Below, in pieces: positions 1 to 64,000 of a DNA stretch of 64,000 nucleotides. The notes beneath the pieces are model-generated. The model saw only the letters and a program-made list of their open reading frames with translations, was not told where the DNA came from and did not search any database. Position 1 is the stretch's first letter, and each line of letters begins with the position of its first letter. A program made the translations under genes and the position numbers. This DNA comes from Alcanivoracaceae bacterium (lineage in GTDB: Bacteria > Pseudomonadota > Gammaproteobacteria > Pseudomonadales > Alcanivoracaceae). Location of the stretch: positions 1 through 64,000 of the forward strand of contig JARGOL010000009.1 in assembly GCA_029212745.1 (NCBI GenBank). Reading direction: 5' to 3'.

Positions 1-13
1 GTACGGGCTCGAG

Positions 14-48
14 CCCCTCTCCCTCCGGGAGAGGGGTTGGGGTGAGGG
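14..48. repeat. REP-like palindromic repeat, copy 1
   Basis: A GC-rich imperfect palindrome (CCCCTCTCCCT, then its inverted partner) followed by the tail GGTTGGGGTGAGGG. Three further copies, one inverted, lie downstream of ppsA at 21373-21505. Short interspersed repeats of this style are common between genes in proteobacteria. Here it sits just upstream of prpF, so it may separate prpF from whatever precedes it or act as a stabilising hairpin. Confidence 0.7.
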
Positions 49-103
49 CCCTCGCGGCTCTCCTGAACATGCTGCACCAACACATAACCGACGGACGACA
101 CAC

Positions 104-1282
104 ATGACACACGCACCACAGATCCGCATTCCGGCCACGTACATGCGCGGCGGTACCAGCAAAGGTGTGTTCTTCAAGCGCGACGACCTGCCTGAGGTCG
201 CCCGGCAGCCGGGTGACGCCCGCGACAAGCTGTTGCTGCGTGTCATTGGCAGCCCCGATCCCTACGGCAAGCACACCGATGGCATGGGCGGCGCCACGTC
301 CAGTACCAGCAAGACGGTGATCCTGTCGAAAAGTGACAGCCCGGATCATGACGTGGATTACCTGTTCGGGCAGGTCGCCATCGACAAGCCGTTTATCGAC
401 TGGAGCGGCAACTGCGGCAACCTCACTGCCGCCGTGGGCTCGTTCGCCATCAGCAATGGCCTGGTGGCAGCCGACCGAATTCCTGAAAATGGCACGGCGG
501 TGGTGCGCATCTGGCAGGTGAACATCCAGAAGACCATCGTCGCCCATGTGCCCATCACCAATGGTGAGGTGCAGGAAACCGGTGACTTCGAGCTGGATGG
601 CGTCACGTTCCCGGCGGCGGAAGTGCAGGTGGAGTTCATGGACCCGGCGGACGGCGAGGGCGCCATGTTCCCCACCGGCAATGTGGTGGATGAGCTGGAT
701 GTGCCCGGTGTGGGCACGCTCACTGCCACCCTCATCAATGCCGGCATACCCACGGTGTTCGTCAATGCAGCGGATATCGGCTACACCGGCACCGAGCTGC
801 AGGAAGCCATCAACGGGGATGACAAGGCCCTGGCCATGTTCGAGACGATCCGCGCCCACGGGGCCGTGCAGATGGGGCTGATCAAGGATGTGGCCGAGGC
901 GGCCGCGCGCCAGCACACCCCCAAGGTGGCTTTCGTGGCCCCAGCGGCGGGCTACACCGCATCCAGCGGCAAGGAGGTCGCCGCCGGCGATATCGACCTG
1001 CTGGTCCGGGCCTTGTCCATGGGCAAGCTGCACCACGCCATGATGGGCACGGCGGCCGTGGCCATCGGAATTGCCGCTGCCATCCCCGGCACCCTGGTGA
1101 ACCAGGCGGCGGGCGGTGGCGACCGCACCTCGGTAGTGTTCGGGCATCCCTCGGGCACCCTGCGAGTGGGTGCCGAGGCGACCTGCGAAGGCGGTCAGTG
1201 GCAGGCAGAGAAGGCGGTCATGAGCCGAAGTGCGCGGGTATTGATGGAAGGCTGGGTGCGCGTGCCTGGCGACGCCTTCTGA
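104..1282 (+). CDS. prpF: 2-methylaconitate cis-trans isomerase PrpF
   Basis: PrpF-family isomerase, which moves the double bond of 2-methylaconitate made by AcnD in the methylcitrate cycle for propionyl-CoA. The 392-residue length matches the family. Visible hallmarks are MRGGTSKGVFF at about residues 14-24, Lys70 in the SSTSKT segment and Cys104 in SGNCGN. Known PrpF structures place an active-site Lys and Cys in these two segments. C-terminal HPSGTLRVG is also typical. No prpB/prpC/acnD is visible because the window starts 103 bases upstream; they would be expected just before it. The ATG is the only good start, though a strong ribosome binding site is not evident. Confidence 0.93.
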   Translation: MTHAPQIRIPATYMRGGTSKGVFFKRDDLPEVARQPGDARDKLLLRVIGSPDPYGKHTDGMGGATSSTSKTVILSKSDSPDHDVDYLFGQVAIDKPFIDWSGNCGNLTAAVGSFAISNGLVAADRIPENGTAVVRIWQVNIQKTIVAHVPITNGEVQETGDFELDGVTFPAAEVQVEFMDPADGEGAMFPTGNVVDELDVPGVGTLTATLINAGIPTVFVNAADIGYTGTELQEAINGDDKALAMFETIRAHGAVQMGLIKDVAEAAARQHTPKVAFVAPAAGYTASSGKEVAAGDIDLLVRALSMGKLHHAMMGTAAVAIGIAAAIPGTLVNQAAGGGDRTSVVFGHPSGTLRVGAEATCEGGQWQAEKAVMSRSARVLMEGWVRVPGDAF

Positions 1283-1663
1283 GTAGACGGTATTGGCGCC
1301 TCGCCGGCCCGGGGCCCATTCCGGGCCCGGCCGGGTGGGCCGCAACACGCTGCCGGCGGGGCCCGGCGCCCGTTTTCAGTGATCAACTGTTTCCTTTCTT
1401 CCCACTTTGGCGGCATTTTTCCCGGTCGCCGGCCGTACCGTTACAGGCACGGTAATATCACTTTTCCGCCGTCTCTAAGCGCCTGAAAAGAAAGAATTAT
1501 CTCTGTATAGGTTTTGTAACAGGTGCGCCGGTTTCAATTGCCTTGCACCCCGTGGCCGCGTAATTTAGCAGAATGACAAAAAATACCATGCATATGGCTG
1601 GCTAAGCCGCCATGTGCGGGCACCGGAAACGGTGCTGGATAACAAGAATGAAGGGGTCTTTCG
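1283..1663. other. Intergenic region between prpF and the exported-protein operon
   Basis: No gene seen. The first part is very GC-rich and can fold (GGCCCGG at 1306-1312 pairs with CCGGGCC at 1321-1327) but has no T-run, so it is at best a weak terminator for prpF. The part from about 1480 to 1580 is AT-rich, unlike its surroundings, and is the likely promoter zone of the four-gene operon that follows. I could not fix -35 and -10 boxes with confidence. Confidence 0.5.
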
Positions 1664-2749
1664 GTGGCTGGATTGCGTTCCAGAAAGATAATGACACGGG
1701 TGGCCGTCCTGGCTGCGGTGCTCTTTGCCGGCACCTCGCAGGCCCTGGAGGAGCTGCCTGAAGACGAGCTCTCGAGCATCTCAGGTGCCGGTATCGCCAT
1801 TGCGCTGGACGATTTCCGCTTCGCCATGGCGCCCACCAGTTATATCGAGCTCACCGGCACCAATACCGCGCTGGCCAACTGGGATCGCGGTGATGTGCGT
1901 TATTACGGCCTGACCTTCTCGGCCGCCAGCGGTCCGGGAGAAACCTGGTACGGCAACGCCTGTAGCGGTGACCTGTCCTGTCCCATCGGCACCAACGCCG
2001 TGGCCAACTTCGCGCCGGTGGTCAACCCCTATGTGGCCCGCGTGTTCCAGTACCAGGGCTATGACTTTCAGGGCAACCTGGTCTCACCCACTGTTTTCGA
2101 GCTGATCGGGCCCTCCCAGTCAGACGACTGGCGTTTTGCCTTCTGGGGCGAGATCCAGTCTGATCGCGGCGGTGCCAATGACGCCACGCTGCAGTCCCAG
2201 ACCATCATCAACGGCAAGCCGATCACGGCTGATGGCCGTCCTGCGGTGTTGCAGTTGATGCAGGTTGCAGACACCGCCGACCCGACTTTCGGTATCGTCT
2301 ACGAGTCGGCGCTGTCCGGTGATTTCCGTTTTTCCGTCGCCCAGGACGGGGGTGAGCCGGCCAATGGCAACCAGGAAGTGCCGGCTTTTGATCCGCAGGA
2401 AGGCCTGTACTTCCGCAACGTGGATGCCTATCTGCCCCTCGGCCGCCTGCATCACCAGGCGCTGGTGCTGGACAGCACGCCTGCCAACGACGGCAACTTC
2501 GTTATCGAACTCACCCGCCTGCCTGATGTGCCTGCGGTGTACAACGATTACTACGCTGATGCCAGTGCGGCCGGTTATGTCCGCTGGGGCACCTTCGACA
2601 TGAACATCGCCGGCAACAGCCAGACCAACGGCCTGTATTTCATCGAGCCGGTGGCTGCCGGTGGCGCAGTGGTCAACCTGGGCACCAGTCGTATCGAGGG
2701 TATCCAGATGCAGCACCTGAAAATCACATCGCTGGACGCGGGGCCCTGA
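1664..2749 (+). CDS. Exported protein, DUF6160/FilA-like, operon gene 1
   Basis: Secreted protein of unknown function, 361 residues. A signal peptide (basic start, hydrophobic core about residues 12-24, cut likely after SQA at 27) is followed at once by an acidic motif, LEELPEDELSSISGAGIAIA (28-47). The next three genes carry the same signal-plus-motif arrangement, so they form one family or system. Motifs of this style occur in DUF6160-type and Acinetobacter FilA-like proteins, as far as I recall; this is not verified. The rest is Gly/Asn/Asp-rich and looks beta-rich. The GTG at 1664 has AAGGGG upstream; an ATG at 1691 would also leave a usable signal peptide. The next gene starts 2 bases after its stop. 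Confidence 0.7.
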   Translation: MAGLRSRKIMTRVAVLAAVLFAGTSQALEELPEDELSSISGAGIAIALDDFRFAMAPTSYIELTGTNTALANWDRGDVRYYGLTFSAASGPGETWYGNACSGDLSCPIGTNAVANFAPVVNPYVARVFQYQGYDFQGNLVSPTVFELIGPSQSDDWRFAFWGEIQSDRGGANDATLQSQTIINGKPITADGRPAVLQLMQVADTADPTFGIVYESALSGDFRFSVAQDGGEPANGNQEVPAFDPQEGLYFRNVDAYLPLGRLHHQALVLDSTPANDGNFVIELTRLPDVPAVYNDYYADASAAGYVRWGTFDMNIAGNSQTNGLYFIEPVAAGGAVVNLGTSRIEGIQMQHLKITSLDAGP

Positions 2750-2750
2750 C

Positions 2751-3434
2751 ATGAATCCGAAACAGGTATTTATGGCGCTGGTGCTGGCCCTGTTCTCGGG
2801 GGCAGCGTTCGCGGGTTCATTGACCGAGCTCAGCGATGCGGACATGGGTGAAGTGGTGGCCCAGGACGGTATTGCCGTGGCCCTGGAATTGCGCGTCAAC
2901 GCCGACGCCAATGGCGACCCGCTGTCCAGCCTGAGCTTCTGCTCAGGGCTCAGCAACCCGTGCCGGATGGCACTGAATTTCAACAACCGCACGGACCTGG
3001 GCGGTGAGTGGCTGGTACTGAAGGACTGGTACGGTGTAATGAAGATCGACCCGATCTTCCTTGATGCAGGCACCCTCGCCAATGCCGGCTCGAACCTGGC
3101 CCTGTTCGATGCATCCAAGTTTGCGGATGCCAGTGGCAACTGTCTTGTCACAGGCAATGCGGGCGCCTGTTCGACGGGTGATATCACCAGCAATCCAGCG
3201 CTGGTGCTTTCCTACCCGTCGACCACGCTGAATTATGATCCCGGCACCAACACGTCCTCGGGCTACACCTCGCTGGAGATGAAATTCACTCTTGGCCGTA
3301 TGGCAGTGGAATTTGGTGCCAACGGCTACACGTCAGACAACAACGGTTCATTCCTTGGTGCCAATGTGGGCGATCTGGATGGCGGTCTCGCCGGTGCGTC
3401 TTTCTCAGGACAGGCTTATGTATTCGGTTTCTGA
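2751..3434 (+). CDS. Exported protein, DUF6160-like, operon gene 2
   Basis: Second and smallest (227 residues) of the four tandem exported proteins. The signal peptide ends near residue 21 (AAFA), followed by LTELSDADMGEVVAQDGIAV (24-43), the best match to the shared LSDxxLSxVxGQDGIA pattern. The body has paired cysteines (FCSGLSNPC, and NCLVTG...GACSTG), which would form disulfides in the periplasm or outside the cell. No transmembrane barrel or enzyme motif is visible. It overlaps the start of the next gene by 17 bases, which suggests translational coupling. Function unknown. Confidence 0.7.
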   Translation: MNPKQVFMALVLALFSGAAFAGSLTELSDADMGEVVAQDGIAVALELRVNADANGDPLSSLSFCSGLSNPCRMALNFNNRTDLGGEWLVLKDWYGVMKIDPIFLDAGTLANAGSNLALFDASKFADASGNCLVTGNAGACSTGDITSNPALVLSYPSTTLNYDPGTNTSSGYTSLEMKFTLGRMAVEFGANGYTSDNNGSFLGANVGDLDGGLAGASFSGQAYVFGF

Positions 3435-4764
3435 TAATAACAACAAGTCATTTATTGCAGGGCTGTTCCTGCTGCTGGCCGGTCTCGTTACCGGTAGTGC
3501 TGCCCATGCCATGGAGGAGCTGTCTGATGACCAGCTTTCCGATGTCATCGGCCAGGCCCTGTTTGTTTCCAACTCCCAGAGCCAGGGTGGCTTCGATTTC
3601 ACCAGTGTGGCCCTGGACGTGGAGATGGAGATCAACACCAATATTTCCCAGCTGCAGCTGGGCTGCGGTGGCATCAATGGCCCCGGCATCTGTGATATCG
3701 ACATTGATGATTTCAGCCTGACGGGTGATCCCGCCGGCGCCTGCGGTCCGGACCGGGTAAACTGTTCTGCCATCCTGACTCGGCCCTTCATTGAGTTCGC
3801 CATCAAGAACAACGGTTCCCGCACCCTGCGTGAGGTGGTCGGGTTCCGTCTGAGTGCGGAAAACATGCAAGGCCTGGTGACTGCCGGTCAGAACACCAGC
3901 AGTCCCAACGGTATCAATCGCCTGTCCGGTTACGTGGAAGTGGCGCCCACCAGCGGTACGGCAACCACCCAGCCTGGCGTGTTCGGCACCCAGCCGGATG
4001 AGCAGATCAACACCCTCGCGGACCTCAATATTGCCGCCTGTACCTCCGGCTGTGGTTCCGGGAGACCGCTTTACTCTCTGCCGGGGAGCTCGGCAGGCCT
4101 GAATATTCCGTCGGTGTCAGCGCCGTTTACCATTCCGGCGTTCACCATCTATGGCAATCGCCTTGAGTCGGTATCGGTGAACGCGTCAGCGGCCATTCCC
4201 AATATCACCCTGACCCAGCCCTCCGCCGGCACACTGGCGATGGAGCTGGCGACGCCCGCCTGCGTGCTCTACCTGGTCTGTATTTCGGAGACCGAACTGC
4301 GCCCGGATGCCGTGGTGGCGGGCCTGAGCGCCGACATTACTTTCGACGAGGATCTCGGCTTTATCCACAAACTGCCGATCAACAACCCGTTCTCGCTGTC
4401 GTTCCAGAAAGAGAACCTGCAATGGCCTGGCGCCACTGAAACGTCCCTGCGTGGCTGGTGGATGTCGTTCCAGGATCCGGTTGACTTCGGTGAGCTGAAC
4501 CCGGCGGAGCAGGTGGATATTTCCAGTGCCTACCCGCAGCTGGCTGTTCTTATGGGTACTACGCTGGCGCAGCCGGCGAACAGGGTGACGGTAACCACCG
4601 GGGACGGCCTTGAATCGCTGTTTAGCGGGGGTATATCGAAAGACCTGGGCACCCTGAACCTGACCGGGCAAACCGTGTTCCTGAATCTATCGGACCTTGC
4701 GCTGGATAGCTCCCAGGATGTGGTGTCCAACTGTCGCGGCGGGGGGTCCACATGTTTCTTCTAG
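3418..4764 (+). CDS. Exported Cys-rich protein, DUF6160-like, operon gene 3
   Basis: Third member, 448 residues. The open frame runs back to 3292, but the ATG at 3418 is the likely start because it gives a proper signal peptide (hydrophobic core 12-27, AHA cut at about 31) and has an AGGACAGG-like ribosome binding site inside the end of the previous gene. The motif MEELSDDQLSDVIGQ (32-46) follows, but the DGIA half seen in genes 2 and 4 is replaced by ALFV. It is cysteine-rich, with several close pairs (CGGINGPGIC, CTSGC, CVLYLVC) and a C-terminal NCRGGGSTCFF. It overlaps the next gene by 13 bases. Function unknown; a cell-surface or pilus-type role is only a guess. Confidence 0.7.
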   Translation: MYSVSDNNNKSFIAGLFLLLAGLVTGSAAHAMEELSDDQLSDVIGQALFVSNSQSQGGFDFTSVALDVEMEINTNISQLQLGCGGINGPGICDIDIDDFSLTGDPAGACGPDRVNCSAILTRPFIEFAIKNNGSRTLREVVGFRLSAENMQGLVTAGQNTSSPNGINRLSGYVEVAPTSGTATTQPGVFGTQPDEQINTLADLNIAACTSGCGSGRPLYSLPGSSAGLNIPSVSAPFTIPAFTIYGNRLESVSVNASAAIPNITLTQPSAGTLAMELATPACVLYLVCISETELRPDAVVAGLSADITFDEDLGFIHKLPINNPFSLSFQKENLQWPGATETSLRGWWMSFQDPVDFGELNPAEQVDISSAYPQLAVLMGTTLAQPANRVTVTTGDGLESLFSGGISKDLGTLNLTGQTVFLNLSDLALDSSQDVVSNCRGGGSTCFF

Positions 4765-6890
4765 CGCGTACGCCGCGGGTTCTTCTCGGCGCCTTTCTGG
4801 TAGCGGGCGTATCCCAGTCATGGGCAATGTCGGCGTTGTCGGATGAGGACATGTCCAATGTTGCCGGGCGGGATGGCCTCGCCGTGTCCATTGACGGCGA
4901 TATTACCGCCCAGTCCCTGCAGATACAGTCTGATATCGGCACCGCGCGGGAAGCCGGCATCATCGCCGAAGATATTGTCCTTGGCGGCACAGGGGCCGGC
5001 GAGTTCAACGCCGACCTGACCTTCGATACCACCAATGTTGGTGGTGTGCCGCGCCCGGTGATTGGTGCCAGTTGGGAAAATATCGAAATGCGCACCGGCG
5101 ATATTCGCCACACGTCGGCACTGGGCAACTCCTATGGCGAGGCTTACCTGTCCAGTGGCAGTGGTTCATTCCTGATTTCGGCGGAAAATGGCCTGTTCAA
5201 CAATGGCTCGAACCAGGGTTACCTGTCGTTGCGCTCTACCGGTGGTGACATCATCCTGCGCCAGGGCGGTCCGGGCTCCGCCGAGGTAAGCTTCGGCAAC
5301 TTCAACATCACCGCCGAAACGCAGGACGGTGCTGGCAACCTGGGCCCGGCCACCATGGGCATTGATGCGGACGGGCTGCTGATTGATGCGCCATTCCTGG
5401 AGTTCGCGCTTAATTTCGACCTGCTGTTCAAGGCCAATCCCACCGATTTTGACACCACCGGCCGTGATGCGCTGATCCTGTTTGGCTGGGAAGGTGGTGT
5501 GACCGATGCCAAGCTGCGCCTGGGTACTGGTGGTATTGGCTATGGCACCGCGGTAGGGCCCAGTGGCTTCCAGGAATTCAACTACGATGGCTCGCTGCTG
5601 GGTACCCGCTCAGAGGGCCTTAACCTGTCGGTGGAATGGAACTACGACACGGATTTCGCCTGGATCCTTGGCCAGGCCGCCGGCAACCGGACCCGGGCCC
5701 GGTTCTTTGACTGGCAGCGCATGCCGGGTGCCAGCATTGACTTCAGCATGCCGATCATCGTGGATGCCATCAACGGCGCCGGGCAGGGGCCAGGCAATAT
5801 CTGTTTCGGCGGTGACTTGCCCACGTCGGGCTCTCTCAATGCTACGGGTTGTGGCGCGGTGGGCGGAAGCCTGATTGCGCTGCCGCCGGATGCACCGGGG
5901 CTCGCCGTGATCATCCGTGACGGCCGTCTGCACGCCTATAACAGCCAGGTGGAAGTGATTGATCCCGGCACAGCCGTGCCCTCGGAAATCTTCAACTGGA
6001 GCCTGGTGTACACCTTCGGCAAGCTGGACTCCAACATCTACCTGTACCCGAGTGGTTTTGGCGGGGGTAATACCGGTATCCGTGCTGATGTGGCGCTGGC
6101 CATTCAGTCCCCGGGGTACTGGGACGCAGCCGCCACCAACTTCTCGGGCATCACCGGTGCGCAGATTGGCGACCCGGCCTTCGACCCGCGGGCACGCTGG
6201 GCCACCAATACCCACTTCCTGATTGCTGACACAGCCACGGCCACGGCCATTCCCACCGGCTCTGGCCCGTCAAACCGGTTCGGTATCGGCCTGGTGAACG
6301 CCGACTTGATCTGGAAGGTGGACGACTTCTTCCTGCGTATCGTCGACTCGGACCCTGATTACGCCGGCATTCCTGGCGGTCTCTGGCTGCAGTCCGACAC
6401 CGAAGCCACCTATCGCTTCCGTGGCCTGTTCGGCGGCGGTAGCCTGGATGATATGAGTGACCCGGTGCGTATCTCACTGCTGGATATCAATCTGGCCACC
6501 AACGGCTTCCTGTTCGCGCTCAGTGGTGCGCCAGGCGGGCAGAGCTACATTGGTTATGATGGCCTGCTGAATTTCGACGGGACTGCCTACGTATCTCTTG
6601 CTGAGCCGTCTTCGCCATCGGCGGACTTCCGTCTCGATAACGTCTCGGGCAACATCGCGTGGCGCAACGGTCGAGTGCTGCTGGAGTCTGCAGCAACCAC
6701 GGCAGACAACAAGCCGGCGCTGACATTGCAGAATGATCTGCAGTTCGGCTCCACAGCGGGTCTTGGTGGCAGCACGCCTTTCCAGGGTGACCCGCTGATT
6801 GGTGAGGTGTCATTCAGTGGCAAGACCCTGGGCCAGGTGGCGATCCCCTCGGGCCAGTGGTACAGCAGTATCTCCCTTAAGAAACAATAG
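4752..6890 (+). CDS. Large exported protein, DUF6160-like, operon gene 4
   Basis: Largest of the set, 712 residues. Signal peptide (core 9-20, cut after SWA near 25), then MSALSDEDMSNVAGRDGLAV (26-45), the shared post-signal motif. The long body is rich in Gly, Asn, Asp and Thr, with alternating hydrophobic residues and repeated Asn-Phe/Asp-Leu strands, suggesting an extended beta structure. No enzyme motif and no outer-membrane C-terminal signature (it ends SLKKQ). It closes the operon and is followed by a strong hairpin. It may be the main structural or surface-exposed component, with the smaller proteins as partners; this is inference from size and order only. Confidence 0.7.
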   Translation: MFLLARTPRVLLGAFLVAGVSQSWAMSALSDEDMSNVAGRDGLAVSIDGDITAQSLQIQSDIGTAREAGIIAEDIVLGGTGAGEFNADLTFDTTNVGGVPRPVIGASWENIEMRTGDIRHTSALGNSYGEAYLSSGSGSFLISAENGLFNNGSNQGYLSLRSTGGDIILRQGGPGSAEVSFGNFNITAETQDGAGNLGPATMGIDADGLLIDAPFLEFALNFDLLFKANPTDFDTTGRDALILFGWEGGVTDAKLRLGTGGIGYGTAVGPSGFQEFNYDGSLLGTRSEGLNLSVEWNYDTDFAWILGQAAGNRTRARFFDWQRMPGASIDFSMPIIVDAINGAGQGPGNICFGGDLPTSGSLNATGCGAVGGSLIALPPDAPGLAVIIRDGRLHAYNSQVEVIDPGTAVPSEIFNWSLVYTFGKLDSNIYLYPSGFGGGNTGIRADVALAIQSPGYWDAAATNFSGITGAQIGDPAFDPRARWATNTHFLIADTATATAIPTGSGPSNRFGIGLVNADLIWKVDDFFLRIVDSDPDYAGIPGGLWLQSDTEATYRFRGLFGGGSLDDMSDPVRISLLDINLATNGFLFALSGAPGGQSYIGYDGLLNFDGTAYVSLAEPSSPSADFRLDNVSGNIAWRNGRVLLESAATTADNKPALTLQNDLQFGSTAGLGGSTPFQGDPLIGEVSFSGKTLGQVAIPSGQWYSSISLKKQ

Positions 6891-6910
6891 CATCCGCTGT
6901 ATTGGCGATG

Positions 6911-6938
6911 GCGTAGTGGCATATACTTGCCACTACGC
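6911..6938. other. Perfect 11-bp hairpin between operons
   Basis: GCGTAGTGGCA at 6911-6921 pairs perfectly with TGCCACTACGC at 6928-6938 around a 6-base loop. No T-run follows on either strand, so it is not a classical intrinsic terminator. It lies 20 bases after the exported-protein operon and 29 bases before the GMC gene, so it could end the first transcript, attenuate the second or be an operator. Confidence 0.6.
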
Positions 6939-6967
6939 TCCGCCGGTCCGCCAGTTTGGGATGTGCA

Positions 6968-8446
6968 ATGATTTTTGATGCCAACCAATTGCCTTCAGGT
7001 ACACGTCTGGAGTGCGATGTCTGCATTATTGGCGGCGGTGTTGCAGGGATCGTTCTGGCACTGACCCTGTCCCGCAACAGTGCTCTGAAAATCGTTATCG
7101 CAGAAGGTGGCGGTTTCGATTCCGACCCGTTCAGCACAGCACTGTATACCGGTGAGGCGGATCCCGCCGACTATCCGGCCATGCACAAATCCCGGCTGCG
7201 TTACCTCGGCGGCAGCTCCAATCACTGGGGCGGGTGGACGCTGCCGCTGCGCGCCAGCGATTTTGCCCCGCGTGAATTCCTTCCCCGCAGTGGCTGGCCC
7301 ATTACCCGGGAGTCCCTGGCCAGGTATGACGCCGAGGCGTCGCGTTGGCTGCAGCTCAACGGTGACACTCACGACACGGCGTTCTGGCTCAACCACAGTG
7401 ATGATTTCCAGCCTCTGCACGCGCCGGACATGGTTACCGATATCTACAGGTTGTCGCCGCCGACCCGTTTTGGTGAAGCCTACCGGCAGCAGCTCAAGGA
7501 TGCGGAAAACATCTACCTGATGTTGCATGCCAATGCGGTCGATCTGGTTGCCCACGAAAACGCCAGGGCTGCCAGGCAGCTTGTCTGCATGAACCAGACT
7601 TCGCGCCGGTTTGAAATCGCGGCAAGCCAGTATGTCCTCGCTGCCGGCGGTATCGAGAATCCACGCCTGATGCTCAATTTCCGCAGTTTCCATCGTGATG
7701 GCCTGGGTAATGAGCACGGCAATGTGGGGCGCTATTTTTCCGATCATGTCGGCTTTCGTTTTTCGCAGGCAGTGATTGACGGTTATGCCGGCCGCCGGCC
7801 GCTTTATGACCCGGTCGTCGGCTTCACCGACCGCCGTGAGGGCGCCCACCGGCTGGTGGGCGGCATGTCTTTTTCCGATGCGTACAGCAACGCCAACGGA
7901 CTGCGTAATACCGGCTTCCTGTTCCAGTTCCGTGGGCCGCTGGATGAATCCGGGCTTGCCGAGTTGCCGCAGTCCATGGCCGGCAACGCCGGTAACGACC
8001 CCGGCCTCGTTGATGTGTTCATGGGCGTTGAGCAGGCGCCGAACCGGGACAGCCGCGTGAGCCTCGTGCGCGACAAGGATCTTCTCGGCATGAACAAGGC
8101 AGAGCTGGATTTTCGCCTGGACAAAAGCGATGCAGAGGCGGTCAACGCCTCTGCCGATCACTTTGCCCGGGTGTTCAGCGCCAGTGGTCTGGGCCGGGTA
8201 AAGCTGGAACAGGGGTTCTGGCCGCCGAAAGCCCCTGAATACGGCAGCCATCACATGGGCACCACGCGCATGTCGCTGGATCCCCGTGACGGTGTGGTGG
8301 ACCCTGACTGTCGGGTACATGGTGTCGACAACGTCTTTGTGGCGGGCAGTTCTGTTTTTCCCACCTACGGGTATGCCCAGCCCACCTGGACGATTGTCTG
8401 CCTGGCGCTGCGTCTGGCGGAAACGTTGGGAGGTGACGTGTCATGA
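6968..8446 (+). CDS. GMC-family FAD dehydrogenase, large subunit
   Basis: FAD-dependent alcohol/sugar dehydrogenase of the glucose-methanol-choline family, 492 residues from the ATG at 6968 (a TTG 12 bases upstream is less likely). The FAD dinucleotide fold is at about residues 15-35 (CIIGGGVAG), followed by a GGSSNHWGGW segment. The C-terminal GMC block is clear: HHMGTTRM, then GVDNVFVAGSSVFPTYG and AQPTWTIVCLALR. It lacks its own signal peptide, and the overlapping next gene encodes a Tat-signal small subunit, as in membrane sugar/gluconate dehydrogenases whose large subunit rides out with the small one. No cytochrome c subunit is encoded here. Substrate unknown. First gene of a seven-gene operon. 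Confidence 0.88.
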   Translation: MIFDANQLPSGTRLECDVCIIGGGVAGIVLALTLSRNSALKIVIAEGGGFDSDPFSTALYTGEADPADYPAMHKSRLRYLGGSSNHWGGWTLPLRASDFAPREFLPRSGWPITRESLARYDAEASRWLQLNGDTHDTAFWLNHSDDFQPLHAPDMVTDIYRLSPPTRFGEAYRQQLKDAENIYLMLHANAVDLVAHENARAARQLVCMNQTSRRFEIAASQYVLAAGGIENPRLMLNFRSFHRDGLGNEHGNVGRYFSDHVGFRFSQAVIDGYAGRRPLYDPVVGFTDRREGAHRLVGGMSFSDAYSNANGLRNTGFLFQFRGPLDESGLAELPQSMAGNAGNDPGLVDVFMGVEQAPNRDSRVSLVRDKDLLGMNKAELDFRLDKSDAEAVNASADHFARVFSASGLGRVKLEQGFWPPKAPEYGSHHMGTTRMSLDPRDGVVDPDCRVHGVDNVFVAGSSVFPTYGYAQPTWTIVCLALRLAETLGGDVS

Positions 8447-8850
8447 GTGATCAAACAGCCTCACCGGGCATCCGGCGCCGTTCATTTCTTGCTGCTGCCG
8501 GGGCCGTCGGGGCGCTGACCCTGGCTGGCGTGCCGCTGCGGGTGAGCGCAGCGGAAACCAGGGCGGCGGCTCGCCTGTTGCGGGTATTACAGGCGTGGCC
8601 TTCGGACAGCTTTCTGCTGCAGTGCTTTGCTGACAAGGTGCAGGGCAGGGCCGCATCTGCGAATGAGGTGCTGATGTCGTTTCAGCGATTGTCGGCCCGT
8701 GTCGCCTCTGATGAGGAATTGCGCCGTGCGCTGCTCGAGCAGATCAGTGCTGATTGCCGGGCGGGCAGGATGGTATCAGCGCGCGGCTGGCTGGTGGCTG
8801 ATGCCGAAGCGCAGCTAATGCATTTGAAGGCCCGGGTGGCCGCGCTGTGA
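8443..8850 (+). CDS. Tat-exported small subunit of GMC dehydrogenase
   Basis: Small protein (135 residues) with a textbook twin-arginine signal: IRRRSFLAAAGAVGALTLAG (about residues 10-29), then a processing site near VSA. The mature part is helical and ends GRMVSARGWLVADAEAQL, resembling the Gly-Trp-Leu-(S/A)-x-x-Glu ending of sorbitol/fructose dehydrogenase small subunits. Its ATG overlaps the stop of the GMC gene (ATGA), so the two are coupled. It probably chaperones and exports the FAD subunit to the periplasm. The family link rests on signal, size, C-terminal pattern and neighbour rather than strong similarity. Confidence 0.75.
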   Translation: MSDQTASPGIRRRSFLAAAGAVGALTLAGVPLRVSAAETRAAARLLRVLQAWPSDSFLLQCFADKVQGRAASANEVLMSFQRLSARVASDEELRRALLEQISADCRAGRMVSARGWLVADAEAQLMHLKARVAAL

Positions 8851-8863
8851 AGGGGAGTGCCCC

Positions 8864-9805
8864 ATGAATGGCGAGAGCAGCAGCCCGATGCAGCCGGTCG
8901 GGAGCCAGCCCCGGCAAGCCGCGGACTGTCGTTCCCTGGTGCCGTTGCGCGCCGCTCTGGCCATTGCCCGGAACTGGTGCGGCATTACGCTCGCTATAGC
9001 GGCATATTCCATGATTGATGCACCGCTGCTGTATCCGGTTGTGGTTTTGCTGGTCGGTGCCTGCCAGCATGGGCTGGCCATTCTTGCCCATGATGGCGCG
9101 CATCGGCTGCTGTTTCGCCGGGCGAGCATCAATGACAGGGTGTCGGAGCTGCTGCTGGCCTGGCCGCTGTTTGCCAGTTTTGCCAAGTATCGCAACGAGC
9201 ACCTCGACCACCATCGGCACCTGAATAGCGATAAGGACCCTGACTGGGCCAGGAACCGGCCGGACCGGCTGGCAAGCAAGGCGTCACTGGCCGCGCGCGC
9301 CGCGCATCTTCTGGGCCTGAGCCATGCCCTTTCAACCGTGCGGGGATTCATGCTGCCCGCGGGGCAGGGCGAAAGCATTTCCCCACGCGGGGTGCCTGTG
9401 CGTGCCGTTTACTACCTTGCGTTGGCCGTTGCCCTGTCAGTCAGTGGCCACTGGCTGGATTTCGTTCTGCTCTGGGTTGTGCCTTATGCGCTGGTGTTTC
9501 TGCCACTCATGCGACTGCGCGGGATCATGGAGCACTGGCTGGCAGGCAGTGAGGGTGCCGGCACCCGTTCTGTGCTGATGAATCCCTGGCTCGGGTTTTT
9601 CTTTTTTCCGCACAACATCGGCTACCATGTCGAGCACCATGATTGCCCGGCCATACCGTTCTACCGTTTGCCCGAGTATGCGCGGGAAAATCGCTTGAGG
9701 CTCTTTGATGGCACTGATGAGCGTCGGCGGGTTGTCGGGTTGCGCGGCATGATTGCAGAGTTGTTGGCTTTGCTGAATCCAGGAAGACGGGTATCAGAAC
9801 GTTGA
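8864..9805 (+). CDS. Membrane fatty acid desaturase-family protein
   Basis: Integral-membrane diiron desaturase/hydroxylase, 313 residues. All three histidine boxes are present: HDGAH (about 73-77), HLDHHRHLN (about 110-118) and HNIGYHVEHH (about 250-259), with hydrophobic spans between them. These coordinate the two irons in acyl desaturases and related hydroxylases. The start has an AAGGGGAG ribosome binding site. It lies between dehydrogenase and glycosyltransferase genes in one operon, so the substrate may be a lipid or lipid-linked sugar made by this cluster rather than bulk membrane fatty acids. Desaturase versus hydroxylase or ketolase cannot be told from sequence alone. Confidence 0.87.
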   Translation: MNGESSSPMQPVGSQPRQAADCRSLVPLRAALAIARNWCGITLAIAAYSMIDAPLLYPVVVLLVGACQHGLAILAHDGAHRLLFRRASINDRVSELLLAWPLFASFAKYRNEHLDHHRHLNSDKDPDWARNRPDRLASKASLAARAAHLLGLSHALSTVRGFMLPAGQGESISPRGVPVRAVYYLALAVALSVSGHWLDFVLLWVVPYALVFLPLMRLRGIMEHWLAGSEGAGTRSVLMNPWLGFFFFPHNIGYHVEHHDCPAIPFYRLPEYARENRLRLFDGTDERRRVVGLRGMIAELLALLNPGRRVSER

Positions 9806-11379
9806 AAACGCTTGAGAGAATGCTCGCACGGGTGCCGGCCTGGTGCTATTTGCCGCTGCTTTTCCTGTTGTATACTGCCCTTGCCTGGCTTGGCAGCCTG
9901 GAAGGTGAGTTCGCCTATCGCTGGGCGTGGGTTGAAGGTTCGAACCTGCTCGGCATTGATGACGCCTACCGGTACTACCTGAGCAAATACGCATTCACCA
10001 GCGGACAAATCTACGCATGGGATTATGTGCTGCCGGCAAGCACCTTCTTTTTTGGCGCGATCAACGCGTTTTTGGGCTCTGAGATATTTTTGGCCCGGGC
10101 CGTGATTGTCTGTTTTTCCCTGCTGGGTATTACCTGTCTTTACCGCGCCATCAGGATGATGAACCTGTCTCTCTGGACGGCCCTTGGGGCCATGGCGATC
10201 TATGCCCTGATGCCCGTTGTCGTCATCATGAACATGAGCTTTTACGGTGAGATGCTGCTGCTGGTGATCTTCTCTGCGGCGGTTTTCTTTTATCTCCGGG
10301 AGCGGCTTCTGCTGGCCGCTTTCCTGATCTCCCTTCTGCCCCTCGCGCGTCCGGAAGGCATCTTCCTGTTAGCCCCTTTTTCACTGGCCTTGTTGATGAG
10401 GCGGCAGTACGCCGCCTTTCTCATGACCGGCGCCAGTGGTTTTTGCTTCCTGCTGTTTCTGCTCTACTATTTTGACGGCGATCTGACGCTTCTCTACGAG
10501 TGGCGCGTGGAGATTCGGCGCATCTGGAGTCTCTTCGTGATGCCGAATACATACGCGTTTCCATTGCTCGGTACCTTTAATCCCCTGTGGGTGATTCCTG
10601 CGGCGGTTGGCCTTCTGGTTCCCGGCATGCGCCGTTACTGGCCGATCTGGAGTGGCGCCTTTCTCTGGTTGCTGTTCTACAGCACGCTGGTGGCCACCGG
10701 CCTGTCGAGCTATGAGTCACGCTACCTGATTGCCTGCTTCCCGGCACTGACGATTGGCTTCGCCGCGCTGGTTGACTACATCAACAATCAGGTAGCGAAG
10801 GATCTCTGGGCGGAATACAGTCGCCTTTTCAGCGGGTTCCTGGTGGTCTTCATCGTCGGCGAACATATGCTCCAGATTGACCCGATCAAGCACCGTATGG
10901 GCGGCGAGCGGGTGCCTCTGCAGTCCATGCGTGTGTTTAACCCGGACTTTGTGCGCGTTACCAGCGAAGACCTGGAGGAGATTTCCGGGATGTCACGGAA
11001 AATCAGCCATCTGTTTGCCGAGCATCCCAGGATTGATACGTTGCTGGTTTTCAATCCGGATATTTTCTATTCGCTGTCACCCTACATTGCACGGACGGAC
11101 AAGCGGGTGTTTCTTGCGCCGCTGCCCCAACAGGTTTCTATCGGTGTGACCGGCGGCAGTTTTTTTACCTATGGACAGTTTGGCAGGAAATACGCCTATT
11201 TCGATCTGTACGAGCCCAAGGGTGCGCTTGACGGTATTGCGATCTATGCCGGCTATCTGGACGCGCCGGAAACCATTCCCCGTTACAGCTTCGGTGACAG
11301 GCGCCTTTTCGTTGTCGGCTACCGGGAGCGCCTGGAGCCGGCTGACCTGATCGACATGCCGGTGCAGTTTTACCAATGA
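9802..11379 (+). CDS. GT-C/GT39-like polytopic membrane glycosyltransferase
   Basis: Membrane protein of 525 residues with about ten hydrophobic helices in the first 370 residues and a soluble C-terminal domain of about 150. An acidic GIDDAYRYYLSKY segment follows the first helix, in the position where GT-C enzymes (ArnT/PMT type) carry catalytic acid residues in the first external loop. This suggests transfer of a sugar from a polyprenyl-phosphate donor on the outer face of the inner membrane. The start is probably TTG at 9802, overlapping the previous stop as TTGA; an ATG at 9820 is the alternative. Acceptor and donor are unknown. Assignment rests on topology and the acidic loop. Confidence 0.65.
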   Translation: MKTLERMLARVPAWCYLPLLFLLYTALAWLGSLEGEFAYRWAWVEGSNLLGIDDAYRYYLSKYAFTSGQIYAWDYVLPASTFFFGAINAFLGSEIFLARAVIVCFSLLGITCLYRAIRMMNLSLWTALGAMAIYALMPVVVIMNMSFYGEMLLLVIFSAAVFFYLRERLLLAAFLISLLPLARPEGIFLLAPFSLALLMRRQYAAFLMTGASGFCFLLFLLYYFDGDLTLLYEWRVEIRRIWSLFVMPNTYAFPLLGTFNPLWVIPAAVGLLVPGMRRYWPIWSGAFLWLLFYSTLVATGLSSYESRYLIACFPALTIGFAALVDYINNQVAKDLWAEYSRLFSGFLVVFIVGEHMLQIDPIKHRMGGERVPLQSMRVFNPDFVRVTSEDLEEISGMSRKISHLFAEHPRIDTLLVFNPDIFYSLSPYIARTDKRVFLAPLPQQVSIGVTGGSFFTYGQFGRKYAYFDLYEPKGALDGIAIYAGYLDAPETIPRYSFGDRRLFVVGYRERLEPADLIDMPVQFYQ

Positions 11380-11404
11380 TCTTTCCAGCGGCGGGGGCCT
11401 GTCC

Positions 11405-12013
11405 ATGCGAATGATACCGGCCTGGCTGGAGGGGTGGTTGCTTCGCCTGATCGGCGTGCCGGCGGCGCAAAGCAGGCTGGTTGATGTCTGTCGCACGGCG
11501 CTTGAGGGGCGGGCGCCGGTCAGCGTGCTGGATCTCGGTTGTGGTTCCGGTGTCTACGCGGGTCTGCTGCCATTTGAACGATACACTGGTGTTGACCGGT
11601 CCCGGCAATGCATCGAGTCTGCCCGTAGCCACTGCCGTCATTCCGGGGCATCGTTCCAGTGCGCCGATGTCAGCGCATTCCTCGCCGACGACAAGGGCCC
11701 GTATGACCTGGTCCTGATGGTGGGATTGCTGCACCATCTGGACGATAGCACTGGCAGGGCGGTTCTTGAGGCGTCGGCCCGGTTGCTGACGCAGGGCGGT
11801 GTGGCGGTGTCAGTTGATCCGGTCCTGTTGCCGCGTCAGAGGCCAATGGCACGATTGATGGCGTTGCTGGACAGGGGTAATCATGTTCGCACCCGCGAGG
11901 GCTATGGCGCCCTTGTTCCGGACGCTTTGCGTATTCACGAGCAGCGGGTGTCTGGATCAGAGCTGCGTGTTCCCCAGGACCTGTTATTGATGGTCATGAG
12001 GAGGGCCTGGTGA
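11405..12013 (+). CDS. Class I SAM-dependent methyltransferase
   Basis: Soluble methyltransferase, 202 residues. SAM-binding motif I is VLDLGCGSGVYAG (about residues 40-52), then YTGVDRS (motif II acidic region) and LVLMVGLLHHLDD (motif III-like). No lipid or nucleic-acid domain is attached, so the substrate cannot be named. It could be a sugar hydroxyl or a small lipid intermediate, given the operon. Its stop overlaps the start of a second methyltransferase by 4 bases. Confidence 0.82.
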   Translation: MRMIPAWLEGWLLRLIGVPAAQSRLVDVCRTALEGRAPVSVLDLGCGSGVYAGLLPFERYTGVDRSRQCIESARSHCRHSGASFQCADVSAFLADDKGPYDLVLMVGLLHHLDDSTGRAVLEASARLLTQGGVAVSVDPVLLPRQRPMARLMALLDRGNHVRTREGYGALVPDALRIHEQRVSGSELRVPQDLLLMVMRRAW

Positions 12014-12876
12014 AGACGGATTCGGATTTTCTGCGCGACTGCATGGATGTCTCGCCGGCGGTGATACGGTCGATTGCGGAGCGGTATGAGGTTGATCCGG
12101 ATTTCGTCGCCACTGCCATCGCCGCCAGCATCGACGACGCCTGCTTTTACATCAATGTGGTGCGGGAACGCTTCCCGCCGGGCGCACACTTGCTCGAGGC
12201 CGGTGCCGGACTGGGGCTTCTGACCCTGCTGCTGGAGCGCCATGGCTACAGCGTGTCCTGCCTGGAGCCGTTTTCCGGGCCATTCTCTCCGTATGCTGAT
12301 GTGCGCCGGCTGATGGGTATTGATGACCATGCGCTATCAGGCGCCTTCTATACGGACATGTCGCAAGTGCCCACCGGGGAGTTCGACGGTGTGGTCAGTT
12401 TCAATGTGGCGGAACATGTGGCGGACATTCGCGAATTTATTCTGGGCCTCGCCGGCGCACTGGTGTCGGGCGGGGCGATGGTGGTGATCTGTCCCAATTA
12501 CAATGTGCCGTACGAGCCTCATGTAGGCGCCTTTTTCACACGGCCAATAAGCGGAGAATCCCATCCTCGCCTCTGGCGCCGGTTGAATCGGTTCCAGAAA
12601 GACGTCATCACGACACTCAATTATGTGACCTACCAGGATATCCGGGCGCTACTGGATGCAACGCCTTATCGACTGTCATTTGATCGCGCCATTTTTCCCA
12701 TGTCGGTGCGCCGCCTGATGGAAAGCCGTGCCTTCAAGAAGAAACATCCACACCTTTCGGCAACGAGCAGCCGGGTGCTGTTGCGTCTGGCCAGCATGGT
12801 TGCGGGGCTTGTCCCGGCGAGATGGTTGACCCCGATGCTGTTCGAGGTGCATCGGCCGAAGGAGAGTGCCCATTGA
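12010..12876 (+). CDS. SAM-dependent methyltransferase, second copy
   Basis: Methyltransferase-fold protein, 288 residues, with glycine-rich SAM site LLEAGAGLGLLTLLLERHG (about 58-76) and FDGVVSFNVAEHVAD (about 125-139). It differs clearly from the preceding enzyme, with a longer C-terminal region rich in Arg and aromatics, so the pair is not a recent duplication. The GTG start at 12010 overlaps the previous stop (GTGA). The next gene overlaps its end by 4 bases. Substrate unknown; the context points to glycan or glycolipid tailoring. Confidence 0.78.
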   Translation: MKTDSDFLRDCMDVSPAVIRSIAERYEVDPDFVATAIAASIDDACFYINVVRERFPPGAHLLEAGAGLGLLTLLLERHGYSVSCLEPFSGPFSPYADVRRLMGIDDHALSGAFYTDMSQVPTGEFDGVVSFNVAEHVADIREFILGLAGALVSGGAMVVICPNYNVPYEPHVGAFFTRPISGESHPRLWRRLNRFQKDVITTLNYVTYQDIRALLDATPYRLSFDRAIFPMSVRRLMESRAFKKKHPHLSATSSRVLLRLASMVAGLVPARWLTPMLFEVHRPKESAH

Positions 12877-13874
12877 CGGCGCCAGACTGGCAGCAAACTG
12901 GGCCCTCCGATGAGGGCCTGGTGCGCTGCCTGCACGCAGCGCTTGAGGGCGGAGCTCGGGCCTGCCCGTTCGCGCATATGCCGTACGCGGCATTACCCGG
13001 TGCGGCTGCATCAGTCGGCGAGCTGCTGTTGGCTGACGCCATCGCCGTGTTCGCCAGCGTGTCCCGGACGGGTGGCCTGCGCGCGGCTTTGATTGTCTGT
13101 CATCTTCCCTGGGACAGTGAGTTTTTTGGCCAGCCTGTGTATGCGCTACGCGTCCTTGCGCCGTCTGACGACGTCGTCGACCCGGATGACTGGCGAGAGG
13201 GGTTGGCACGTGCGATGGACCTGGTCCGGGAGCGAGCACCCGGTGCCCATGTCTCCTGTCGTGTGTATCCGGACAATGCCGGTCTGCTCGCTGCGCTGCC
13301 GGATTCAGGGTTCTGGCTGGTCGATACGCAACTGCACATGATCGCGCGCCGCGCTGACCTCAATGACATTCGACCAGGGGCGGCGGTCATTCGTCTGAAC
13401 GATGCCGCACGGCATGGACCACTCGTGGAAGCATTCGCCAGGACCTGTGCGTTTCCGTCACGACTGAGCCGGGATGCTTTTTTTGACCCCGCCAGGGTTG
13501 CCGAAATGAATCACCGCTGGCTGCGCCAGTTATGTTTCGATGAAAATGGTGTTGCGTTTGGAGTGCTCTCGCAGGGTCGGCTGGCCGGGTTTGCCGGCGG
13601 CCAGCTGATGACGGAACCCGCCGGCAATGGCACCCGCCAGTTCGTTTCCCGCATCCTCGCCGGTTCAGTGCCGGGCAAGGGCGCCCAGGGGTTCTATGCG
13701 ATGAGCCGCCTTGGCGCCACGGTGGCAAAGCAGGCGGCCTATGTCGAAGCTGTCATATCCGTGGCAAATACGGGTGCACTAAGGATGGTTGAACGGCTGG
13801 GCTATCGCACCTTCGCGGCCAGCCACTGTTTCCATTTCCGGCCTGTCAGCGCAACGCCCCCGCCAGCACGCTGA
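12873..13874 (+). CDS. WecD-like GNAT acetyltransferase
   Basis: GNAT-type N-acyltransferase, 333 residues from a TTG start. The frame is open upstream, but TTG at 12873 has a strong AAGGAGAG site 6 bases away and overlaps the previous stop (TTGA). The segment LPWDSEFFGQPV (about 74-85) is a hallmark of dTDP-fucosamine acetyltransferase WecD and relatives; the C-terminal GNAT core includes AVISVANTGALRMVERLGY. A WecE-type aminotransferase lies at 16810-17952, so this enzyme plausibly acetylates the amino sugar WecE makes. It is longer than E. coli WecD (about 224 residues), with extra sequence at the N-terminus. It ends 29 bases inside the convergent epimerase gene. Confidence 0.7.
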   Translation: MTAPDWQQTGPSDEGLVRCLHAALEGGARACPFAHMPYAALPGAAASVGELLLADAIAVFASVSRTGGLRAALIVCHLPWDSEFFGQPVYALRVLAPSDDVVDPDDWREGLARAMDLVRERAPGAHVSCRVYPDNAGLLAALPDSGFWLVDTQLHMIARRADLNDIRPGAAVIRLNDAARHGPLVEAFARTCAFPSRLSRDAFFDPARVAEMNHRWLRQLCFDENGVAFGVLSQGRLAGFAGGQLMTEPAGNGTRQFVSRILAGSVPGKGAQGFYAMSRLGATVAKQAAYVEAVISVANTGALRMVERLGYRTFAASHCFHFRPVSATPPPAR

Positions 13875-14973
13875 CAGTGTCGGGTGTTTCCTGTCCTGCT
13901 GCTGGGCGCGCATCGTCCGGGTGGCGCAGCAGTGAGCCGTGCATGACCAGATCGGTGTTTTGCGCGGCACTCTGTTCAATGTGGCGGTACCAGTCCAGTC
14001 GTATCGTTTCCGGCCCGTCGCTGGTGCGCCCATTTTCCAGCGCATCAACGATTTCTTCGACACCGGTTGCTACGCTGGTGCCAGGCAGCCAGCCGAGCAG
14101 TTGCCTGAGCCTGTCGAACCTGACCTCGTAACTGCGGCTATCCGCAGAGCCGTAGAAGGCGGTACTGACCGTTGTGCCACAGGTGCGTGACAGTTGCTGG
14201 CTGACGGTCATGGCCACGTCCCTGAGGGCAATATTCAGCGCTTCGCTGCCAACGTTGATGATGTGCTTGTTGAGAACGGATGAAGGCATCGCCAGCATCC
14301 TGGCAAACGCCTCGGTCACGTCCCGGACATGAATAAAAGGCCGTCGCTGGCTGCCATCGCGCATCAGCCGCACGGTCTGTTGCTTCCAGCCGTCACGGGA
14401 CATGGCATTGATGGCGAGGTCGAATCGCATTCGCGGCGACAGGCCAAACACGGTGGCAAGGCGCAATACGGTCACGTGGAAATCCGTGTCTGCCAGCGGC
14501 AGGATGTCGCGCTCTGCGGCAAGGTTCGCGCGCGCATAGTCGGTTTGTGGTGCCGGCACGCTGGATTCGTCGACACATGATGGGTTGAAGCCATAGACGC
14601 TGCAGCTGGAGGGCAGCATGTAGTGGTCGACCCCGGCTTCCCGGGCCAGGCGGGCGGTGCGCAACCGGGCACGGTGATTGATCGCCCAGGTGCTGTCGGG
14701 GTAGTGCGCTCCGGTGGGATCATTCGAGACTGCGGCCAGGTCGATGACCCGCGTCACGCCCTTGAACAGGTGCCGCGGCAGGAAACGGGTATCTTCACGG
14801 ACCACCTCCAGGCCTGGCGCAGGTGCGGGCGCTGGGCCGAAGAAAAAGCGGTCGACGGCAATCACCGAATGACCCTCAGCAAGTAGCACGGGCACCAGCA
14901 CCGAGCCGATGTAGCCGCCAGCACCGGTCACCAGTACATGTTCACGCGTGGTTGTTATTTTTGTGGTATCCAT
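13846..14973 (-). CDS. NAD-dependent nucleotide-sugar epimerase/dehydratase, YxxxN variant
   Basis: Extended short-chain dehydrogenase acting on nucleotide sugars, 375 residues. The N-terminal Rossmann motif is VTGAGGYIGS (about 15-24), then IDLAAVSNDP (about 78-87), the usual H/L-AA region, and PSSCSVYG (about 121-128). The catalytic YxxxK appears as Tyr146-Ala-Arg-Ala-Asn150: the DNA reads AAC where Lys is expected. The Lys normally positions NAD and lowers the Tyr pKa, so activity may be altered, lost or replaced by another residue. Its neighbours (WecD-like, WecE-like, GT-C) suggest a role in sugar precursor supply. Its 3' end overlaps the convergent GNAT gene. Confidence 0.83.
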   Translation of the reverse strand: MDTTKITTTREHVLVTGAGGYIGSVLVPVLLAEGHSVIAVDRFFFGPAPAPAPGLEVVREDTRFLPRHLFKGVTRVIDLAAVSNDPTGAHYPDSTWAINHRARLRTARLAREAGVDHYMLPSSCSVYGFNPSCVDESSVPAPQTDYARANLAAERDILPLADTDFHVTVLRLATVFGLSPRMRFDLAINAMSRDGWKQQTVRLMRDGSQRRPFIHVRDVTEAFARMLAMPSSVLNKHIINVGSEALNIALRDVAMTVSQQLSRTCGTTVSTAFYGSADSRSYEVRFDRLRQLLGWLPGTSVATGVEEIVDALENGRTSDGPETIRLDWYRHIEQSAAQNTDLVMHGSLLRHPDDARPAAGQETPDTVSVLAGALR

Positions 14974-15125
14974 TGGCCTGTCGCTGGTTGCCGGTCATGG
15001 TCAGGGCGCGCTGGCCGCCAGTATAGCGCAGGCAGCGGCCGGGCCGGTATGGCCCGGGACGGCGCCTGCAGGCGGTGATGGCGACCGGAAGCCGCAATCG
15101 GCGATAAATGGTCGTTCCGGTATAT

Positions 15126-15141
15126 TGTGACACAGTTCACA
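15126..15141. promoter_or_regulatory. Perfect CRP/Vfr-type palindrome
   Basis: TGTGACACAGTTCACA is an exact TGTGA-N6-TCACA match, the CRP-family consensus. It lies between the divergent epimerase (start 14973) and radical SAM (start about 15200) genes, 59 bases before the latter. Either or both promoters may respond to cAMP-CRP/Vfr or a related regulator. Confidence 0.65.
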
Positions 15142-15199
15142 TTGCGGTAGTTTGAGGCAATAGGGTGTGTTCCAGCACCTTCTGCAGGGATGTCTGTCC

Positions 15200-16795
15200 G
15201 TGACAACAAAAAAGATCAGGGTTGAGAATCAAAAGGGCGTGGTCAGCTCGACCTTCGAGACGTTCCTGAATGGCGCGATCAATCCCGGTTGCCGGCCATT
15301 CCGCGTTCTTTTCATCAAGCCCTGGCAGGCATCGCGCTACAACGTTACCGGCCCGCCGCTGGGCATACTCTATCTGATATCCGTGCTGCGCAAACGCTTC
15401 GGCGACGCCGTCACCATCGATTTCTGGGACATGCAGGTTTATCGCCAGAGCGTTGACTCGGTGGACGCGGTGACCCGGCGGCTGGAGCAAAGCCGTCCCG
15501 ATGTGGTTGCTGTGTCAGCCCTGAACCAGGAAGCGGCCTGCAGCTATCGCCTGGCCCAGCTGGTCAAGGCCCACGATCCTTCGATCATCACGGCCATCGG
15601 CGGCCCCTTCGCCCTGCGCCAGGCAAATGTGATCATGAAGGAAAGCTGTTTTGACTGGGTATTCGAAGGCGCCGCTGATCGCACCTTTACGGTTGCCCTT
15701 GAACGCTACTTCAGTGGTCTGCCCCTGGGGCAGGATCTTCCCGGGTTCAGTTACCGCTCAGGCGATACAGTGCACATGGGGTCTGGCCAGGATCTCATTA
15801 CCGACCTGGATGCCATTCCGTTGCCGGCCTGGGACCTTATCGATTTCGAGCGCTACCGCTGGCGTGACCGGCCGCGCCTGATCACCAATCCGTACGAAAC
15901 CCGCTATGCGTTCCTGTTTACCTCGCGCGGCTGTCCGTACCTGTGCAACTACTGCCATGACATCTTCACAAAGCGTTTCGTGTACCGCTCCGAGGATAAT
16001 GTCATTGCGGAAATGCGGATGCTCTACGACGACTATGGTGTGCGTGAGTTCCACATCATTGATGACATCTTCAATCTGCACAAACCACGCGCCAAGGCAC
16101 TGATGCGGCGTATTGCAACCGAATTTGACGACATCCTGATCGCATTTCCCAACGGCCTGCGCGCTGACATTCTCGACAAGGAGCTCATCGACCTGATGGT
16201 CAAGGCGGGCACCTATAACGTCGGCATCGCCATTGAGACAGTAACGCCACGCCTGCAGGAAAAGATCGAGAAGTTCCTGGATGTGGAGAAAGCCAACTGG
16301 GCGATCACCGAGTTCGCGCGCCAGGGCTGTATCGTGAACGGCTTCTTCATGCTTGGTTTCCCCGGGGAAACGGTGGAGGAGTTGAGGAGTACCATTGGTT
16401 TTGCCCACAAGAGTGCGCTCACCCATGCCTTCTTCTTTTCGGTGGTGCCACAGCCGCAAACGCCGATCTACGACCTGGCCATGCAGGAAGCGCCTGACAT
16501 GACGGAGATGCTGGCGCGGCATGAGCGTGGCCAGATGTATACCGGTGGCTATTCCTGGTATTCGCATGTCTACGGTTTTGACCTGGAACGGGAGATCAGC
16601 CTGGCGGGATTGCGCTTCTACCTGAAGCCGTCACGTCTGCTGCGCGCCCTGCAGGTATACCCGATGGCATTGCTGGTGCCCGCCGGTTTCAATGTCTTCC
16701 GTCGTTTCGGCCAGGCCCTCTGGGAAGGTGCCAAGAACTCCCTTCGCGGATGGCGTGCGCGTGGAACCGGCGACAAGGATATCAAGCTGCCCTGA
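15200..16795 (+). CDS. Radical SAM protein with B12-binding-like N-terminal domain
   Basis: Radical SAM enzyme, 531 residues from GTG 15200 (AGGGA site 9 bases upstream); GTG at 15167 would add 11 residues. The N-terminal half has the fold signature of cobalamin-binding radical SAM proteins (GPPLGILYLISVLRKR near 52-67, then DVVAVSALNQEA and TAIGGPFA) but I see no DxHxxG, so His-on cobalamin binding is doubtful. The [4Fe-4S] motif is GCPYLCNYC (Cys245, Cys249, Cys252). Later, NGFFMLGFPGET is typical of the family. Such enzymes make C-methylations or rearrangements on lipids, sugars and cofactors. Substrate unknown; the neighbourhood suggests glycan or lipid modification. Confidence 0.85.
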   Translation: MTTKKIRVENQKGVVSSTFETFLNGAINPGCRPFRVLFIKPWQASRYNVTGPPLGILYLISVLRKRFGDAVTIDFWDMQVYRQSVDSVDAVTRRLEQSRPDVVAVSALNQEAACSYRLAQLVKAHDPSIITAIGGPFALRQANVIMKESCFDWVFEGAADRTFTVALERYFSGLPLGQDLPGFSYRSGDTVHMGSGQDLITDLDAIPLPAWDLIDFERYRWRDRPRLITNPYETRYAFLFTSRGCPYLCNYCHDIFTKRFVYRSEDNVIAEMRMLYDDYGVREFHIIDDIFNLHKPRAKALMRRIATEFDDILIAFPNGLRADILDKELIDLMVKAGTYNVGIAIETVTPRLQEKIEKFLDVEKANWAITEFARQGCIVNGFFMLGFPGETVEELRSTIGFAHKSALTHAFFFSVVPQPQTPIYDLAMQEAPDMTEMLARHERGQMYTGGYSWYSHVYGFDLEREISLAGLRFYLKPSRLLRALQVYPMALLVPAGFNVFRRFGQALWEGAKNSLRGWRARGTGDKDIKLP

Positions 16796-16809
16796 AGCCG
16801 TGGCCGCCG

Positions 16810-17952
16810 TCAGTCCTCCCGGGCAGAAACAAGCGCGCAGACTTTCCTGATAACGTCTTCCGGCATGTCAGGCCACAGGGGCAGGCGGAGCAGCGAGGCT
16901 GCCGCGCGCTCCGTGCATGGCAGTGCCTGCCCATCGTGATACTGCCGGCCCAGGGGCGACTGGTGCAGTGGCACATAATGCGGCGCAGCGGTTATGCCCG
17001 CCGCGGACAGTGTCTGCTGTAACCGGCTTCTGGCTCGCGAGTCGCTGGTGCGGATGGCGAACTGGTGCGCGTTGTGCGCGGCATAGGGTGGTACGGTCAT
17101 CAGTCTGTACCCGTCATGGGTGCCTGTGAGCAGTTGGTGATAGCTGTTCCAGGCAGCCAGGCGCGCGTCATGCCACTGTTGCGCGTACTCCAGTTGCGCG
17201 CTCAGGAATGCACTGACCAGCTCCGACGGGCCGCCGCCCGGGCTTGGTGCACGCCATTGATAGTGCGCGACCGCCTTTCGCTCGAAAGCCATGCGGTCAG
17301 TGCCTTTTTCACGCAGGTATTCAGCCCGGGGGACCAGGTCCGGCCTGTTGATCAGCAGGGCGCCGGCTTCCCCGGCGCCCACATTCTTGGTGCTGTGAAA
17401 AGAAAGCACGCCGATGTCACCCAGTGTGCCCAGCGGCACTTCCCTGTGATTTGCCAGTAATCCCTGGGCCGCGTCTTCGATGATGGCCAGCCCATGGTGG
17501 CGGGCCAGTGACAGGAGGGCATCCATGTCGGCCGCGACGCCGGCATAGTGAACCACGCAGATCGCCCGGGTGCGGCTGGAAATCTTCGCGGCCACAGCGT
17601 CCGGGTCGAGATTGAGCGTTTCCGGGTCAACATCGGCGAACACCGGCTGCGCGCCCACCAGGAGCACGGCATTGGCGGTGGACGGAAAGGTCCAGCTGGG
17701 CATGATGACTTCGTCGCCGGGGCGCAGCTCCAGCAACAACGCCGCCATGTGCAAGGCCTGGCTCGCGGAGCCGGTCAGCAATGCCCGCTGACATCCAAGC
17801 CGGGCCTGCAGCCAGTCTTCGCAGAGCCGGGTGAAGTGCCCGCCACCGCCCAGCCGGCCGCTCTCCACGGCGGCCCTGACACGGTCAAGGGCATGCGGGG
17901 CGACGGGCGGCTGGCTCAGGGGAACCGGCATGTCAGGAACCGATGCCGTCAC
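16810..17952 (-). CDS. wecE: dTDP-4-amino-4,6-dideoxygalactose transaminase (WecE/RffA)
   Basis: PLP sugar aminotransferase of the DegT/DnrJ/EryC1 family, 380 residues from GTG 17952, which sits 4 bases after the ppsR stop with AGGG upstream (an ATG at 17931 is the alternative). It aligns by eye along its length with E. coli WecE: GGGGHFTRLCEDWLQ, PGDEVIMPSWTF, VHYAGVAADMDALL, IEDAAQG and GDIGVLSFHSTKN, with the PLP lysine at Lys189. WecE converts dTDP-4-keto-6-deoxyglucose to the 4-amino sugar, later acetylated by WecD to dTDP-Fuc4NAc. Being directly behind ppsR is unexpected; co-transcription with ppsR is likely from the spacing. Confidence 0.9.
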   Translation of the reverse strand: MTASVPDMPVPLSQPPVAPHALDRVRAAVESGRLGGGGHFTRLCEDWLQARLGCQRALLTGSASQALHMAALLLELRPGDEVIMPSWTFPSTANAVLLVGAQPVFADVDPETLNLDPDAVAAKISSRTRAICVVHYAGVAADMDALLSLARHHGLAIIEDAAQGLLANHREVPLGTLGDIGVLSFHSTKNVGAGEAGALLINRPDLVPRAEYLREKGTDRMAFERKAVAHYQWRAPSPGGGPSELVSAFLSAQLEYAQQWHDARLAAWNSYHQLLTGTHDGYRLMTVPPYAAHNAHQFAIRTSDSRARSRLQQTLSAAGITAAPHYVPLHQSPLGRQYHDGQALPCTERAAASLLRLPLWPDMPEDVIRKVCALVSARED

Positions 17953-17956
17953 CGGA

Positions 17957-18778
17957 TCAGCCCTGCAACTTACGCTGAAGCCCGGTGCTGGCCATGATCC
18001 GCGTGGCAATTTCTTCCACAGACAGCTCGGTTGCATCCAGGTAGGGAATATTGTGCTTGTTGTAAATGGCCTCCAGGCCACGCACTTCAAGGTCGCACTG
18101 GCGCGCCGAGGCATACTTGCTGCCCGCCTTGCGCTCGCTGCGGATCGCTGACAGGCGGTCGGCGTTGATGGTCAGGCCGAAGATCTTGTCCTTGTAGGGC
18201 TGCAGGCTCTTTGGCAGGCGCAGGTCGTCGAAGTCATCTTCGGTGAGCGGGTAGTTGGCCGCGTTGAGGCCGAACTGCAGCGCCAGGTACAGGCAGGTTG
18301 GCGTCTTGCCGCTGCGCGATACGCCGGTGAGGATGATGTCGGCCTGGTCGTAGTGGCGGGTGCGGGCGCCGTCGTCGTTGTCCAGGGCGTAATGCACGGC
18401 GTTGATGCGAATGCGGTAGGCCTCGTGGTCCTTGATGGCATGGCTCTGGCCCACGGTATGACTGGAGCGCATGCCCAGCTCCGCCTCCAGTGGCGCCAGG
18501 AACACCGCAAACAGGTCGAGCACCAGGCCCTTGCAGCCGTTCAGGATGGTGCGGTGTTCTTCATCCACCAGCGTGCTGAACACGATCGGTTTGTCATGGC
18601 CGGCATCTACTATGCGGTTAATCTGGGCCACTGCCTCGTGGGTCTGCTCATTGGTCTGCACGTAGGGGAGGGTGACCTGGGCCCACTCCATGCCGGCAAA
18701 CTGGCTGATCATCGAATGCCCAAGGGTTTCTGCGGTGATGCCGGTGCCGTCGGAGACAAAGAAAGCCGTTCGTTTCAT
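17957..18778 (-). CDS. ppsR: PEP synthase regulatory kinase/pyrophosphorylase PpsR
   Basis: DUF299 family, 273 residues, the usual length. It inactivates PEP synthase by ADP-dependent phosphorylation of a threonine and reactivates it by Pi-dependent dephosphorylation. Visible marks: the N-terminal FFVSDGTGITAETLGHS, and the P-loop-like GVSRSGKTPTCLYLA (about 152-166). It is divergent from ppsA across 150 bases, the standard arrangement. The ATG start is unambiguous. Confidence 0.95.
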   Translation of the reverse strand: MKRTAFFVSDGTGITAETLGHSMISQFAGMEWAQVTLPYVQTNEQTHEAVAQINRIVDAGHDKPIVFSTLVDEEHRTILNGCKGLVLDLFAVFLAPLEAELGMRSSHTVGQSHAIKDHEAYRIRINAVHYALDNDDGARTRHYDQADIILTGVSRSGKTPTCLYLALQFGLNAANYPLTEDDFDDLRLPKSLQPYKDKIFGLTINADRLSAIRSERKAGSKYASARQCDLEVRGLEAIYNKHNIPYLDATELSVEEIATRIMASTGLQRKLQG

Positions 18779-18885
18779 GATTCAGCCTGGTTAAAAAGTG
18801 ACCAATTGGCGCCTGCATTGGGGTCAAAACGGGCAGGCAACGGACGCTCATTTTGAGTAGAATACGCCGGCAAACACAACCACCC

Positions 18886-18903
18886 GGGGCAACTATCTGC
18901 CCC
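18886..18903 (+). promoter_or_regulatory. Hairpin in the ppsA 5' leader
   Basis: GGGGCA pairs with TGCCCC around the 6-base loop ACTATC, 26 bases before the ppsA start. It may stabilise the leader or be a protein site. A -10-like TAGAAT lies at 18858-18863, without a convincing -35, so transcription may start near 18870 and include this hairpin. Confidence 0.4.
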
Positions 18904-18928
18904 AAGCGGACATGTAGGGAGTAAGACC

Positions 18929-21301
18929 TTGGCGGAGTACGTAGTCTGGTTCGACCATCTGGGCAAGGGCGATGTGGAGAAAGTCGGCGGCAAGAATGCC
19001 TCCCTTGGCGAAATGATCAGTAATCTGTCAGCCGCCGGGGTGAGCGTTCCGGGCGGTTTCGCCACCACGGCAGACGCCTACCGGGATTTCCTGGAAGCCA
19101 ATGGCCTGACGAAGAAGATCAACGATGCGCTCGCCGCCCTGGATGTGGACGACGTGGTCGCGCTGGCGAAGACCGGTGAGCAGATCCGCCAGTGGGTGGT
19201 GGACGCGCCGTTCCAGCCGGAGCTTGAGAAGGCCATTCGCGACGCCTTCGACACCCTCGCCGATGGCAATGGTGAGCTGCCGGTGGCGGTGCGCTCCTCG
19301 GCCACGGCAGAAGACCTGCCCGATGCCTCGTTTGCGGGCCAGCAGGAGACCTTCCTCAATATCCGCGGCGTGGACAACGTCCTGCAGGCGGTGAAAGAGG
19401 TGTTCGCGTCCCTGTTCAACGACCGCGCCATCAGTTACCGGGTGCACCAGGGGTTTGACCACGAGCTGGTGGCCCTGTCTGCCGGCATCCAGCGCATGGT
19501 CCGCTCGGAAACCGGTTCCGCCGGTGTCATGTTTACCCTGGATACTGAATCCGGTTTCCGCGACGTGGTATTCATCACTGCGTCTTATGGCCTTGGCGAA
19601 ATGGTAGTGCAGGGCGCGGTGAACCCGGACGAATTCTACGTCCACAAGAAGACCCTGCTGAACAAGAAACCATCCATCCTGCGCCGTACCCTGGGCAGCA
19701 AACTGCAGAAGATGATTTACGGCAGTGAAGCGGCCGCCGGCAAGTCGGTGGAAACCGTGTCCGTGGATGCGGCAGACCGGCTGCGTTTCTGTATTACTGA
19801 CGCGCACGTGGAAGAGCTGGCCAAGCAGGCCCTCACCATCGAGAAGCATTACGGTGCGCCCATGGACATCGAGTGGGCCCTGGATGGCGATGACGGCAAG
19901 CTGTACATCGTCCAGGCGCGCCCGGAGACGGTGAAGAGCCGCTCTGACGTGTCTGTGATGGAGCGCTACCTGCTCAAGCAGTCCGGCAAGGTGCTGGTGG
20001 AAGGCCGTGCCATTGGCCAGCGCATCGGTGCCGGTGTGGTCCGTATCGTCGACAACATCAAGCAGATGGAGAAGGTTCAGGATGGCGATGTCCTGGTCAC
20101 CGACATGACTGATCCCGACTGGGAGCCGGTGATGAAGCGGGCGGCGGCCATTGTCACCAACCGCGGCGGGCGTACCTGTCACGCCGCCATCATTGCCCGC
20201 GAGCTGGGTGTGCCGGCGATTGTCGGGTGTGGCGATGCCACCGAGATTCTCTCTGACGGCCAGGAAGTGACGGTTTCCTGTGCCGAAGGTGACACCGGCA
20301 ACATCTATGAGGGGCGTCTGGATTTCGATATCCAGCGCAACGACATCGAATCCATGCCCAAACTGCCGTTCAAGATCATGATGAACGTGGGCAACCCGGA
20401 CCGTGCCTTTGATTTCGCCACCCTGCCGAACCAGGGTGTGGGCCTGGCGCGCCTGGAGTTCATCATCAACCGCATGATTGGGGTGCACCCGAAGGCCTTG
20501 CTGAACTACGACAAGCTGCCGCGGGATGTGCAGCAGACCGTGGAGAAGCGCATCTCCGGGTACAGCGGCCCGGTGGAGTTTTACGTCGAGAAGCTGGTGG
20601 AGGGTATTTCCACCCTGGCCGCGGCGTTCCACCCGGAAAAGGTCATTGTGCGCCTGTCCGACTTCAAGTCGAACGAATACGCCAACCTGGTGGGCGGCAA
20701 GCTGTACGAGCCCGAGGAAGAGAACCCCATGCTGGGCTTCCGCGGTGCGTCGCGTTACATCAGCGAAAACTTCCGCGACTGCTTCGAGCTTGAGTGCCGT
20801 GCCATGCGCAAGGTGCGCGACGAGATGGGCTTCACCAATGTGGAAATCATGGTGCCGTTCGTGCGTACCGTGGGTGAGGCGGAGCAGGTCATTGACCTGC
20901 TGGCGAAGAACGGTCTCAAGCGTGGTGAAAACGGCCTGCGCGTGATCATGATGTGCGAGTTGCCCACCAATGCGCTGCTGGCCAGCGAGTTCGTCCAGCA
21001 CTTCGACGGCTTCTCCATCGGTTCCAACGACCTGACCCAGCTGACCCTGGGGCTGGACCGTGACTCCGGTATTGTCAGCCACCTGTTCGATGAGCGGGAC
21101 CCGGCGGTGAAAGCGCTGCTGAGCATGGCCATCCAGGCCTGCAACAAGGCCGACAAGTACATCGGCATCTGCGGCCAGGGGCCGTCCGACCATCCTGACC
21201 TGGCCAAGTGGCTGATGGAGCAGGGTATCGATACCGTCTCCCTGAACCCGGACTCGGTGCTGGATACCTGGTTCTACCTGGCGGAAAAGCACGGCCAGTA
21301 A
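18929..21301 (+). CDS. ppsA: Phosphoenolpyruvate synthase
   Basis: Converts pyruvate, ATP and water to PEP, AMP and Pi, feeding gluconeogenesis during growth on fatty acids or alkanes. Length 790 matches the family. Domains in order: N-terminal ATP-grasp PPDK domain ([11 protein letters not shown] at about 21-31, then [20 protein letters not shown]), the swivelling phosphohistidine domain with [15 protein letters not shown] (His418), and the C-terminal TIM barrel ending with [19 protein letters not shown] and [11 protein letters not shown] (catalytic Cys). It starts at TTG with TAGGGAG upstream; alternative starts would truncate the ATP-grasp domain. A strong terminator follows. Confidence 0.97.
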
Positions 21302-21324
21302 TTCGGGCGTTGTGACGGTAAGGA

Positions 21325-21351
21325 AAAGGCCGCCTTCGGGCGGCCTTTTTT
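21325..21351 (+). terminator. Intrinsic terminator of ppsA
   Basis: A 10-bp stem (AAAGGCCGCC at 21325-21334, partner GGCGGCCTTT at 21339-21348) with a TTCG loop and a following T-run, 23 bases after the ppsA stop. Confidence 0.92.
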
Positions 21352-21372
21352 GTTGGGGGCTGTGTGATCGGG

Positions 21373-21505
21373 CCCTCACCCCGGCCCTCTTCCAGAGGGA
21401 GAGGGGGCGCTCCAGATAAGAGGGTGCCATAAGCCCCTCTCCCTCTGGGAGAGGGGTTGGGGTGAGGGTGAGGGCTTTCCCTCCGGGAGAGGGCCGGGGT
21501 GAGGG
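21373..21505. repeat. Cluster of three REP-like repeats
   Basis: Three copies of the repeat seen at 14-48: an inverted one at 21373-21407, and direct ones at 21434-21468 and 21476-21505 (shorter). Each has a CCCTCTCCC/GGGAGAGGG palindrome and a GGGGTGAGGG tail. They fill the gap between the ppsA terminator and the Rieske gene (a 326-base gene-free stretch). Head-to-tail and inverted arrangement is typical of REP clusters. No transposase is nearby. Confidence 0.75.
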
Positions 21506-21627
21506 CTTTCCCATCGCCGGAGATCCCGGCATCCGGTAGCAGTCATACCGCCACACCGGTTGCCGCAGTGGGCGATTCGGTCCACCATCAGCCAAACCAC
21601 TGCCGGTCAAACCGCACGGAGCCCGCC

Positions 21628-21933
21628 ATGGCCTTTGTCCGCATCGCCCGACTCGATGAAATCCGCCCCGGTTTTCGCAGGGTGGTGCGTGCCGGCCGTG
21701 AGGAAATCCTGGCGCTGGAATGTGATGGTGATCTGCGACTGGTCAGCAACCGTTGCCCGCACCAGGGCTTTCCGCTGGCGCAGGGCGGCGTCAATGGCCA
21801 GTCCCTGGTCTGTCCGCGTCACGGCTTCCGTTTCAGTCTTGAGGATGGACGCTGCTTTCAGTCGGCCTGCCGGCTGGACCTGTTCGTGCCGGCCTATGAC
21901 GGGCAGTGGGTCGGGGTCGACCTGCGCGACTGA
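21628..21933 (+). CDS. Small Rieske [2Fe-2S] ferredoxin-like protein
   Basis: Stand-alone Rieske protein, 101 residues from the ATG at 21628 (GGAG upstream; the longer open frame lies over the repeat cluster). The cluster ligands are all present: Cys43-Pro-His45 and Cys62-Pro-Arg-His65. It lacks an oxygenase catalytic domain, so it may act as an electron carrier like nitrite-reductase-small-subunit or dioxygenase ferredoxins. No partner oxygenase is adjacent; the P450 at 26449 is 4.5 kb away. Its stop directly abuts the convergent transglycosylase stop. Confidence 0.88.
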   Translation: MAFVRIARLDEIRPGFRRVVRAGREEILALECDGDLRLVSNRCPHQGFPLAQGGVNGQSLVCPRHGFRFSLEDGRCFQSACRLDLFVPAYDGQWVGVDLRD

Positions 21934-22554
21934 TCAGCGCTGTGCCAGGGACTCGCCAAAATGTGGCCGGTAAGTGTTGAGCAGTTCGCTCACCTTGACC
22001 ACGTAACGCTGGGTTTCGGGGAATGGGGGAATGCCGCCGTGGCGGCGGACATTGCCTTCGCCGGCGTTGTAGGCGGCGAGGACATGGTCGAGGCGGTCAA
22101 ACTTGCCCATCAGGTAGCTGAGAAAGCGGGTGCCACCGAGGATGTTCTGGCGGGCGTCGAACGGCCGGTGTACGCGCAGGTAAGCCGCGGTTTCCGGCAT
22201 CAGCTGCATCAGCCCCTGGGCGCCGGCCCGGGACACGGCATGGGGGTCGAAATGGGATTCGGCGTGGATCACCGCCTTGATCAGCGCCGGGTCCACCTGG
22301 TAGGAGATCGCCGCATACTCGATGTCGGCGTCATACTGGTCACGGATCTTTGCAGTGAGCTTGCGCGGCGTGTAGTCCCAACCCTTGCGCACGGACAGCA
22401 GGGTGTAATCGCCGGGCACCCGGGCCTGGTCCCGGTCGGTGAACATGATGCTGCCGTCGGGGCCCTTGTAGGTGAAAATACGCTCACCGGCTGCCGGCGC
22501 GGTGGCCGTCAGCAATAGCAGCAGGCTGGCTGTGGCGGTGATCAGTCGACCCAT
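21934..22554 (-). CDS. Lytic transglycosylase with DUF4124-like N-terminus
   Basis: Periplasmic peptidoglycan lyase, 206 residues. A signal peptide (core 6-21) leads into a short DUF4124-like segment (IFTYKGPDGSIMFTDR), then the Slt/GEWL domain. The catalytic Glu99 sits in VIHAESHFDP, followed by the family motifs GAQGLMQLMPETA and LAAYNAGEGNVRRHGGIPPFPET. It cleaves the MurNAc-GlcNAc bond with anhydro-MurNAc formation. Single-gene unit, divergent from the glutamate-synthase-like gene. No lipobox, so likely soluble periplasmic. Confidence 0.92.
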   Translation of the reverse strand: MGRLITATASLLLLLTATAPAAGERIFTYKGPDGSIMFTDRDQARVPGDYTLLSVRKGWDYTPRKLTAKIRDQYDADIEYAAISYQVDPALIKAVIHAESHFDPHAVSRAGAQGLMQLMPETAAYLRVHRPFDARQNILGGTRFLSYLMGKFDRLDHVLAAYNAGEGNVRRHGGIPPFPETQRYVVKVSELLNTYRPHFGESLAQR

Positions 22555-22710
22555 GGGGCTATCGTGCCTCCCGAGGCTTTCTTTTTAGTGTCCGGCCGAC
22601 CATTATGACTTGAAAACAACCCGTTACGGAACCCTTTTCATCCCGCTTGTCAGGTCGTTAGTCTGTCAGTGAGGACCGCTCAGCGGGCACCACGCGTCAG
22701 GGAGAGCATT

Positions 22711-24294
22711 ATGCTCGGAGATAACATGTCAGCCTGGCTCGGCGCCATGAGCCAGATTTTCAGCGTCGGCGCGCTGCTGACGGCGCTGGCGCTGCTGCTT
22801 GTGGCGGCGGTTTTCTGGATTTATGACCGCTTTTTCCAGACCCGCCACGCCATTCGGCGCAATTACCCCCTGATCGGCCGGTTCCGCTACTTTTTCGAGC
22901 ATCTGGGCGAGTTTTTCCGCCAGTACTTCTTTGCCATGGACCGTGAGGAGCTGCCGTTCAACCGCGCCCAGCGCGCCTGGGTCTACCGCGCCTCCAAGGA
23001 CCTGTCCACCATGGTGCCGTTCGGTTCCACCAAGAGCATGCTGGATCCCGGGCGCATCATCTTCCTGAACGACCCGTATCCGTGCCTGGACAAGGATGAA
23101 GCGCCGACCATGCCGTTCATGATCGGCCCCAATGCCCGGCAACCCTATGTGGCGCACTCACTGCACAATATTTCCGGGATGAGTTATGGCGCCCTGTCGC
23201 GGGTGGCAGTGGAGGCACTGTCGTCCGGGGCCGCCATGGCTGGCTGCTGGATGAACACGGGCGAGGGCGGCCTGTCGGAGTTTCACCTCAAGGGCGGCTG
23301 CGACATCGTCTACCAGATCGGCACGGCCCGGTACGGGGTACGTGACCTGGAAGGCGAACTCAGCGACGAAAAGCTGGAACAGGTAGCGGCCCACACCCAG
23401 GTGAAAATGTTCGAGATCAAGCTCAGCCAGGGCGCCAAGCCGGGTAAAGGGGGAATCCTGCCGGCGGCCAAGGTGACGCCGGAAATTGCCCGCATCCGGG
23501 GCATTCCGGTGGGCCAGCCATCGGTGAGCCCGAATCGCCATCCGGACGTGAACAGCGCCGGCGACCTGCTTGACCTGATTCACCGGGTACGCGAAGTCAC
23601 CGGCAAGCCCACTGGCATCAAGATGGTAGTGGGCCGCTGGGAGTGGCTGGAGGATCTGTTTCTGGAAATCCACGCCCGCGGGATCGATTCAGCGCCGGAT
23701 TTCATTACCATCGACAGGGGCGACGGTGGTACCGGCGCCGCCCCCATGGCCCTGATGGACGATGTTGGTCTGCACCTGGCCGAAGCCCTGCCGTTGGTGG
23801 TGGACCTGCTCAACGGTTATGGCCTGCGCGAACGTATCCCCACCATTGCCTCCGGCAAGCTGATCACGCCGAACATGGTGGCCTGGGCGATCTGCATGGG
23901 CGCGGATTTCTGTGTTTCCGCGCGTGGCTACATGTTTTCCCTGGGCTGCATACAGGCCATGCAGTGTGACAAGAACACCTGTCCCACCGGCGTTACCACC
24001 CACAACCCGAAGTTGCAGCGTGGCCTTGTGCCCCGTGACAAGGCGCGCCGGGTGGCGGAATACAACCGTCACCTGATCAAGGAAGTGGAAGTGATCGCCC
24101 ATGCGTGCGGCGTCGAGGAGCCGCGCCAGCTGGTGCGCCGGCATGCCAAGATGGTTACCGGCAGTGCCAGTTCCACCGCGCTCGACCGGATCTGGCCGCC
24201 GGTACCGAAAGGCTTCTACCTGGAGCACGGCCGGCGTTCGGAGCTGGAGATGATGGCTGCCCGGGATGCGCATCGCCCGCCGTTGAAACCGTAA
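22711..24294 (+). CDS. FMN-binding glutamate synthase-domain protein, membrane-anchored
   Basis: Glutamate-synthase central/FMN domain protein, 527 residues from ATG 22711 (GGGAGAG upstream). One transmembrane helix at about 16-35 anchors it, with the FMN barrel behind. Family marks: NTGEGGLSEFHLKGG, SQGAKPGKGGILPAAKV, GDGGTGAAP and CIQAMQCDKNTCPTG, the last giving the C-x5-C-x4-C of the [3Fe-4S] site. It lacks the glutaminase domain of true GltB, so it is one of the stand-alone GltS-like proteins whose reaction is mostly unknown. It is followed by gorA after 58 bases; both may be in one unit. Confidence 0.88.
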   Translation: MLGDNMSAWLGAMSQIFSVGALLTALALLLVAAVFWIYDRFFQTRHAIRRNYPLIGRFRYFFEHLGEFFRQYFFAMDREELPFNRAQRAWVYRASKDLSTMVPFGSTKSMLDPGRIIFLNDPYPCLDKDEAPTMPFMIGPNARQPYVAHSLHNISGMSYGALSRVAVEALSSGAAMAGCWMNTGEGGLSEFHLKGGCDIVYQIGTARYGVRDLEGELSDEKLEQVAAHTQVKMFEIKLSQGAKPGKGGILPAAKVTPEIARIRGIPVGQPSVSPNRHPDVNSAGDLLDLIHRVREVTGKPTGIKMVVGRWEWLEDLFLEIHARGIDSAPDFITIDRGDGGTGAAPMALMDDVGLHLAEALPLVVDLLNGYGLRERIPTIASGKLITPNMVAWAICMGADFCVSARGYMFSLGCIQAMQCDKNTCPTGVTTHNPKLQRGLVPRDKARRVAEYNRHLIKEVEVIAHACGVEEPRQLVRRHAKMVTGSASSTALDRIWPPVPKGFYLEHGRRSELEMMAARDAHRPPLKP

Positions 24295-24352
24295 CAGCCC
24301 GGCCGCCCGCGCATCTGTTCGCCGTGAAGGCACCTGTCCACGAGGAGATTCC

Positions 24353-25714
24353 GTGACTGATTCATTTGACCTGGTTGTTATTGGCGCTGGCTCCGGCGGC
24401 GTGCGCGCAGCACGCATGTCCGCGTCCATGGGCGCACGGGTGGCCATTGTTGAAGGGCGCTTTTTTGGCGGCACCTGCGTCAATGTCGGCTGTGTGCCGA
24501 AAAAAATGTTCTCTTATGCCGCAGAGTTTCCGGAGCAGGTGGCGCTGGCCCGCGACTATGGCTTCGACTGGCAGACATCCCCGGTCAACTGGCCGCGCCT
24601 GAAGGCCAACAAGGACAAGGAAATTGCCCGCCTGAACGGCATCTACAGGCGCTTGCTGGACCAGGCCGGTGTCTCGGTCTACGAGGGCTATGCCCAGGTG
24701 CTGGGTGACGGGCAGGTGCGTGTCGGTGAGCAGGTATTGCAGGCTGAGCGTGTGCTTGTCGCGACCGGTGGTAAGCCTTTCCTGCCGGAAGTGCCGGGCA
24801 TCGAGCATGCCAGTATTTCCGATGACCTGTTCGAGCTGGAACAGTTGCCCGCCCGCGTGGCGGTGGTGGGCGGTGGCTATATTGCCTGCGAGTTCGCCTC
24901 CATTCTGGCGGGGCTGGGCTGTGCGGTGACACAACTGTATCGCGGCGAGCTGTTCCTGCGCGGCTTCGATGCGGACATTCGTGCCTTCATGGCCGAACAG
25001 ATGCCGCATAACGGGGTCAGGTTGCGTTTCAACACCGATGTGACCGCCATTCACCGTGCCGATGACGGGCTCCGTCTTGACCTGGATGACGGTGATTCGT
25101 TGGCGGTGGACCGGGTGTTCTATGCCACCGGGCGTGTGCCGAATGTGGACGGGCTGTTCGCCGGGCAAATGCCGGAAATGGCCATCAACGGCGCTTTGCT
25201 GGTGGATGATGATTACCAGACTTCGATGCCCGGCCTGTTTGCCATCGGCGATGTGATCGACCGGGTGCAGCTCACCCCGGTGGCGCTGGCCGAAGGCATG
25301 TGGCTGGCGCGGCAATGGTTTGCCAGTGAGAAACCGCGCCGGCCGGTGGAGTATGACTTCATTCCCACGGCAGTATTCAGCCATCCGAATGTCGGCACCG
25401 TTGGCCTGACCCAGGAAGAAGCCCTGGAAAAGCACGGATGCCTGCGCATATACCGGAGTGCGTTCAAGCCGCTCAGGTACAGTCTGGGGGAGCACTCCCA
25501 GCGCAGCCTGATGAAGCTGATTGTGGATGATGCCACCGATCAGGTGATTGGCCTGCACATGGCCGGGGAAGGTGCCGGCGAGATCACCCAGGGTTTTGCT
25601 GTTGCCATCCGGGCAGGTCTGACCAAGGACGACTTTGACGCCACCATCGGCATTCACCCGACATCGGCGGAGGAGTTTGTCACGCTGCGCGACGCTGAAA
25701 CCGTCTCTGCCTAG
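24353..25714 (+). CDS. gorA: Glutathione-disulfide reductase
   Basis: NADPH-dependent flavoprotein disulfide reductase, 453 residues. FAD motif VIGAGSGGVRAAR (about 9-21), redox-active Cys42 and Cys47 in GGTCVNVGCVPKK, NADPH-binding VAVVGGGYIACEFA, and the C-terminal His-Glu pair in GIHPTSAEEFVTL. The order and the GCVPKK motif favour glutathione reductase over lipoamide or mercury reductase. It starts with GTG behind GAGGAG. Its stop shares bases with the convergent glycosyltransferase stop (CTAG). Confidence 0.93.
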   Translation: MTDSFDLVVIGAGSGGVRAARMSASMGARVAIVEGRFFGGTCVNVGCVPKKMFSYAAEFPEQVALARDYGFDWQTSPVNWPRLKANKDKEIARLNGIYRRLLDQAGVSVYEGYAQVLGDGQVRVGEQVLQAERVLVATGGKPFLPEVPGIEHASISDDLFELEQLPARVAVVGGGYIACEFASILAGLGCAVTQLYRGELFLRGFDADIRAFMAEQMPHNGVRLRFNTDVTAIHRADDGLRLDLDDGDSLAVDRVFYATGRVPNVDGLFAGQMPEMAINGALLVDDDYQTSMPGLFAIGDVIDRVQLTPVALAEGMWLARQWFASEKPRRPVEYDFIPTAVFSHPNVGTVGLTQEEALEKHGCLRIYRSAFKPLRYSLGEHSQRSLMKLIVDDATDQVIGLHMAGEGAGEITQGFAVAIRAGLTKDDFDATIGIHPTSAEEFVTLRDAETVSA

Positions 25715-26406
25715 CTGCGCAGGCGCCAGGCGTCAGCCACCACCTGAATGGCCAGCCTGGCCAGGTGTGCGAGGGTGTAATGGGAGCGGTGGTCCGGTGG
25801 CAGCCGGACATCCACCGGCAGGCAGACGATGCGGTGGCGGAATTCCCGGTACAGGTACAGGCGCGGGTTACCCGGGTGGGCCATGGCCTGGGGCAGAGAG
25901 GCCAGCACGCGGGCAGACAGCAGCATCATCGGGCTTTGCAGGTCGGGCACCTGAAGCCCGGTGATACGCCGCAAAAGCATGTTGACCAGGCGCGAGCCCA
26001 GTCGCCGCAGGGGGCCGATGTCGGGCCGCTGCCGGCGTACGCAGTGGACGATGTCAGCCTGCCCGAGCGCTGCCACCAGCGCCTCGCCCCCGGCCAGGCA
26101 GCCATGCATGTCAGGGTCGATCAACAGTGTGGCCAGATGCCGGTGCACCAGCACCCCTTCAAGCATGGCAGCGAATTGGCCCACCGGTGTGTCATGGCGA
26201 AGCACCGTGGTATCCAGCGCCGGGTAGTTGCGGGTAAACGCGTTGGCCTGTTGCGCCGAGGCCCAGACACCGATGTCATCCACCACCACCACGCGCAACC
26301 TGAGAGCCAAGCTGGCCTGCATGTCCGTCAGTGCATCGAACAGCCGGGCGAGGTCATGGCGGGCCGTGGCCGTGGTGACAACAGCCAGTTCGGTCAGGGG
26401 TGTCAT
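25711..26406 (-). CDS. GT2-like glycosyltransferase without membrane domain
   Basis: Protein of 231 residues with the layout of dolichol-phosphate-mannose-synthase-like GT2 enzymes: VVVVDDIG (about 37-44, nucleotide binding), LLIDPDMHG (metal-binding DxD-like), and SRLVNMLLRRITGLQVPD with QSPMMLLSARVL, which resembles the acceptor region of that family. No C-terminal membrane anchor. The motifs are weaker than usual, so the donor may differ. It lies 42 bases downstream of the P450 on the same strand and probably shares its transcript, an unusual pairing. Confidence 0.65.
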   Translation of the reverse strand: MTPLTELAVVTTATARHDLARLFDALTDMQASLALRLRVVVVDDIGVWASAQQANAFTRNYPALDTTVLRHDTPVGQFAAMLEGVLVHRHLATLLIDPDMHGCLAGGEALVAALGQADIVHCVRRQRPDIGPLRRLGSRLVNMLLRRITGLQVPDLQSPMMLLSARVLASLPQAMAHPGNPRLYLYREFRHRIVCLPVDVRLPPDHRSHYTLAHLARLAIQVVADAWRLRS

Positions 26407-26448
26407 GCGGTGGACTCCAGGGGCTGCATCAGGGCTGCAGGCGGACCA

Positions 26449-27801
26449 TCAGTTCAAGGCCGTGAGTGTAACAGGCAGGCCATCGGCCGGCACCGGCAGG
26501 CTGGTGGTGTCCACGGGCATCTCATAGCCGGGTGGCACCTGCCACTCGAAAGACTGTACGACCTGGTGAAGGATGGCCTTGACCTGCAGTTCGGCGAAAT
26601 GGAGACCGATGCATTTGTGGGCGCCGCCACCAAAGGGCACCCACGCGTAGGGATGGACCTTGTCTTCGCGCCGAGCCTCGGAGAAACGCTCCGGGTCGAA
26701 GCGGAACGGGTCCGGCCAGTATTCCTGCATGAAATGGGTGAAGTAGGGCGATACGTTGACCATGGTGCCTTCAGGAATGAAATAACCCTGGAACTCGCAG
26801 TCCCGTACGGTCCGTCGCGGCACGGACGGCACCGGTGCACACAGGCGCAATGCCTCCTTCATCACCAGCATGGCATCGGACAATGTGCCAAGCTGGTCGT
26901 ACTCCAGTGGCTCACTGCCCAGCGCCTCGCTCTGTGCCCTCACGCGTTGCTGCCATTCCGGGTAGCGGGCCAGGTAATAGAACATGGTCGACAGGGTGAT
27001 GGTGCTGGTGTCATGGGCGGCCATCATCAGGAAGATCATGTGGTTGACCACATCGTCATCACTGAAGCGCTCACCATCCTCTGTCTCGGCCCGGCACAGC
27101 ACGCTGAACAGGTCGCTGCCCTGGCTCCTGCGCTTGGCCGCGACCCGCTCGCGGAAGAACTTTTCCAGTACCTTGCGGCCGCGCAGGCCCCTGGCCCAGC
27201 GTGTGCCGGGCAGCGGATAACGGATCAGCGATGTGCCGGCACGCACGGTATCGATAAACGCCTGGTTGATGGCATCCGCCTCGGGCCCGAGTTCCTCGCC
27301 CATGAACACGTCCGTGGCCAGGTCCAGGGTGAGCTGTTTGATGGCCTTGAGCACGCTGAAGTTGGCTGACGGCTGCCAACGGCTGATGCCCTCGGCAATC
27401 TGCGGGCCCATGCGGGCCAGGTAGGCCTGCAGCACATCGCGGCTGAAGGCCTGTTGCATGATGCGCCGGTGCCAGCGGTGCTCCTCGAAGTCGAGCAGCA
27501 TGATGCCGCGATGGAAGAACGGGCCGATGAAGTAGTCCCAGCCCTTGCTGTTGGAAAACAGGTTGCCGCGGTTGAGGAATACAAATTCGTTGGCGTCCGC
27601 ACCCACCATCTGCACCATCTTGATGCCGAACAGTGACGCCCAGCTGACCGGGCCGTAGGCGTCATAGCGCTGACGCATCAGCGGAATCGGGTTGCGCATG
27701 AAATCCAGGGACAGGCCAACCAGCGGCAGGCCGTTGTCGCCCGGCACAGGCTTGAGGCCTGATCCCGGCGGTGGGGCGCTCAGGGGCGTCGCCTTGTACA
27801 T
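26449..27801 (-). CDS. Cytochrome P450
   Basis: Haem-thiolate monooxygenase, 450 residues from the ATG at 27801; the frame runs farther upstream but the real N-terminus is the proline-rich PPPGSGLKPVPGD. I-helix AAHDTSTITL, K-helix EALRLCAPVP (ExxR) and haem loop FGGGAHKCIGLHFAEL with ligand Cys397 are all intact. No N-terminal membrane anchor is obvious. It does not show the typical CYP153 alkane-hydroxylase I-helix pattern I know, so the substrate is open (fatty acid, terpenoid or sterol are possibilities). No dedicated ferredoxin reductase is adjacent; the small Rieske protein is not a usual P450 partner. Confidence 0.9.
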   Translation of the reverse strand: MYKATPLSAPPPGSGLKPVPGDNGLPLVGLSLDFMRNPIPLMRQRYDAYGPVSWASLFGIKMVQMVGADANEFVFLNRGNLFSNSKGWDYFIGPFFHRGIMLLDFEEHRWHRRIMQQAFSRDVLQAYLARMGPQIAEGISRWQPSANFSVLKAIKQLTLDLATDVFMGEELGPEADAINQAFIDTVRAGTSLIRYPLPGTRWARGLRGRKVLEKFFRERVAAKRRSQGSDLFSVLCRAETEDGERFSDDDVVNHMIFLMMAAHDTSTITLSTMFYYLARYPEWQQRVRAQSEALGSEPLEYDQLGTLSDAMLVMKEALRLCAPVPSVPRRTVRDCEFQGYFIPEGTMVNVSPYFTHFMQEYWPDPFRFDPERFSEARREDKVHPYAWVPFGGGAHKCIGLHFAELQVKAILHQVVQSFEWQVPPGYEMPVDTTSLPVPADGLPVTLTALN

Positions 27802-27990
27802 TGTTGTTCTCCGGCGGATGCTTGCCTTTTGGGATACCAGTGTTGCGTCTTGGCGGCAAGGGAAAGAAACATCGCAGGGGCGGCTATTTACCCACCGGAC
27901 TGCGTTGCTCGCCGCAATCACGCTGGCCGCCGCCGGGCAGCGCTGTGTATGATTGCCGCTGTTCACTCGCACAGGTCAAAGGAGTCCAGC

Positions 27991-28770
27991 ATGCGCCGGG
28001 TGGTATTCAACCAGAAGGGCGGAGTAGGGAAGTCAAGCATCACCGTGAACCTGGCGGCCATCAGTGCCAGCAAGGGCAAACGCACCCTGGTGGTGGATCT
28101 TGACCCGCAATGTAACGCCAGCCAGTACCTGATGGGAATGGAGTCATTCCAGGACGGCGAGGGGCCCAAGCCGAACATCGGCACCTTCTTCGGCCAGACG
28201 CTGTCGTTCCGGATCAAGGAAAAGAGCCCGCGGGAGTATGTCCACGCCACCGCGCAGGAAAACCTGTTCCTGATTCCGTCCAATGCCGAGCTGGGCGAGA
28301 TCGAGCACATGCTGGAAAGCAAGCACAAGATCTACAAGCTGCGCGGCCTGCTGAAGACGCTGGAAAAGGAATTCGACGCCATCTACATCGATACGCCGCC
28401 AGCCTACAACTTCTACACCCTGTCCGCCCTGATCGGGGCCGACCGGGTATTGATCCCGTTCGACTGTGATGCGTTCTCGCGCAAGGCGCTGTATACCCTG
28501 CTGGACAACATCCAGGAAGCCCGCGAAGACCATAATGAAGGCCTCGCCGTGGAGGGGATCATCGTCAACCAGTTCCAGCCCCGGGCCCGGCTGCCCCAGC
28601 AGCTGGTGGAAGAGCTGCTGCAGGAAGGCCTGCCCATGCTCAATACCCGCATTTCCGCCAGTGTCGTCATGCGGGAGTCCCATGACCGCGCCCAGCCATT
28701 GATCAATATGGCACCAAGGCACAAACTGACGGAAGAATTTGTGGCCCTGTTTGACGAACTGGATGGCTGA
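27991..28770 (+). CDS. Orphan ParA/MinD-family ATPase
   Basis: Deviant Walker-A ATPase, 259 residues, from ATG 27991 with AAAGGAG (the frame is open upstream but has no site). FNQKGGVGKSSITVNLA (6-22) carries both signature lysines; TLVVDLDPQCNASQY (about 32-46) is the Walker A' region, and IYIDTPPAYN the Walker B. There is no parB, so this is not a chromosome or plasmid partition pair. Such orphans position protein assemblies (for example chemoreceptors, carboxysomes, flagella). It is coupled by overlap to YkvA-like and DUF805 genes, so its cargo may be membrane-linked. Confidence 0.88.
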   Translation: MRRVVFNQKGGVGKSSITVNLAAISASKGKRTLVVDLDPQCNASQYLMGMESFQDGEGPKPNIGTFFGQTLSFRIKEKSPREYVHATAQENLFLIPSNAELGEIEHMLESKHKIYKLRGLLKTLEKEFDAIYIDTPPAYNFYTLSALIGADRVLIPFDCDAFSRKALYTLLDNIQEAREDHNEGLAVEGIIVNQFQPRARLPQQLVEELLQEGLPMLNTRISASVVMRESHDRAQPLINMAPRHKLTEEFVALFDELDG

Positions 28771-29168
28771 TGGCGCGCAACCACCACCAGATCAAGGCGG
28801 AAGCAGAAGCGGCTGAGATGCTCAGCCGCCCGCAGCTGGCCGCCCGCATGGCCAGCCGGGCGAGCTTTCGTGCGCAACGGTTCGCCCGTCGCATTGGCGG
28901 TGAGGCGTTGGCGGATCTGAATGACCTCGTGGCCATGGTGGGGGCCTGGGCCAGCGGCCGCTACCGGCGTATGTCGACATCTTCGCTGCTGGCCGCCCTC
29001 GGGGCGCTGATCTATTTCCTCATGCCGGTGGATTCCGTGCCGGACTTCCTGCCGGCCCTCGGGTTTGTGGACGATATCGCCATTGTCGCCCGGGTGATGA
29101 AGATGTTCAGGAAGGATATTGACGCGTTCCGCCAGTGGCGGGCTGAGCAGGAGGAAGAGCAGCAATGA
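28770..29168 (+). CDS. YkvA-family (DUF1232) membrane protein
   Basis: 132 residues; the C-terminal half has the DUF1232 signature ALIYFLMPVDSVPDFLPALG followed by FVDDIAIV. The N-terminal half is a soluble, positively charged helical stretch. Function of the family is not known. The ATG overlaps the ParA stop by one base, and its own stop overlaps the next ATG (ATGA), so the three genes form a coupled unit. Confidence 0.85.
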   Translation: MARNHHQIKAEAEAAEMLSRPQLAARMASRASFRAQRFARRIGGEALADLNDLVAMVGAWASGRYRRMSTSSLLAALGALIYFLMPVDSVPDFLPALGFVDDIAIVARVMKMFRKDIDAFRQWRAEQEEEQQ

Positions 29169-29836
29169 ATCCCTCTGATGACAACTACACGGCGCCCCGG
29201 GCCGGCTACCAGGGTAAAGGCCATATCGTGTATGAGGATATTAGCGCCTTTGGCTTGCGTCAGCGCCTGAACCGCCTGAGATTCGCCTGCTACAACCTGG
29301 CCAGCTATATTATCTGGTTCCTGCTCGGCCTTCTCTTGATGATCATGTTCAAGTACTGGGAGATGCCCACCTACGGAGCAGCGAGCTTCGGTCTCCTGGC
29401 CATTCTTTTCCTGCCATACTGGGTGTCCCTCGTCATTCGCAGACTGCATGATCTTGGCAGGAGCGGCTGGTGGTGGCTGCTGATGTTCGTGCCAATACTG
29501 TCTGCACCTTACAAGATGATGATGCCGGGAGCGACGACCACGATGTATCTCCTGATTCTTTTCTGGCCACTGTTCTATCTGTATCTGGTGGCCGGTGCCG
29601 GCACGCCGGGAATGAACCGCTACGGCACACCAAATCCCCAGAACGGGGTGCTGGTGAACGTTTTCGGGGGCCTGTTCTGGATATTCATGGTGCTTAACCT
29701 GCTGTTCAATTTTGCCGCTCTGGCGTTGTCATTCTTTGCGCCGGAAATGCTGGAACGCCTGCAGGATATTGATCCCCGCCAGCTTGGCGACCTGGAAGGA
29801 TTCAAGGAGGCCATGGGTCGACTGCTGCAACGTTGA
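29165..29836 (+). CDS. DUF805 family membrane protein
   Basis: Inner-membrane protein, 223 residues, four or five hydrophobic spans. The DUF805 marks are clear: RLRFACYNLA at the start of the first helix, VSLVIRRLHDLGRSGWWWLL in the middle, and GTPGMNRYGTPNP after the last conserved helix. An extra C-terminal helix and charged tail (about 165-223) extend beyond the core domain. Role unknown. Third gene of the ParA unit. Confidence 0.88.
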   Translation: MNPSDDNYTAPRAGYQGKGHIVYEDISAFGLRQRLNRLRFACYNLASYIIWFLLGLLLMIMFKYWEMPTYGAASFGLLAILFLPYWVSLVIRRLHDLGRSGWWWLLMFVPILSAPYKMMMPGATTTMYLLILFWPLFYLYLVAGAGTPGMNRYGTPNPQNGVLVNVFGGLFWIFMVLNLLFNFAALALSFFAPEMLERLQDIDPRQLGDLEGFKEAMGRLLQR

Positions 29837-29962
29837 CAGGGGCAGGTTCATGGGCTATTGCCGGGCCGTCAATGCACCGGTAAAGTTGAGGGGCAACGGG
29901 AGTAAAGCCCTGATTTTGCGGCCCGTTTTGGGTCCGCGCCAGGCAAAACACGGAGAATGATA

Positions 29963-30724
29963 ATGAAAAAGATTGCAGTCGCACTTTTGGTGCCGTGGCT
30001 CATGGTGGCCAACATGGCATCCGCGGCCATCACCCGCAACGCTCTGGACCAGGTTGCCGTTTCCGTCTGGCAGGTCCGTTCCGCCTTTCACGCCTTTACC
30101 GTCATGAACGGTGACCGCAAGTACGAGGGCCAGCTGGCCGACGTTATCGATCTCGGTAACGACAACGTGGCGTTGCTGGCTGAAGAGGCAGAAACCGATG
30201 CGGAACTCGGCCTGGTGACCGAGCTCGAGGATATGTGGCGTCGTTACACCGATCTTGCCGACAGCAACGAGATCGTCGACCTGGGCTATACCGACCGCTA
30301 CACCGTTCTGGACCTGGATACCCTGGCGCTGGACATGCACCAGCGTCTGCTGACCGCCCGCGAGGAACGTGACGGGCAGGGTGCTGACCTGATGACGCTG
30401 GCCGTGAAACTGCAGCGCATTGCCTCGGAGTACATGGGCATTGCCGCATCGCCGGATGGCGGCGGTACGGTGGGCTTTGGTGAAGGCCGGCTGGATTTCA
30501 AGGAAGCGGTGCCGGAATTCGAACAGCTGCTCGAGCAGGCCCAGGCAAAGTATGCCGGCAACGAGATGGTCACACGCTCATTGAACCAGGTGGCCGCCAA
30601 ATGGAACTTCATGCGCGAGTCGCTGGTGAAGTTCTACGAAAATTCCGTGCCCTTCGTGGTGCACCGTTATTCCGGCAGCATGGTGGATTCTCTCCAGCTT
30701 GCCGTTATCATGATGGACTCCTGA
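29963..30724 (+). CDS. Exported helical protein of unknown function, paralogue 1
   Basis: Periplasmic protein, 253 residues. The ATG at 29963 is preferred over 29957 because CGGAG is 7 bases away. A clear signal peptide (MKKIAVALLVPWLM, cut after ASA near 21) is followed by a fully helical domain. It shares with the next gene a WQxRxxFHxxxxxNG start, (V/I)xLQRI(A/S)SEYM in the middle and FVVHRYSGSM at the end, so the two are tandem paralogues. The helical layout with W-x-F and HRYS segments faintly recalls PilJ/NarX-type sensor bundles; that is speculative. No enzyme motif seen. Confidence 0.75.
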   Translation: MKKIAVALLVPWLMVANMASAAITRNALDQVAVSVWQVRSAFHAFTVMNGDRKYEGQLADVIDLGNDNVALLAEEAETDAELGLVTELEDMWRRYTDLADSNEIVDLGYTDRYTVLDLDTLALDMHQRLLTAREERDGQGADLMTLAVKLQRIASEYMGIAASPDGGGTVGFGEGRLDFKEAVPEFEQLLEQAQAKYAGNEMVTRSLNQVAAKWNFMRESLVKFYENSVPFVVHRYSGSMVDSLQLAVIMMDS

Positions 30725-30805
30725 CAGGGCCGTCAGGTTTCATCGCCCGGGGCCCTGCGGGGCCCTGATACAAGGATCGTGTTGTAACTGACAAGGACGC
30801 CGACC

Positions 30806-31591
30806 ATGACCCGCTTCATGCGCTGCCTGATGGCAGCTGTTTTCCTGTTTCCGTTTGCCGCCCGTGCAGAATGGTCGTCCACCGACCTGCTGCAGCTCCA
30901 GCTTGATGCCTGGCAGGCGCGTGGCGGCTTTCACCAGCTCTCCATTCGTGGCAATGCACCGGCAGACATCAGCTCGCTGCAGGATGTGCTCGACAGCGGC
31001 GAGGCGCACCTGGCCGTGTTGGCGGAAACCGCGTCACTGGAGTCCGAACAGACGCTGCTGTTGCAATTGCGCCAGGACTGGGAGCGTCTCGCCCGGCGTG
31101 CCCTTGATAATCCGCTGGCCACCCAGGGTTATGCCGATTACGAAGCGTTCAGTGAGTTGAATACCTTTACCCTGGCCCTGCACCGGGCCATCGGTGAGCG
31201 CCTGCGGGAAATGCCGGAACGGCCCATGGATGCGATGCTGGAACTGGCCATTCGCCTGCAGCGCATCAGCTCCGAGTACCTTGCCCTGACAGCCTTTCCG
31301 TCCGCAGGAATCAACGCCGGCACCCGTGAAGAGCCGCTGGATTTCTCCAGTGAGGCCATGGCGTTCGAGAAATCTCTGGACAAGCTGCAGGCGCAGTACG
31401 CCAGCAACGATGCCCTGTCCCGTACGCTCAAGCAGGTAGCCACACGCTGGTCGTTCATTCGCGGGGCGATTCCGGCGCTGGACGACCCAGGCTCTGCCAA
31501 GGTGCCGTTGCTGTTCCATCGTTACAGCGGTGACATTGCCGCCGACCTGTCGCTGGTGGCGAGCCTCGCCGGCGACGACGCCCAGGGCTGA
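30806..31591 (+). CDS. Exported helical protein of unknown function, paralogue 2
   Basis: Paralogue of the preceding gene, 261 residues, with its own signal peptide (FMRCLMAAVFLFPFAARA, cut near residue 22). Conserved features in the same order: WQARGGFHQL (about 33-42), LAVLAE, IRLQRISSEYLALTAF, LKQVATRWSFIRG and LLFHRYSGDI. Divergence is considerable, so the duplication is old and both copies seem kept. The 81-base gap holds only GC-rich sequence. Its stop abuts the stop of the convergent PHA-synthase-like gene. Function unknown. Confidence 0.75.
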   Translation: MTRFMRCLMAAVFLFPFAARAEWSSTDLLQLQLDAWQARGGFHQLSIRGNAPADISSLQDVLDSGEAHLAVLAETASLESEQTLLLQLRQDWERLARRALDNPLATQGYADYEAFSELNTFTLALHRAIGERLREMPERPMDAMLELAIRLQRISSEYLALTAFPSAGINAGTREEPLDFSSEAMAFEKSLDKLQAQYASNDALSRTLKQVATRWSFIRGAIPALDDPGSAKVPLLFHRYSGDIAADLSLVASLAGDDAQG

Positions 31592-32713
31592 TCAGTCGGA
31601 GCGCTCGGCCAGCCAGTCGGCGGTGATGCGCCAGGTGTGGTCGGGTGCCTTGCCACCGGCGAACACGCCGGCATGCCCGCCCGGAACCACCTCAAAGCGC
31701 TTGTCCGTGCCGCCGGTGACACGCATCACGTCCTTCGCGGCCGATATGCTGACGATGCGGTCGGTGGCGCCGGCAAACGCCAGCAGGCTGGCCCTGACCC
31801 GTGACAGGTCAGCCTCACGCTCACCGATGCGGATGCGTCCGCCGGCCAGGCCATTGGCAATCAGCATCTTCTCGATCACTTCCCGCACGGTGCCGCCCGG
31901 GTAATCCACCATGTCGTTGAACCACTGTCCCATGGTCATGTAATCGGTGATGTACTCGCGATCGCCAATGTTGCGCACCAGGTCCAGGTAGCTTTGCACC
32001 ACGCCCGGCGGATTGGTCATCTTGAAGCCCAGTGACAGCAGTTCCCCCGGCACATGGAACAGCTGCGTGTCGAGCGGTTCCAGGCGCATGCGGAACCAGT
32101 CATGCAGCTTCATCGCCGGAATGCTGAGCAGGCCAAGCACCTTGCCGTAGGGCCCGCTCTTGTGGAAGTTGACCGGGCTGGCAATGGTCACCAGGTTGCG
32201 CACCGGGGCGTCATGGGCGCCCATGTACATCAGGCAGAGCAGGCCGCCCATGCAGTAGCCCAGCAGCGATATGGTGTCGGCCTCGGCGTGTTTGCGCACC
32301 GCCGCCACGGCGGCCGGAAGCCACTGGTTGACGTAGGTGTCGAGGCTGATTTCCCGGTTCGAGTGTGACGGTTGGCCCCAGTCCAGCAGGTAGACGTCAA
32401 ACCCCCGCGCCATCAGGTACCGCACCATGCTGCGGGTGGGCATGATGTCGAAGGTCCAGGCATGGATGCCCAGTGCGGGCACCAGCAGCAGCGGCACCCG
32501 GTGGGTATGCGCGGCCACCGGCAGTTGCTGTTCCTCCACCTGGACAGTCTCGGTGGGGGGCAGGGTGTAGTGGCGCACGGCCATGATGCCGTCCCGGTAG
32601 ATTTCGTCCCAGGGCGTCTTGTCTACGCGGATGAAGCGTTGCGGGTGTCGGCGGCGCTCCACAGCGTGGGAGACAGCGCGCAGTCCCGTCCGTAACAGCG
32701 GTGTTCTGGGCAT
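31592..32713 (-). CDS. Class III PHA synthase-like alpha/beta hydrolase
   Basis: Alpha/beta-hydrolase of the PhaC type, 373 residues from ATG 32713 with GGAGGG just upstream. The nucleophile elbow is GYCMGG with Cys154 in the lipase-box place, as in polyhydroxyalkanoate synthases; then an FAGATDRIV aspartate region and PGGHAG histidine complete the likely triad. VYLLDWGQPSHSNR is also a PhaC motif. The size matches class III PhaC, but no PhaE subunit is adjacent, so polymerase activity needs a partner elsewhere or the protein acts as a hydrolase. Confidence 0.82.
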   Translation of the reverse strand: MPRTPLLRTGLRAVSHAVERRRHPQRFIRVDKTPWDEIYRDGIMAVRHYTLPPTETVQVEEQQLPVAAHTHRVPLLLVPALGIHAWTFDIMPTRSMVRYLMARGFDVYLLDWGQPSHSNREISLDTYVNQWLPAAVAAVRKHAEADTISLLGYCMGGLLCLMYMGAHDAPVRNLVTIASPVNFHKSGPYGKVLGLLSIPAMKLHDWFRMRLEPLDTQLFHVPGELLSLGFKMTNPPGVVQSYLDLVRNIGDREYITDYMTMGQWFNDMVDYPGGTVREVIEKMLIANGLAGGRIRIGEREADLSRVRASLLAFAGATDRIVSISAAKDVMRVTGGTDKRFEVVPGGHAGVFAGGKAPDHTWRITADWLAERSD

Positions 32714-32840
32714 GGGCCCTCCTGGCAAAAACCGGCAACTGCCGGAAAAACAAGGGCAATTATGACGCCATGCGCGCCCATGCGCCCTATGAAATTGAAT
32801 CAGCGGGCGCTAATCTTGCCCCACTGAGACGACAAGGTAA

Positions 32841-33332
32841 TTGACCACGGTGACTGACAAAAACGATCCCGGATACACCCGGCTGGACGCCTGCCGCCGC
32901 TTTGTCGAGTCGGTCAGGCACTCGCGCGAACTGGGTATTGAAGTGCTCGACGCGGTCGAGGAGCGCGTCACGGCGCGCATGCCCTGGGACGAGAAGCTGG
33001 TGGGCAATCCTGAAACCGGCGTGCTGCATGGCGGTGCCGTGTTTGCGTTTCTGGACCAGGTAGGCGGTCTCGCCAACGCCTGCCGGGTGTTTCCGGACTT
33101 CGAGATCACGCCCACCATCGACCTGCGCATTGATCACCTGCATGCGCCAGCACCGGGCAAGGCAGTGCTGGGCCGGGCAGAGTGCTACCGGCTCAGTCCC
33201 CATGTCGCCTTTGTCCGCCTTGAGGCCTTCGAGGAAGGGGTCGAGGACGATCCCATTGCCATGGGTCTCGCCACCTACATGCGCATGAAGATTCCGCGCG
33301 AGCAGATGAAGGGGTACAAGCGCGTTGGCTGA
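32841..33332 (+). CDS. Hotdog-fold (PaaI-type) thioesterase 1
   Basis: Hotdog acyl-CoA thioesterase, 163 residues. The key segment GVLHGGAVFAFLDQVGGLA (about 60-78) holds the conserved His-Gly-Gly and the helix acid, followed by TIDLRIDHLHAP. Starts are weak here: TTG 32841 or GTG 32850. It overlaps the second thioesterase by 8 bases, giving a likely co-translated pair that could form a heterodimer. Confidence 0.85.
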   Translation: MTTVTDKNDPGYTRLDACRRFVESVRHSRELGIEVLDAVEERVTARMPWDEKLVGNPETGVLHGGAVFAFLDQVGGLANACRVFPDFEITPTIDLRIDHLHAPAPGKAVLGRAECYRLSPHVAFVRLEAFEEGVEDDPIAMGLATYMRMKIPREQMKGYKRVG

Positions 33333-33777
33333 AGCACTGAAGACACTGATTGATGCCTGCCGGGCAGGTGAGGCGGACTACCAGAGCCTGGTGGACCGGG
33401 TGCCGTACGCCCGCTTTCTCGGCATTGAGCTGAACGCCATGGGCGAGGAGCTCACCTTTCTCCTGCCGCGCAAGGAAACCAATCTGGGCAACCCGACGTT
33501 GCCGGCGCTGCATGGTGGCGCCGTGGCGGGGTTCATGGAACAGGCGGCGCTGATTTTCCTGTTGCTGGAAATGGGCGAACCACGCCTGCCCAAGACCATC
33601 GACTTCACCATCGATTACCTGCGCGCGGGCCACTACCGCGATACCTACGCCGAGTGTCGCGTCACGCGGCTGGGGCGCCGGGTGGCCAATGTGCACATCT
33701 CCGCCTGGCAGGTACGCCGGGAGGACCCCATCGCCATCGCCCGGGCCCACTTCCTGCTGGCTGAAGAAACTGCTTGA
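33325..33777 (+). CDS. Hotdog-fold (PaaI-type) thioesterase 2
   Basis: 150 residues; hotdog helix ALHGGAVAGFMEQAAL (about 62-77) and TIDFTIDYLRAG (about 93-104) match its partner upstream. TTG start with AAGGGG upstream, inside the previous gene. The same tandem arrangement of two hotdog genes recurs at 57389-58334. Acyl substrate not predictable. Confidence 0.85.
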   Translation: MAEALKTLIDACRAGEADYQSLVDRVPYARFLGIELNAMGEELTFLLPRKETNLGNPTLPALHGGAVAGFMEQAALIFLLLEMGEPRLPKTIDFTIDYLRAGHYRDTYAECRVTRLGRRVANVHISAWQVRREDPIAIARAHFLLAEETA

Positions 33778-33782
33778 TAAAA

Positions 33783-33792
33783 GTTAGCTAAC
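33783..33792. promoter_or_regulatory. Possible operator palindrome GTTAGCTAAC
   Basis: Perfect 10-bp palindrome just after the hotdog pair, in an AT-rich 178-base gap before the ferritin-like gene. Similar short palindromes serve TetR-type regulators, but no regulator gene is adjacent. Confidence 0.25.
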
Positions 33793-33955
33793 CAACTGAA
33801 AATAAAAGAAAACATGGCTTTTGTGCCGTGTGCTCGCCCATTGTGATCAGGCGACAAACGGTGGCGGAATTGTCATTGAGCGACATTGTTCGCCCTGTCA
33901 TGGCCGGGTAGTGTCGAAGCACAAGATGACAAAAACCCGATCAGAGGTGTGCGCT

Positions 33956-35068
33956 ATGAAGATCAAACAGCTTGAGAATGCCCCCACGGAGGTGGCGATC
34001 TACGAGAGCTGGGATGGCCCGGGCAGTGATGATATCGAGGACAAGCTGACGCAGCAGCATGTTGAAGACGTGGTGCAGATCTTCCAGACCCCGCTCACCG
34101 GCCATTACAACTGGGATTACAGCAGCGCAGACGGGCGTATCCGCAAGCTCTACCGGCTGGGCAAGGAACTCAACTGGAACGCTGAGCTGGATGTGGACTG
34201 GAACCGCACCTTCCCCAAGTCGGAAGTGCCCATGGACCAGAACATGAACCCGTTTGTGGGCTGGGAACCGTTCGAGAGCATGCCGGAAGAAGAGAAGCTG
34301 CGCTTTGGCTGGCATAACCTGGCCTGGATGCTCGCCCAGTTCATGCATGGCGAGCAGGGCGCGTTGCTGGTGGCCTCCCAGTTGGCGTCCTGCGCACCCA
34401 CCTATGATGCCAAGCTGTATGCGGCGTCGCAGACCTTTGACGAAGCCCGGCACGTGGAAGTGTTCACCAAGTACCTGCAGGAGAAGGTGGGCATCCTGTA
34501 CCCGGTCAACAAGCACCTCAAGGCGCTGCTGGACAAGGTGCTGTCCGACCCGCGCTGGGACCTGAAGTTCATCGGCATGCAGATCATTATCGAGGGGCTG
34601 GCGCTGGCCGCCTTCAACACCCTCAAGCTCACCGCCCAGGATCCGCTGCTCAAGGACATCATTACCCTGGTGATCCGTGACGAGGCGCGTCATGTCACCT
34701 TCGGCGTCAATTACCTGGAAGACTTTGTCAGCACACTCAGCGATGAAGAACGCGAAGAGCGTGCCCAGTTTGCCTTCGAGGCCTGCGTGGTAATGCGTGA
34801 GCGCCTGATCGGCACCGACGTGTTCGAGCATTTCGGCTGGGATGTGGAGGCTGCCCGTGAGAAGGCGCTGGAGTCGCAGCTGATGGCGTCCTTCCGCAAC
34901 CTGCTGTTCACCCGTATCATGCCCAACCTCAAGCGCATCGGCCTGTTGACGGACACTGTGCGACCGAAGTTTGAGGAACTGGGCATCCTGCAGTTCGAGA
35001 ACCTGGTGGATGACGGCGAGATCGACTGGGCGGAGCTGTCGAAGCCGCTCTACGAAGAAGCCGGCTGA
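33956..35068 (+). CDS. Ferritin-like diiron protein
   Basis: Carboxylate-bridged diiron protein, 370 residues from ATG 33956 (AGAGGT upstream). Two metal half-sites are visible: MHGEQGALL with FDEARHVEVF, and IIIEGLALAAF with VIRDEARHVTFG, the Glu...(D)ExxRH pairs of ferritin-like oxygenases. The N-terminal 90 residues are an additional domain, with DVDWNRTFPKSEVP. It may be an oxygenase or oxidase on a lipid substrate; family members lack clear functions. A terminator follows, so it is a single-gene transcript. Confidence 0.82.
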   Translation: MKIKQLENAPTEVAIYESWDGPGSDDIEDKLTQQHVEDVVQIFQTPLTGHYNWDYSSADGRIRKLYRLGKELNWNAELDVDWNRTFPKSEVPMDQNMNPFVGWEPFESMPEEEKLRFGWHNLAWMLAQFMHGEQGALLVASQLASCAPTYDAKLYAASQTFDEARHVEVFTKYLQEKVGILYPVNKHLKALLDKVLSDPRWDLKFIGMQIIIEGLALAAFNTLKLTAQDPLLKDIITLVIRDEARHVTFGVNYLEDFVSTLSDEEREERAQFAFEACVVMRERLIGTDVFEHFGWDVEAAREKALESQLMASFRNLLFTRIMPNLKRIGLLTDTVRPKFEELGILQFENLVDDGEIDWAELSKPLYEEAG

Positions 35069-35086
35069 GTCTGGCAGTGGCAGAAG

Positions 35087-35111
35087 AGCCCGGCTTCGCC
35101 GGGCTTTTTTT
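35087..35111 (+). terminator. Intrinsic terminator after the diiron gene
   Basis: AGCCCGG (35087-35093) pairs with CCGGGCT (35099-35105) around CTTCG, followed by an eight-T run. 18 bases after the stop. Confidence 0.92.
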
Positions 35112-35161
35112 ATGGCCGCTTTTGCGGCTCTGGACGGAAGTGAGCATGACAACACCGTGGG

Positions 35162-36412
35162 ATGACGATCATGGCCGATAGTGCCGACGTGGGCCGCTCG
35201 CGCGCCACAGAAGCGCTACTGCTGCTTGCTGTGGCCGTGACCGGCATGGGCCAGACCCTGGTGTTCGCAATCCTGCCGTCACTGGGGCGCGCCGCCAACA
35301 TGGCCGAGATTCAGGTGGGCCTGATCATTACCTGTTCCGCGCTGGTGTTTGCCGTGGCAAGCCCGGTGTGGGGGCGGCTGTCGGAATATGTGGGGCGGCG
35401 CCCCGTGCTGGTGCTCGGCCTCACCGGTTACGGCCTGGGCACCCTCGGTTTTGCACTGGTTTTCCAGGCCGGTATCAACGGGGTGTTGCAGGGCGCCGCT
35501 CTTGTGCTGGCCCTGGTGCTGGCGCGCTCGCTACAGGCCATGGTGATGGCGGCTTCGCCACCGGCGGCCTCTGCTTACATCGCCGATGTCACCAGCATTG
35601 CCCAGCGCACCCGGGGCATGGGCCGGATTGGTGCTGCCCATAACCTGGGGACGGTGGTGGGCCCTGCCATGGGCGGCGCCCTGGCCGTGGTGTCGCTGGT
35701 GTTGCCGCTGTATGTGGTGGTGGTGGTCAGCCTGGCCATGGCCCTGTTCGTGGCGTGGCGTCTGCCCGAGTCCCCTTACATTCGCCAGCGGCCGGCGCCG
35801 GAACGGCCGTTTTCCGTGGCCACGGCCCTGCGCGCCAGTTTCGCCAGTTATCGCGATCCGCGTCTCACCGGCATCCTGTTACTGGGTGTTGGTATGTTCA
35901 TGACCTTCGCCGTGGTCCAGCAAACCCTTGGGTTCATGTACCAGGACCGCTTTTCCCTGAGCCCGGCCGGCGCTGCCGGCGGCGTCGGCATGGCGATGAT
36001 GGCTGCTGCGCTCAGCTCGCTGCTGGCCCAGGCCGTGGTGGTGCAGTGGCTGGGCTGGGCGCCACGGACGTTGCTGCGGCTGGCGCTGCCATTGATGGGC
36101 GCCGGATTCCTGGTGCTGGCGCTGGCCCCGGTGCCGGCGGTGGCGGCGCTGGGTATTGCTGTCACGGGGTTGGGGCTGGGGCTGGGTATGCCCGGCATCA
36201 GCAGTGCCGCCAGCGTGCGCGTGGGCAACGATGAGCAGGGACTGGTGGCGGGGATGATGAGCGCCTGTCCGGCGTTGGGTTTCATTATCGGGCCGGTGTT
36301 GGGTACCGGCCTTTACCAGTGGCTGCCGCAGGCACCGTACTGGCTGGTCTGTGTGCTGGTGGTGCCGCTGGTTGTGGCGGCCTGGCGGGTGCCAGGCCAT
36401 CCACAGGACTGA
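35162..36412 (+). CDS. MFS transporter
   Basis: Major facilitator superfamily efflux-type permease, 416 residues with about 12 hydrophobic helices. The loop-2 motif appears as GRLSEYVGRRPVLVLGL (about 68-84), and the TM5 region IGAAHNLGTVVGPAMGG resembles motif C of drug:H+ antiporters. ATG 35162 is used; ATG 35171 would remove three residues and is equally plausible. No regulator is adjacent. Substrate unknown; multidrug or siderophore/lipid export are possibilities. Confidence 0.87.
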   Translation: MTIMADSADVGRSRATEALLLLAVAVTGMGQTLVFAILPSLGRAANMAEIQVGLIITCSALVFAVASPVWGRLSEYVGRRPVLVLGLTGYGLGTLGFALVFQAGINGVLQGAALVLALVLARSLQAMVMAASPPAASAYIADVTSIAQRTRGMGRIGAAHNLGTVVGPAMGGALAVVSLVLPLYVVVVVSLAMALFVAWRLPESPYIRQRPAPERPFSVATALRASFASYRDPRLTGILLLGVGMFMTFAVVQQTLGFMYQDRFSLSPAGAAGGVGMAMMAAALSSLLAQAVVVQWLGWAPRTLLRLALPLMGAGFLVLALAPVPAVAALGIAVTGLGLGLGMPGISSAASVRVGNDEQGLVAGMMSACPALGFIIGPVLGTGLYQWLPQAPYWLVCVLVVPLVVAAWRVPGHPQD

Positions 36413-36413
36413 C

Positions 36414-37079
36414 TTACTCTGTCAGCGGCAGCAGGGTCAGCTCCACGCGGCGGTTGGCCGCACGGCCGGCATCGGTGCTGTTGGAAGCAATCGGCTGGGT
36501 TTCGCCGAAACCCACGGTGTCGATGCGTACGGGCTGCACACCGAAGTCCATCAGGGCACTGCTGACCGACTGGGCGCGCTGCTTGGACAGCAGCAGGTTG
36601 TACTGGTCGCCGCCGGTGCTGTCGGTGTGGCCACCCACCTGGATCATGGTCTTCTCATATTCCTTCAGCACTTCAGCCACCGCGTCCAGGGTCGGCTTGA
36701 AGCCTTCCTGCAGGCTCGACTGGTTGGTGGCAAAGGTGATGTTGCCAGGCATGTTGAGAATGATGTTGTCGCCATCGCGGGTCACGGAGACGCCCGCTCC
36801 CTCGAGTTTCTGGCGCAGTTTGGCTTCCTGGACGTCCATGTAGACACCCACGCCACCGCCGGTGATGGCGCCAATGCCGGCTCCCTTCAGGGCACGTTCC
36901 TTGCGTTCCTTGGCACTGTCCGAGGTGGCAATGCCGATCAGGGCACCCACGGCGGCACCGATGGCGGCGCCTGACGCAGCCTTGGAGGTCTGTTTCTCGC
37001 CGGTGTAGGGGTTGATCGTGCTGCAGCCGGTGATGGCCACGCTGGTGGCTAGCAGGGATGCGACAAAAACTTTCTTCAT
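36414..37079 (-). CDS. OmpA-family lipoprotein with glycine zipper
   Basis: Outer-membrane lipoprotein, 221 residues. The signal peptide ends at a lipobox AITGC with lipidated Cys19. A glycine-zipper segment (SGAAIGAAVGALIG, about 36-49) precedes the C-terminal OmpA peptidoglycan-binding domain with GGHTDSTGGDQYN and LSKQRAQSV and the terminal AANRRVELTLLP. YiaD-like organisation. It binds peptidoglycan non-covalently and links it to the outer membrane. Confidence 0.92.
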   Translation of the reverse strand: MKKVFVASLLATSVAITGCSTINPYTGEKQTSKAASGAAIGAAVGALIGIATSDSAKERKERALKGAGIGAITGGGVGVYMDVQEAKLRQKLEGAGVSVTRDGDNIILNMPGNITFATNQSSLQEGFKPTLDAVAEVLKEYEKTMIQVGGHTDSTGGDQYNLLLSKQRAQSVSSALMDFGVQPVRIDTVGFGETQPIASNSTDAGRAANRRVELTLLPLTE

Positions 37080-37274
37080 GGTGTCTCCAGAAGGTCGTCC
37101 GGACCTGTTCTTGTACGGGATAAATCGATGACGGCCATTCCCATGGGGTCATTGGCACTGCATTAGACTATGCCTTTTGACCTGCGATAAAAACAGCAGT
37201 TCCGGCATAAGTGTTACAGTTGCGCGACGATTTTTAGACGTTGTACACAGTTTGAACGGGCAGGACCCTCAACT

Positions 37275-38117
37275 ATGTCAGGTACGGACTTTCCGCTGGA
37301 CGATTTCTCGCCGCCGTCGGTGGCTTACCTCAAGCGCCGGCTGGCGCCCCTGTACCGCTATTTCACGCCGCATTTTGAAGGCGCTGAGAATGTGGACCCG
37401 TCGCGGCCGGCGCTTTTTGTGGGCAACCATGCGATCTTCGGCATCATCGACTCGCCGCTGTTCATGACCGAGCTGTATGCCCGTACCGGGGTGTATCCGC
37501 GCAGCCTCGGCGATCACTTTCATTTCACCACGCCGGTGTGGGGGCCCCTGCTGGTGCGCCACGGTGCCGTGCCCGGCACGCGGGAAAACTGCAGTGCCCT
37601 GATGAACGCCGGCCAGTTCATCCTGGTGTTCCCGGGCGGCGCCCGCGAAGTGGCCAAGCGACGTGGCGAACAGCATCGCCTGGTGTGGAAGCAGCGCACC
37701 GGGTTTGCGCGCATGGCCATCGAGCATGGCTATGACATCCTGCCGTTTGCCTCGGCGGGCTGTGACGATGCCTTCCGGATCCGCTATGACGGCAATGACT
37801 TCGCCAACAGCCGGCTGGGCCGCTGGCTGCTGGCCAACCCGGCAATCAATGACCGGCTGCGTGGCGGCGACCTGTTCATGCCGCTGACCACGGGCATCGG
37901 CCCGACATTACTGCCGCGGCCAGAGCCGTTCTGGTTCAAGGTGGGGGCGCCCATATCCACTGCGGCGTATGCCGGCCGGGAGGACAGCCCCGAGGCGCTT
38001 TGGGATCTGCGCCAGAGCGTGGCCGACAGTATCAATGACATGCTCAGGGATCTGCAGTCCCGACGTCAGCGCGCCCGCGACCAGATGCCGGCATGGCGCC
38101 GCTGGTTGACGCGCTGA
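37275..38117 (+). CDS. PlsC/DGAT-like acyltransferase
   Basis: Lysophospholipid or diacylglycerol acyltransferase-like, 280 residues. GNHAIFGIIDSPLF (about 49-62) replaces the classic NHxxxxD with N-H-x-x-F-G-x-x-D, and LVFPGGAREVAKRRGE (about 117-132) matches the FPGG/REV motif of the MGAT/DGAT2-related group. Hydrophobic spans are few, so it may be peripheral. It could esterify glycerolipids or storage lipids; acceptor not determined. ATG 37275 is the only sensible start. Confidence 0.83.
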   Translation: MSGTDFPLDDFSPPSVAYLKRRLAPLYRYFTPHFEGAENVDPSRPALFVGNHAIFGIIDSPLFMTELYARTGVYPRSLGDHFHFTTPVWGPLLVRHGAVPGTRENCSALMNAGQFILVFPGGAREVAKRRGEQHRLVWKQRTGFARMAIEHGYDILPFASAGCDDAFRIRYDGNDFANSRLGRWLLANPAINDRLRGGDLFMPLTTGIGPTLLPRPEPFWFKVGAPISTAAYAGREDSPEALWDLRQSVADSINDMLRDLQSRRQRARDQMPAWRRWLTR

Positions 38118-38124
38118 TGCCGGT

Positions 38125-38748
38125 TCAGGGCGCCGGACGCCACATCAGCCATAGCGGTGGCGCACCGGCGGGCAGGGACAGTTCGCTGGTGAGTTCGAAG
38201 CCATAGCGCCGGTAAAAGCCCAGGTTGTCCGGGTTGGCCGTTTCCAGGTACACCGGCGTATGGCGCTGGTCTGCCATGCGCAGCATTGGCGCCAGCAGGG
38301 TGTGGCCCAGGCCCTGGCCCTGGCAGGCCGGGTCCACTCCCAGCACCTGCAGGTAATAGTGCGGCTGCGCCGGATGCACCTTCTGTACCGCATGGATGGC
38401 ACGCTGGACAGGCAGCAGGCGCCGCCAGCCTATGGCGGCAATGAAGTCCGGCAGCACCTGCAGCTGCTGGCGCAGGCCCAGGTGCCACTGGGATGGCGGT
38501 GACCACAGGGCGGCGGCCGTCCGTGCCGGGGTGCAGTAGACCAGGCCGTGGGGCAGGGCGAGGTGGCGCAGCTGGGCCGCAAAGCCCAGTTCCATGCGTT
38601 CGGCCACGTCATCGCCATTGCCCACCAGCCAGCGCCAGAATGGATCAGCGGCAAACGCCGCCGCCAGCATCCGGGCAAGGGCCGGAATATCCGCCTCATT
38701 GGCGCGTTCAATCGGTTGCCCGTCAGGGGCTTGCAGTGGCATTGTCAT
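38125..38748 (-). CDS. GNAT-family N-acetyltransferase
   Basis: GNAT protein, about 207 residues from ATG 38748 (an ATG at 38742 also possible; neither has a strong site). The acetyl-CoA loop is LGVDPACQGQGLGHTLL, followed by YLETANPDNLGFYRRYGFEL, the usual motif B. The start carries an ADIPALARMLAAAF region typical of the fold. Divergent from the AGPS-like gene. Substrate unknown. Confidence 0.85.
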   Translation of the reverse strand: MTMPLQAPDGQPIERANEADIPALARMLAAAFAADPFWRWLVGNGDDVAERMELGFAAQLRHLALPHGLVYCTPARTAAALWSPPSQWHLGLRQQLQVLPDFIAAIGWRRLLPVQRAIHAVQKVHPAQPHYYLQVLGVDPACQGQGLGHTLLAPMLRMADQRHTPVYLETANPDNLGFYRRYGFELTSELSLPAGAPPLWLMWRPAP

Positions 38749-38836
38749 CAAATGTCCATATGCTGGCAGGCAGCGTGGATGGCGGGCGCAGGGGATGTTT
38801 GTACCATTTGCGCGCGCTGATAACGAGGGGAAAACT

Positions 38837-40432
38837 ATGCGTCGCTGGAACGGCTGGGGTGATGAGGCCAACGAATTTCCGCTGAAGCCATCGGGGCTCG
38901 CTTTCTTGCGTGAGCGTCTGGGAGAAGGCCGCAACCTGCCGGATGCAGCCCTTGAAACGGTGCTGGCCCAGGTGCCGCCGTCGCGCCTGCCGGATCATGC
39001 CCTGGTGAGCACGGACGCCGAAACCCGTGTCCGCCACGCCCGCGGGCAGAGCCTGCCGGACTGGCTGGCCATGCGCTCCGGTGCGTTCCAGGTGTTCCCC
39101 GATGGTGTTGCCGAGCCGGAAACCAGCGACCAGGTGCGCGAGGTGCTGGACTGGGCGCTGGCCAATGGCATCCATGTGATCACCTACGGCGGCGGTACCT
39201 CGGTGGCGGGTCACATCAACCCGCCTGCCGGTGACACGCCGGTGCTGACGCTGTCACTCGGGCGTATGACCACCTTGCTGGCGCTGGACCGCGACAGCCA
39301 GGTGGCGCGGTTCGGCGCCGGGACGCCGGGGCCATCCCTGGAGCAGCAGCTGCGTGAGCAGGGTTATGTGCTCGGGCACTTCCCGCAATCCTTTGAGCTG
39401 TCCACCGTGGGTGGCTGGGTGGCAAGCCGCTCTTCCGGCCAGCAGTCCATGCGTTACGGGCGCATTGAACAGATGTTTGCCGGCGCGCGCGTGGAAACCC
39501 CGCGCGGGCGCCTGGATATTCCTGCCATTCCGGCCTCGTCCGCCGGCCCGGATGTGCGCGAGATGGTGCTGGGCAGCGAAGGGCGCCTGGGTGTGATTAC
39601 CGAGGTGGATGTGCGTGTCACGCCGCTGCCGGAGCACGAATCCTTTCACGTGGCGTTTGCCCCGGACTGGGAAAGTGCCGTGCGCCTGGTGCGCGGCATG
39701 ACGCAGGCAAAACTGCCGCTGTCCATGCTGCGCCTGTCCAACGCCGAGGAAACCCGCACGCACCTGGTGCTGGCCGGGCACGACCGGCTGGTGGCCGTGC
39801 TGCACAAGTACCTGGCCCTGCGTGGCAACCCGGACGGCAAATGCATGATTACCTTTGGCACCACCGGCAGCCGGCGCCAGGCGCGCCAGGCCCTGGCCGA
39901 GGCGAAACGGCACCTGCGCGCCGCCGGCGGTGTCTATGTGGGCACCGCCCTGGGCCGCAAGTGGGAAGACTCGCGCTTTCGTTCCCCTTACCTGCGTCAC
40001 GGCCTGTGGGAGCACGGCTACGCGGTGGACACCCTGGAAACCTGCGTCAACTGGGATCGCGTGCCCACCATGGTGGCGCGTGTCGAGCAGGCCATCCGCG
40101 ACAATGTCGGCGAGGGCGAGGCCGTTCACGTGTTTACGCACCTGTCACACATGTACGGCCAGGGTTCCAGTATCTACACCACCTACGTGTTCCGCTGCTC
40201 GGACAGTTACGAGGCCACCCAGGCCCGCTGGCGCGCCATGAAGTCCGCTGCCAGTGACGTGATTGCCGACGTGGGCGGTACCATCAGTCACCAGCACGGT
40301 GTCGGCCGTGACCATGCGCCCTGGCTCCATCGCGAGAAGGGTGATGAGGGCATTGCCGCCATTGATGCGTTGTTGAAGCATTTCGACCCGCAGCAACAGC
40401 TGAACCCGGGTTGTCTCCTGGAGGACAAGTAA
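38837..40432 (+). CDS. FAD-linked oxidase related to alkylglycerone-phosphate synthase
   Basis: PCMH-type flavoprotein, 531 residues from ATG 38837 with GAGGGG. It opens with RRWNGWGDEANEF, reminiscent of AGPS's RWNGWG, and has FAD-binding YGGGTSVAGHI, FPQSFELSTVGGWVASRSSGQ and C-terminal GGTISHQHGVGRDHAPWL. These match alkyldihydroxyacetone-phosphate synthase, the ether-lipid enzyme, better than GlcD/D-lactate dehydrogenases. The AGPS triple His (HHH) appears as HQH here. Next to glpD and a glycerol-kinase-like gene in one operon, a role in glycerol-ether or DHAP-linked metabolism is plausible but unproven. Confidence 0.82.
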   Translation: MRRWNGWGDEANEFPLKPSGLAFLRERLGEGRNLPDAALETVLAQVPPSRLPDHALVSTDAETRVRHARGQSLPDWLAMRSGAFQVFPDGVAEPETSDQVREVLDWALANGIHVITYGGGTSVAGHINPPAGDTPVLTLSLGRMTTLLALDRDSQVARFGAGTPGPSLEQQLREQGYVLGHFPQSFELSTVGGWVASRSSGQQSMRYGRIEQMFAGARVETPRGRLDIPAIPASSAGPDVREMVLGSEGRLGVITEVDVRVTPLPEHESFHVAFAPDWESAVRLVRGMTQAKLPLSMLRLSNAEETRTHLVLAGHDRLVAVLHKYLALRGNPDGKCMITFGTTGSRRQARQALAEAKRHLRAAGGVYVGTALGRKWEDSRFRSPYLRHGLWEHGYAVDTLETCVNWDRVPTMVARVEQAIRDNVGEGEAVHVFTHLSHMYGQGSSIYTTYVFRCSDSYEATQARWRAMKSAASDVIADVGGTISHQHGVGRDHAPWLHREKGDEGIAAIDALLKHFDPQQQLNPGCLLEDK

Positions 40433-40433
40433 C

Positions 40434-41939
40434 ATGTTGGGCCAACGGCCGTCAGTGCAATCACTGGCAGAGGAAAACTGGGACCTGGTTGTCGTCGGCG
40501 GCGGTATTACCGGTGCCGGTGTGGCGTTGGAAGCGGCGCGACGGGGCAAGAAAACCCTGCTGGTGGAACAGCGCGACTACGCCTGGGGTACCTCCAGCCG
40601 CTCGTCGAAGATGGTGCATGGGGGCCTGCGTTACATCGCCCAGGGCGATATCAAGCTGACCCGGCATTCGCTGCTGGAGCGCGAACGTCTGCTGCAGGAG
40701 CTGCCTGAACTGGTGGTGCGCCAGACCTACCTGTTCCCGATCCGCAAGGGCAAGTTCCCGGGTCGCTGGGCCATGAAAGTAATCCTCTGGCTGTACGATT
40801 TCCTCGCCGGCATCCGCGATCACCGCTGGGTGCCGATCATGGAAGTGGCGCGCCGGGCGCCGGGCCTAAACCGCGCCGGTCTCAAGGGCGCCATGTCCTA
40901 TACCGATGCGCTCACCGATGACAGCCGCCTGGTCATGCGGGCCCTGCACGAAGCGGCCAGCCACGGCGCCCGAGCCTGCAACTACATGGAAGCGGCGGCG
41001 GTGACGCCGGGTGCTGACGGCATCAGCGTGCAGTTGCGTGACGTACTCAATGGCGACGAGGCCACCGTCAAGGCGCGCTGCGTGATCAATGCCACCGGTG
41101 CCTGGGCCGACAGGCTTTCCGGCGCCGACGCCAAGGTGCGTCCGCAACGCGGCTCGCACCTGTTTATTCCCATGGAGCGCCTGCCGGTGTCGGACTGCCT
41201 CACGGTCATGCACCCGCGCGACCAGCGTCCGGTGTTCGTGTTTCCCTGGGAGGGTCGCACCTGCATCGGCACCACCGACCTGGACCACCCGGACAGTCTC
41301 AATTTCGAGCCGGTGTGCACCCGCGCCGAAATCGACTACCTGCTGGAGTTGATCAACAGCCAGTTCCCGCAGGCCAACATCAGCGATGCCGACATCATTT
41401 CCACCATGGCCGGTGTGCGTCCGATCATTGCGTCCGGCAAGGGTGTGGATCCGTCCAAGGAGCGTCGCGACCACGCTGTGTGGGGTGAGAACGGGGTGAT
41501 TACCGTCTCCGGCGGCAAGCTCACCACCTTCCGCCTGATTGCCCTGGATGCGCTGCAGGCCGCCGGCCTGATCGATGAGGACGAGCGCGAGCGCAGCGAA
41601 ACCGGCGGCAAGGCGTTCAGTCATGCCGTTGCTGCGCCGCACCGCCTGGGCCACCCGCTGGCGCCCATGCCTGAGGGTGAGGCCCTGCGCGAACAGCTGG
41701 CGTGGGTGCTGGACAACGAAATGGTCACGCGCCTGGATGACCTGCTGCTACGGCGCACGCGCCTGGGCAACCTGCTGCCTGATGGCGCCGCCGCGATTCT
41801 CGAGGACGTACGAGCCCTGTGCATGGACAAACTGGGCTGGGATGACGCCCGCTGGCAGGATGAGCTGTCCCGCTACCAGGACATCGTCCAGCGCTACTAC
41901 AGTGTTGCACCGCGCCAGGCGGAGGCCTCTGCCGCATGA
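40434..41939 (+). CDS. glpD: Glycerol-3-phosphate dehydrogenase (GlpD type)
   Basis: Membrane-associated FAD enzyme oxidising sn-glycerol-3-phosphate to DHAP, electrons to quinone. 501 residues, the family length. FAD motif VVVGGGITGAGVALEAARRG (about 17-36); then RDYAWGTSSRSSKMVHGGLR (about 44-63), the signature; TRHSLLERERLL follows. FPWEGRTCIGTTDLDHP and the late GVRPIIASGKG are also typical. It starts 1 base after the AGPS-like gene's stop, and overlaps the kinase gene by 4 bases. Confidence 0.9.
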   Translation: MLGQRPSVQSLAEENWDLVVVGGGITGAGVALEAARRGKKTLLVEQRDYAWGTSSRSSKMVHGGLRYIAQGDIKLTRHSLLERERLLQELPELVVRQTYLFPIRKGKFPGRWAMKVILWLYDFLAGIRDHRWVPIMEVARRAPGLNRAGLKGAMSYTDALTDDSRLVMRALHEAASHGARACNYMEAAAVTPGADGISVQLRDVLNGDEATVKARCVINATGAWADRLSGADAKVRPQRGSHLFIPMERLPVSDCLTVMHPRDQRPVFVFPWEGRTCIGTTDLDHPDSLNFEPVCTRAEIDYLLELINSQFPQANISDADIISTMAGVRPIIASGKGVDPSKERRDHAVWGENGVITVSGGKLTTFRLIALDALQAAGLIDEDERERSETGGKAFSHAVAAPHRLGHPLAPMPEGEALREQLAWVLDNEMVTRLDDLLLRRTRLGNLLPDGAAAILEDVRALCMDKLGWDDARWQDELSRYQDIVQRYYSVAPRQAEASAA

Positions 41940-43498
41940 GCGAGCCGCTGCTGCTGGCCATCGACCAGGGCACGCAGAGTGTGCGTGCCATGCTGTTCGA
42001 CGTGCATGGCGAGTTGGTGGCGAAATCCCAGGTCCATATCGAACCGTATTTCTCGCGCCAGCCCGGCTGGGCGGAGCAGGAGTGCGATTACTTCTGGGAC
42101 AACCTGAGCCAGGCCTGCCAGGCGCTCTGGCGCGACCATGCGGACCTGAAGCCGCGTGTGGTGGCAGCGGCCCTGACCACCCAGCGTGCCTCGGTGGTGT
42201 GCCTGGATGCTGATCACACGCCCCTGCGTCCGGCGGTGATCTGGCTGGACCAGCGTCGCACCTCCGATTTCCCGGTCCTGCCGCCGTGGTTGTCCCTGCC
42301 GATCAAGGCGCTGGGGCAGGGCGGCACCATGGCCCAGTTCCAGTCCAAGGCCGAGTGCAACTGGCTGGCCGCTGACGAACCCGAGACCTGGGCAAAGACA
42401 GCGCATTTCGTGCTGTTGTCCGGCTATCTCACCTGGAAGCTCACGGGCACCCTTTGCGACGCCATTCCCTCCCAGGTGGGTTACCTGCCCTTCGACTTCA
42501 AGGGCCAGCAATGGGCCGGGCCGCTGGACATGAAATGGCGCGCGCTCACGGTCAAGCGCAAGCAGCTGCCGCCGCTGGTGCCCGCCGGCGAGCAACTGGG
42601 TTCGGTCAGCGCCGAGGCGGCCGCTGCAACGGGGATTCCCGAGGGCCTGCCGCTGTTCTCGGCCGGTGCCGACAAGGCCTGCGAAGTGCTGGCCTCCGGG
42701 GCCCTGACCCCGAGCACGGGCAATCTCAGCTATGGCACCACCGCCACGTTCAACACCTGCAACAGCAAATACGTGGAGCCGATGCCGTTCGTGCCGCCGT
42801 ACCCGGCCTCGGTGCCCGGGCATTACAACTCCGAGATCATCGTCCAGCGTGGCTACTGGATGGTGAACTGGTTCAAGCGCGAGTTCGCCGCCGCTGAAGT
42901 GCTCAAGGCCGAGCAGCAGGGTATCGAGCCGGAAGTGCTATTCGAGCAACTGCTTGCCGAAAGCCCGCCCGGGGCCATGGGCCTGACCCTGCAGCCGTTC
43001 TGGAACCCGGGCGTGAAGGTGCCGGGGCCGGAGGCGAAGGGCGCCATCATCGGCTTTGGTGATGTGCACACGCGCGCGCACCTGTACCGGGCCATCATCG
43101 AGGGCATCGGCTATGCCCTGCGTGAGGGCAAGGAGCGACTGGAAAAGCGCAACGGTGTGCCGGTGCAGACGCTGACGGTATCCGGCGGCGGCTCGCAGAG
43201 CGATGCCATCATGCAGATCACCGCCAACATCTTCGGCCTGCCGGCGCGGCGCCCGCACACCTTCGAGACCTCCGGGCTGGGCGCGGCCATCAACGCCGCC
43301 GTGGGTGCTGGCCTGTATGACAACCACGCCCAGGCGGTGGCGGCCATGACCCGGCCGGGTGATGTGTTCGAGCCTGATCCGGCCACCGCCGAGTTGTATG
43401 ACCAGCTTTACCGGCAGGTCTACCGGCCGCTGTACGGCCGGCTCGCGCCCCTGTACCGCAGCATCCGCCATATCACGGGCTATCCCGCCCGCTACTGA
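41936..43498 (+). CDS. FGGY-family kinase, glycerol-kinase-like
   Basis: Sugar/polyol kinase of the FGGY family, 520 residues. N-terminal LLLAIDQGTQSVRAMLFD (5-22) is the phosphate-1 motif, and the C-terminal LTVSGGGSQSDAIMQITANI with GLGAAINAAVGAG the phosphate-2/adenosine regions. The order AGPS-like, GlpD, kinase suggests it produces glycerol-3-phosphate or a related phospho-triol for GlpD. The sequence is longer and less glycerol-kinase-like (residues 90-115 differ), so xylulose or erythritol-type substrates remain possible. Confidence 0.85.
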   Translation: MSEPLLLAIDQGTQSVRAMLFDVHGELVAKSQVHIEPYFSRQPGWAEQECDYFWDNLSQACQALWRDHADLKPRVVAAALTTQRASVVCLDADHTPLRPAVIWLDQRRTSDFPVLPPWLSLPIKALGQGGTMAQFQSKAECNWLAADEPETWAKTAHFVLLSGYLTWKLTGTLCDAIPSQVGYLPFDFKGQQWAGPLDMKWRALTVKRKQLPPLVPAGEQLGSVSAEAAAATGIPEGLPLFSAGADKACEVLASGALTPSTGNLSYGTTATFNTCNSKYVEPMPFVPPYPASVPGHYNSEIIVQRGYWMVNWFKREFAAAEVLKAEQQGIEPEVLFEQLLAESPPGAMGLTLQPFWNPGVKVPGPEAKGAIIGFGDVHTRAHLYRAIIEGIGYALREGKERLEKRNGVPVQTLTVSGGGSQSDAIMQITANIFGLPARRPHTFETSGLGAAINAAVGAGLYDNHAQAVAAMTRPGDVFEPDPATAELYDQLYRQVYRPLYGRLAPLYRSIRHITGYPARY

Positions 43499-43591
43499 GC
43501 TGGCCGCCATCGAAAGTGCTAAAGTGCATTACATAAGCCGCATAACCGTCTGAAATAAAAAGATATTCTGGCTGCAAAATGTGGGTGGTCC

Positions 43592-43692
43592 GTAGGAGCG
43601 GCGTGTACGCCGCGAATAATCGCGTCCCCCTCACACCGTCAATCTTTCCTGATGATCCCGCCGCGATTCGCGACGTACACGCCGCTCCTGCA
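43592..43692. repeat. REP-like inverted pair (REPIN-type)
   Basis: GTAGGAGCGGCGTGTACG (43592 onward) faces its near-perfect inverted partner GTACACGCCGCTCCTGC (ends 43691), separated by a loop with a second inverted arm GCGAATaatCGCG/CGCGATTCGCG. Each arm resembles the GTAGGAGCGG-type REPs of Pseudomonas. The pair spans about 100 bases between the FGGY kinase and the merR promoter, in a gene-free gap of 295 bases. Confidence 0.75.
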
Positions 43693-43741
43693 GCCTCAGT
43701 GGTGGATGGCGCGCCTGCATCGACCTGGTCTAACCTTTGCC

Positions 43742-43773
43742 TTGACCTTGGGGTTGCCCCAAGGTTGGACACT
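43742..43773 (+). promoter_or_regulatory. MerR-type operator/promoter
   Basis: A -35 TTGACC (43742-43747) and a perfect 9-bp dyad ACCTTGGGG-TTG-CCCCAAGGT (43745-43765) fill a long 19-20 bp spacer, with GACACT at 43768-43773 as -10. Long spacers with such dyads are the hallmark of MerR-activated promoters. It lies just upstream of the merR-type gene, so the regulator and permease are probably auto-controlled. Confidence 0.85.
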
Positions 43774-43793
43774 GTGTGGCAGGAGGACAGACC

Positions 43794-44219
43794 ATGAATG
43801 TGACCGCATTGGCCCGCCGGGCCGGCACCACCAGTGAAACCGTGCGTCATTACACGGACGTCGGACTGCTGCGCCCTGAGCGCAATCCCGATAACGGCTA
43901 TCGCGTCTACCGCAAGCGGGACCTGGATACCCTGCGTTTTGCCCTCAGCGCCCGCGCGCTGGGCTTTACCCTGGCCGATATCCGTGAACTGGTGGAGGAG
44001 GCGGAATCCGGGCAGAGCCCGTGCCAGCACACCCGCGAGCTGATTGAGTACCGCCTGGCCGAGGTGGAACGCCAGATCCACGCGCTGCAGGCGCGCAAGG
44101 CGCGCATGCGCGAGGCCATGCAGGCCTGGGCCGAGCAGCCTGACTGCCAGCCCGGTGACGGCAGTCACATTTGTGGCCTGATCGAGACCTTTGCCCGAGA
44201 GGAGGTGCCCAATGAGTGA
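43794..44219 (+). CDS. MerR-family metal-responsive regulator
   Basis: 141 residues from ATG 43794 (AGGAGG upstream; the frame is open from 43776). N-terminal helix-turn-helix ALARRAGTTSETVRHYTDVGLLRPERN; a dimer helix follows. Cys77, Cys118 and Cys127 match the spacing of MerR-type metal ligands (MerR Cys82, 117, 126), so a soft or divalent metal (Hg, Pb, Cd, Zn) is likely. The CueR-type two-Cys pattern is not a match. It is coupled (8-base overlap) to a Cys-rich permease. Confidence 0.88.
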   Translation: MNVTALARRAGTTSETVRHYTDVGLLRPERNPDNGYRVYRKRDLDTLRFALSARALGFTLADIRELVEEAESGQSPCQHTRELIEYRLAEVERQIHALQARKARMREAMQAWAEQPDCQPGDGSHICGLIETFAREEVPNE

Positions 44220-45315
44220 TGACTGTTGTAAACCCAAGGCGCCGGCATGCCATGAGCCGGAACCGGAAAATACCGGTCACGGCGCCTGCTGTGACCATGA
44301 CAATGGCTCTGGTGGTTTTCGCATGGACTGGCTGATGACCGTCAGCGGCGTGCTGGTGGCGCTGGGTTACGGCCTCTACCTGGCCGACCCGGCCATGCCT
44401 CAGTGGTTGCACCACTATGCCAGCGGCAGCTTTGAGCTGATGAATGCCATGTGGTGGGGCCTGGCACTGGGTATATTCTTTGTCGGCCTGCTGTCGCGGG
44501 TACCGCGCGAGACGGTCATGAAGCTGATGGGCCCCGGCGGCTCCTGGGGCGGCCTGGTGCGAGCCACTGGCGCCGGCGTGCTGCTGGACCTGTGCAGTCA
44601 CGGCATTCTGGCGGTTGGCGCAAAGCTCTATGAACGCGGTGCGTCGGCGGGCCAGGTCATGGCCTTCCTGATCGCCAGCCCATGGAATTCCTTTTCCCTG
44701 ACCCTGATCCTGTTCGGGCTGATTGGTGTCAACTGGACGCTGCTGTTTATCGGCCTGTCGTTGCTGGTGGCCCTGATTACCGGGCGCGTGTTCGACGCCC
44801 TTGTAGCGCGTGGCACCTTGCCTGCCAACCCGGCCTCGGCACAGGTGAATACCGACGGCGCGCCCTCGGTGGTGCAGTTGTTGCGTGAGGCCAGGCCATC
44901 CGTCAACGGCACCGGCAGCCTGCTCTGGGACGGGGTGAAGGGCGCCCGCATGGTAATCCGCTGGGCCCTGTTCGGGGTGGTGCTGGCCAGCCTGATCCGG
45001 GCCTTTGTGCCGGCGGACATCTTCCAGGACTGGTTTGGTCCTACCTTGCTGGGGCTGGGCGCCACGGTTATTGCCGCCACCATCATCGAGGTGTGCTCGG
45101 AGGGCAGCGTGCCCATTGCCGCGGACCTGTTCAACCGCGCCGGGGCGCCGGGTAATGCCTTTACCTTCCTGATGGCCGGGGTGGCCACGGACTACACGGA
45201 AGTGATGGTGATCAGGGATACCACGCGGTCTTGGAAGCTGGCGCTGTTCCTGCCGCTGATCTCCCTGCCGCAGGTGTTGTTGCTGGGCTGGATCATCAAC
45301 CTGGCGGGCACCTGA
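44212..45315 (+). CDS. Cys-rich permease, DUF318 / SO_0444-type metal efflux
   Basis: Membrane protein of 367 residues, about eight to ten helices. It belongs to the DUF318/UPF0718 permease group; motifs VLLDLCSHGILAVG and EVCSEGSVPIAADLF (with the paired Cys-Ser) resemble the SO_0444 Cu/Zn efflux transporters. The N-terminus is Cys/His-rich (DDCCKPKAPACHEP, HGACCDHD), a likely metal-binding tail. With the MerR gene it forms an inducible efflux pair. Metal not fixed. Confidence 0.8.
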   Translation: MSDDCCKPKAPACHEPEPENTGHGACCDHDNGSGGFRMDWLMTVSGVLVALGYGLYLADPAMPQWLHHYASGSFELMNAMWWGLALGIFFVGLLSRVPRETVMKLMGPGGSWGGLVRATGAGVLLDLCSHGILAVGAKLYERGASAGQVMAFLIASPWNSFSLTLILFGLIGVNWTLLFIGLSLLVALITGRVFDALVARGTLPANPASAQVNTDGAPSVVQLLREARPSVNGTGSLLWDGVKGARMVIRWALFGVVLASLIRAFVPADIFQDWFGPTLLGLGATVIAATIIEVCSEGSVPIAADLFNRAGAPGNAFTFLMAGVATDYTEVMVIRDTTRSWKLALFLPLISLPQVLLLGWIINLAGT

Positions 45316-45325
45316 GGGCGCCCGT

Positions 45326-47176
45326 TCAGGCGCTCAGCGCGCGGGCGCTCTCGGTGGCGGTTTCCTTCTTGTCCGGATTGTCTTCTTCCAGCACCAGGCT
45401 GATGATCTGCCAACCGGCGCCCAGGCGCGGCTGCACTTCCTCGGTGAAGACATGCAGCCGCTCGCGCGTATCGATGGCAAACAGCGGCCAGATCTGGCGT
45501 TCCGACGTGGCCATGTAGGAGTCGAAGGTGAATTCCTCGGTGAGCTTGGTGCGCTTGATCTCGGCGCCCTTGGACAGGGCGCTGGCCAGCTTGCCGTAGG
45601 TGAGGTCGGCACTGAACAGGGTGCCACCGCGGTGCTCCGGTGCCACCGTGTGCTTTTCATCGGAATCCGTGGGGCTGGCCAGCGAGTAGACGTTCTGCTC
45701 GCCGAATTCCAGCCGGTAGCGCATGGTCGCCAGGGCATTGAGCTCACGGCGCTGGCTCAGGCCCATGAGCCGGCCCAGGCCCACCAGGTCCAGGCTCTGG
45801 TCGGCGTAGGCGGACACCGGGTTGCCGTAGAAGGTGCCCAGGCCCGCCATGCGTGCCGAGCGGATCATTTCCCAGCTGGAATCGCTGAGCAGCACCGGGT
45901 AGCCGTATTTCTGCAGGGCCGTACCGATGGCGCGAGCCACCGGGTTGGCGCCGACGATAAAGACGCCGCGGGGTGCCGGCTCGGCAACATCGAGGCGCTT
46001 TGCCAGCGCCCGGGCGGTGAGGCTCTGCAGGGACACCGTGCCGATGATCATCATGAAGGTCAGCGGCACCAGGGTGGCAACCCCCTCCGGCGCCCCCGGT
46101 TGCTGGGCCAGGCGTTCGGCGAACAGGGCCGAGATGGCGGCGGCGACAATGCCCCGCGGCGCCACCCAGGAGAGCAGGGCCTTTTCGCGCCAGTTGAGGG
46201 AACTGCCGGCTGTGCTGACGATCACTGACAGCGGTCGCGCGATAAACTGCACCACGCACAACATCAGCAGGGCGACACCACCGAGTGCGGCAATTTCTTC
46301 CATGCGCAGGCGCGCCGCAAGGACGATAAACAGGCCGCTGATCAATATGACGCTGAGGTTTTCCTTGAAGTGGAGGATGTCTTCCGTGCGCACGCCGCGC
46401 CAGTTGGTCAGCACCATGCCGCACACGGTGACAGCCACCAGGCCGGATTCTTCCTTCAGTTCATTGGACACCACGAACTGCGCCACCACCGCAGACAGCA
46501 CCAGGAAGCTGCGCAGGAATTCCGGCACCAGGTGCCTCTTGAGAAGCTCCGCCAGGGCCCAGGCCGCCACCAGGCCCACCGCGGCGCCGAGGAAAATGGT
46601 CTGCAGGAACAGCCACAGGCTGTGGCCAATGCCACCGGCCGGGCCGCCGGCCACCACAATCAGCTCGTAGGCCAGTACCGCCAGCAGGGCACCCAGCGGG
46701 TCGATGACAATGCCTTCCCAGCGCAGCAGGCGGGAGACGCTGGCCACCGGACGGACGCTGCGAAGCAGTGGCACGATCACGGTGGGGCCGGTCACCGTCA
46801 CCAGGGCACCGAACAGCAGGGCCAGTTCAAATTCCATTTCGACGATGTACACCGCCGCGGTGGTGATGACCGCCCAGGTAATCAGTGCGCCCCAGGTCAC
46901 CAGGCGGCGCACGGTGGTCTCCAGGCCCTTGATCTCGTCCAGCTTCAGGGTCATGGCCCCTTCAAACAGGATGATGGCCACCGCCAGTGATACGCCGGGC
47001 AGTAACAGGTCGCCAAACATCTCGTTCGGGTCGAGCAGGCCCAGCAACGGGCCGATGGCGATCCCGGAGAGCAGCAACGGCAGAATGGCTGGGAGCTTGA
47101 TGCGCCACGCGGCCCACTGGCAGACAAACGCAATTGCGGTGATCAGCGCCAGCTGAAGGGCGATGCCTAGATCCAT
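45326..47176 (-). CDS. CPA1-type Na+(K+)/H+ antiporter with C-terminal regulatory domain
   Basis: 616 residues: about 12 hydrophobic helices to residue 400 and a cytosolic C-terminal part with an NAD-binding-like TrkA-N fold (FIVGANPVARAIGTALQKYG) plus a shorter end. Motifs GPTVIVPLLRSVRP and EGIVIDPLGALLAV (about 145-175) match CPA1 antiporters, the Asp in IDP being the likely ion site. The fold suggests ligand-gated ion exchange for pH or osmotic homeostasis. ATG 47176. Confidence 0.88.
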   Translation of the reverse strand: MDLGIALQLALITAIAFVCQWAAWRIKLPAILPLLLSGIAIGPLLGLLDPNEMFGDLLLPGVSLAVAIILFEGAMTLKLDEIKGLETTVRRLVTWGALITWAVITTAAVYIVEMEFELALLFGALVTVTGPTVIVPLLRSVRPVASVSRLLRWEGIVIDPLGALLAVLAYELIVVAGGPAGGIGHSLWLFLQTIFLGAAVGLVAAWALAELLKRHLVPEFLRSFLVLSAVVAQFVVSNELKEESGLVAVTVCGMVLTNWRGVRTEDILHFKENLSVILISGLFIVLAARLRMEEIAALGGVALLMLCVVQFIARPLSVIVSTAGSSLNWREKALLSWVAPRGIVAAAISALFAERLAQQPGAPEGVATLVPLTFMMIIGTVSLQSLTARALAKRLDVAEPAPRGVFIVGANPVARAIGTALQKYGYPVLLSDSSWEMIRSARMAGLGTFYGNPVSAYADQSLDLVGLGRLMGLSQRRELNALATMRYRLEFGEQNVYSLASPTDSDEKHTVAPEHRGGTLFSADLTYGKLASALSKGAEIKRTKLTEEFTFDSYMATSERQIWPLFAIDTRERLHVFTEEVQPRLGAGWQIISLVLEEDNPDKKETATESARALSA

Positions 47177-47273
47177 GGAGAGTCGATCCTTGAGGTGATG
47201 GCGCTTATGGTTTCAGGGCCGGGCCAGCGCTGCAACTGTCCTTTTGTGCCGGGCTTGCCATGGCGCGGGGATG

Positions 47274-49268
47274 TCAAGGCGCAAGGCCTGAATTGTCGGT
47301 CGTTTGCTGCCGGCTCTCGGGCGTGCGCGCGGGGCTGAACGGATTGCCGAATACCTCCAGGTAACGCTGTCCCAGGTATTCCGAGCCCATGCGATTGAGG
47401 TGATCGTCGTCCCGGTAGATTGGCAGGCCGTCCAGCTCCGTGGTGCAGGTGCCGTCGGCGCAGATCAATGCGTTTGGATCAATGAACTGCAGGCTTGGAA
47501 ACGCATCCGCCAACTCCGCAAACAGCGCTCGCCGGGTGCCTTGCTGCTGCGTCAGTACGCTGTCGCTGAAAGTGCAGGGTGCGTCGTAAAACGGCAACAG
47601 CTTGCGCCGCGAACATTCGAACAGCTGGTCAGGAGCGGTGGGGTTGTCCTGGATGATCACCGGGATGGCACCGGCGTCGACAATTCGCTGGATGCCCTCG
47701 TGGAAGGCTGCCGCCAGGGCGGCCTGCGTACTCGGTGCGTCCAGCTCCGGCCAGTGCTCACTGGTGAAGAAATAACGGTCCGCCTTCATGTCGGCAAGGG
47801 CCCAGTAGCCAGCGAGCACGACATAGTCGTAGCGGTGCAGTTGCCGGTACAGGCGTGCGTTGTGCTTGACGCACTTCGGGTCCGGCTTGAGGGCACCGTC
47901 CTTGAGGTAGGTCGGGGTGAGGCCGGGCAGGGCCGGGCACCCGGGGCGCTGGACCGTATTCAGGGTCAGGCCGGCATCAGCGGCGATAACGCTGAGGAAA
48001 TCGCCAAAGTGCTCGGCATGGGAGTCGCCAGCCAGCAGGATGTCGGCGCAGGGTTTGTCCGTGTCGTCCGGACAGGCGATGCGATGCTTGCCCGGGGTGC
48101 TCTCCATGGCGCGGATGGCCTGCTCGGCCTCTTTGCCGAAACGGCCCATGAAGCCGTCACCGGCATCCAGCACCCCGGCCACCACGGTCAGCGCCAGGGC
48201 CGGGCCGAAAAACAGCACGGCGAAGGTCTTGCGCGGCGTGAACAGCCAGCGGAAGCGGAATGGCTGCTCGACAAAGCGCCAGGTCAGGTGCGACAGGGCA
48301 ATGGCCAGGGCGATACCGGCGGCGCCCATCCACGGGGTCAGTTCGCCGGTGGCATAGCGGGCAAAGCTGAACACCGGCCAGTGCCACAGATACAGGGAAT
48401 AGGACAGCATCCCCAGCCACACCATGACCCGTCGGGTGAGCAGGTAATGCACGCTGGAGGGCTCATTGCCGGCATAGATCAGCAGGGCAGTGCCCAGGCA
48501 CGGGGCCAACGCCTGGTAGCCGGGAAAGCCCTGGTCGGCGGCCAGCGTGAACCCGGCCTGGATGATCAGGGCCAGGCCGCCCCAGCAGAGCAGCTCCCGC
48601 AGCGGCCGCGAGGGCGTGGGCAGGCGGTGCCCCACCAGCGCCAGCAGGGCGCCAATAAGCAGTTCATGGAAGCGTGCCGGCAGCAGGTAATAGGCACGCG
48701 AGGGGTCCGCGCTGGTGTACCAGCCGGAAAACAGCACCGATACCACCAGCAGAGCACCGATCAGGCCCAGTCTCAGGCGCGGCGACTGCAGCTTCCACAG
48801 CAGCAACAGCATGGCCGGCCAGAGCAGGTAGTACTGCTCCTCCACCGACAGTGACCAGGTGTGCAGCAGGGCGATCTCGTCGGTGTCTGATTCGAAATAG
48901 CCGCCGGTGGTATTGGACAGGTAGAAGTTGCTCAGCGATACCAGCGCCAGCACCGTCAGGCGTGCGTGGTAGATCAGGTCTTCCGGCAGCATGATGAACA
49001 GTGCCGCCACCAGGCTCGCCAGTGCCACGGCGAGATAGGCCGGCGCCAACCGCCGTACCCGACGCAGGTAGAACTGGCTGAAGGAGAACTGGCCCTTGTC
49101 CAGGTTCTTGGCCAGCTGGCCGGTGATCAGGAAGCCGGACAGGACGAAGAACACGTCCACACCGATGAAGCCGCCGCTGAGGGTGGTGTAGCCGGCGTGG
49201 AACAGCACCACCAGTCCCACGGCGATGGCCCGCAACCCGTCAAGATGTGGAAGATAGCCCTGCTGCAT
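47274..49268 (-). CDS. OafA-type O-acetyltransferase with SGNH domain
   Basis: 664 residues from ATG 49268. An Acyltransferase-3 membrane domain (HLDGLRAIAVGLVVLFHAGY at about 8-27 and GFIGVDVFFVLSGFLITG) is followed by a periplasmic SGNH/GDSL domain with ILLAGDSHAEHFGDF and C-terminal DDHLNRMG (DxxH). This two-domain enzyme O-acetylates surface polysaccharide or peptidoglycan. No strong ribosome binding site is seen, so an upstream start is not excluded. It could act on the glycan made by the 7-18 kb cluster, although 30 kb away. Confidence 0.9.
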   Translation of the reverse strand: MQQGYLPHLDGLRAIAVGLVVLFHAGYTTLSGGFIGVDVFFVLSGFLITGQLAKNLDKGQFSFSQFYLRRVRRLAPAYLAVALASLVAALFIMLPEDLIYHARLTVLALVSLSNFYLSNTTGGYFESDTDEIALLHTWSLSVEEQYYLLWPAMLLLLWKLQSPRLRLGLIGALLVVSVLFSGWYTSADPSRAYYLLPARFHELLIGALLALVGHRLPTPSRPLRELLCWGGLALIIQAGFTLAADQGFPGYQALAPCLGTALLIYAGNEPSSVHYLLTRRVMVWLGMLSYSLYLWHWPVFSFARYATGELTPWMGAAGIALAIALSHLTWRFVEQPFRFRWLFTPRKTFAVLFFGPALALTVVAGVLDAGDGFMGRFGKEAEQAIRAMESTPGKHRIACPDDTDKPCADILLAGDSHAEHFGDFLSVIAADAGLTLNTVQRPGCPALPGLTPTYLKDGALKPDPKCVKHNARLYRQLHRYDYVVLAGYWALADMKADRYFFTSEHWPELDAPSTQAALAAAFHEGIQRIVDAGAIPVIIQDNPTAPDQLFECSRRKLLPFYDAPCTFSDSVLTQQQGTRRALFAELADAFPSLQFIDPNALICADGTCTTELDGLPIYRDDDHLNRMGSEYLGQRYLEVFGNPFSPARTPESRQQTTDNSGLAP

Positions 49269-49360
49269 GAAAAGACCACTGCCCGGAAAGCGGGCAAGGA
49301 TAGCACGGCGGTCAGGGCCGGCGAAGGGCACACAGGCGGGTGGCCCGCCGTGTTCCTGTC

Positions 49361-49388
49361 AAAAAAGAGGGCACCCGGTGGGTGCCCT
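49361..49388 (-). terminator. Intrinsic terminator of the M19-like gene
   Basis: On the minus strand a 9-bp stem AGGGCACCC/GGGTGCCCT (loop ACC) is followed by CTTTTTT. It lies 30 bases after the stop of the gene at 49419-51539, so the acyltransferase further along has its own promoter. Confidence 0.9.
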
Positions 49389-49418
49389 GAACATGAGACG
49401 TCATGCGCAAGCCGCGTT

Positions 49419-51539
49419 TCAGAGCGGGTTGACGTGTCCGGACGAATTGTTGGCCTCGGCCCGCTCCCACATCTGCAGGTAGCCCTCAGCGGAGCGCATG
49501 ATGGCGTTGTAGGCGCGGGCACCGGAACGCGCGCGAATATCCGCGATCAGGTCCGGCAGCAGACCATAGTGGGCCAGGCCTTCATTGTTGACGTCGAAGG
49601 TCCGGTTGCCGGACACCTGGCGATCAAAGCGCAGGCCGAATTCCGTGGTGTACGGGTAGACAAGCGGATCACTGCCGGCGTTGCCGCGCGGCCCGGGCTG
49701 CGCGGACAGGCCGGAGGTGTCGGTGCCCAGACCCACTGCTGGCAGGTAGGGCGTTTTCTCCACCGCATCCAGGTACTCCCCGAAGCCGTTGCGGGCGCCA
49801 TCGGCGTTGGTCATGTAGCGGGCCGCGAAGCCGCCGGCATTGAGCAGGCGCTGGAAGTTTTCATGCAGTGCGCCCTGCTTGGAACGGTGCATGAAACTGT
49901 GGGAGCTGACCAGGCCGCTGTAGTTGCGTGCCTCGGCGATATCGAGCACCTGGCCCGTGGCTTTTGCACTGAGGTGGTCCAGGTCGATAAGCATGCCGCG
50001 GTCGATCATGCGATTGACCAGGTAGACGCCCAGGTCGGTGAGTCCGCGCGTGTTGCAGTGATCGCCGTGGTCCTCGTAGCTCGGCGACGCGCCGATCTGG
50101 GCCAGCAGGTCCTGCACCACAGGCACCTCGCCAATGACCGGAAAGCCGGAATCAAGATGCTTGCCCTTTGTTTTGTCATCGCAGCGCTCGGACTCGAAGT
50201 AGTGCCCGGTGGCCAGTGCCTGGCCAATGTTGACGAAGCCGTTCTCGACCTTGCCACCAGAGAGCTGGTTGTCGGACTTGTGGGCCGGGAAGATGGCCCG
50301 TATGCCGAGGTTGTAGAGCTCGTCCAGTCCCTGCTCGATCTTGGATGTGTTGCAGAAGTCCCGTTCGCCACAGTTGAGGGTTTCCGAGGCTTCCACACCC
50401 ATTACCACCGCCATCTTGCCCTGGGCGATGACCTGGCGCGCCTGGGCCGGGGAGGTGACGACGCGGAAGAAGCCCTTGCCGGGGCCGCCGTACTGGGCAT
50501 CGATGTAGTCCTGCATTTCATACACGCGCCTGGCCTGAAGGCGAATGCTGTCCATGGTGTTACAGCTGTTGTGGGGCAGCCAGCCAATGGGATTGAGGAT
50601 TGACTGGGCATTGCACAGCACTTCGTTTTCCACCAGCAGGGTGACGTTCATGCGCTGGCCCGACAGCCAGGCGCGTTCCAGCCAGGTCCAGTAATAGCCG
50701 GTGTGGGTGATCTGCTTGCGATTCGGCCACCAGGGGAAATCCGGCCAGCCCCGGGTGTCGTAGCGGAACAGCGGGTCGCCGAATTCCTGAAGATTGCCGA
50801 TCAGGTCCAGGGAGCCGTTGGGGCCGTGGCTCACCTTGCTGTCGTTCAGGGCGTAGGGCACACCATATTTGTGGAACGGCGCGCCGTGCATGACCTTGCC
50901 GCCCATGAACTCGTAAGAGGTGATGTGGGTGTGGGCGTCGACGTAACCACGCACCGGATCATTGATGTTACCGCGCAGGACATTGGCGTCGCCGTGCACG
51001 TTGGCGCTGATCTCGGGATAGTCACGGCAGCCGGAACGGCTGACCACATCAAAGCGCTGCTCCAGGCGGGGCTCGTAGGTGTACCAGGTGAAACGCCACC
51101 AGCTGTGCTTGATCTTCTTGATGTACTCGTACTGGATCGGCGACTGGGTCAGCCGGTTCCTGAATGTGAAGCGGAAGCGGTTGCTGCTCACCTCGCGGGC
51201 GCTGATGTCCCATTCACTGCCAAGACTGGGTGCCGACGTGGTGCCTTCCACCAATGGCACCAGACTGGTGAGATAGCGGCCGCTGCGGTCCGTCATCAGG
51301 AAGTCACCCAGGCGCGCGGGTTTCATGAAAAAACGCTCGGCCCGGTTGGCATCGGTGGTGTCGAAGCGGAAAACGCCGTTGACGTTGGTCAGGTATCTGC
51401 CAGTACCGGGTGAACGCAGCGAGTAGCATTGCTGCGCCATGCTGTAGACGGCATTGTCCGTGCGGCTGACAGCCTGTGCCGGCTGGTGGAGGAGAGCAAG
51501 AATACTGACTACGCCAAGAAGGCCTGCGACCCGTCCCAT
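49419..51539 (-). CDS. Large secreted M19-like/amidohydrolase peptidase with extra N-terminal domain
   Basis: 706 residues from ATG 51539 (AGGAG upstream). A signal peptide ends near QAV (24); residues 33-190 form a domain with RSPGTGRYLTN, then DRSGRYLTS, which looks like a beta-trefoil repeat pattern. The C-terminal part is metal-dependent hydrolase-like: VDAHTHI (about 227-233), LIDLDHLSAKA and VSSHSFMHRSK, as in M19 membrane dipeptidases. Many of the 12 or so Cys could form disulfides. Roughly twice the size of a standard M19 enzyme (about 340-400 residues). Substrate unknown. Confidence 0.78.
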   Translation of the reverse strand: MGRVAGLLGVVSILALLHQPAQAVSRTDNAVYSMAQQCYSLRSPGTGRYLTNVNGVFRFDTTDANRAERFFMKPARLGDFLMTDRSGRYLTSLVPLVEGTTSAPSLGSEWDISAREVSSNRFRFTFRNRLTQSPIQYEYIKKIKHSWWRFTWYTYEPRLEQRFDVVSRSGCRDYPEISANVHGDANVLRGNINDPVRGYVDAHTHITSYEFMGGKVMHGAPFHKYGVPYALNDSKVSHGPNGSLDLIGNLQEFGDPLFRYDTRGWPDFPWWPNRKQITHTGYYWTWLERAWLSGQRMNVTLLVENEVLCNAQSILNPIGWLPHNSCNTMDSIRLQARRVYEMQDYIDAQYGGPGKGFFRVVTSPAQARQVIAQGKMAVVMGVEASETLNCGERDFCNTSKIEQGLDELYNLGIRAIFPAHKSDNQLSGGKVENGFVNIGQALATGHYFESERCDDKTKGKHLDSGFPVIGEVPVVQDLLAQIGASPSYEDHGDHCNTRGLTDLGVYLVNRMIDRGMLIDLDHLSAKATGQVLDIAEARNYSGLVSSHSFMHRSKQGALHENFQRLLNAGGFAARYMTNADGARNGFGEYLDAVEKTPYLPAVGLGTDTSGLSAQPGPRGNAGSDPLVYPYTTEFGLRFDRQVSGNRTFDVNNEGLAHYGLLPDLIADIRARSGARAYNAIMRSAEGYLQMWERAEANNSSGHVNPL

Positions 51540-51865
51540 GATGACTCCTGTTGTTGTTCTGATGGGTGTGCTGATGTTCAGGCTTGTGATGGTACGTTCC
51601 GGGACGGGCGTGCAGGAACGCGGGAAACTGCCATTTCTCGCCATCATTCACACAATATGCGCCATCCCGACGAGTGACTCAGCCACAGGCATGAGCAGTG
51701 ACTACGCCGGTGGTATTGAGTCGCAGGATGAGTCGTTGCCCGCTGAGGGTAGTTGCCAGATGTCGGGTTGGTTTCGTCAGAAGCGGTCAATGCCTGTCCT
51801 GGTGGCGGGTGCTATAACGTGGCGCAGCACAATGGCACACCCCGGGCATGAGAAAGGAGAGGGCA
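51540..51865. other. Divergent intergenic region
   Basis: 326 bases between the divergent M19-like gene and the oxidoreductase. No gene seen. A TATAAC at 51813-51818 is a possible -10 for the oxidoreductase, but I found no matching -35. It also holds the strong AAAGGAGAGG ribosome binding site of that gene. Confidence 0.45.
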
Positions 51866-52828
51866 GTGAGAGCAGTGATTGCCACCAATGGCGTGTTCAA
51901 ACCCGAGCTGACGGTGACGGAGCTGCCAGCGCCGGCAGCGCCCGGCCCGCACGACGTGATCGTGCGGGTGCATGCGGCGTCCGTGAATCCGAAAGACTGG
52001 AAGTTGAACTACAACCTGTCCCGCATAACGGCTATTTCCAGCGCCATGGCACGACGCGTCAGGCCGCTGTTTGGCGACGACCTGGCCGGCACCGTGGTGG
52101 CCACCGGCAGCAAGGTCCACGACCTGCAGCCGGGTGACGCGGTCTATGGCATGGACATGCGCCTGCGTACAGCCTCCCTGGCCGAACAGGCCCTGATCAG
52201 TCGCAAGCGCATCGCGCGCATGCCGCCGGGCCTGTCCTTCACCCAAGCGGCATCCATGCCGCTGGCCGCACTGACGGCACTGCAGGGCCTGCGCAGGGGG
52301 CATGCCAGCAAGGGCAGCCGGGTGCTGGTGATTGGCGCCTCGGGGGGCGTGGGCACCTTTGCCGTGCAGATCGGCAAGGCGCTAGGTATGCACATTACCG
52401 GTGTCTGCAGTGGCGCCAATGCTGATTTCGTCACCAGCCTTGGTGCCGATGCCGTGATTGACTACACCGCCGGTGACTACCGCCAGGATGCCGGTGAGTT
52501 TGACCTGGTGTTTGATGTCACGTCCTATGAGACACCGCAAACCTGCGCCGCACTGATTGCTCCGGAAGGCTGGTTCATTTCCACCGGCGGGCAGGGCGCA
52601 TCCATGCTGGCCACGCCACTGTATCGCCTCGCGGGCCGCAACGCAGACAGTGTTGTGGTGGAGTCATACAGCAAGGATCTGGATACGCTTAGTGGCATGG
52701 TCGAGCGCGGCGAGCTGCGTCCGGTGGTCGACAGCGTGTTCAGCCTGGAAGACGCAGAGCAGGCCTATGCGCGCAATCGCACCGGGCGCTGCCGTGGCAA
52801 GGTGGTGGTCGCCATCGTCCCGGATTGA
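51866..52828 (+). CDS. MDR-family NAD(P)-dependent quinone oxidoreductase
   Basis: 320 residues from GTG 51866 (AAAGGAGAGG directly upstream; an ATG at 51848 overlaps that site). GroES-like half with VHAASVNPKDWKL, then the Rossmann half VLVIGASGGVGTFAVQIGKALG (about 158-179), typical of zeta-crystallin/QOR-like enzymes without zinc. C-terminal GRCRGKVVVAIV is standard. Detoxifies quinones or enones; physiological substrate unknown. Confidence 0.88.
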   Translation: MRAVIATNGVFKPELTVTELPAPAAPGPHDVIVRVHAASVNPKDWKLNYNLSRITAISSAMARRVRPLFGDDLAGTVVATGSKVHDLQPGDAVYGMDMRLRTASLAEQALISRKRIARMPPGLSFTQAASMPLAALTALQGLRRGHASKGSRVLVIGASGGVGTFAVQIGKALGMHITGVCSGANADFVTSLGADAVIDYTAGDYRQDAGEFDLVFDVTSYETPQTCAALIAPEGWFISTGGQGASMLATPLYRLAGRNADSVVVESYSKDLDTLSGMVERGELRPVVDSVFSLEDAEQAYARNRTGRCRGKVVVAIVPD

Positions 52829-52901
52829 TGGGCATTACACATCCAGTGCATAGGCGCACCACATCGGGAAGTGATACACCGCGGGTGACTTGCTGGATAC
52901 G

Positions 52902-52929
52902 CAAGGGCCCTGAAAATTCAGGGCCCTTG
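52902..52929. terminator. Strong hairpin between convergent genes
   Basis: CAAGGGCCCTGAA (52902-52914) pairs perfectly with TTCAGGGCCCTTG (52917-52929). It lies between the stop of the oxidoreductase and the stop of the convergent porin-like gene. No T-run follows on either strand, so it may act as a bidirectional barrier rather than a classical terminator. Confidence 0.55.
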
Positions 52930-52991
52930 TCGGTGAGTGAGGTCGCAACCGACTTCACAAAGCCCCGTGCCTGGGGCCGGGAATGGCTGTG

Positions 52992-53963
52992 TCAGAAGCT
53001 GGTCCGCACCTGGATGCCATAGTTCAGGGTGTCAAACGAGTCGTTCTTGTCGCCCAGTGAGCCACGCGGGTAAATGTCCGCTTGCGTGTTCCGGGTATCG
53101 AGAATGTTGGACATTGACTGGTGATCTACTGCAAGCACAACGTCCACCGGCGTACCTGAGAGATCAAATCGTTTGCCGATGTGCGCACCAATTGTCAATG
53201 TCGTCACGGTAACGTCGCTCTTCAACTGGGCGGCGTTCAAATCGGAAAAGCTGCCCGGCGGGGTCTGCAGTTCCAGGTCGACGATATCCCGTCTCCGCGT
53301 GCTCGAAACCTGCGTCATTTCCAGACCGGCACCCCAGAAAAACTGTTCCTGCTGCTGGACAAGGTCCGCGCCGAGCAGCAGGCCTACGCCGGAAAACGAG
53401 GAATCATCGTCCACAAGCGTGCTGGTTCCACCCTCATACAGATAGCCAACATCACGCTCCTCATCAAAGGAAACCTCCACAAGCCCGACCCGAGGCGTCA
53501 GGGTCAGCCGCTCGCCAACGTCCATGTCCGTTTCCAGGTAAAGCGCCAGGGTGGTGGCCTCTGTCTCAATGTCGATGGAGCCCTGGTTCCAGCAGTTATC
53601 CTTCACGCCCAGGGTAGGGGAGATATTACACGGTGAGGCAGGGTCGTCGTAGCGGCCTACGCTCTCGTCAGTGCTGGTCTTGCTGGACTGGTAGCGCAAG
53701 CCGGCGCGCAGCCCGGAGTCGCCCAGACCCAGCGCACTCAACGGAGCTGTTGCGTCAATAAGGATATTGTCGCCCTCATCGTATTCAGCGGGCAGGGCCG
53801 CATCACCCTTGTCCGTGTCGATTGCATAAAACACCTCGGCGTCTTCAACAGATGCCATGCCGGCACCAATGGTCAACGAGATGCCTTCATCGGCTGCATT
53901 GGCGTGCACACTTGAGAGGCCAATGACGACCGCTGCGAAATAGTGTCGGCTCATCCTTTTCAT
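52992..53963 (-). CDS. Outer-membrane beta-barrel protein
   Basis: 323 residues from ATG 53963 (AGGGA upstream), with a signal peptide (cut after HANA near 22). Alternating strand patterns such as LTLTPRVGLVEVSF and TVTTLTIGAHIGKRF run through the protein, which ends GIQVRTSF with the terminal Phe that BAM needs. Cys in CNISP and NCWNQG may form a disulfide in an outer loop. No family name is clear; it may be a pore or adhesin. Not linked by operon to a neighbour. Confidence 0.75.
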   Translation of the reverse strand: MKRMSRHYFAAVVIGLSSVHANAADEGISLTIGAGMASVEDAEVFYAIDTDKGDAALPAEYDEGDNILIDATAPLSALGLGDSGLRAGLRYQSSKTSTDESVGRYDDPASPCNISPTLGVKDNCWNQGSIDIETEATTLALYLETDMDVGERLTLTPRVGLVEVSFDEERDVGYLYEGGTSTLVDDDSSFSGVGLLLGADLVQQQEQFFWGAGLEMTQVSSTRRRDIVDLELQTPPGSFSDLNAAQLKSDVTVTTLTIGAHIGKRFDLSGTPVDVVLAVDHQSMSNILDTRNTQADIYPRGSLGDKNDSFDTLNYGIQVRTSF

Positions 53964-55388
53964 ATGTTTCCCTGATCTTCGGCTGGTGAGTTGTAATCGG
54001 TGCCTGGCTCTGTCCGCCGGGCACACGGATAGTCGCCCAGCGTGAAATTCATGTCAAAGCGCACTGGCATATTCGGCTTGAGACATCAGGGCCGGCGAAC
54101 CGGGTCGGTGTCCGCTTGTTAAAGCGTTGGTGTGCTTGCCAAACGGAGCGCTGGTTCGTGGCGGCGCGGAAGCACAGCCAGCAGAGGAGGATAGTTTCAT
54201 TGGCGTTTTCAGGAGTACCGGCCGCTGCAGAGGGAGATACGTGCACCTGGGGCATGGCGTTTCCTTGCTCCTGTTTTCTCGCCGCTGCAATATTTAACAT
54301 ATATGCACACCATAAGTGTACACTCCGCTTATAAATCAATGGCCTATGTTAACCGCCGTGTCAACTGTGCTCCGTCACAGCCTTGGTTCCCGGCTCAATC
54401 GCATTTTCGGCCGCGATTGCCCCGATAGAACCGCGGGGAGGGGAGGCCGTGCCGGCGCGAGTTCCCGCTGCTCGATCAGTTCAGCTCCACGCTGCAATTG
54501 ACTAGGAGAACATTGGGGTCTGGCCTCAATTTCACATGCCCTGCGAGCAGGCAAGCAATTCCCCGGTAAGATAGAGGGTGATCGCTGAAAATGATGCTTG
54601 GGCGCTTCAGCGAGACTGTACTCTCCATTCGGGGGCAGAGAGGTACAGGAGCTATGGCTCGCCGCCTAGCTCTGCTTGAATGGTTACCCGGAGTGGTGTC
54701 TGGACAGATTTCTCAGACGGGCGATCTAAAGCGATGAGTCGGTTGCGGGAGAAGGGGGACTGGCAGTGCTCGTGGCATTCAACTTAGCAACACTCCAGCA
54801 GGTGGGGCTTCTGGAATCACTCAAAGGGCTCTCCGAACCTTCGTCGGATTGAATAGTCATGGTACATGGAAGAGGAGTAATTACCAAAGACAATGCGGCG
54901 TAGACGCCATGCAAAGCCCCGTAGCGCGTTGACTAACCAGCAAGCGCCTCTGCCTTCAATGATTTCAGCCGGAAGACCCCGCTAGCATTTGGCTGCAATT
55001 CGGAGCCGAAACAAATAATGACAGAGAAGGGCCTAGAGAACTGGTGGGGATTCACTCGACATCCCGCAATTTCTCGTAAACACGCGCCCAGAAATGCGCG
55101 ATAGCTAGGGATCAGGGATCTCCGCTTCATACAGCTTGACGCCGCAGGTCGTGGGTAGTTTGAACGCAGTCCGGCAATTCACTGCTTTTCTCGCGCCAGG
55201 CGCAGACATCCCAGCGGCAAATCGGTGGCGTCGGCGTATTTAATTGGATTGCCCAGTACCCCTGGTCTGTATTGCTCACAACCCCTTCCCTTTGTTGAAG
55301 CGCCAGGAGGCTGGAAGGGTGTGAACGGTCGTGCTCGTTCCGGCGTATGAAGGGGCCAGTAGCCACTAGTTATGGGGATGTGTAAATC
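53964..55388. other. Gene-poor junction region, 1.4 kb
   Basis: No convincing gene. Two short minus-strand frames (54933-55130 and 55127-55366) overlap by 4 bases, but neither has a ribosome binding site nor a domain I recognise. A 10-bp palindrome AGTGTACACT lies at 54315-54324 inside ATAAG-N11-CTTAT. Around 54513-54532, TTGGGGTCTGGCCTCAA is a near-palindrome of a type seen near insertion scars. Base composition is visibly poorer in G and C than the flanks. Likely a rearrangement or integration boundary. Confidence 0.5.
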
Positions 55389-55417
55389 TTGACAGTTGGT
55401 TGGTCAAACAAATAAGC
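55389..55417 (+). promoter_or_regulatory. Promoter with overlapping inverted repeat, 55.4 kb operon
   Basis: TTGACA at 55389-55394 is a perfect -35. AATAAG at 55411 begins a -10-like stretch after 16 bases. The same -35 lies in TTGACAGTTGGTTGGTCAA, whose ends are inverted (TTGAC-N9-GTCAA), a possible repressor site. It is 48-70 bases upstream of the first gene of the eight-gene operon. Confidence 0.5.
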
Positions 55418-55464
55418 TTCTCAAAGTACCTTTACGCCTATTGTCCTTGCTGTTCGGAGGAGCT

Positions 55465-56334
55465 ATGAATTCTGTGCCTATCCAGCCCCGTAAAGTCGCT
55501 TTTGATGTCTCGTCTGTCCCGCGCCACTGGAATGGTGGTGATCCGGTGCTGACCCGTTTCTTTGATGCCCTGTCGGTGCATTTCCCCGAAGGGGAGCGGT
55601 TCTTTATCCAGTCCGTACGCCATTTTCAGGATCAGGTGTCGGATACTCGGTTGCGCGAGGATATCCGTCATTTCATCCGTCAGGAGGGCCAGCACGGCAT
55701 CGTCCATGACCGCTTCAATGACGTTATGGCTGGTCAGGGCGTGGAGGTCGAGAAAGTAACGGCCAATCTCCGGTTGTTTATCCGGACCACGCAAAAGTAC
55801 CTACCCAAGAAATACCAGCTCGCGATGACTGCTGCCTTTGAGCACTTCACGGCCACCCTGGGTGAGGCCATGATCAGCGACGAGAACGATATGTTCCGCC
55901 AGGCGGACCCGGTAATGCGAGCGCTGTTCCTATGGCACGGCGTGGAAGAAGTGGAACACAAGGCGGTGGCTTATGATGTTTACCAAGGCGCAGCAGGCGG
56001 CGGCTACCTGACCCGTGCCTCGGCCTTGGTGGTGGCCACCCTGATGGTGCATCTGGTGGTGGCGCCGGTGTTCTGGAATATGCTTAGGCTAGATGGCGTT
56101 ACTCGCCAGCCAGGTGTGATTCTGCGAGGTTTGAACAAGTTGTATGGCCGCAAAGGCATTCTGACTGGCATGTTACCGGAGTTTCTTGCTTGGTTCCGCC
56201 CCGGGTTTCATCCTTGGGATACCGGCATGCCGGAGCAGGTCGCCGCTTGGCTTGAGGAGTATGAAGCGCACGGTGATCCGATGCGGGCATCGCAGATCAT
56301 TTATGGTCCGGCGGAAGTCGAGCGGGCAGCCTGA
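55465..56334 (+). CDS. PF10118 metal-dependent hydrolase-like protein
   Basis: 289 residues from ATG 55465 with CGGAGGAGC directly upstream (the frame is open from 55396 but has no site). Ferritin-like metal residues: Glu74, His77 and His81 in RQEGQHGIVHDRF, Glu126-His127, and EEVEHKAVAYD (161-171). The middle has two hydrophobic stretches (about 180-205), perhaps membrane-associated. The family is called a predicted metal-dependent hydrolase but its chemistry has not been shown. First gene of the operon; the next gene shares its last base. Confidence 0.8.
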   Translation: MNSVPIQPRKVAFDVSSVPRHWNGGDPVLTRFFDALSVHFPEGERFFIQSVRHFQDQVSDTRLREDIRHFIRQEGQHGIVHDRFNDVMAGQGVEVEKVTANLRLFIRTTQKYLPKKYQLAMTAAFEHFTATLGEAMISDENDMFRQADPVMRALFLWHGVEEVEHKAVAYDVYQGAAGGGYLTRASALVVATLMVHLVVAPVFWNMLRLDGVTRQPGVILRGLNKLYGRKGILTGMLPEFLAWFRPGFHPWDTGMPEQVAAWLEEYEAHGDPMRASQIIYGPAEVERAA

Positions 56335-57353
56335 TGCAAACAGTCAATACAGGCGTGCGCGGGGCCGGCCGACCGGACGCCTCAATTGTGCCGACACACC
56401 GGCCGGGGCGTCATTGCGGCAGCTCGGCGATTCGAGATTTGCTTGAGTTTCACGGCCTGACGCTGACAGAGGCCTTCTGTTTTGGCCTCGGGGCAGGGCT
56501 TGGTATCACCTATGTTGAGCTGCCCGACTCGGACACACCCTTTATGGTCCATGTTCGTTCGATGGGATTTGAAGAGAAGGTGTTCGCCACCTTGGCGGTG
56601 CCGTTTCATTGGGAGAGCTGGCAGGACCCCTCAGAAGCGGCAGAGGTGCTAGACCGGTATCTGGATCAGGGCCGGCCAGCGCTGCTGCTGACCGACATCT
56701 ATCATTTACCTTATTTCAAAAGCAGCACGCATTTTCCCGGGCACGCCATTGTGGCTTGGCGCCGTGGGGATGATGGCGACAGCATCATGGTTAGCGATAC
56801 CGAGCGCCCGGATCTTCTGCCAGTGCCGCGTGACGAGTTGGCGAAGGCGCGTTTCTCGCCGGCACCGCCGTTCGTCCATCACGGGTCCCTTTTCGCGCCA
56901 AGTGCTGTCTTTGCTGAGCTGTCACCGGATCGAGTCCTTGAAGCGATTGTCTTTAACGCACGGGCACTCAAACAGGGAAGCCGCACCAGAGGTATTGCTG
57001 CACTCAGAACCTGGGTTAAGGACCTCCCCAGATGGCAGGCCTTTAACAAGTGGCCTTGGCTACTTCGCTTTGCCTATCAGGTTATCGAAAAGCGGGGAAC
57101 CGGCGGTGGCGGCTTTCGCGTCATGTATGCCGAGTTTCTCGACGAGGCTCAGGCAATGTTGCCAGAGATTGGGACGGCGGGCTTACCGCGCCTGATGCGC
57201 GAGTGTGCTAACGCCTGGTCGGCATTGGCCGAATGCCTTCGCAGGGGTTCTGAAGGTAAGCAATTCCCTGTGGATCCGATTGCCCGGGCAATTGACTCGG
57301 TTCGGGTTGCCGAGTTGCGGTATGTAGATGCCGCATTGACGATGCAGAAATAA
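56334..57353 (+). CDS. BtrH_N/DUF4872-type acyltransfer protein
   Basis: 339 residues. The N-terminal BtrH_N domain has HCGSSAIRDLLEFHG (27-41) with Cys28, then EAFCFGLGAGLGITYVE, STHFPGHAIVAW with His136, and MVSDTERPD with Asp154, a Cys-His-Asp arrangement of the papain-like acyltransferase that in butirosin synthesis moves an acyl group from carrier protein to an amine. The C-terminal DUF4872 region (about 170-339) is helical. Placed among CoA-thioester genes, it could transfer an acyl group from CoA or ACP; no carrier protein is present. Substrate unknown. Confidence 0.75.
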   Translation: MQTVNTGVRGAGRPDASIVPTHRPGRHCGSSAIRDLLEFHGLTLTEAFCFGLGAGLGITYVELPDSDTPFMVHVRSMGFEEKVFATLAVPFHWESWQDPSEAAEVLDRYLDQGRPALLLTDIYHLPYFKSSTHFPGHAIVAWRRGDDGDSIMVSDTERPDLLPVPRDELAKARFSPAPPFVHHGSLFAPSAVFAELSPDRVLEAIVFNARALKQGSRTRGIAALRTWVKDLPRWQAFNKWPWLLRFAYQVIEKRGTGGGGFRVMYAEFLDEAQAMLPEIGTAGLPRLMRECANAWSALAECLRRGSEGKQFPVDPIARAIDSVRVAELRYVDAALTMQK

Positions 57354-57388
57354 ATTACTGCAGTAATAAAATGGAGAAGACGGGGAAT

Positions 57389-57862
57389 ATGACAGCATCT
57401 AGTCCGGATTTCCAGGCGTTGTTGGCAGCGAAGGCCTTTTTTGGCAGAGAGCATCCGCTGTTCAGTGCATTTGGTATTGAAGTTGGAGAAATGAGCCAGG
57501 AAGGCGCCGCCATGAGTATGGCGTGCGTAAACGATGTGCAGGATTCCAATGGAGCTGTCCACCGGGGAGCGTTAAGTACGCTCGTAGATACCACCTGCGG
57601 GTTGGCAATCTTTGCTCGTCTGGGTGACATGCGGCCGATTGCGACCATTGACCTGCGCGTCGATTTCATCGCAGCCCCGCAAGCCGGCGAGGGAATATAC
57701 AGCAAGGTAACCTGTTTTGCCGTTGAGGGAGAGGTGGCCTACGTGCGGGGCGAGGCCCGGGGTTGCGACAGCGACAGCCTGCTTGCGTCGACATCCGGCA
57801 GTTTCGCTATCGGTACGCTCGGCCCTTCGTTTGATCCTGGCTCGAGGAGAAATGATGAATAA
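57389..57862 (+). CDS. Hotdog-fold thioesterase, operon gene 3
   Basis: 157 residues from ATG 57389 (GGGGAAT upstream); ATG 57371 lacks a site. The hotdog signature is AVHRGALSTLVDTTCGLAIF (His-x-Gly with the following helix), then TIDLRVDFIAAP. Similar to PaaI-type phenylacetyl-CoA thioesterases. Together with the next gene (8-base overlap) it makes a pair, as at 32841-33777. Confidence 0.83.
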   Translation: MTASSPDFQALLAAKAFFGREHPLFSAFGIEVGEMSQEGAAMSMACVNDVQDSNGAVHRGALSTLVDTTCGLAIFARLGDMRPIATIDLRVDFIAAPQAGEGIYSKVTCFAVEGEVAYVRGEARGCDSDSLLASTSGSFAIGTLGPSFDPGSRRNDE

Positions 57863-58334
57863 GCAATTGTCGACGGACCCAGTTGATGCAGTCAGCGGCA
57901 GTGGTCCAGAGGCGGAAACACGTTTGTCACCGGTGTCGTTTGATGATTCGCCATACTCGCGTTTCCTCGGCATAGAACAGGAAGCAGTCGATGGCAAGCT
58001 TGTGTACAGAATGACATTCCGTGATCAGCACATCGGCAACCCGTTAATCAGAACCTTCCACGGTGGCATCATTGCCAGCTTTGCCGAAGTGGTCGCGGCA
58101 CGCCACCTGCAGGCCAGCGGCGTTCTCCATGACCCCTCTGCTTGCACCAGCATGACCTTCGATTACCTGCGACCTGCGTTTGCCGGCAGCCTCAGTGCCG
58201 AGCCCGAGGTGGTGCGTGCGGGCCGGCGCTTTGTCGTGGTAGAGGTCAATGTGTTCCTTGAGAAATCGCTGGTATCACGAGGCCGGTTTATCTATCGCCG
58301 TCCGAGCACCGGCAACTGCTCGAGCCCATCTTAA
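57855..58334 (+). CDS. Hotdog-fold thioesterase, operon gene 4
   Basis: 159 residues from ATG 57855, spaced 6 bases from GAGGAG; the frame is open from 57717. TFHGGIIASFAEVVA (His-Gly-Gly) and SMTFDYLRPAFAG are the hotdog core. Partner of the preceding gene. A fifth hotdog gene lies cut off at 63796-64000. Confidence 0.83.
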   Translation: MNKQLSTDPVDAVSGSGPEAETRLSPVSFDDSPYSRFLGIEQEAVDGKLVYRMTFRDQHIGNPLIRTFHGGIIASFAEVVAARHLQASGVLHDPSACTSMTFDYLRPAFAGSLSAEPEVVRAGRRFVVVEVNVFLEKSLVSRGRFIYRRPSTGNCSSPS

Positions 58335-58349
58335 CAACGGAGTCTCGCT

Positions 58350-59900
58350 ATGCATATTTCGCAGACCCTGCGCCGCGCCGTTCAACTGAACGGACATGGG
58401 ATTGCCACCGTGTTTGCCAATCGTCGTCAGAGCTGGTTTTCCTTCCAAGATCGAGTGGCGCGTCTGGCGACCGGGTTAACCGAACTTGGTATAGAACCTG
58501 GCGATCGGGTTGCGATTCTTGCGCTGAACAGTGATCGCTATCTGGAGTATTTCTATGCGGTCCCCTGGGCCGGGGCGGCAGTCAATCCTGTCAATATTCG
58601 TCTGGCGCCTCCGGAGATTGCTTACACATTAAATGATTCCGGCTCCAGGGTGTTGTTTGTTGACGACGCTTTCGCCGCCATGCTGCCGGCGCTGCGGCCG
58701 ATCCTGAAATCGGTTGAACATGTTGTCTTCACCGGTGACGGCGCGCGGCCTGACGGCTGCGTTGACTATGAGTCGCTGATTACCCAATCAAGCCGAATGG
58801 CTGACGCCGATAGTGGCGGTGATGATCTCGCCGGGCTGTTCTACACCGGCGGCACCACCGGACGCTCGAAAGGGGTGATGTTGAGCCACGACAATCTCGT
58901 ATTCAATGCACTCAATGTGGTCGCGGAGATGGGCTATGACCGTGACACTGTCTACATGCATGCCGGCCCGATGTTTCATCTGGCGGATATGGCCAGCACC
59001 TTTGCGGTCACTCTGGCGGCAGGCACCCACGGCATCGTGCCGCGCTTTGACGTTGATACGGTGCTGGCGTTTATCCAGCAGGAAAAAGTGACCAATACGC
59101 TGCTCGTGCCGACCATGATCAATCTTCTGGCCTCATCCGGGCGCATTGGTGAATATGATGTCAGCAGCATGAAACGCATGCTCTACGGCGCTTCACCGAT
59201 GCCGGAGGCCGTGCTGCACAGTGCTATGGAGCAGATGCCGTCAGTGTCTTTTGCCCAGGGGTACGGCCAGACTGAAGCCTCACCGATCATTACCTCTCTC
59301 GGTCCGGAGCATCATGTCCCCGGCGGTGAGAAATTGCGCAGTGCCGGACGGGCGGCGATAGGCGTGGAGGTGATGGTTCTCGATAAGGATGATCAGGAGG
59401 TCGCACGCGGTACGGTAGGGGAAATCTGTGCACGCGGGCCCAACGTAATGCTTGGCTACTGGGGAATGGAATCCGCTACTGTAGAAACCCTGCGCAATGG
59501 CTGGCTACACACCGGCGACCTTGGCTACATGGATGAAGACGGTTTCGTGTTTATTGTTGATCGTGCCAAGGACATGGTGATCAGCGGCGGTGAAAATATT
59601 TTTTCGGTGGAAGTCGAAGGAGCCATCTACAGTCACCCGGCGGTTCAGGAGTGCGCTGTGATCGGCATTCCTGATGAACGCTGGGGCGAAGCCGTCCATG
59701 CGCTGGTGGTATTACGCGACGGTGTCAGCGCCAGCGAGACAGATATCATTGCTCATTGCCGGGAGAAAATTGCAGGCTACAAGGTGCCGCGCAGAGTCGA
59801 GTTCCTCTCGGATCCGTTGCCGGTCAGCGGCGCCGGAAAGATTTTAAAGAACGAACTGCGTGCGCCTTATTGGGAAGGCAAGCAGAAGCTGGTGAACTAA
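58350..59900 (+). CDS. Acyl-CoA synthetase (AMP-forming)
   Basis: 516 residues. The AMP-binding motif YTGGTTGRSKGVMLSHDN (about 167-184) and motif YGQTEASP, then TGDLGYMDEDGFVFIVDRAKD and a C-terminal KIAGYKVPRRVEFL...GKILKNELR with the catalytic Lys. Substrate class is not set by these motifs; the operon suggests a medium acid or dicarboxylate. It would feed the dehydrogenase pair downstream. Starts 15 bases after the thioesterase stop. Confidence 0.9.
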   Translation: MHISQTLRRAVQLNGHGIATVFANRRQSWFSFQDRVARLATGLTELGIEPGDRVAILALNSDRYLEYFYAVPWAGAAVNPVNIRLAPPEIAYTLNDSGSRVLFVDDAFAAMLPALRPILKSVEHVVFTGDGARPDGCVDYESLITQSSRMADADSGGDDLAGLFYTGGTTGRSKGVMLSHDNLVFNALNVVAEMGYDRDTVYMHAGPMFHLADMASTFAVTLAAGTHGIVPRFDVDTVLAFIQQEKVTNTLLVPTMINLLASSGRIGEYDVSSMKRMLYGASPMPEAVLHSAMEQMPSVSFAQGYGQTEASPIITSLGPEHHVPGGEKLRSAGRAAIGVEVMVLDKDDQEVARGTVGEICARGPNVMLGYWGMESATVETLRNGWLHTGDLGYMDEDGFVFIVDRAKDMVISGGENIFSVEVEGAIYSHPAVQECAVIGIPDERWGEAVHALVVLRDGVSASETDIIAHCREKIAGYKVPRRVEFLSDPLPVSGAGKILKNELRAPYWEGKQKLVN

Positions 59901-59934
59901 TTGTTGTTCTGCTTCAGACATCTCGGAGAAGAGT

Positions 59935-61095
59935 GTGAACCTGGAATTCAGTGACGAAGAATTGGCGTTTCGGGATACTATACGCCAGTGGATGAAAGCG
60001 AATGTGCCGGACGATCTGCGCCGTTGCACCGCCCGTGGCGCAATGCCGGGCAAGGAGATGCAACAGCGCTGGGAGCGCCTTCTCGGTGAACAGGGCTGGC
60101 TGACAGTGACCTGGCCGGAGCAGTATGGAGGCCCCGGCTGGACCGCGACGCAGCGATATATTTTTGATCTTGAGCGCGCATCGGCCGGCGCCCCACCGAC
60201 CAGCCCTTTCGGCGTCGCCATGGTTGGCCCGGTGCTTTATACCTTTGGCTCGCCGGAGCAAAAGGATCGCTGGTTGCCCGGCATACGCAGCGGTGAAATG
60301 CTCTGGTGTCAGGGTTACTCCGAGCCCAATGCCGGCTCTGATCTGGCATCCCTGAAGACCCGTGCCGAGCGCCATGATGATCACTATCTGGTCAATGGCC
60401 AGAAAATCTGGACTACCCAGGCACATTGGGCGGACATGATGTTCTGTCTGGTGCGTACCGATAGCACGGTCAAGCAGCAGCAGGGTATTTCGTTCCTGCT
60501 GATTGACATGAAAACGCCCGGCATCGAAGTGCGCCCCATCTACTCTATTGATGGCCATCATCATCTCAACGAAGTCTACTTCACCGATGTCAAGGTGCCG
60601 GTCGAGAACCTGGTCGGCACCGAGGGCATGGGCTGGACCATAGCAAAGTTCCTGCTGACGCATGAGCGAACGACCATTGCTGGGGTGGCGGACACTCAAA
60701 ATGAGATCAATCGCCTCAAAGCGGCCCTGGCAACCATGGCGGAAAACTATGACAAGCACCAAGCAGCACGTCGTGTCGCCGCTCTTGAAATTGATCTGAT
60801 GGCGCTAGAGTACACCAACTTCCGCACCGTGGCAGCGACTGACGAAGGAAAGCCCTTCGGGCCGGAGTCTTCGGGGTTAAAAATCAAGGGTACCGAGCTT
60901 CAGCAAAGTGTTTCACAGGCCATGGTCGAGCTCGGCGAGCTATTGTCCCTGCCCTGGGATAATGAGCAGCCGATTGGCAATGAGGTATTCAATCGCGCCA
61001 GTCGCCGTTACAACTTTCTGCGAGCCTGCACAATATACGGTGGCTCCAATGAAATTCAGAAGAACGTGTTGGCAAAAATGCTGCTCGGATTGTGA
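59935..61095 (+). CDS. Acyl-CoA dehydrogenase, PimC-like large subunit
   Basis: 386 residues from GTG 59935 (CGGAGAAGAG upstream). The start NLEFSDEELAFRDTIRQW, GWLTVTWPEQYGGPGWTATQ, then GYSEPNAGSDLASLKTRAER and NGQKIWTTQAHWADMMFC look like pimeloyl-CoA dehydrogenase large subunit. FAD enzyme of beta-oxidation type. The adjacent smaller family member suggests a heteromeric enzyme like PimC/PimD or the FadE28/29 pair. Substrate not established. Confidence 0.87.
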   Translation: MNLEFSDEELAFRDTIRQWMKANVPDDLRRCTARGAMPGKEMQQRWERLLGEQGWLTVTWPEQYGGPGWTATQRYIFDLERASAGAPPTSPFGVAMVGPVLYTFGSPEQKDRWLPGIRSGEMLWCQGYSEPNAGSDLASLKTRAERHDDHYLVNGQKIWTTQAHWADMMFCLVRTDSTVKQQQGISFLLIDMKTPGIEVRPIYSIDGHHHLNEVYFTDVKVPVENLVGTEGMGWTIAKFLLTHERTTIAGVADTQNEINRLKAALATMAENYDKHQAARRVAALEIDLMALEYTNFRTVAATDEGKPFGPESSGLKIKGTELQQSVSQAMVELGELLSLPWDNEQPIGNEVFNRASRRYNFLRACTIYGGSNEIQKNVLAKMLLGL

Positions 61096-61103
61096 GATAG
61101 GCC

Positions 61104-62207
61104 ATGGATTTCAAGCTCTCTGAAAACACGACAATGATCGCCGATACGGCGCGTCGTTACCTGAAAGACAACTACTCGTTCGATATCTATCGGTCGCAGC
61201 TACAGGAAGCGGATCATCTGCATGCTGCGCGCTGGCAAGCGATGCTGGAGCTTGGCTGGTTCGGATTGCCATTTCCAGAATCCTGCGGCGGTTATGGCGG
61301 CAACTTGGTGGATGTTGCGGCCATCGTACGCGAAACCGGAGCGGCACTGTGCCTCGATCCTTTCGTGGATCTCGTCGTGTCACCCGGCAAACTACTCGAA
61401 TACATCAATACATCCGAGTCGCTTGCGATACTGGAGGACGTCATTGCCGGGCAGGCTCGTGTGGCCTGTGGGCTTTATGACCGGTACGCCGGGTATCAGG
61501 TGACCAAGCCATCGCTGCGGCTTAACGGTTATCGCCTGTCCGGCCAGAAGCATGTGGTGCCGGACGGCGGCTGCGCCAAGAGGATACTGGTGTCCGCCAT
61601 GGCGGGTGATGAGCTGCTGATCCTCGCACTGCCGGTTGAGCAGTGCCAGATCGAGCGCTACCGTCTGCTTGACGGTAGTCGGGCATCCAGTCTGATGCTG
61701 GATGATCTGGAAATCACCGATGCCATGATCCTCTGTCGGGGTGAGGTGGCAAGGCAAGCACTAAGCGGTTGGTTCGACTATATGTGCGCGCTGGATTGTG
61801 CGCGCATGTACGGCGCCGCCAGTCAGGTTTTCGACGACACGCTGGAATATGCCCGAACTCGCAAGCAGTTCGGCACGGCCATTGGTAGTTTTCAGGTAAT
61901 CCAGCATTACCTCGTCGATATGTTTATTGATCTTCAACAGCTTGAATCGATGCTGCTGATGGTGCTGGTGAAAGCAGAAAGTGAAACGGTATCAGAGCGT
62001 GTGCGCGCCACGGCCGCAGCAAAAGCCTATTACGCCAGCCAGGCGGTGAGGATTGCCCAGCAGGGCATCCAGATTCACGGTGGTGTTGGTGTCACAGAAG
62101 AGCTGAATATCGGTCATTACTTTCGCCTAATCACACATTGTTCGTTGAGCCATGGTAGTCGCGACCATCACGTTAGTCGTTTTATCGAGGCGGATGCGGC
62201 TGTATGA
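61104..62207 (+). CDS. Acyl-CoA dehydrogenase, PimD-like small subunit
   Basis: 367 residues. [19 protein letters not shown] opens it; middle region is diverged compared with the large subunit (residues 115-210 lack the usual SEP motif), but the C-terminal [17 protein letters not shown] is clear. Divergence in the FAD-binding middle part fits a partner subunit in a heterotetramer, the pattern known for PimD and ChsE1. Starts 8 bases after the previous stop, and overlaps the next gene by 4 bases. Confidence 0.83.
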
Positions 62208-63811
62208 GCAAATATGATTTCATCATTGTCGGTGCCGGTTCTGCGGGCTGTGTGCTCGCTAATCGGCTCAGCGAGGGTGGCCGCTATCGTGTCTGCCTGA
62301 TCGAGGCAGGCCCCCATGACAACAGTGGTTTCGTTAACGTGCCTTTCGGAGTAATCGGCCTGATCAAGGAAGGCAAACGCAACTGGGGTTACTACACCGC
62401 AGCGCAAAAACATCTTGGTAACAGAAAGCTCTACTGGCCGCGCGGCAAGACTCTGGGGGGCAGCAGCTCGATCAATGCGATGGTCTACATCCGTGGCCAG
62501 CATCAGGATTATGACGACTGGGCTGCCGAAGGGGCATCTGGCTGGGACTGGGAAAGCGTTCGACCGATCTTCAATGCCCACGAGAACAATGAGCATTATC
62601 CTGCGGATGGTCGGCATGGCGTTGGTGGCCCGTTGAATGTTACCCGGGTCCGCGATATCAACCCGCTCACGCCGTTGTTTGTCAAGGCGGGCGAAGAGCT
62701 TGGCTATCCCCGCAACGACGATTTCAACGGTCCCGAGCAGGCCGGTTTCGGGCTTTTCCAGGTGACGCAGAAGGACGGCCGGCGCTGGAGTGCTGCGCGG
62801 GCCTTTCTGGACCCGGCAAGAGCGCGCGAAAACCTGCATATTCTGACCGACACACTGGTTACCCGAGTGCTGATTGATAGCGGCAGGGCAACCGGAGTTG
62901 AGGTTTGTGACAGCGCCGGGAAGGTTTCAATCATCGAAGCAAATGCCGAGGTGATACTTGCCGGCGGGGCAATTAACTCACCACAACTTCTGATGCTGTC
63001 CGGAGTGGGTGATCGCGGCCACCTCGCTGAGGTCGATATTGACTGCCAGCATCACTCTCCGGAGGTGGGTAGCAATCTTCAGGATCATCTGGACATGACG
63101 ATCATGGTCAAGGACCGGAGTCGGCAGGCCATCGGCATGTCACCGTTCTTCGTGCCACGATTGATCCGGGCGTTCTACGACTATTTTCGCCACCGTCGCG
63201 GGTTCCTCGCCAGTAATGCTGCCGAAGCGGGCGCTTTTGTCAGCGTCCTCAGTGACCCGTCGCGACCGGATGTGCAACTTCATTTTCTGCCGGCATTTTT
63301 GCGTGATCATGGTCGCGAGCTGACGCCGGGCTTTGGCTGCACCATTCACGTTTGTCAGTTGCGACCGAAGAGTCGGGGTCGCATACTTCTGGCCGGTAAG
63401 GATCCGTTCGCCGCGCCCCTGATTGATCCTAATTATCTCTCTCACCCGGATGACATCGCGGTGTTGCGCGAGGGGGTCAAGCTGGCCAGAAGGGTGTTTC
63501 ACAGTGAGGCCTTCTTGCCGGCCTTCGGTGGTGATGACAAACCGGATGCGAGTATTGTCAGCGATGCCGATATTGAAGAAGATATTCGCCAGCGCGCTGA
63601 AACCATTTACCATCCGGTCGGCACCTGCCGCATGGGCAGCGACGATCGGGCGGTGGTGGATACACGCCTTCGGGTCAATGGTGTGCATGGTTTGCGGGTT
63701 GCAGATGCCTCGATCATGCCGCTGCTGATCAGCGGTAATACTAACGCTCCCTGCATGATGATCGGCGAGCGGGCGTCGCGCTTTATTCTTGAGGATCAGG
63801 CAATCAGGTAG
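62204..63811 (+). CDS. GMC-family alcohol dehydrogenase (choline-dehydrogenase/AlkJ-like)
   Basis: 535 residues. FAD motif [21 protein letters not shown] (about 6-26), [19 protein letters not shown] (GMC signature 1) and [16 protein letters not shown] (signature 2), with C-terminal [10 protein letters not shown] and [24 protein letters not shown] holding catalytic His and Asn. No signal peptide; peripheral membrane in AlkJ. It probably oxidises a primary alcohol to aldehyde, feeding the CoA ligase route. Last gene of the operon. Confidence 0.92.
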
Positions 63812-64000
63812 ATCATGGTGCCGTTGGCGACTGTCTTGTCGGAGGTCTCTTCATTGAGAGATAACTCACAGAAGATTAGCTTCTTGCCCCGTTTGACGGC
63901 CTTGGCGTGAGCTATCACGCTGGCCTGTGCTGCAGACAGGTAATTGATGGTCATGGATACCGTGGCGGCTTTCATGCCGTTGCGAATATCGTGCCCGGAC
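63796..64000 (-). CDS. Hotdog-fold thioesterase, partial, cut by the window end
   Basis: The frame reads into the window from position 64000 on the minus strand, and gives [18 protein letters not shown], then [18 protein letters not shown] and [13 protein letters not shown] before TGA at 63796. This is the C-terminal half of a PaaI-type protein. The 5' half lies outside. It overlaps the GMC gene's end by 16 bases, convergent. Confidence 0.8.

Follow-up and report, generated by a model that had tools for sequence, protein, structure and literature searches.

The stretch of Alcanivoracaceae DNA analyzed here (64,000 nucleotides, hereafter the window) contains seven ORFs on the + strand between positions 6968 and 13874, with junctions of -4, +13, -4, +25, -4 and -4 bases, and every one of them lies where a preliminary description, made from the sequence alone, had placed it. 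The genes and junctions of the seven-gene unit proposed there are real, but its boundary was drawn too tightly. Four genes for secreted proteins (S1-S4) are found directly upstream on the same strand, with gaps of +1 (S1/S2), -17 (S2/S3), -13 (S3/S4) and +77 (S4 to the first of the seven), and the operon is longer, beginning with S1-S4 and ending with the seven genes. Further cassette genes at 13846-18114 encode an epimerase-like protein, a B12-binding radical-SAM enzyme and a WecE-like aminotransferase. A displaced gene for a GT2 lies at 25711-26406. Chance does not explain the arrangement, since other genomes have this gene set too, in the corresponding position. In the promoter scan, matches were no more numerous than expected by chance, and those in the terminator scan were barely above the shuffle mean. 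A search against an anti-phage defence library returned just weak, generic methyltransferase and radical-SAM matches.

S1 (1664-2749, + strand), the first of the quartet and a proposed glycan acceptor, has a signal-like N-terminus and homologues that are 45-60% identical and located in the same quartet. S2 (2751-3434, +) is secreted and has a conserved C-terminal GF. S3 (3418-4764, +), also secreted, is 48% identical to its homologue in genome G003; the homologues have a C-terminal NC(W/Y)G..FC motif, which reads NCRGG..CFF here. S4 (4752-6890, +) is a secreted protein of 712 aa that is predicted to be mostly beta. Its AF2 model (pLDDT 71, pTM 0.70) had no significant match in a fold search against the PDB, and searching the PDB with the S4 profile found nothing. 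The N-terminal regions of S1-S4 weakly resemble DUF6160 and FilA ("putative pilus system protein"), but all four proteins fall under the curated cut-offs: S2 and S4 scored 26.9 and 25.3 bits against DUF6160 (cut-off 27), and the quartet scored at most 24.2 against the NCBIfam model FilA (cut-off 220), with E-values of 0.049 at best for S1 and of 2e-4, far under the cut-off, for S2. FilF, which belongs to the same named system, is a T2SS-dependent lipoprotein in Acinetobacter (PMC12802150). A search of the available literature on the Alcanivorax quartet proteins found nothing relevant, with DUF6160 mentioned in one unrelated paper.

The first of the seven genes encodes a GMC FAD dehydrogenase (6968-8446, +; GMC_oxred_C, 5e-23) that lacks a signal peptide, and in all three members of the family found in such glycosylation loci QPT replaces NPT. 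It was described initially as a Tat-exported dehydrogenase; a Tat signal does occur in the pair, but it sits on a separate neighbor of 135 aa (8443-8850, +), whose twin-arginine signal is RRRSFLAAAG (RRRSFLAAAGAVGAL). A small protein that starts with an RR signal also comes after the GMC gene in loci L062, L073 and L079, and these proteins were aligned. We propose that the small Tat protein is a hitchhiker carrier of the GMC enzyme. Such an arrangement, with a small subunit that carries the Tat signal, is known from the FAD-GDH and fructose dehydrogenase complexes (PMC6719666), which are the top PDB matches of the GMC protein and which likewise pair a signal-less GMC subunit with an adjoining small Tat-signal protein, as is typical of DET-type FAD dehydrogenases. 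The small protein found here, however, has no sequence match to the known small subunit, and searches of PDB sequences with it, singly and as a profile, gave nothing relevant. Of the other DET-type features, a 3Fe-4S cysteine cluster is not evident (the six Cys of the GMC ORF are at 3, 20, 23, 211, 452 and 482, and the insert region shows no clustering of Cys), and no gene for a cytochrome c subunit was recognized in the locus. The next gene encodes a membrane di-iron desaturase/hydroxylase (8864-9805, +; FA_desaturase, 4e-40) with the boxes HDGAH, HLDHH and HNIGYHVEHH. When genome contigs were scanned, the desaturase as sole query gave no relative; the GT-C alignment did find loci.

The proposed core transferase is a GT-C glycosyltransferase (9802-11379, +). 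It had no match in Pfam, and its AF2 model (pLDDT 79) displays the GT-C transmembrane fold, matching at probability 1.00 ALG12 (2e-5), ALG9 (4e-5), ArnT (1e-4) and Pmt4 (3e-3), with E-values for the first three spanning 2e-5 to 3e-4. In the DDAYR motif, the Asp-Asp pair (Asp53-Asp54) and Tyr-Arg are invariant among the 11 members aligned. The pair forms an acidic motif near the N-terminus and would lie in the first periplasmic loop. The enzymes matched by the model use polyprenyl-phosphate sugars. Judging from these structural relatives and the GT2 partner, the donor for the GT-C enzyme would also be a polyprenyl-phosphate sugar. The partner, a putative polyprenyl-phosphate sugar synthase, is the displaced GT2 (25711-26406, -) beyond ppsA, which scored 290 bits against a cassette GT2 profile that includes this GT2 itself. 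GT2 proteins of one family go with the GT-C loci, with a weak case in G042 (41 bits) and with those of G022 on other contigs; the fetched S loci without GT-C lack a GT2 of the cassette type, except for L067, which belongs to the GT-C-bearing genome G022. The GT2 of L062 weakly matched PgfS (E 0.008), and the match of the GT2 to the ArnC-type model PRK10714 (E 2e-4) reached 20.3 bits against a cut-off of 529.

The remaining genes would serve to build and tailor a sugar. Two SAM methyltransferases (11405-12013, +, Methyltransf_25, 2e-16; and 12010-12876, +, Methyltransf_23, 5e-9) both have homologues in L062, where that of the first adjoins GT-C. The last of the seven genes (12873-13874, +) starts with TTG within a TTGA overlap, with AGGAGAG just 5', and encodes a WecD-like GNAT acyltransferase; as a single sequence it had no Pfam or NCBIfam match, and its family profile matched the TDP-fucosamine acetyltransferase WecD (2fs5) at E 9e-4 with partial cover. 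Convergent with the operon is the gene for an extended-SDR protein resembling sugar epimerases/dehydratases (13846-14973, -), in which Asn replaces the catalytic Lys (YxxxN) and which is also represented by homologues at this locus in L062, L063, L064, L066 and L073. The B12-binding radical-SAM enzyme (15167-16795, +), for which we propose a role in C-methylation, has a 54% identical homologue in the cassette of G004. The aminotransferase ORF (16810-18114, -) overlaps ppsR, so its true start is probably internal. Its product is WecE-like, scoring 425.2 bits against PRK11706 (over the cut-off of 375) and 3e-92 against the WecE structure 6blg, but 377.1 bits against TIGR02379 (under the cut-off of 434.85), and its 202.8 bits against PRK11658 (cut-off 631) argue against an ArnB type. 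Among enzymes that could supply the sugar nucleotide, no RmlA or RmlB in the genome scored over the cut-off.

Comparison among Alcanivoracaceae revealed prpF-[S1-S4]-ppsR-ppsA as a common block, in which GT-C/GT2 cassettes are present in some genomes and missing from others. The quartet occurs in about 29 of the 46 genomes of the family. Ten of the 11 full-length GT-C genes in these genomes adjoin S genes, the exception being the locus on contig 3 of G022, as do the GT-C genes of two loci outside the set (L130 and L135). None of the 46 genomes has GT-C without S4, while 19-20 have S4 without GT-C. The cassette state changed at least eight times on the S4 tree, yet the cassette keeps to S loci. 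The best reading is that the enzyme set is swappable, with relatives carrying other versions at the same spot, or none. The preliminary description had named occurrence of the gene order in a single genome as grounds for abandoning its proposal, which is not the case: in Alcanivorax sp. S71-1-4, six of the seven genes have homologues that cluster in a rearranged order, together with a small protein that starts with an RR signal after the GMC gene (i.e., the Tat partner), and by homology this strain has a near equivalent of the entire set.

The earlier proposal of an operon for tailoring a glycan, with an oxidation in the periplasm and a GT-C enzyme at work on the outer side of the inner membrane, finds good support in the gene content. 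Its product had been pictured as a tailored glycolipid or glycan. Glycan tailoring stands, but with S1-S4 as the constant partner and sugar genes downstream, decoration of surface proteins is more probable than either product in free form. We therefore favor, with confidence slightly beyond an even chance, the cassette as a dedicated set for glycosylating the co-encoded S1-S4 with an unusual amino sugar. We infer the following order of events. In the cytosol, the WecE-like aminotransferase, together with the epimerase/dehydratase-like protein, would produce a nucleotide-linked 4-amino-deoxy sugar, whose amine the GNAT would acylate. Methyl groups, along with a hydroxyl or a double bond, may come from the two methyltransferases, the radical-SAM enzyme and the membrane di-iron desaturase/hydroxylase. 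The GT2 would load the sugar on polyprenyl phosphate, and after flipping, the GT-C enzyme (ArnT/Pmt/ALG type) would pass it to S1-S4 on the periplasmic side, ahead of their arrival at the cell surface. The GMC enzyme would fold in the cytosol, exit with its Tat-signal partner and oxidize a hydroxyl of the sugar in the periplasm. Decoration of S1-S4 is supported by the linkage of GT-C to S genes (L130 included), by the persistence of the cassette at S loci through its changes, by the GT2 family that goes with the GT-C loci, by the fold matches of the GT-C, by the WecE and WecD relationships and by the small RR-signal proteins following GMC in all three glycosylation loci that have it. It is weakened by the composition of S1-S4, whose length and Ser/Thr/Asn content are alike in GT-C-bearing and GT-C-lacking loci, by lipid-type enzymes in related loci, by the epimerase without its usual Lys, by the lack of an RmlA or RmlB over the cut-off and by the contig 3 locus of G022.

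The earlier statement that the gene set matched no known pathway went too far, as its logic is that of Arn- and Pgf-type systems with GT2 and GT-C. In Streptococcus mutans, the operon pgfS-pgfM1-pgfE-pgfM2 modifies the surface proteins Cnm and WapA by means of the PgfS glycosyltransferase and its partners (PMC5856776). Here too, a GT2 and a membrane transferase are encoded with or near surface proteins, but the host is Gram-negative, the candidate acceptors are different and multiple, and the cassette also encodes an aminotransferase, an acyltransferase, methyltransferases, a desaturase and a periplasmic dehydrogenase. With the Arn pathway for lipid A aminoarabinose (ArnB, ArnC, ArnT), the cassette shares a DegT aminotransferase, a GT2 whose ArnC-type match is weak and far under the cut-off, and a GT-C with the ArnT fold; it differs in that the aminotransferase is WecE-like, the cassette is linked to S proteins, and ArnA and ArnD were not recognized in the locus. 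The likeness to dTDP-Fuc4NAc synthesis for enterobacterial common antigen is strong for WecE and weak for WecD, but the GNAT here is longer and divergent, and RmlA and RmlB are under the cut-off genome-wide.

The proposed decoration offers a hypothesis at the level of function for an uncharacterized surface quartet, with the GT-C as its putative core transferase, and if the GMC enzyme oxidizes an exported sugar, redox tailoring of protein glycosylation would be located in the periplasm. Repeated cassette exchange at one locus suggests surface variation, and we speculate that attachment to oil droplets, predation and phage adsorption could be affected. A broader proposal, that Alcanivorax-type bacteria have a previously undescribed, fast-changing glycoprotein coat consisting of a four-protein structure with a cassette-varied glycan that is oxidized after export by a Tat-hitchhiking GMC enzyme, some of the glycan chemistry thereby taking place in the periplasm, is put forward tentatively and may well prove wrong.

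The main rival to decoration of S1-S4, which we regard as rather unlikely, is a tailored membrane glycolipid or a modified lipid A, with the GT-C acting on lipid like ArnT and S1-S4 carrying or displaying the product at the outer surface. Consistent with it, ArnT, ALG9 and ALG12, the top fold matches of the GT-C, have lipid-linked acceptors, related cassettes contain KASIII, fatty-acid hydroxylase, UbiA and geranylgeranyl-reductase-like genes, and BPI and LptD are among the weak, non-significant top matches of the S4 model. However, two thirds of the S4-bearing genomes have S blocks without a GT-C cassette, which argues that S function is independent of the cassette product, and nearly every cassette lies at an S locus. 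It is less probable still that S1-S4 serve as a scaffold for a separate surface glycan, the two forming one layer without a covalent bond; the linkage of the genes fits this as well, a covalent bond being only presumed, but among the cassette genes scanned we recognized neither a polymerase nor a Wzx/Wzy-type export gene, only one LPG_synthase-family TM protein in G011. Least probable is an insertion hot spot between ppsR and prpF holding the cassette by chance, with no functional tie to S1-S4: the gene content of the prpF-ppsR interval does vary, but L130, which has hardly more than GT-C, GNAT, GT2, a PhyH protein and S4-S1, keeps the cluster GT-C, GNAT, GT2, S4, S3, S2, S1 with neither prpF nor ppsR adjoining, and L064/L065 contain two tandem S quartets, each with its own GT-C. 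The linkage tracks the S genes and not the site.

The preliminary description had proposed a seven-gene operon for tailoring a glycan or glycolipid, which encodes a GMC dehydrogenase, a Tat protein, a desaturase, a GT-C enzyme, two methyltransferases (MT1 and MT2) and a GNAT protein (6968-13874, forward strand). All seven ORFs were found at these coordinates on one strand, with junctions of -4, +13, -4, +25, -4 and -4, and the GNAT gene started with TTG at 12873, with AGGAGAG upstream. The proposed interpretation was partly supported, and the seven-gene limit did not hold. The genes of four secreted proteins, S1 (1664-2749), S2 (2751-3434), S3 (3418-4764) and S4 (4752-6890), lie on the same strand with spacings of +1, -17 and -13, followed by +77 to the GMC gene. 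Because they continue this strand upstream without a real break, the run probably comprises 11 genes, which, judging from their spacing, may form a single transcript. Downstream, on either strand, are the genes for an extended-SDR epimerase-like protein, a B12 radical-SAM enzyme and a WecE-like aminotransferase, and then ppsR and ppsA.

Each of S1-S4 has a signal-like N-terminal segment followed by a common motif of the type L-x-D-x-x-L/M-x-x-V-x-G/A-Q. S2 and S4 narrowly missed the Pfam DUF6160 cut-off and S3 missed it by more; S1, S2 and S4 weakly matched "putative pilus system protein FilA". The S4 model (pLDDT 71) is predicted to be mostly beta with long strands, and its fold had no significant match among solved structures. 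The homologues of S2 (window end 3434) have aromatic-rich C-termini ending in YGF or FGF, and those of S3 (window end 4764) end in NC(W/Y)G..FC; these termini are possible sorting or assembly signals. Two further quartets without GT-C are found in the same genome (contig C12, 232000-250000 and 290000-308000).

Among the relatives, the named ones of which are Alcanivorax and Alcanivoracaceae, prpF-[S quartet]-ppsR-ppsA is a common block. In cassette-free genomes the quartet stands between prpF and ppsR alone or with few other genes (e.g., L110, L114, L115 and L122); in other relatives a glycosylation cassette is inserted in the block. GT-C was present in 10 of the 46 family genomes, all 10 of which had S4, and 10 of the 11 full-length GT-C genes adjoined S genes. 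S4 was matched in 30 of the 46, 20 of them without GT-C, although one of these 20 matches (G005) covered only 55 residues, leaving 29 genomes in which S4 is clear. The S4 tree calls for at least eight changes in the cassette label on well-supported branches. Thus, the cassette comes and goes while the S genes stay, and it stays at the S genes. This asymmetry favors the S proteins as the modified target over their being servants of the cassette product. S/T/N content did not set apart the S proteins of cassette-bearing loci. The locus is most likely a variable cassette dedicated to glycosylating the surface-protein quartet encoded with it, with acceptor, sugar and chemistry all putative. A glycolipid product is possible, because lipid-type enzymes are found in sister cassettes.

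GT-C alone had no Pfam match, and one member of its family matched PMT at 2e-4. Its model (pLDDT 79, pTM 0.82) matched ALG12, ALG9, ArnT, Pmt4 and AftA/B, which use polyprenyl-phosphate-linked sugars; such donors are made by GT2 enzymes of the ArnC/DPM1 kind. The GT-C loci come with a GT2 of a single family, which gave a weak match in G042 (41 bits) and is encoded on separate contigs in G022; S loci that lack GT-C have no such gene. The window's GT2 (25711-26406) lies between two genes that adjoin directly in cassette-free relatives.

The aminotransferase scored above the PRK11706 (WecE) cut-off and below that of TIGR02379, and the GNAT family profile matched WecD at E 9e-4. The desaturase keeps three His boxes. 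The epimerase-like SDR (13849-14973, reverse strand) has YxxxN for the catalytic YxxxK at residue 150, invariantly in six of six locus members. No RmlA or RmlB was over the cut-off in the source genome, where several dehydratase/epimerase-like genes clustered with a weak RmlA-like match (contig C2, 48600-69000) are a possible alternative sugar-nucleotide source. The sequence of the GMC protein (6968-8446) is most similar to those of FAD-glucose and fructose dehydrogenases, whose catalytic subunit is exported by a Tat-signal hitchhiker small subunit (PMC6719666). QPT, near residue 475 of the ORF in the window, is found in all three glyco-locus GMC proteins; the non-locus relatives compared have NPT or FPT there, Asn being usual before Pro-Thr.

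The closest counterpart is in Alcanivorax sp. S71-1-4 (L062/L129), with ppsR, GT2, DegT, epimerase, GT-C, MT1 and MT2 on one strand and, convergent to it, S1-S4, desaturase, GNAT, GMC and a small Tat-signal-like ORF. The G004 locus has the GMC enzyme, the Tat protein and the radical-SAM enzyme in common with the window. The tailoring genes of other loci differ, and include fatty-acid hydroxylase, desaturase, UbiA, KASIII, SDR, PhyH and geranylgeranyl-reductase-like genes. Beyond the family set, GT-C, GNAT and GT2 stand beside an S quartet in two MAGs, one from Moraxellaceae (L135) and one from an unplaced proteobacterium (L130). Three relatives have tandem ppsR pairs (L062, 607-2562; L066, 948-2648; L118, 7625-9580). 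Beyond ppsR, G004 has a second Tat-signal small protein and, next to it, a large ORF whose start resembles that of an FAD oxidoreductase (L158, 4258-6458), and in G008 a 2366-aa ORF is divergent to the S3-GT-C pair (L072, 7902-14999).
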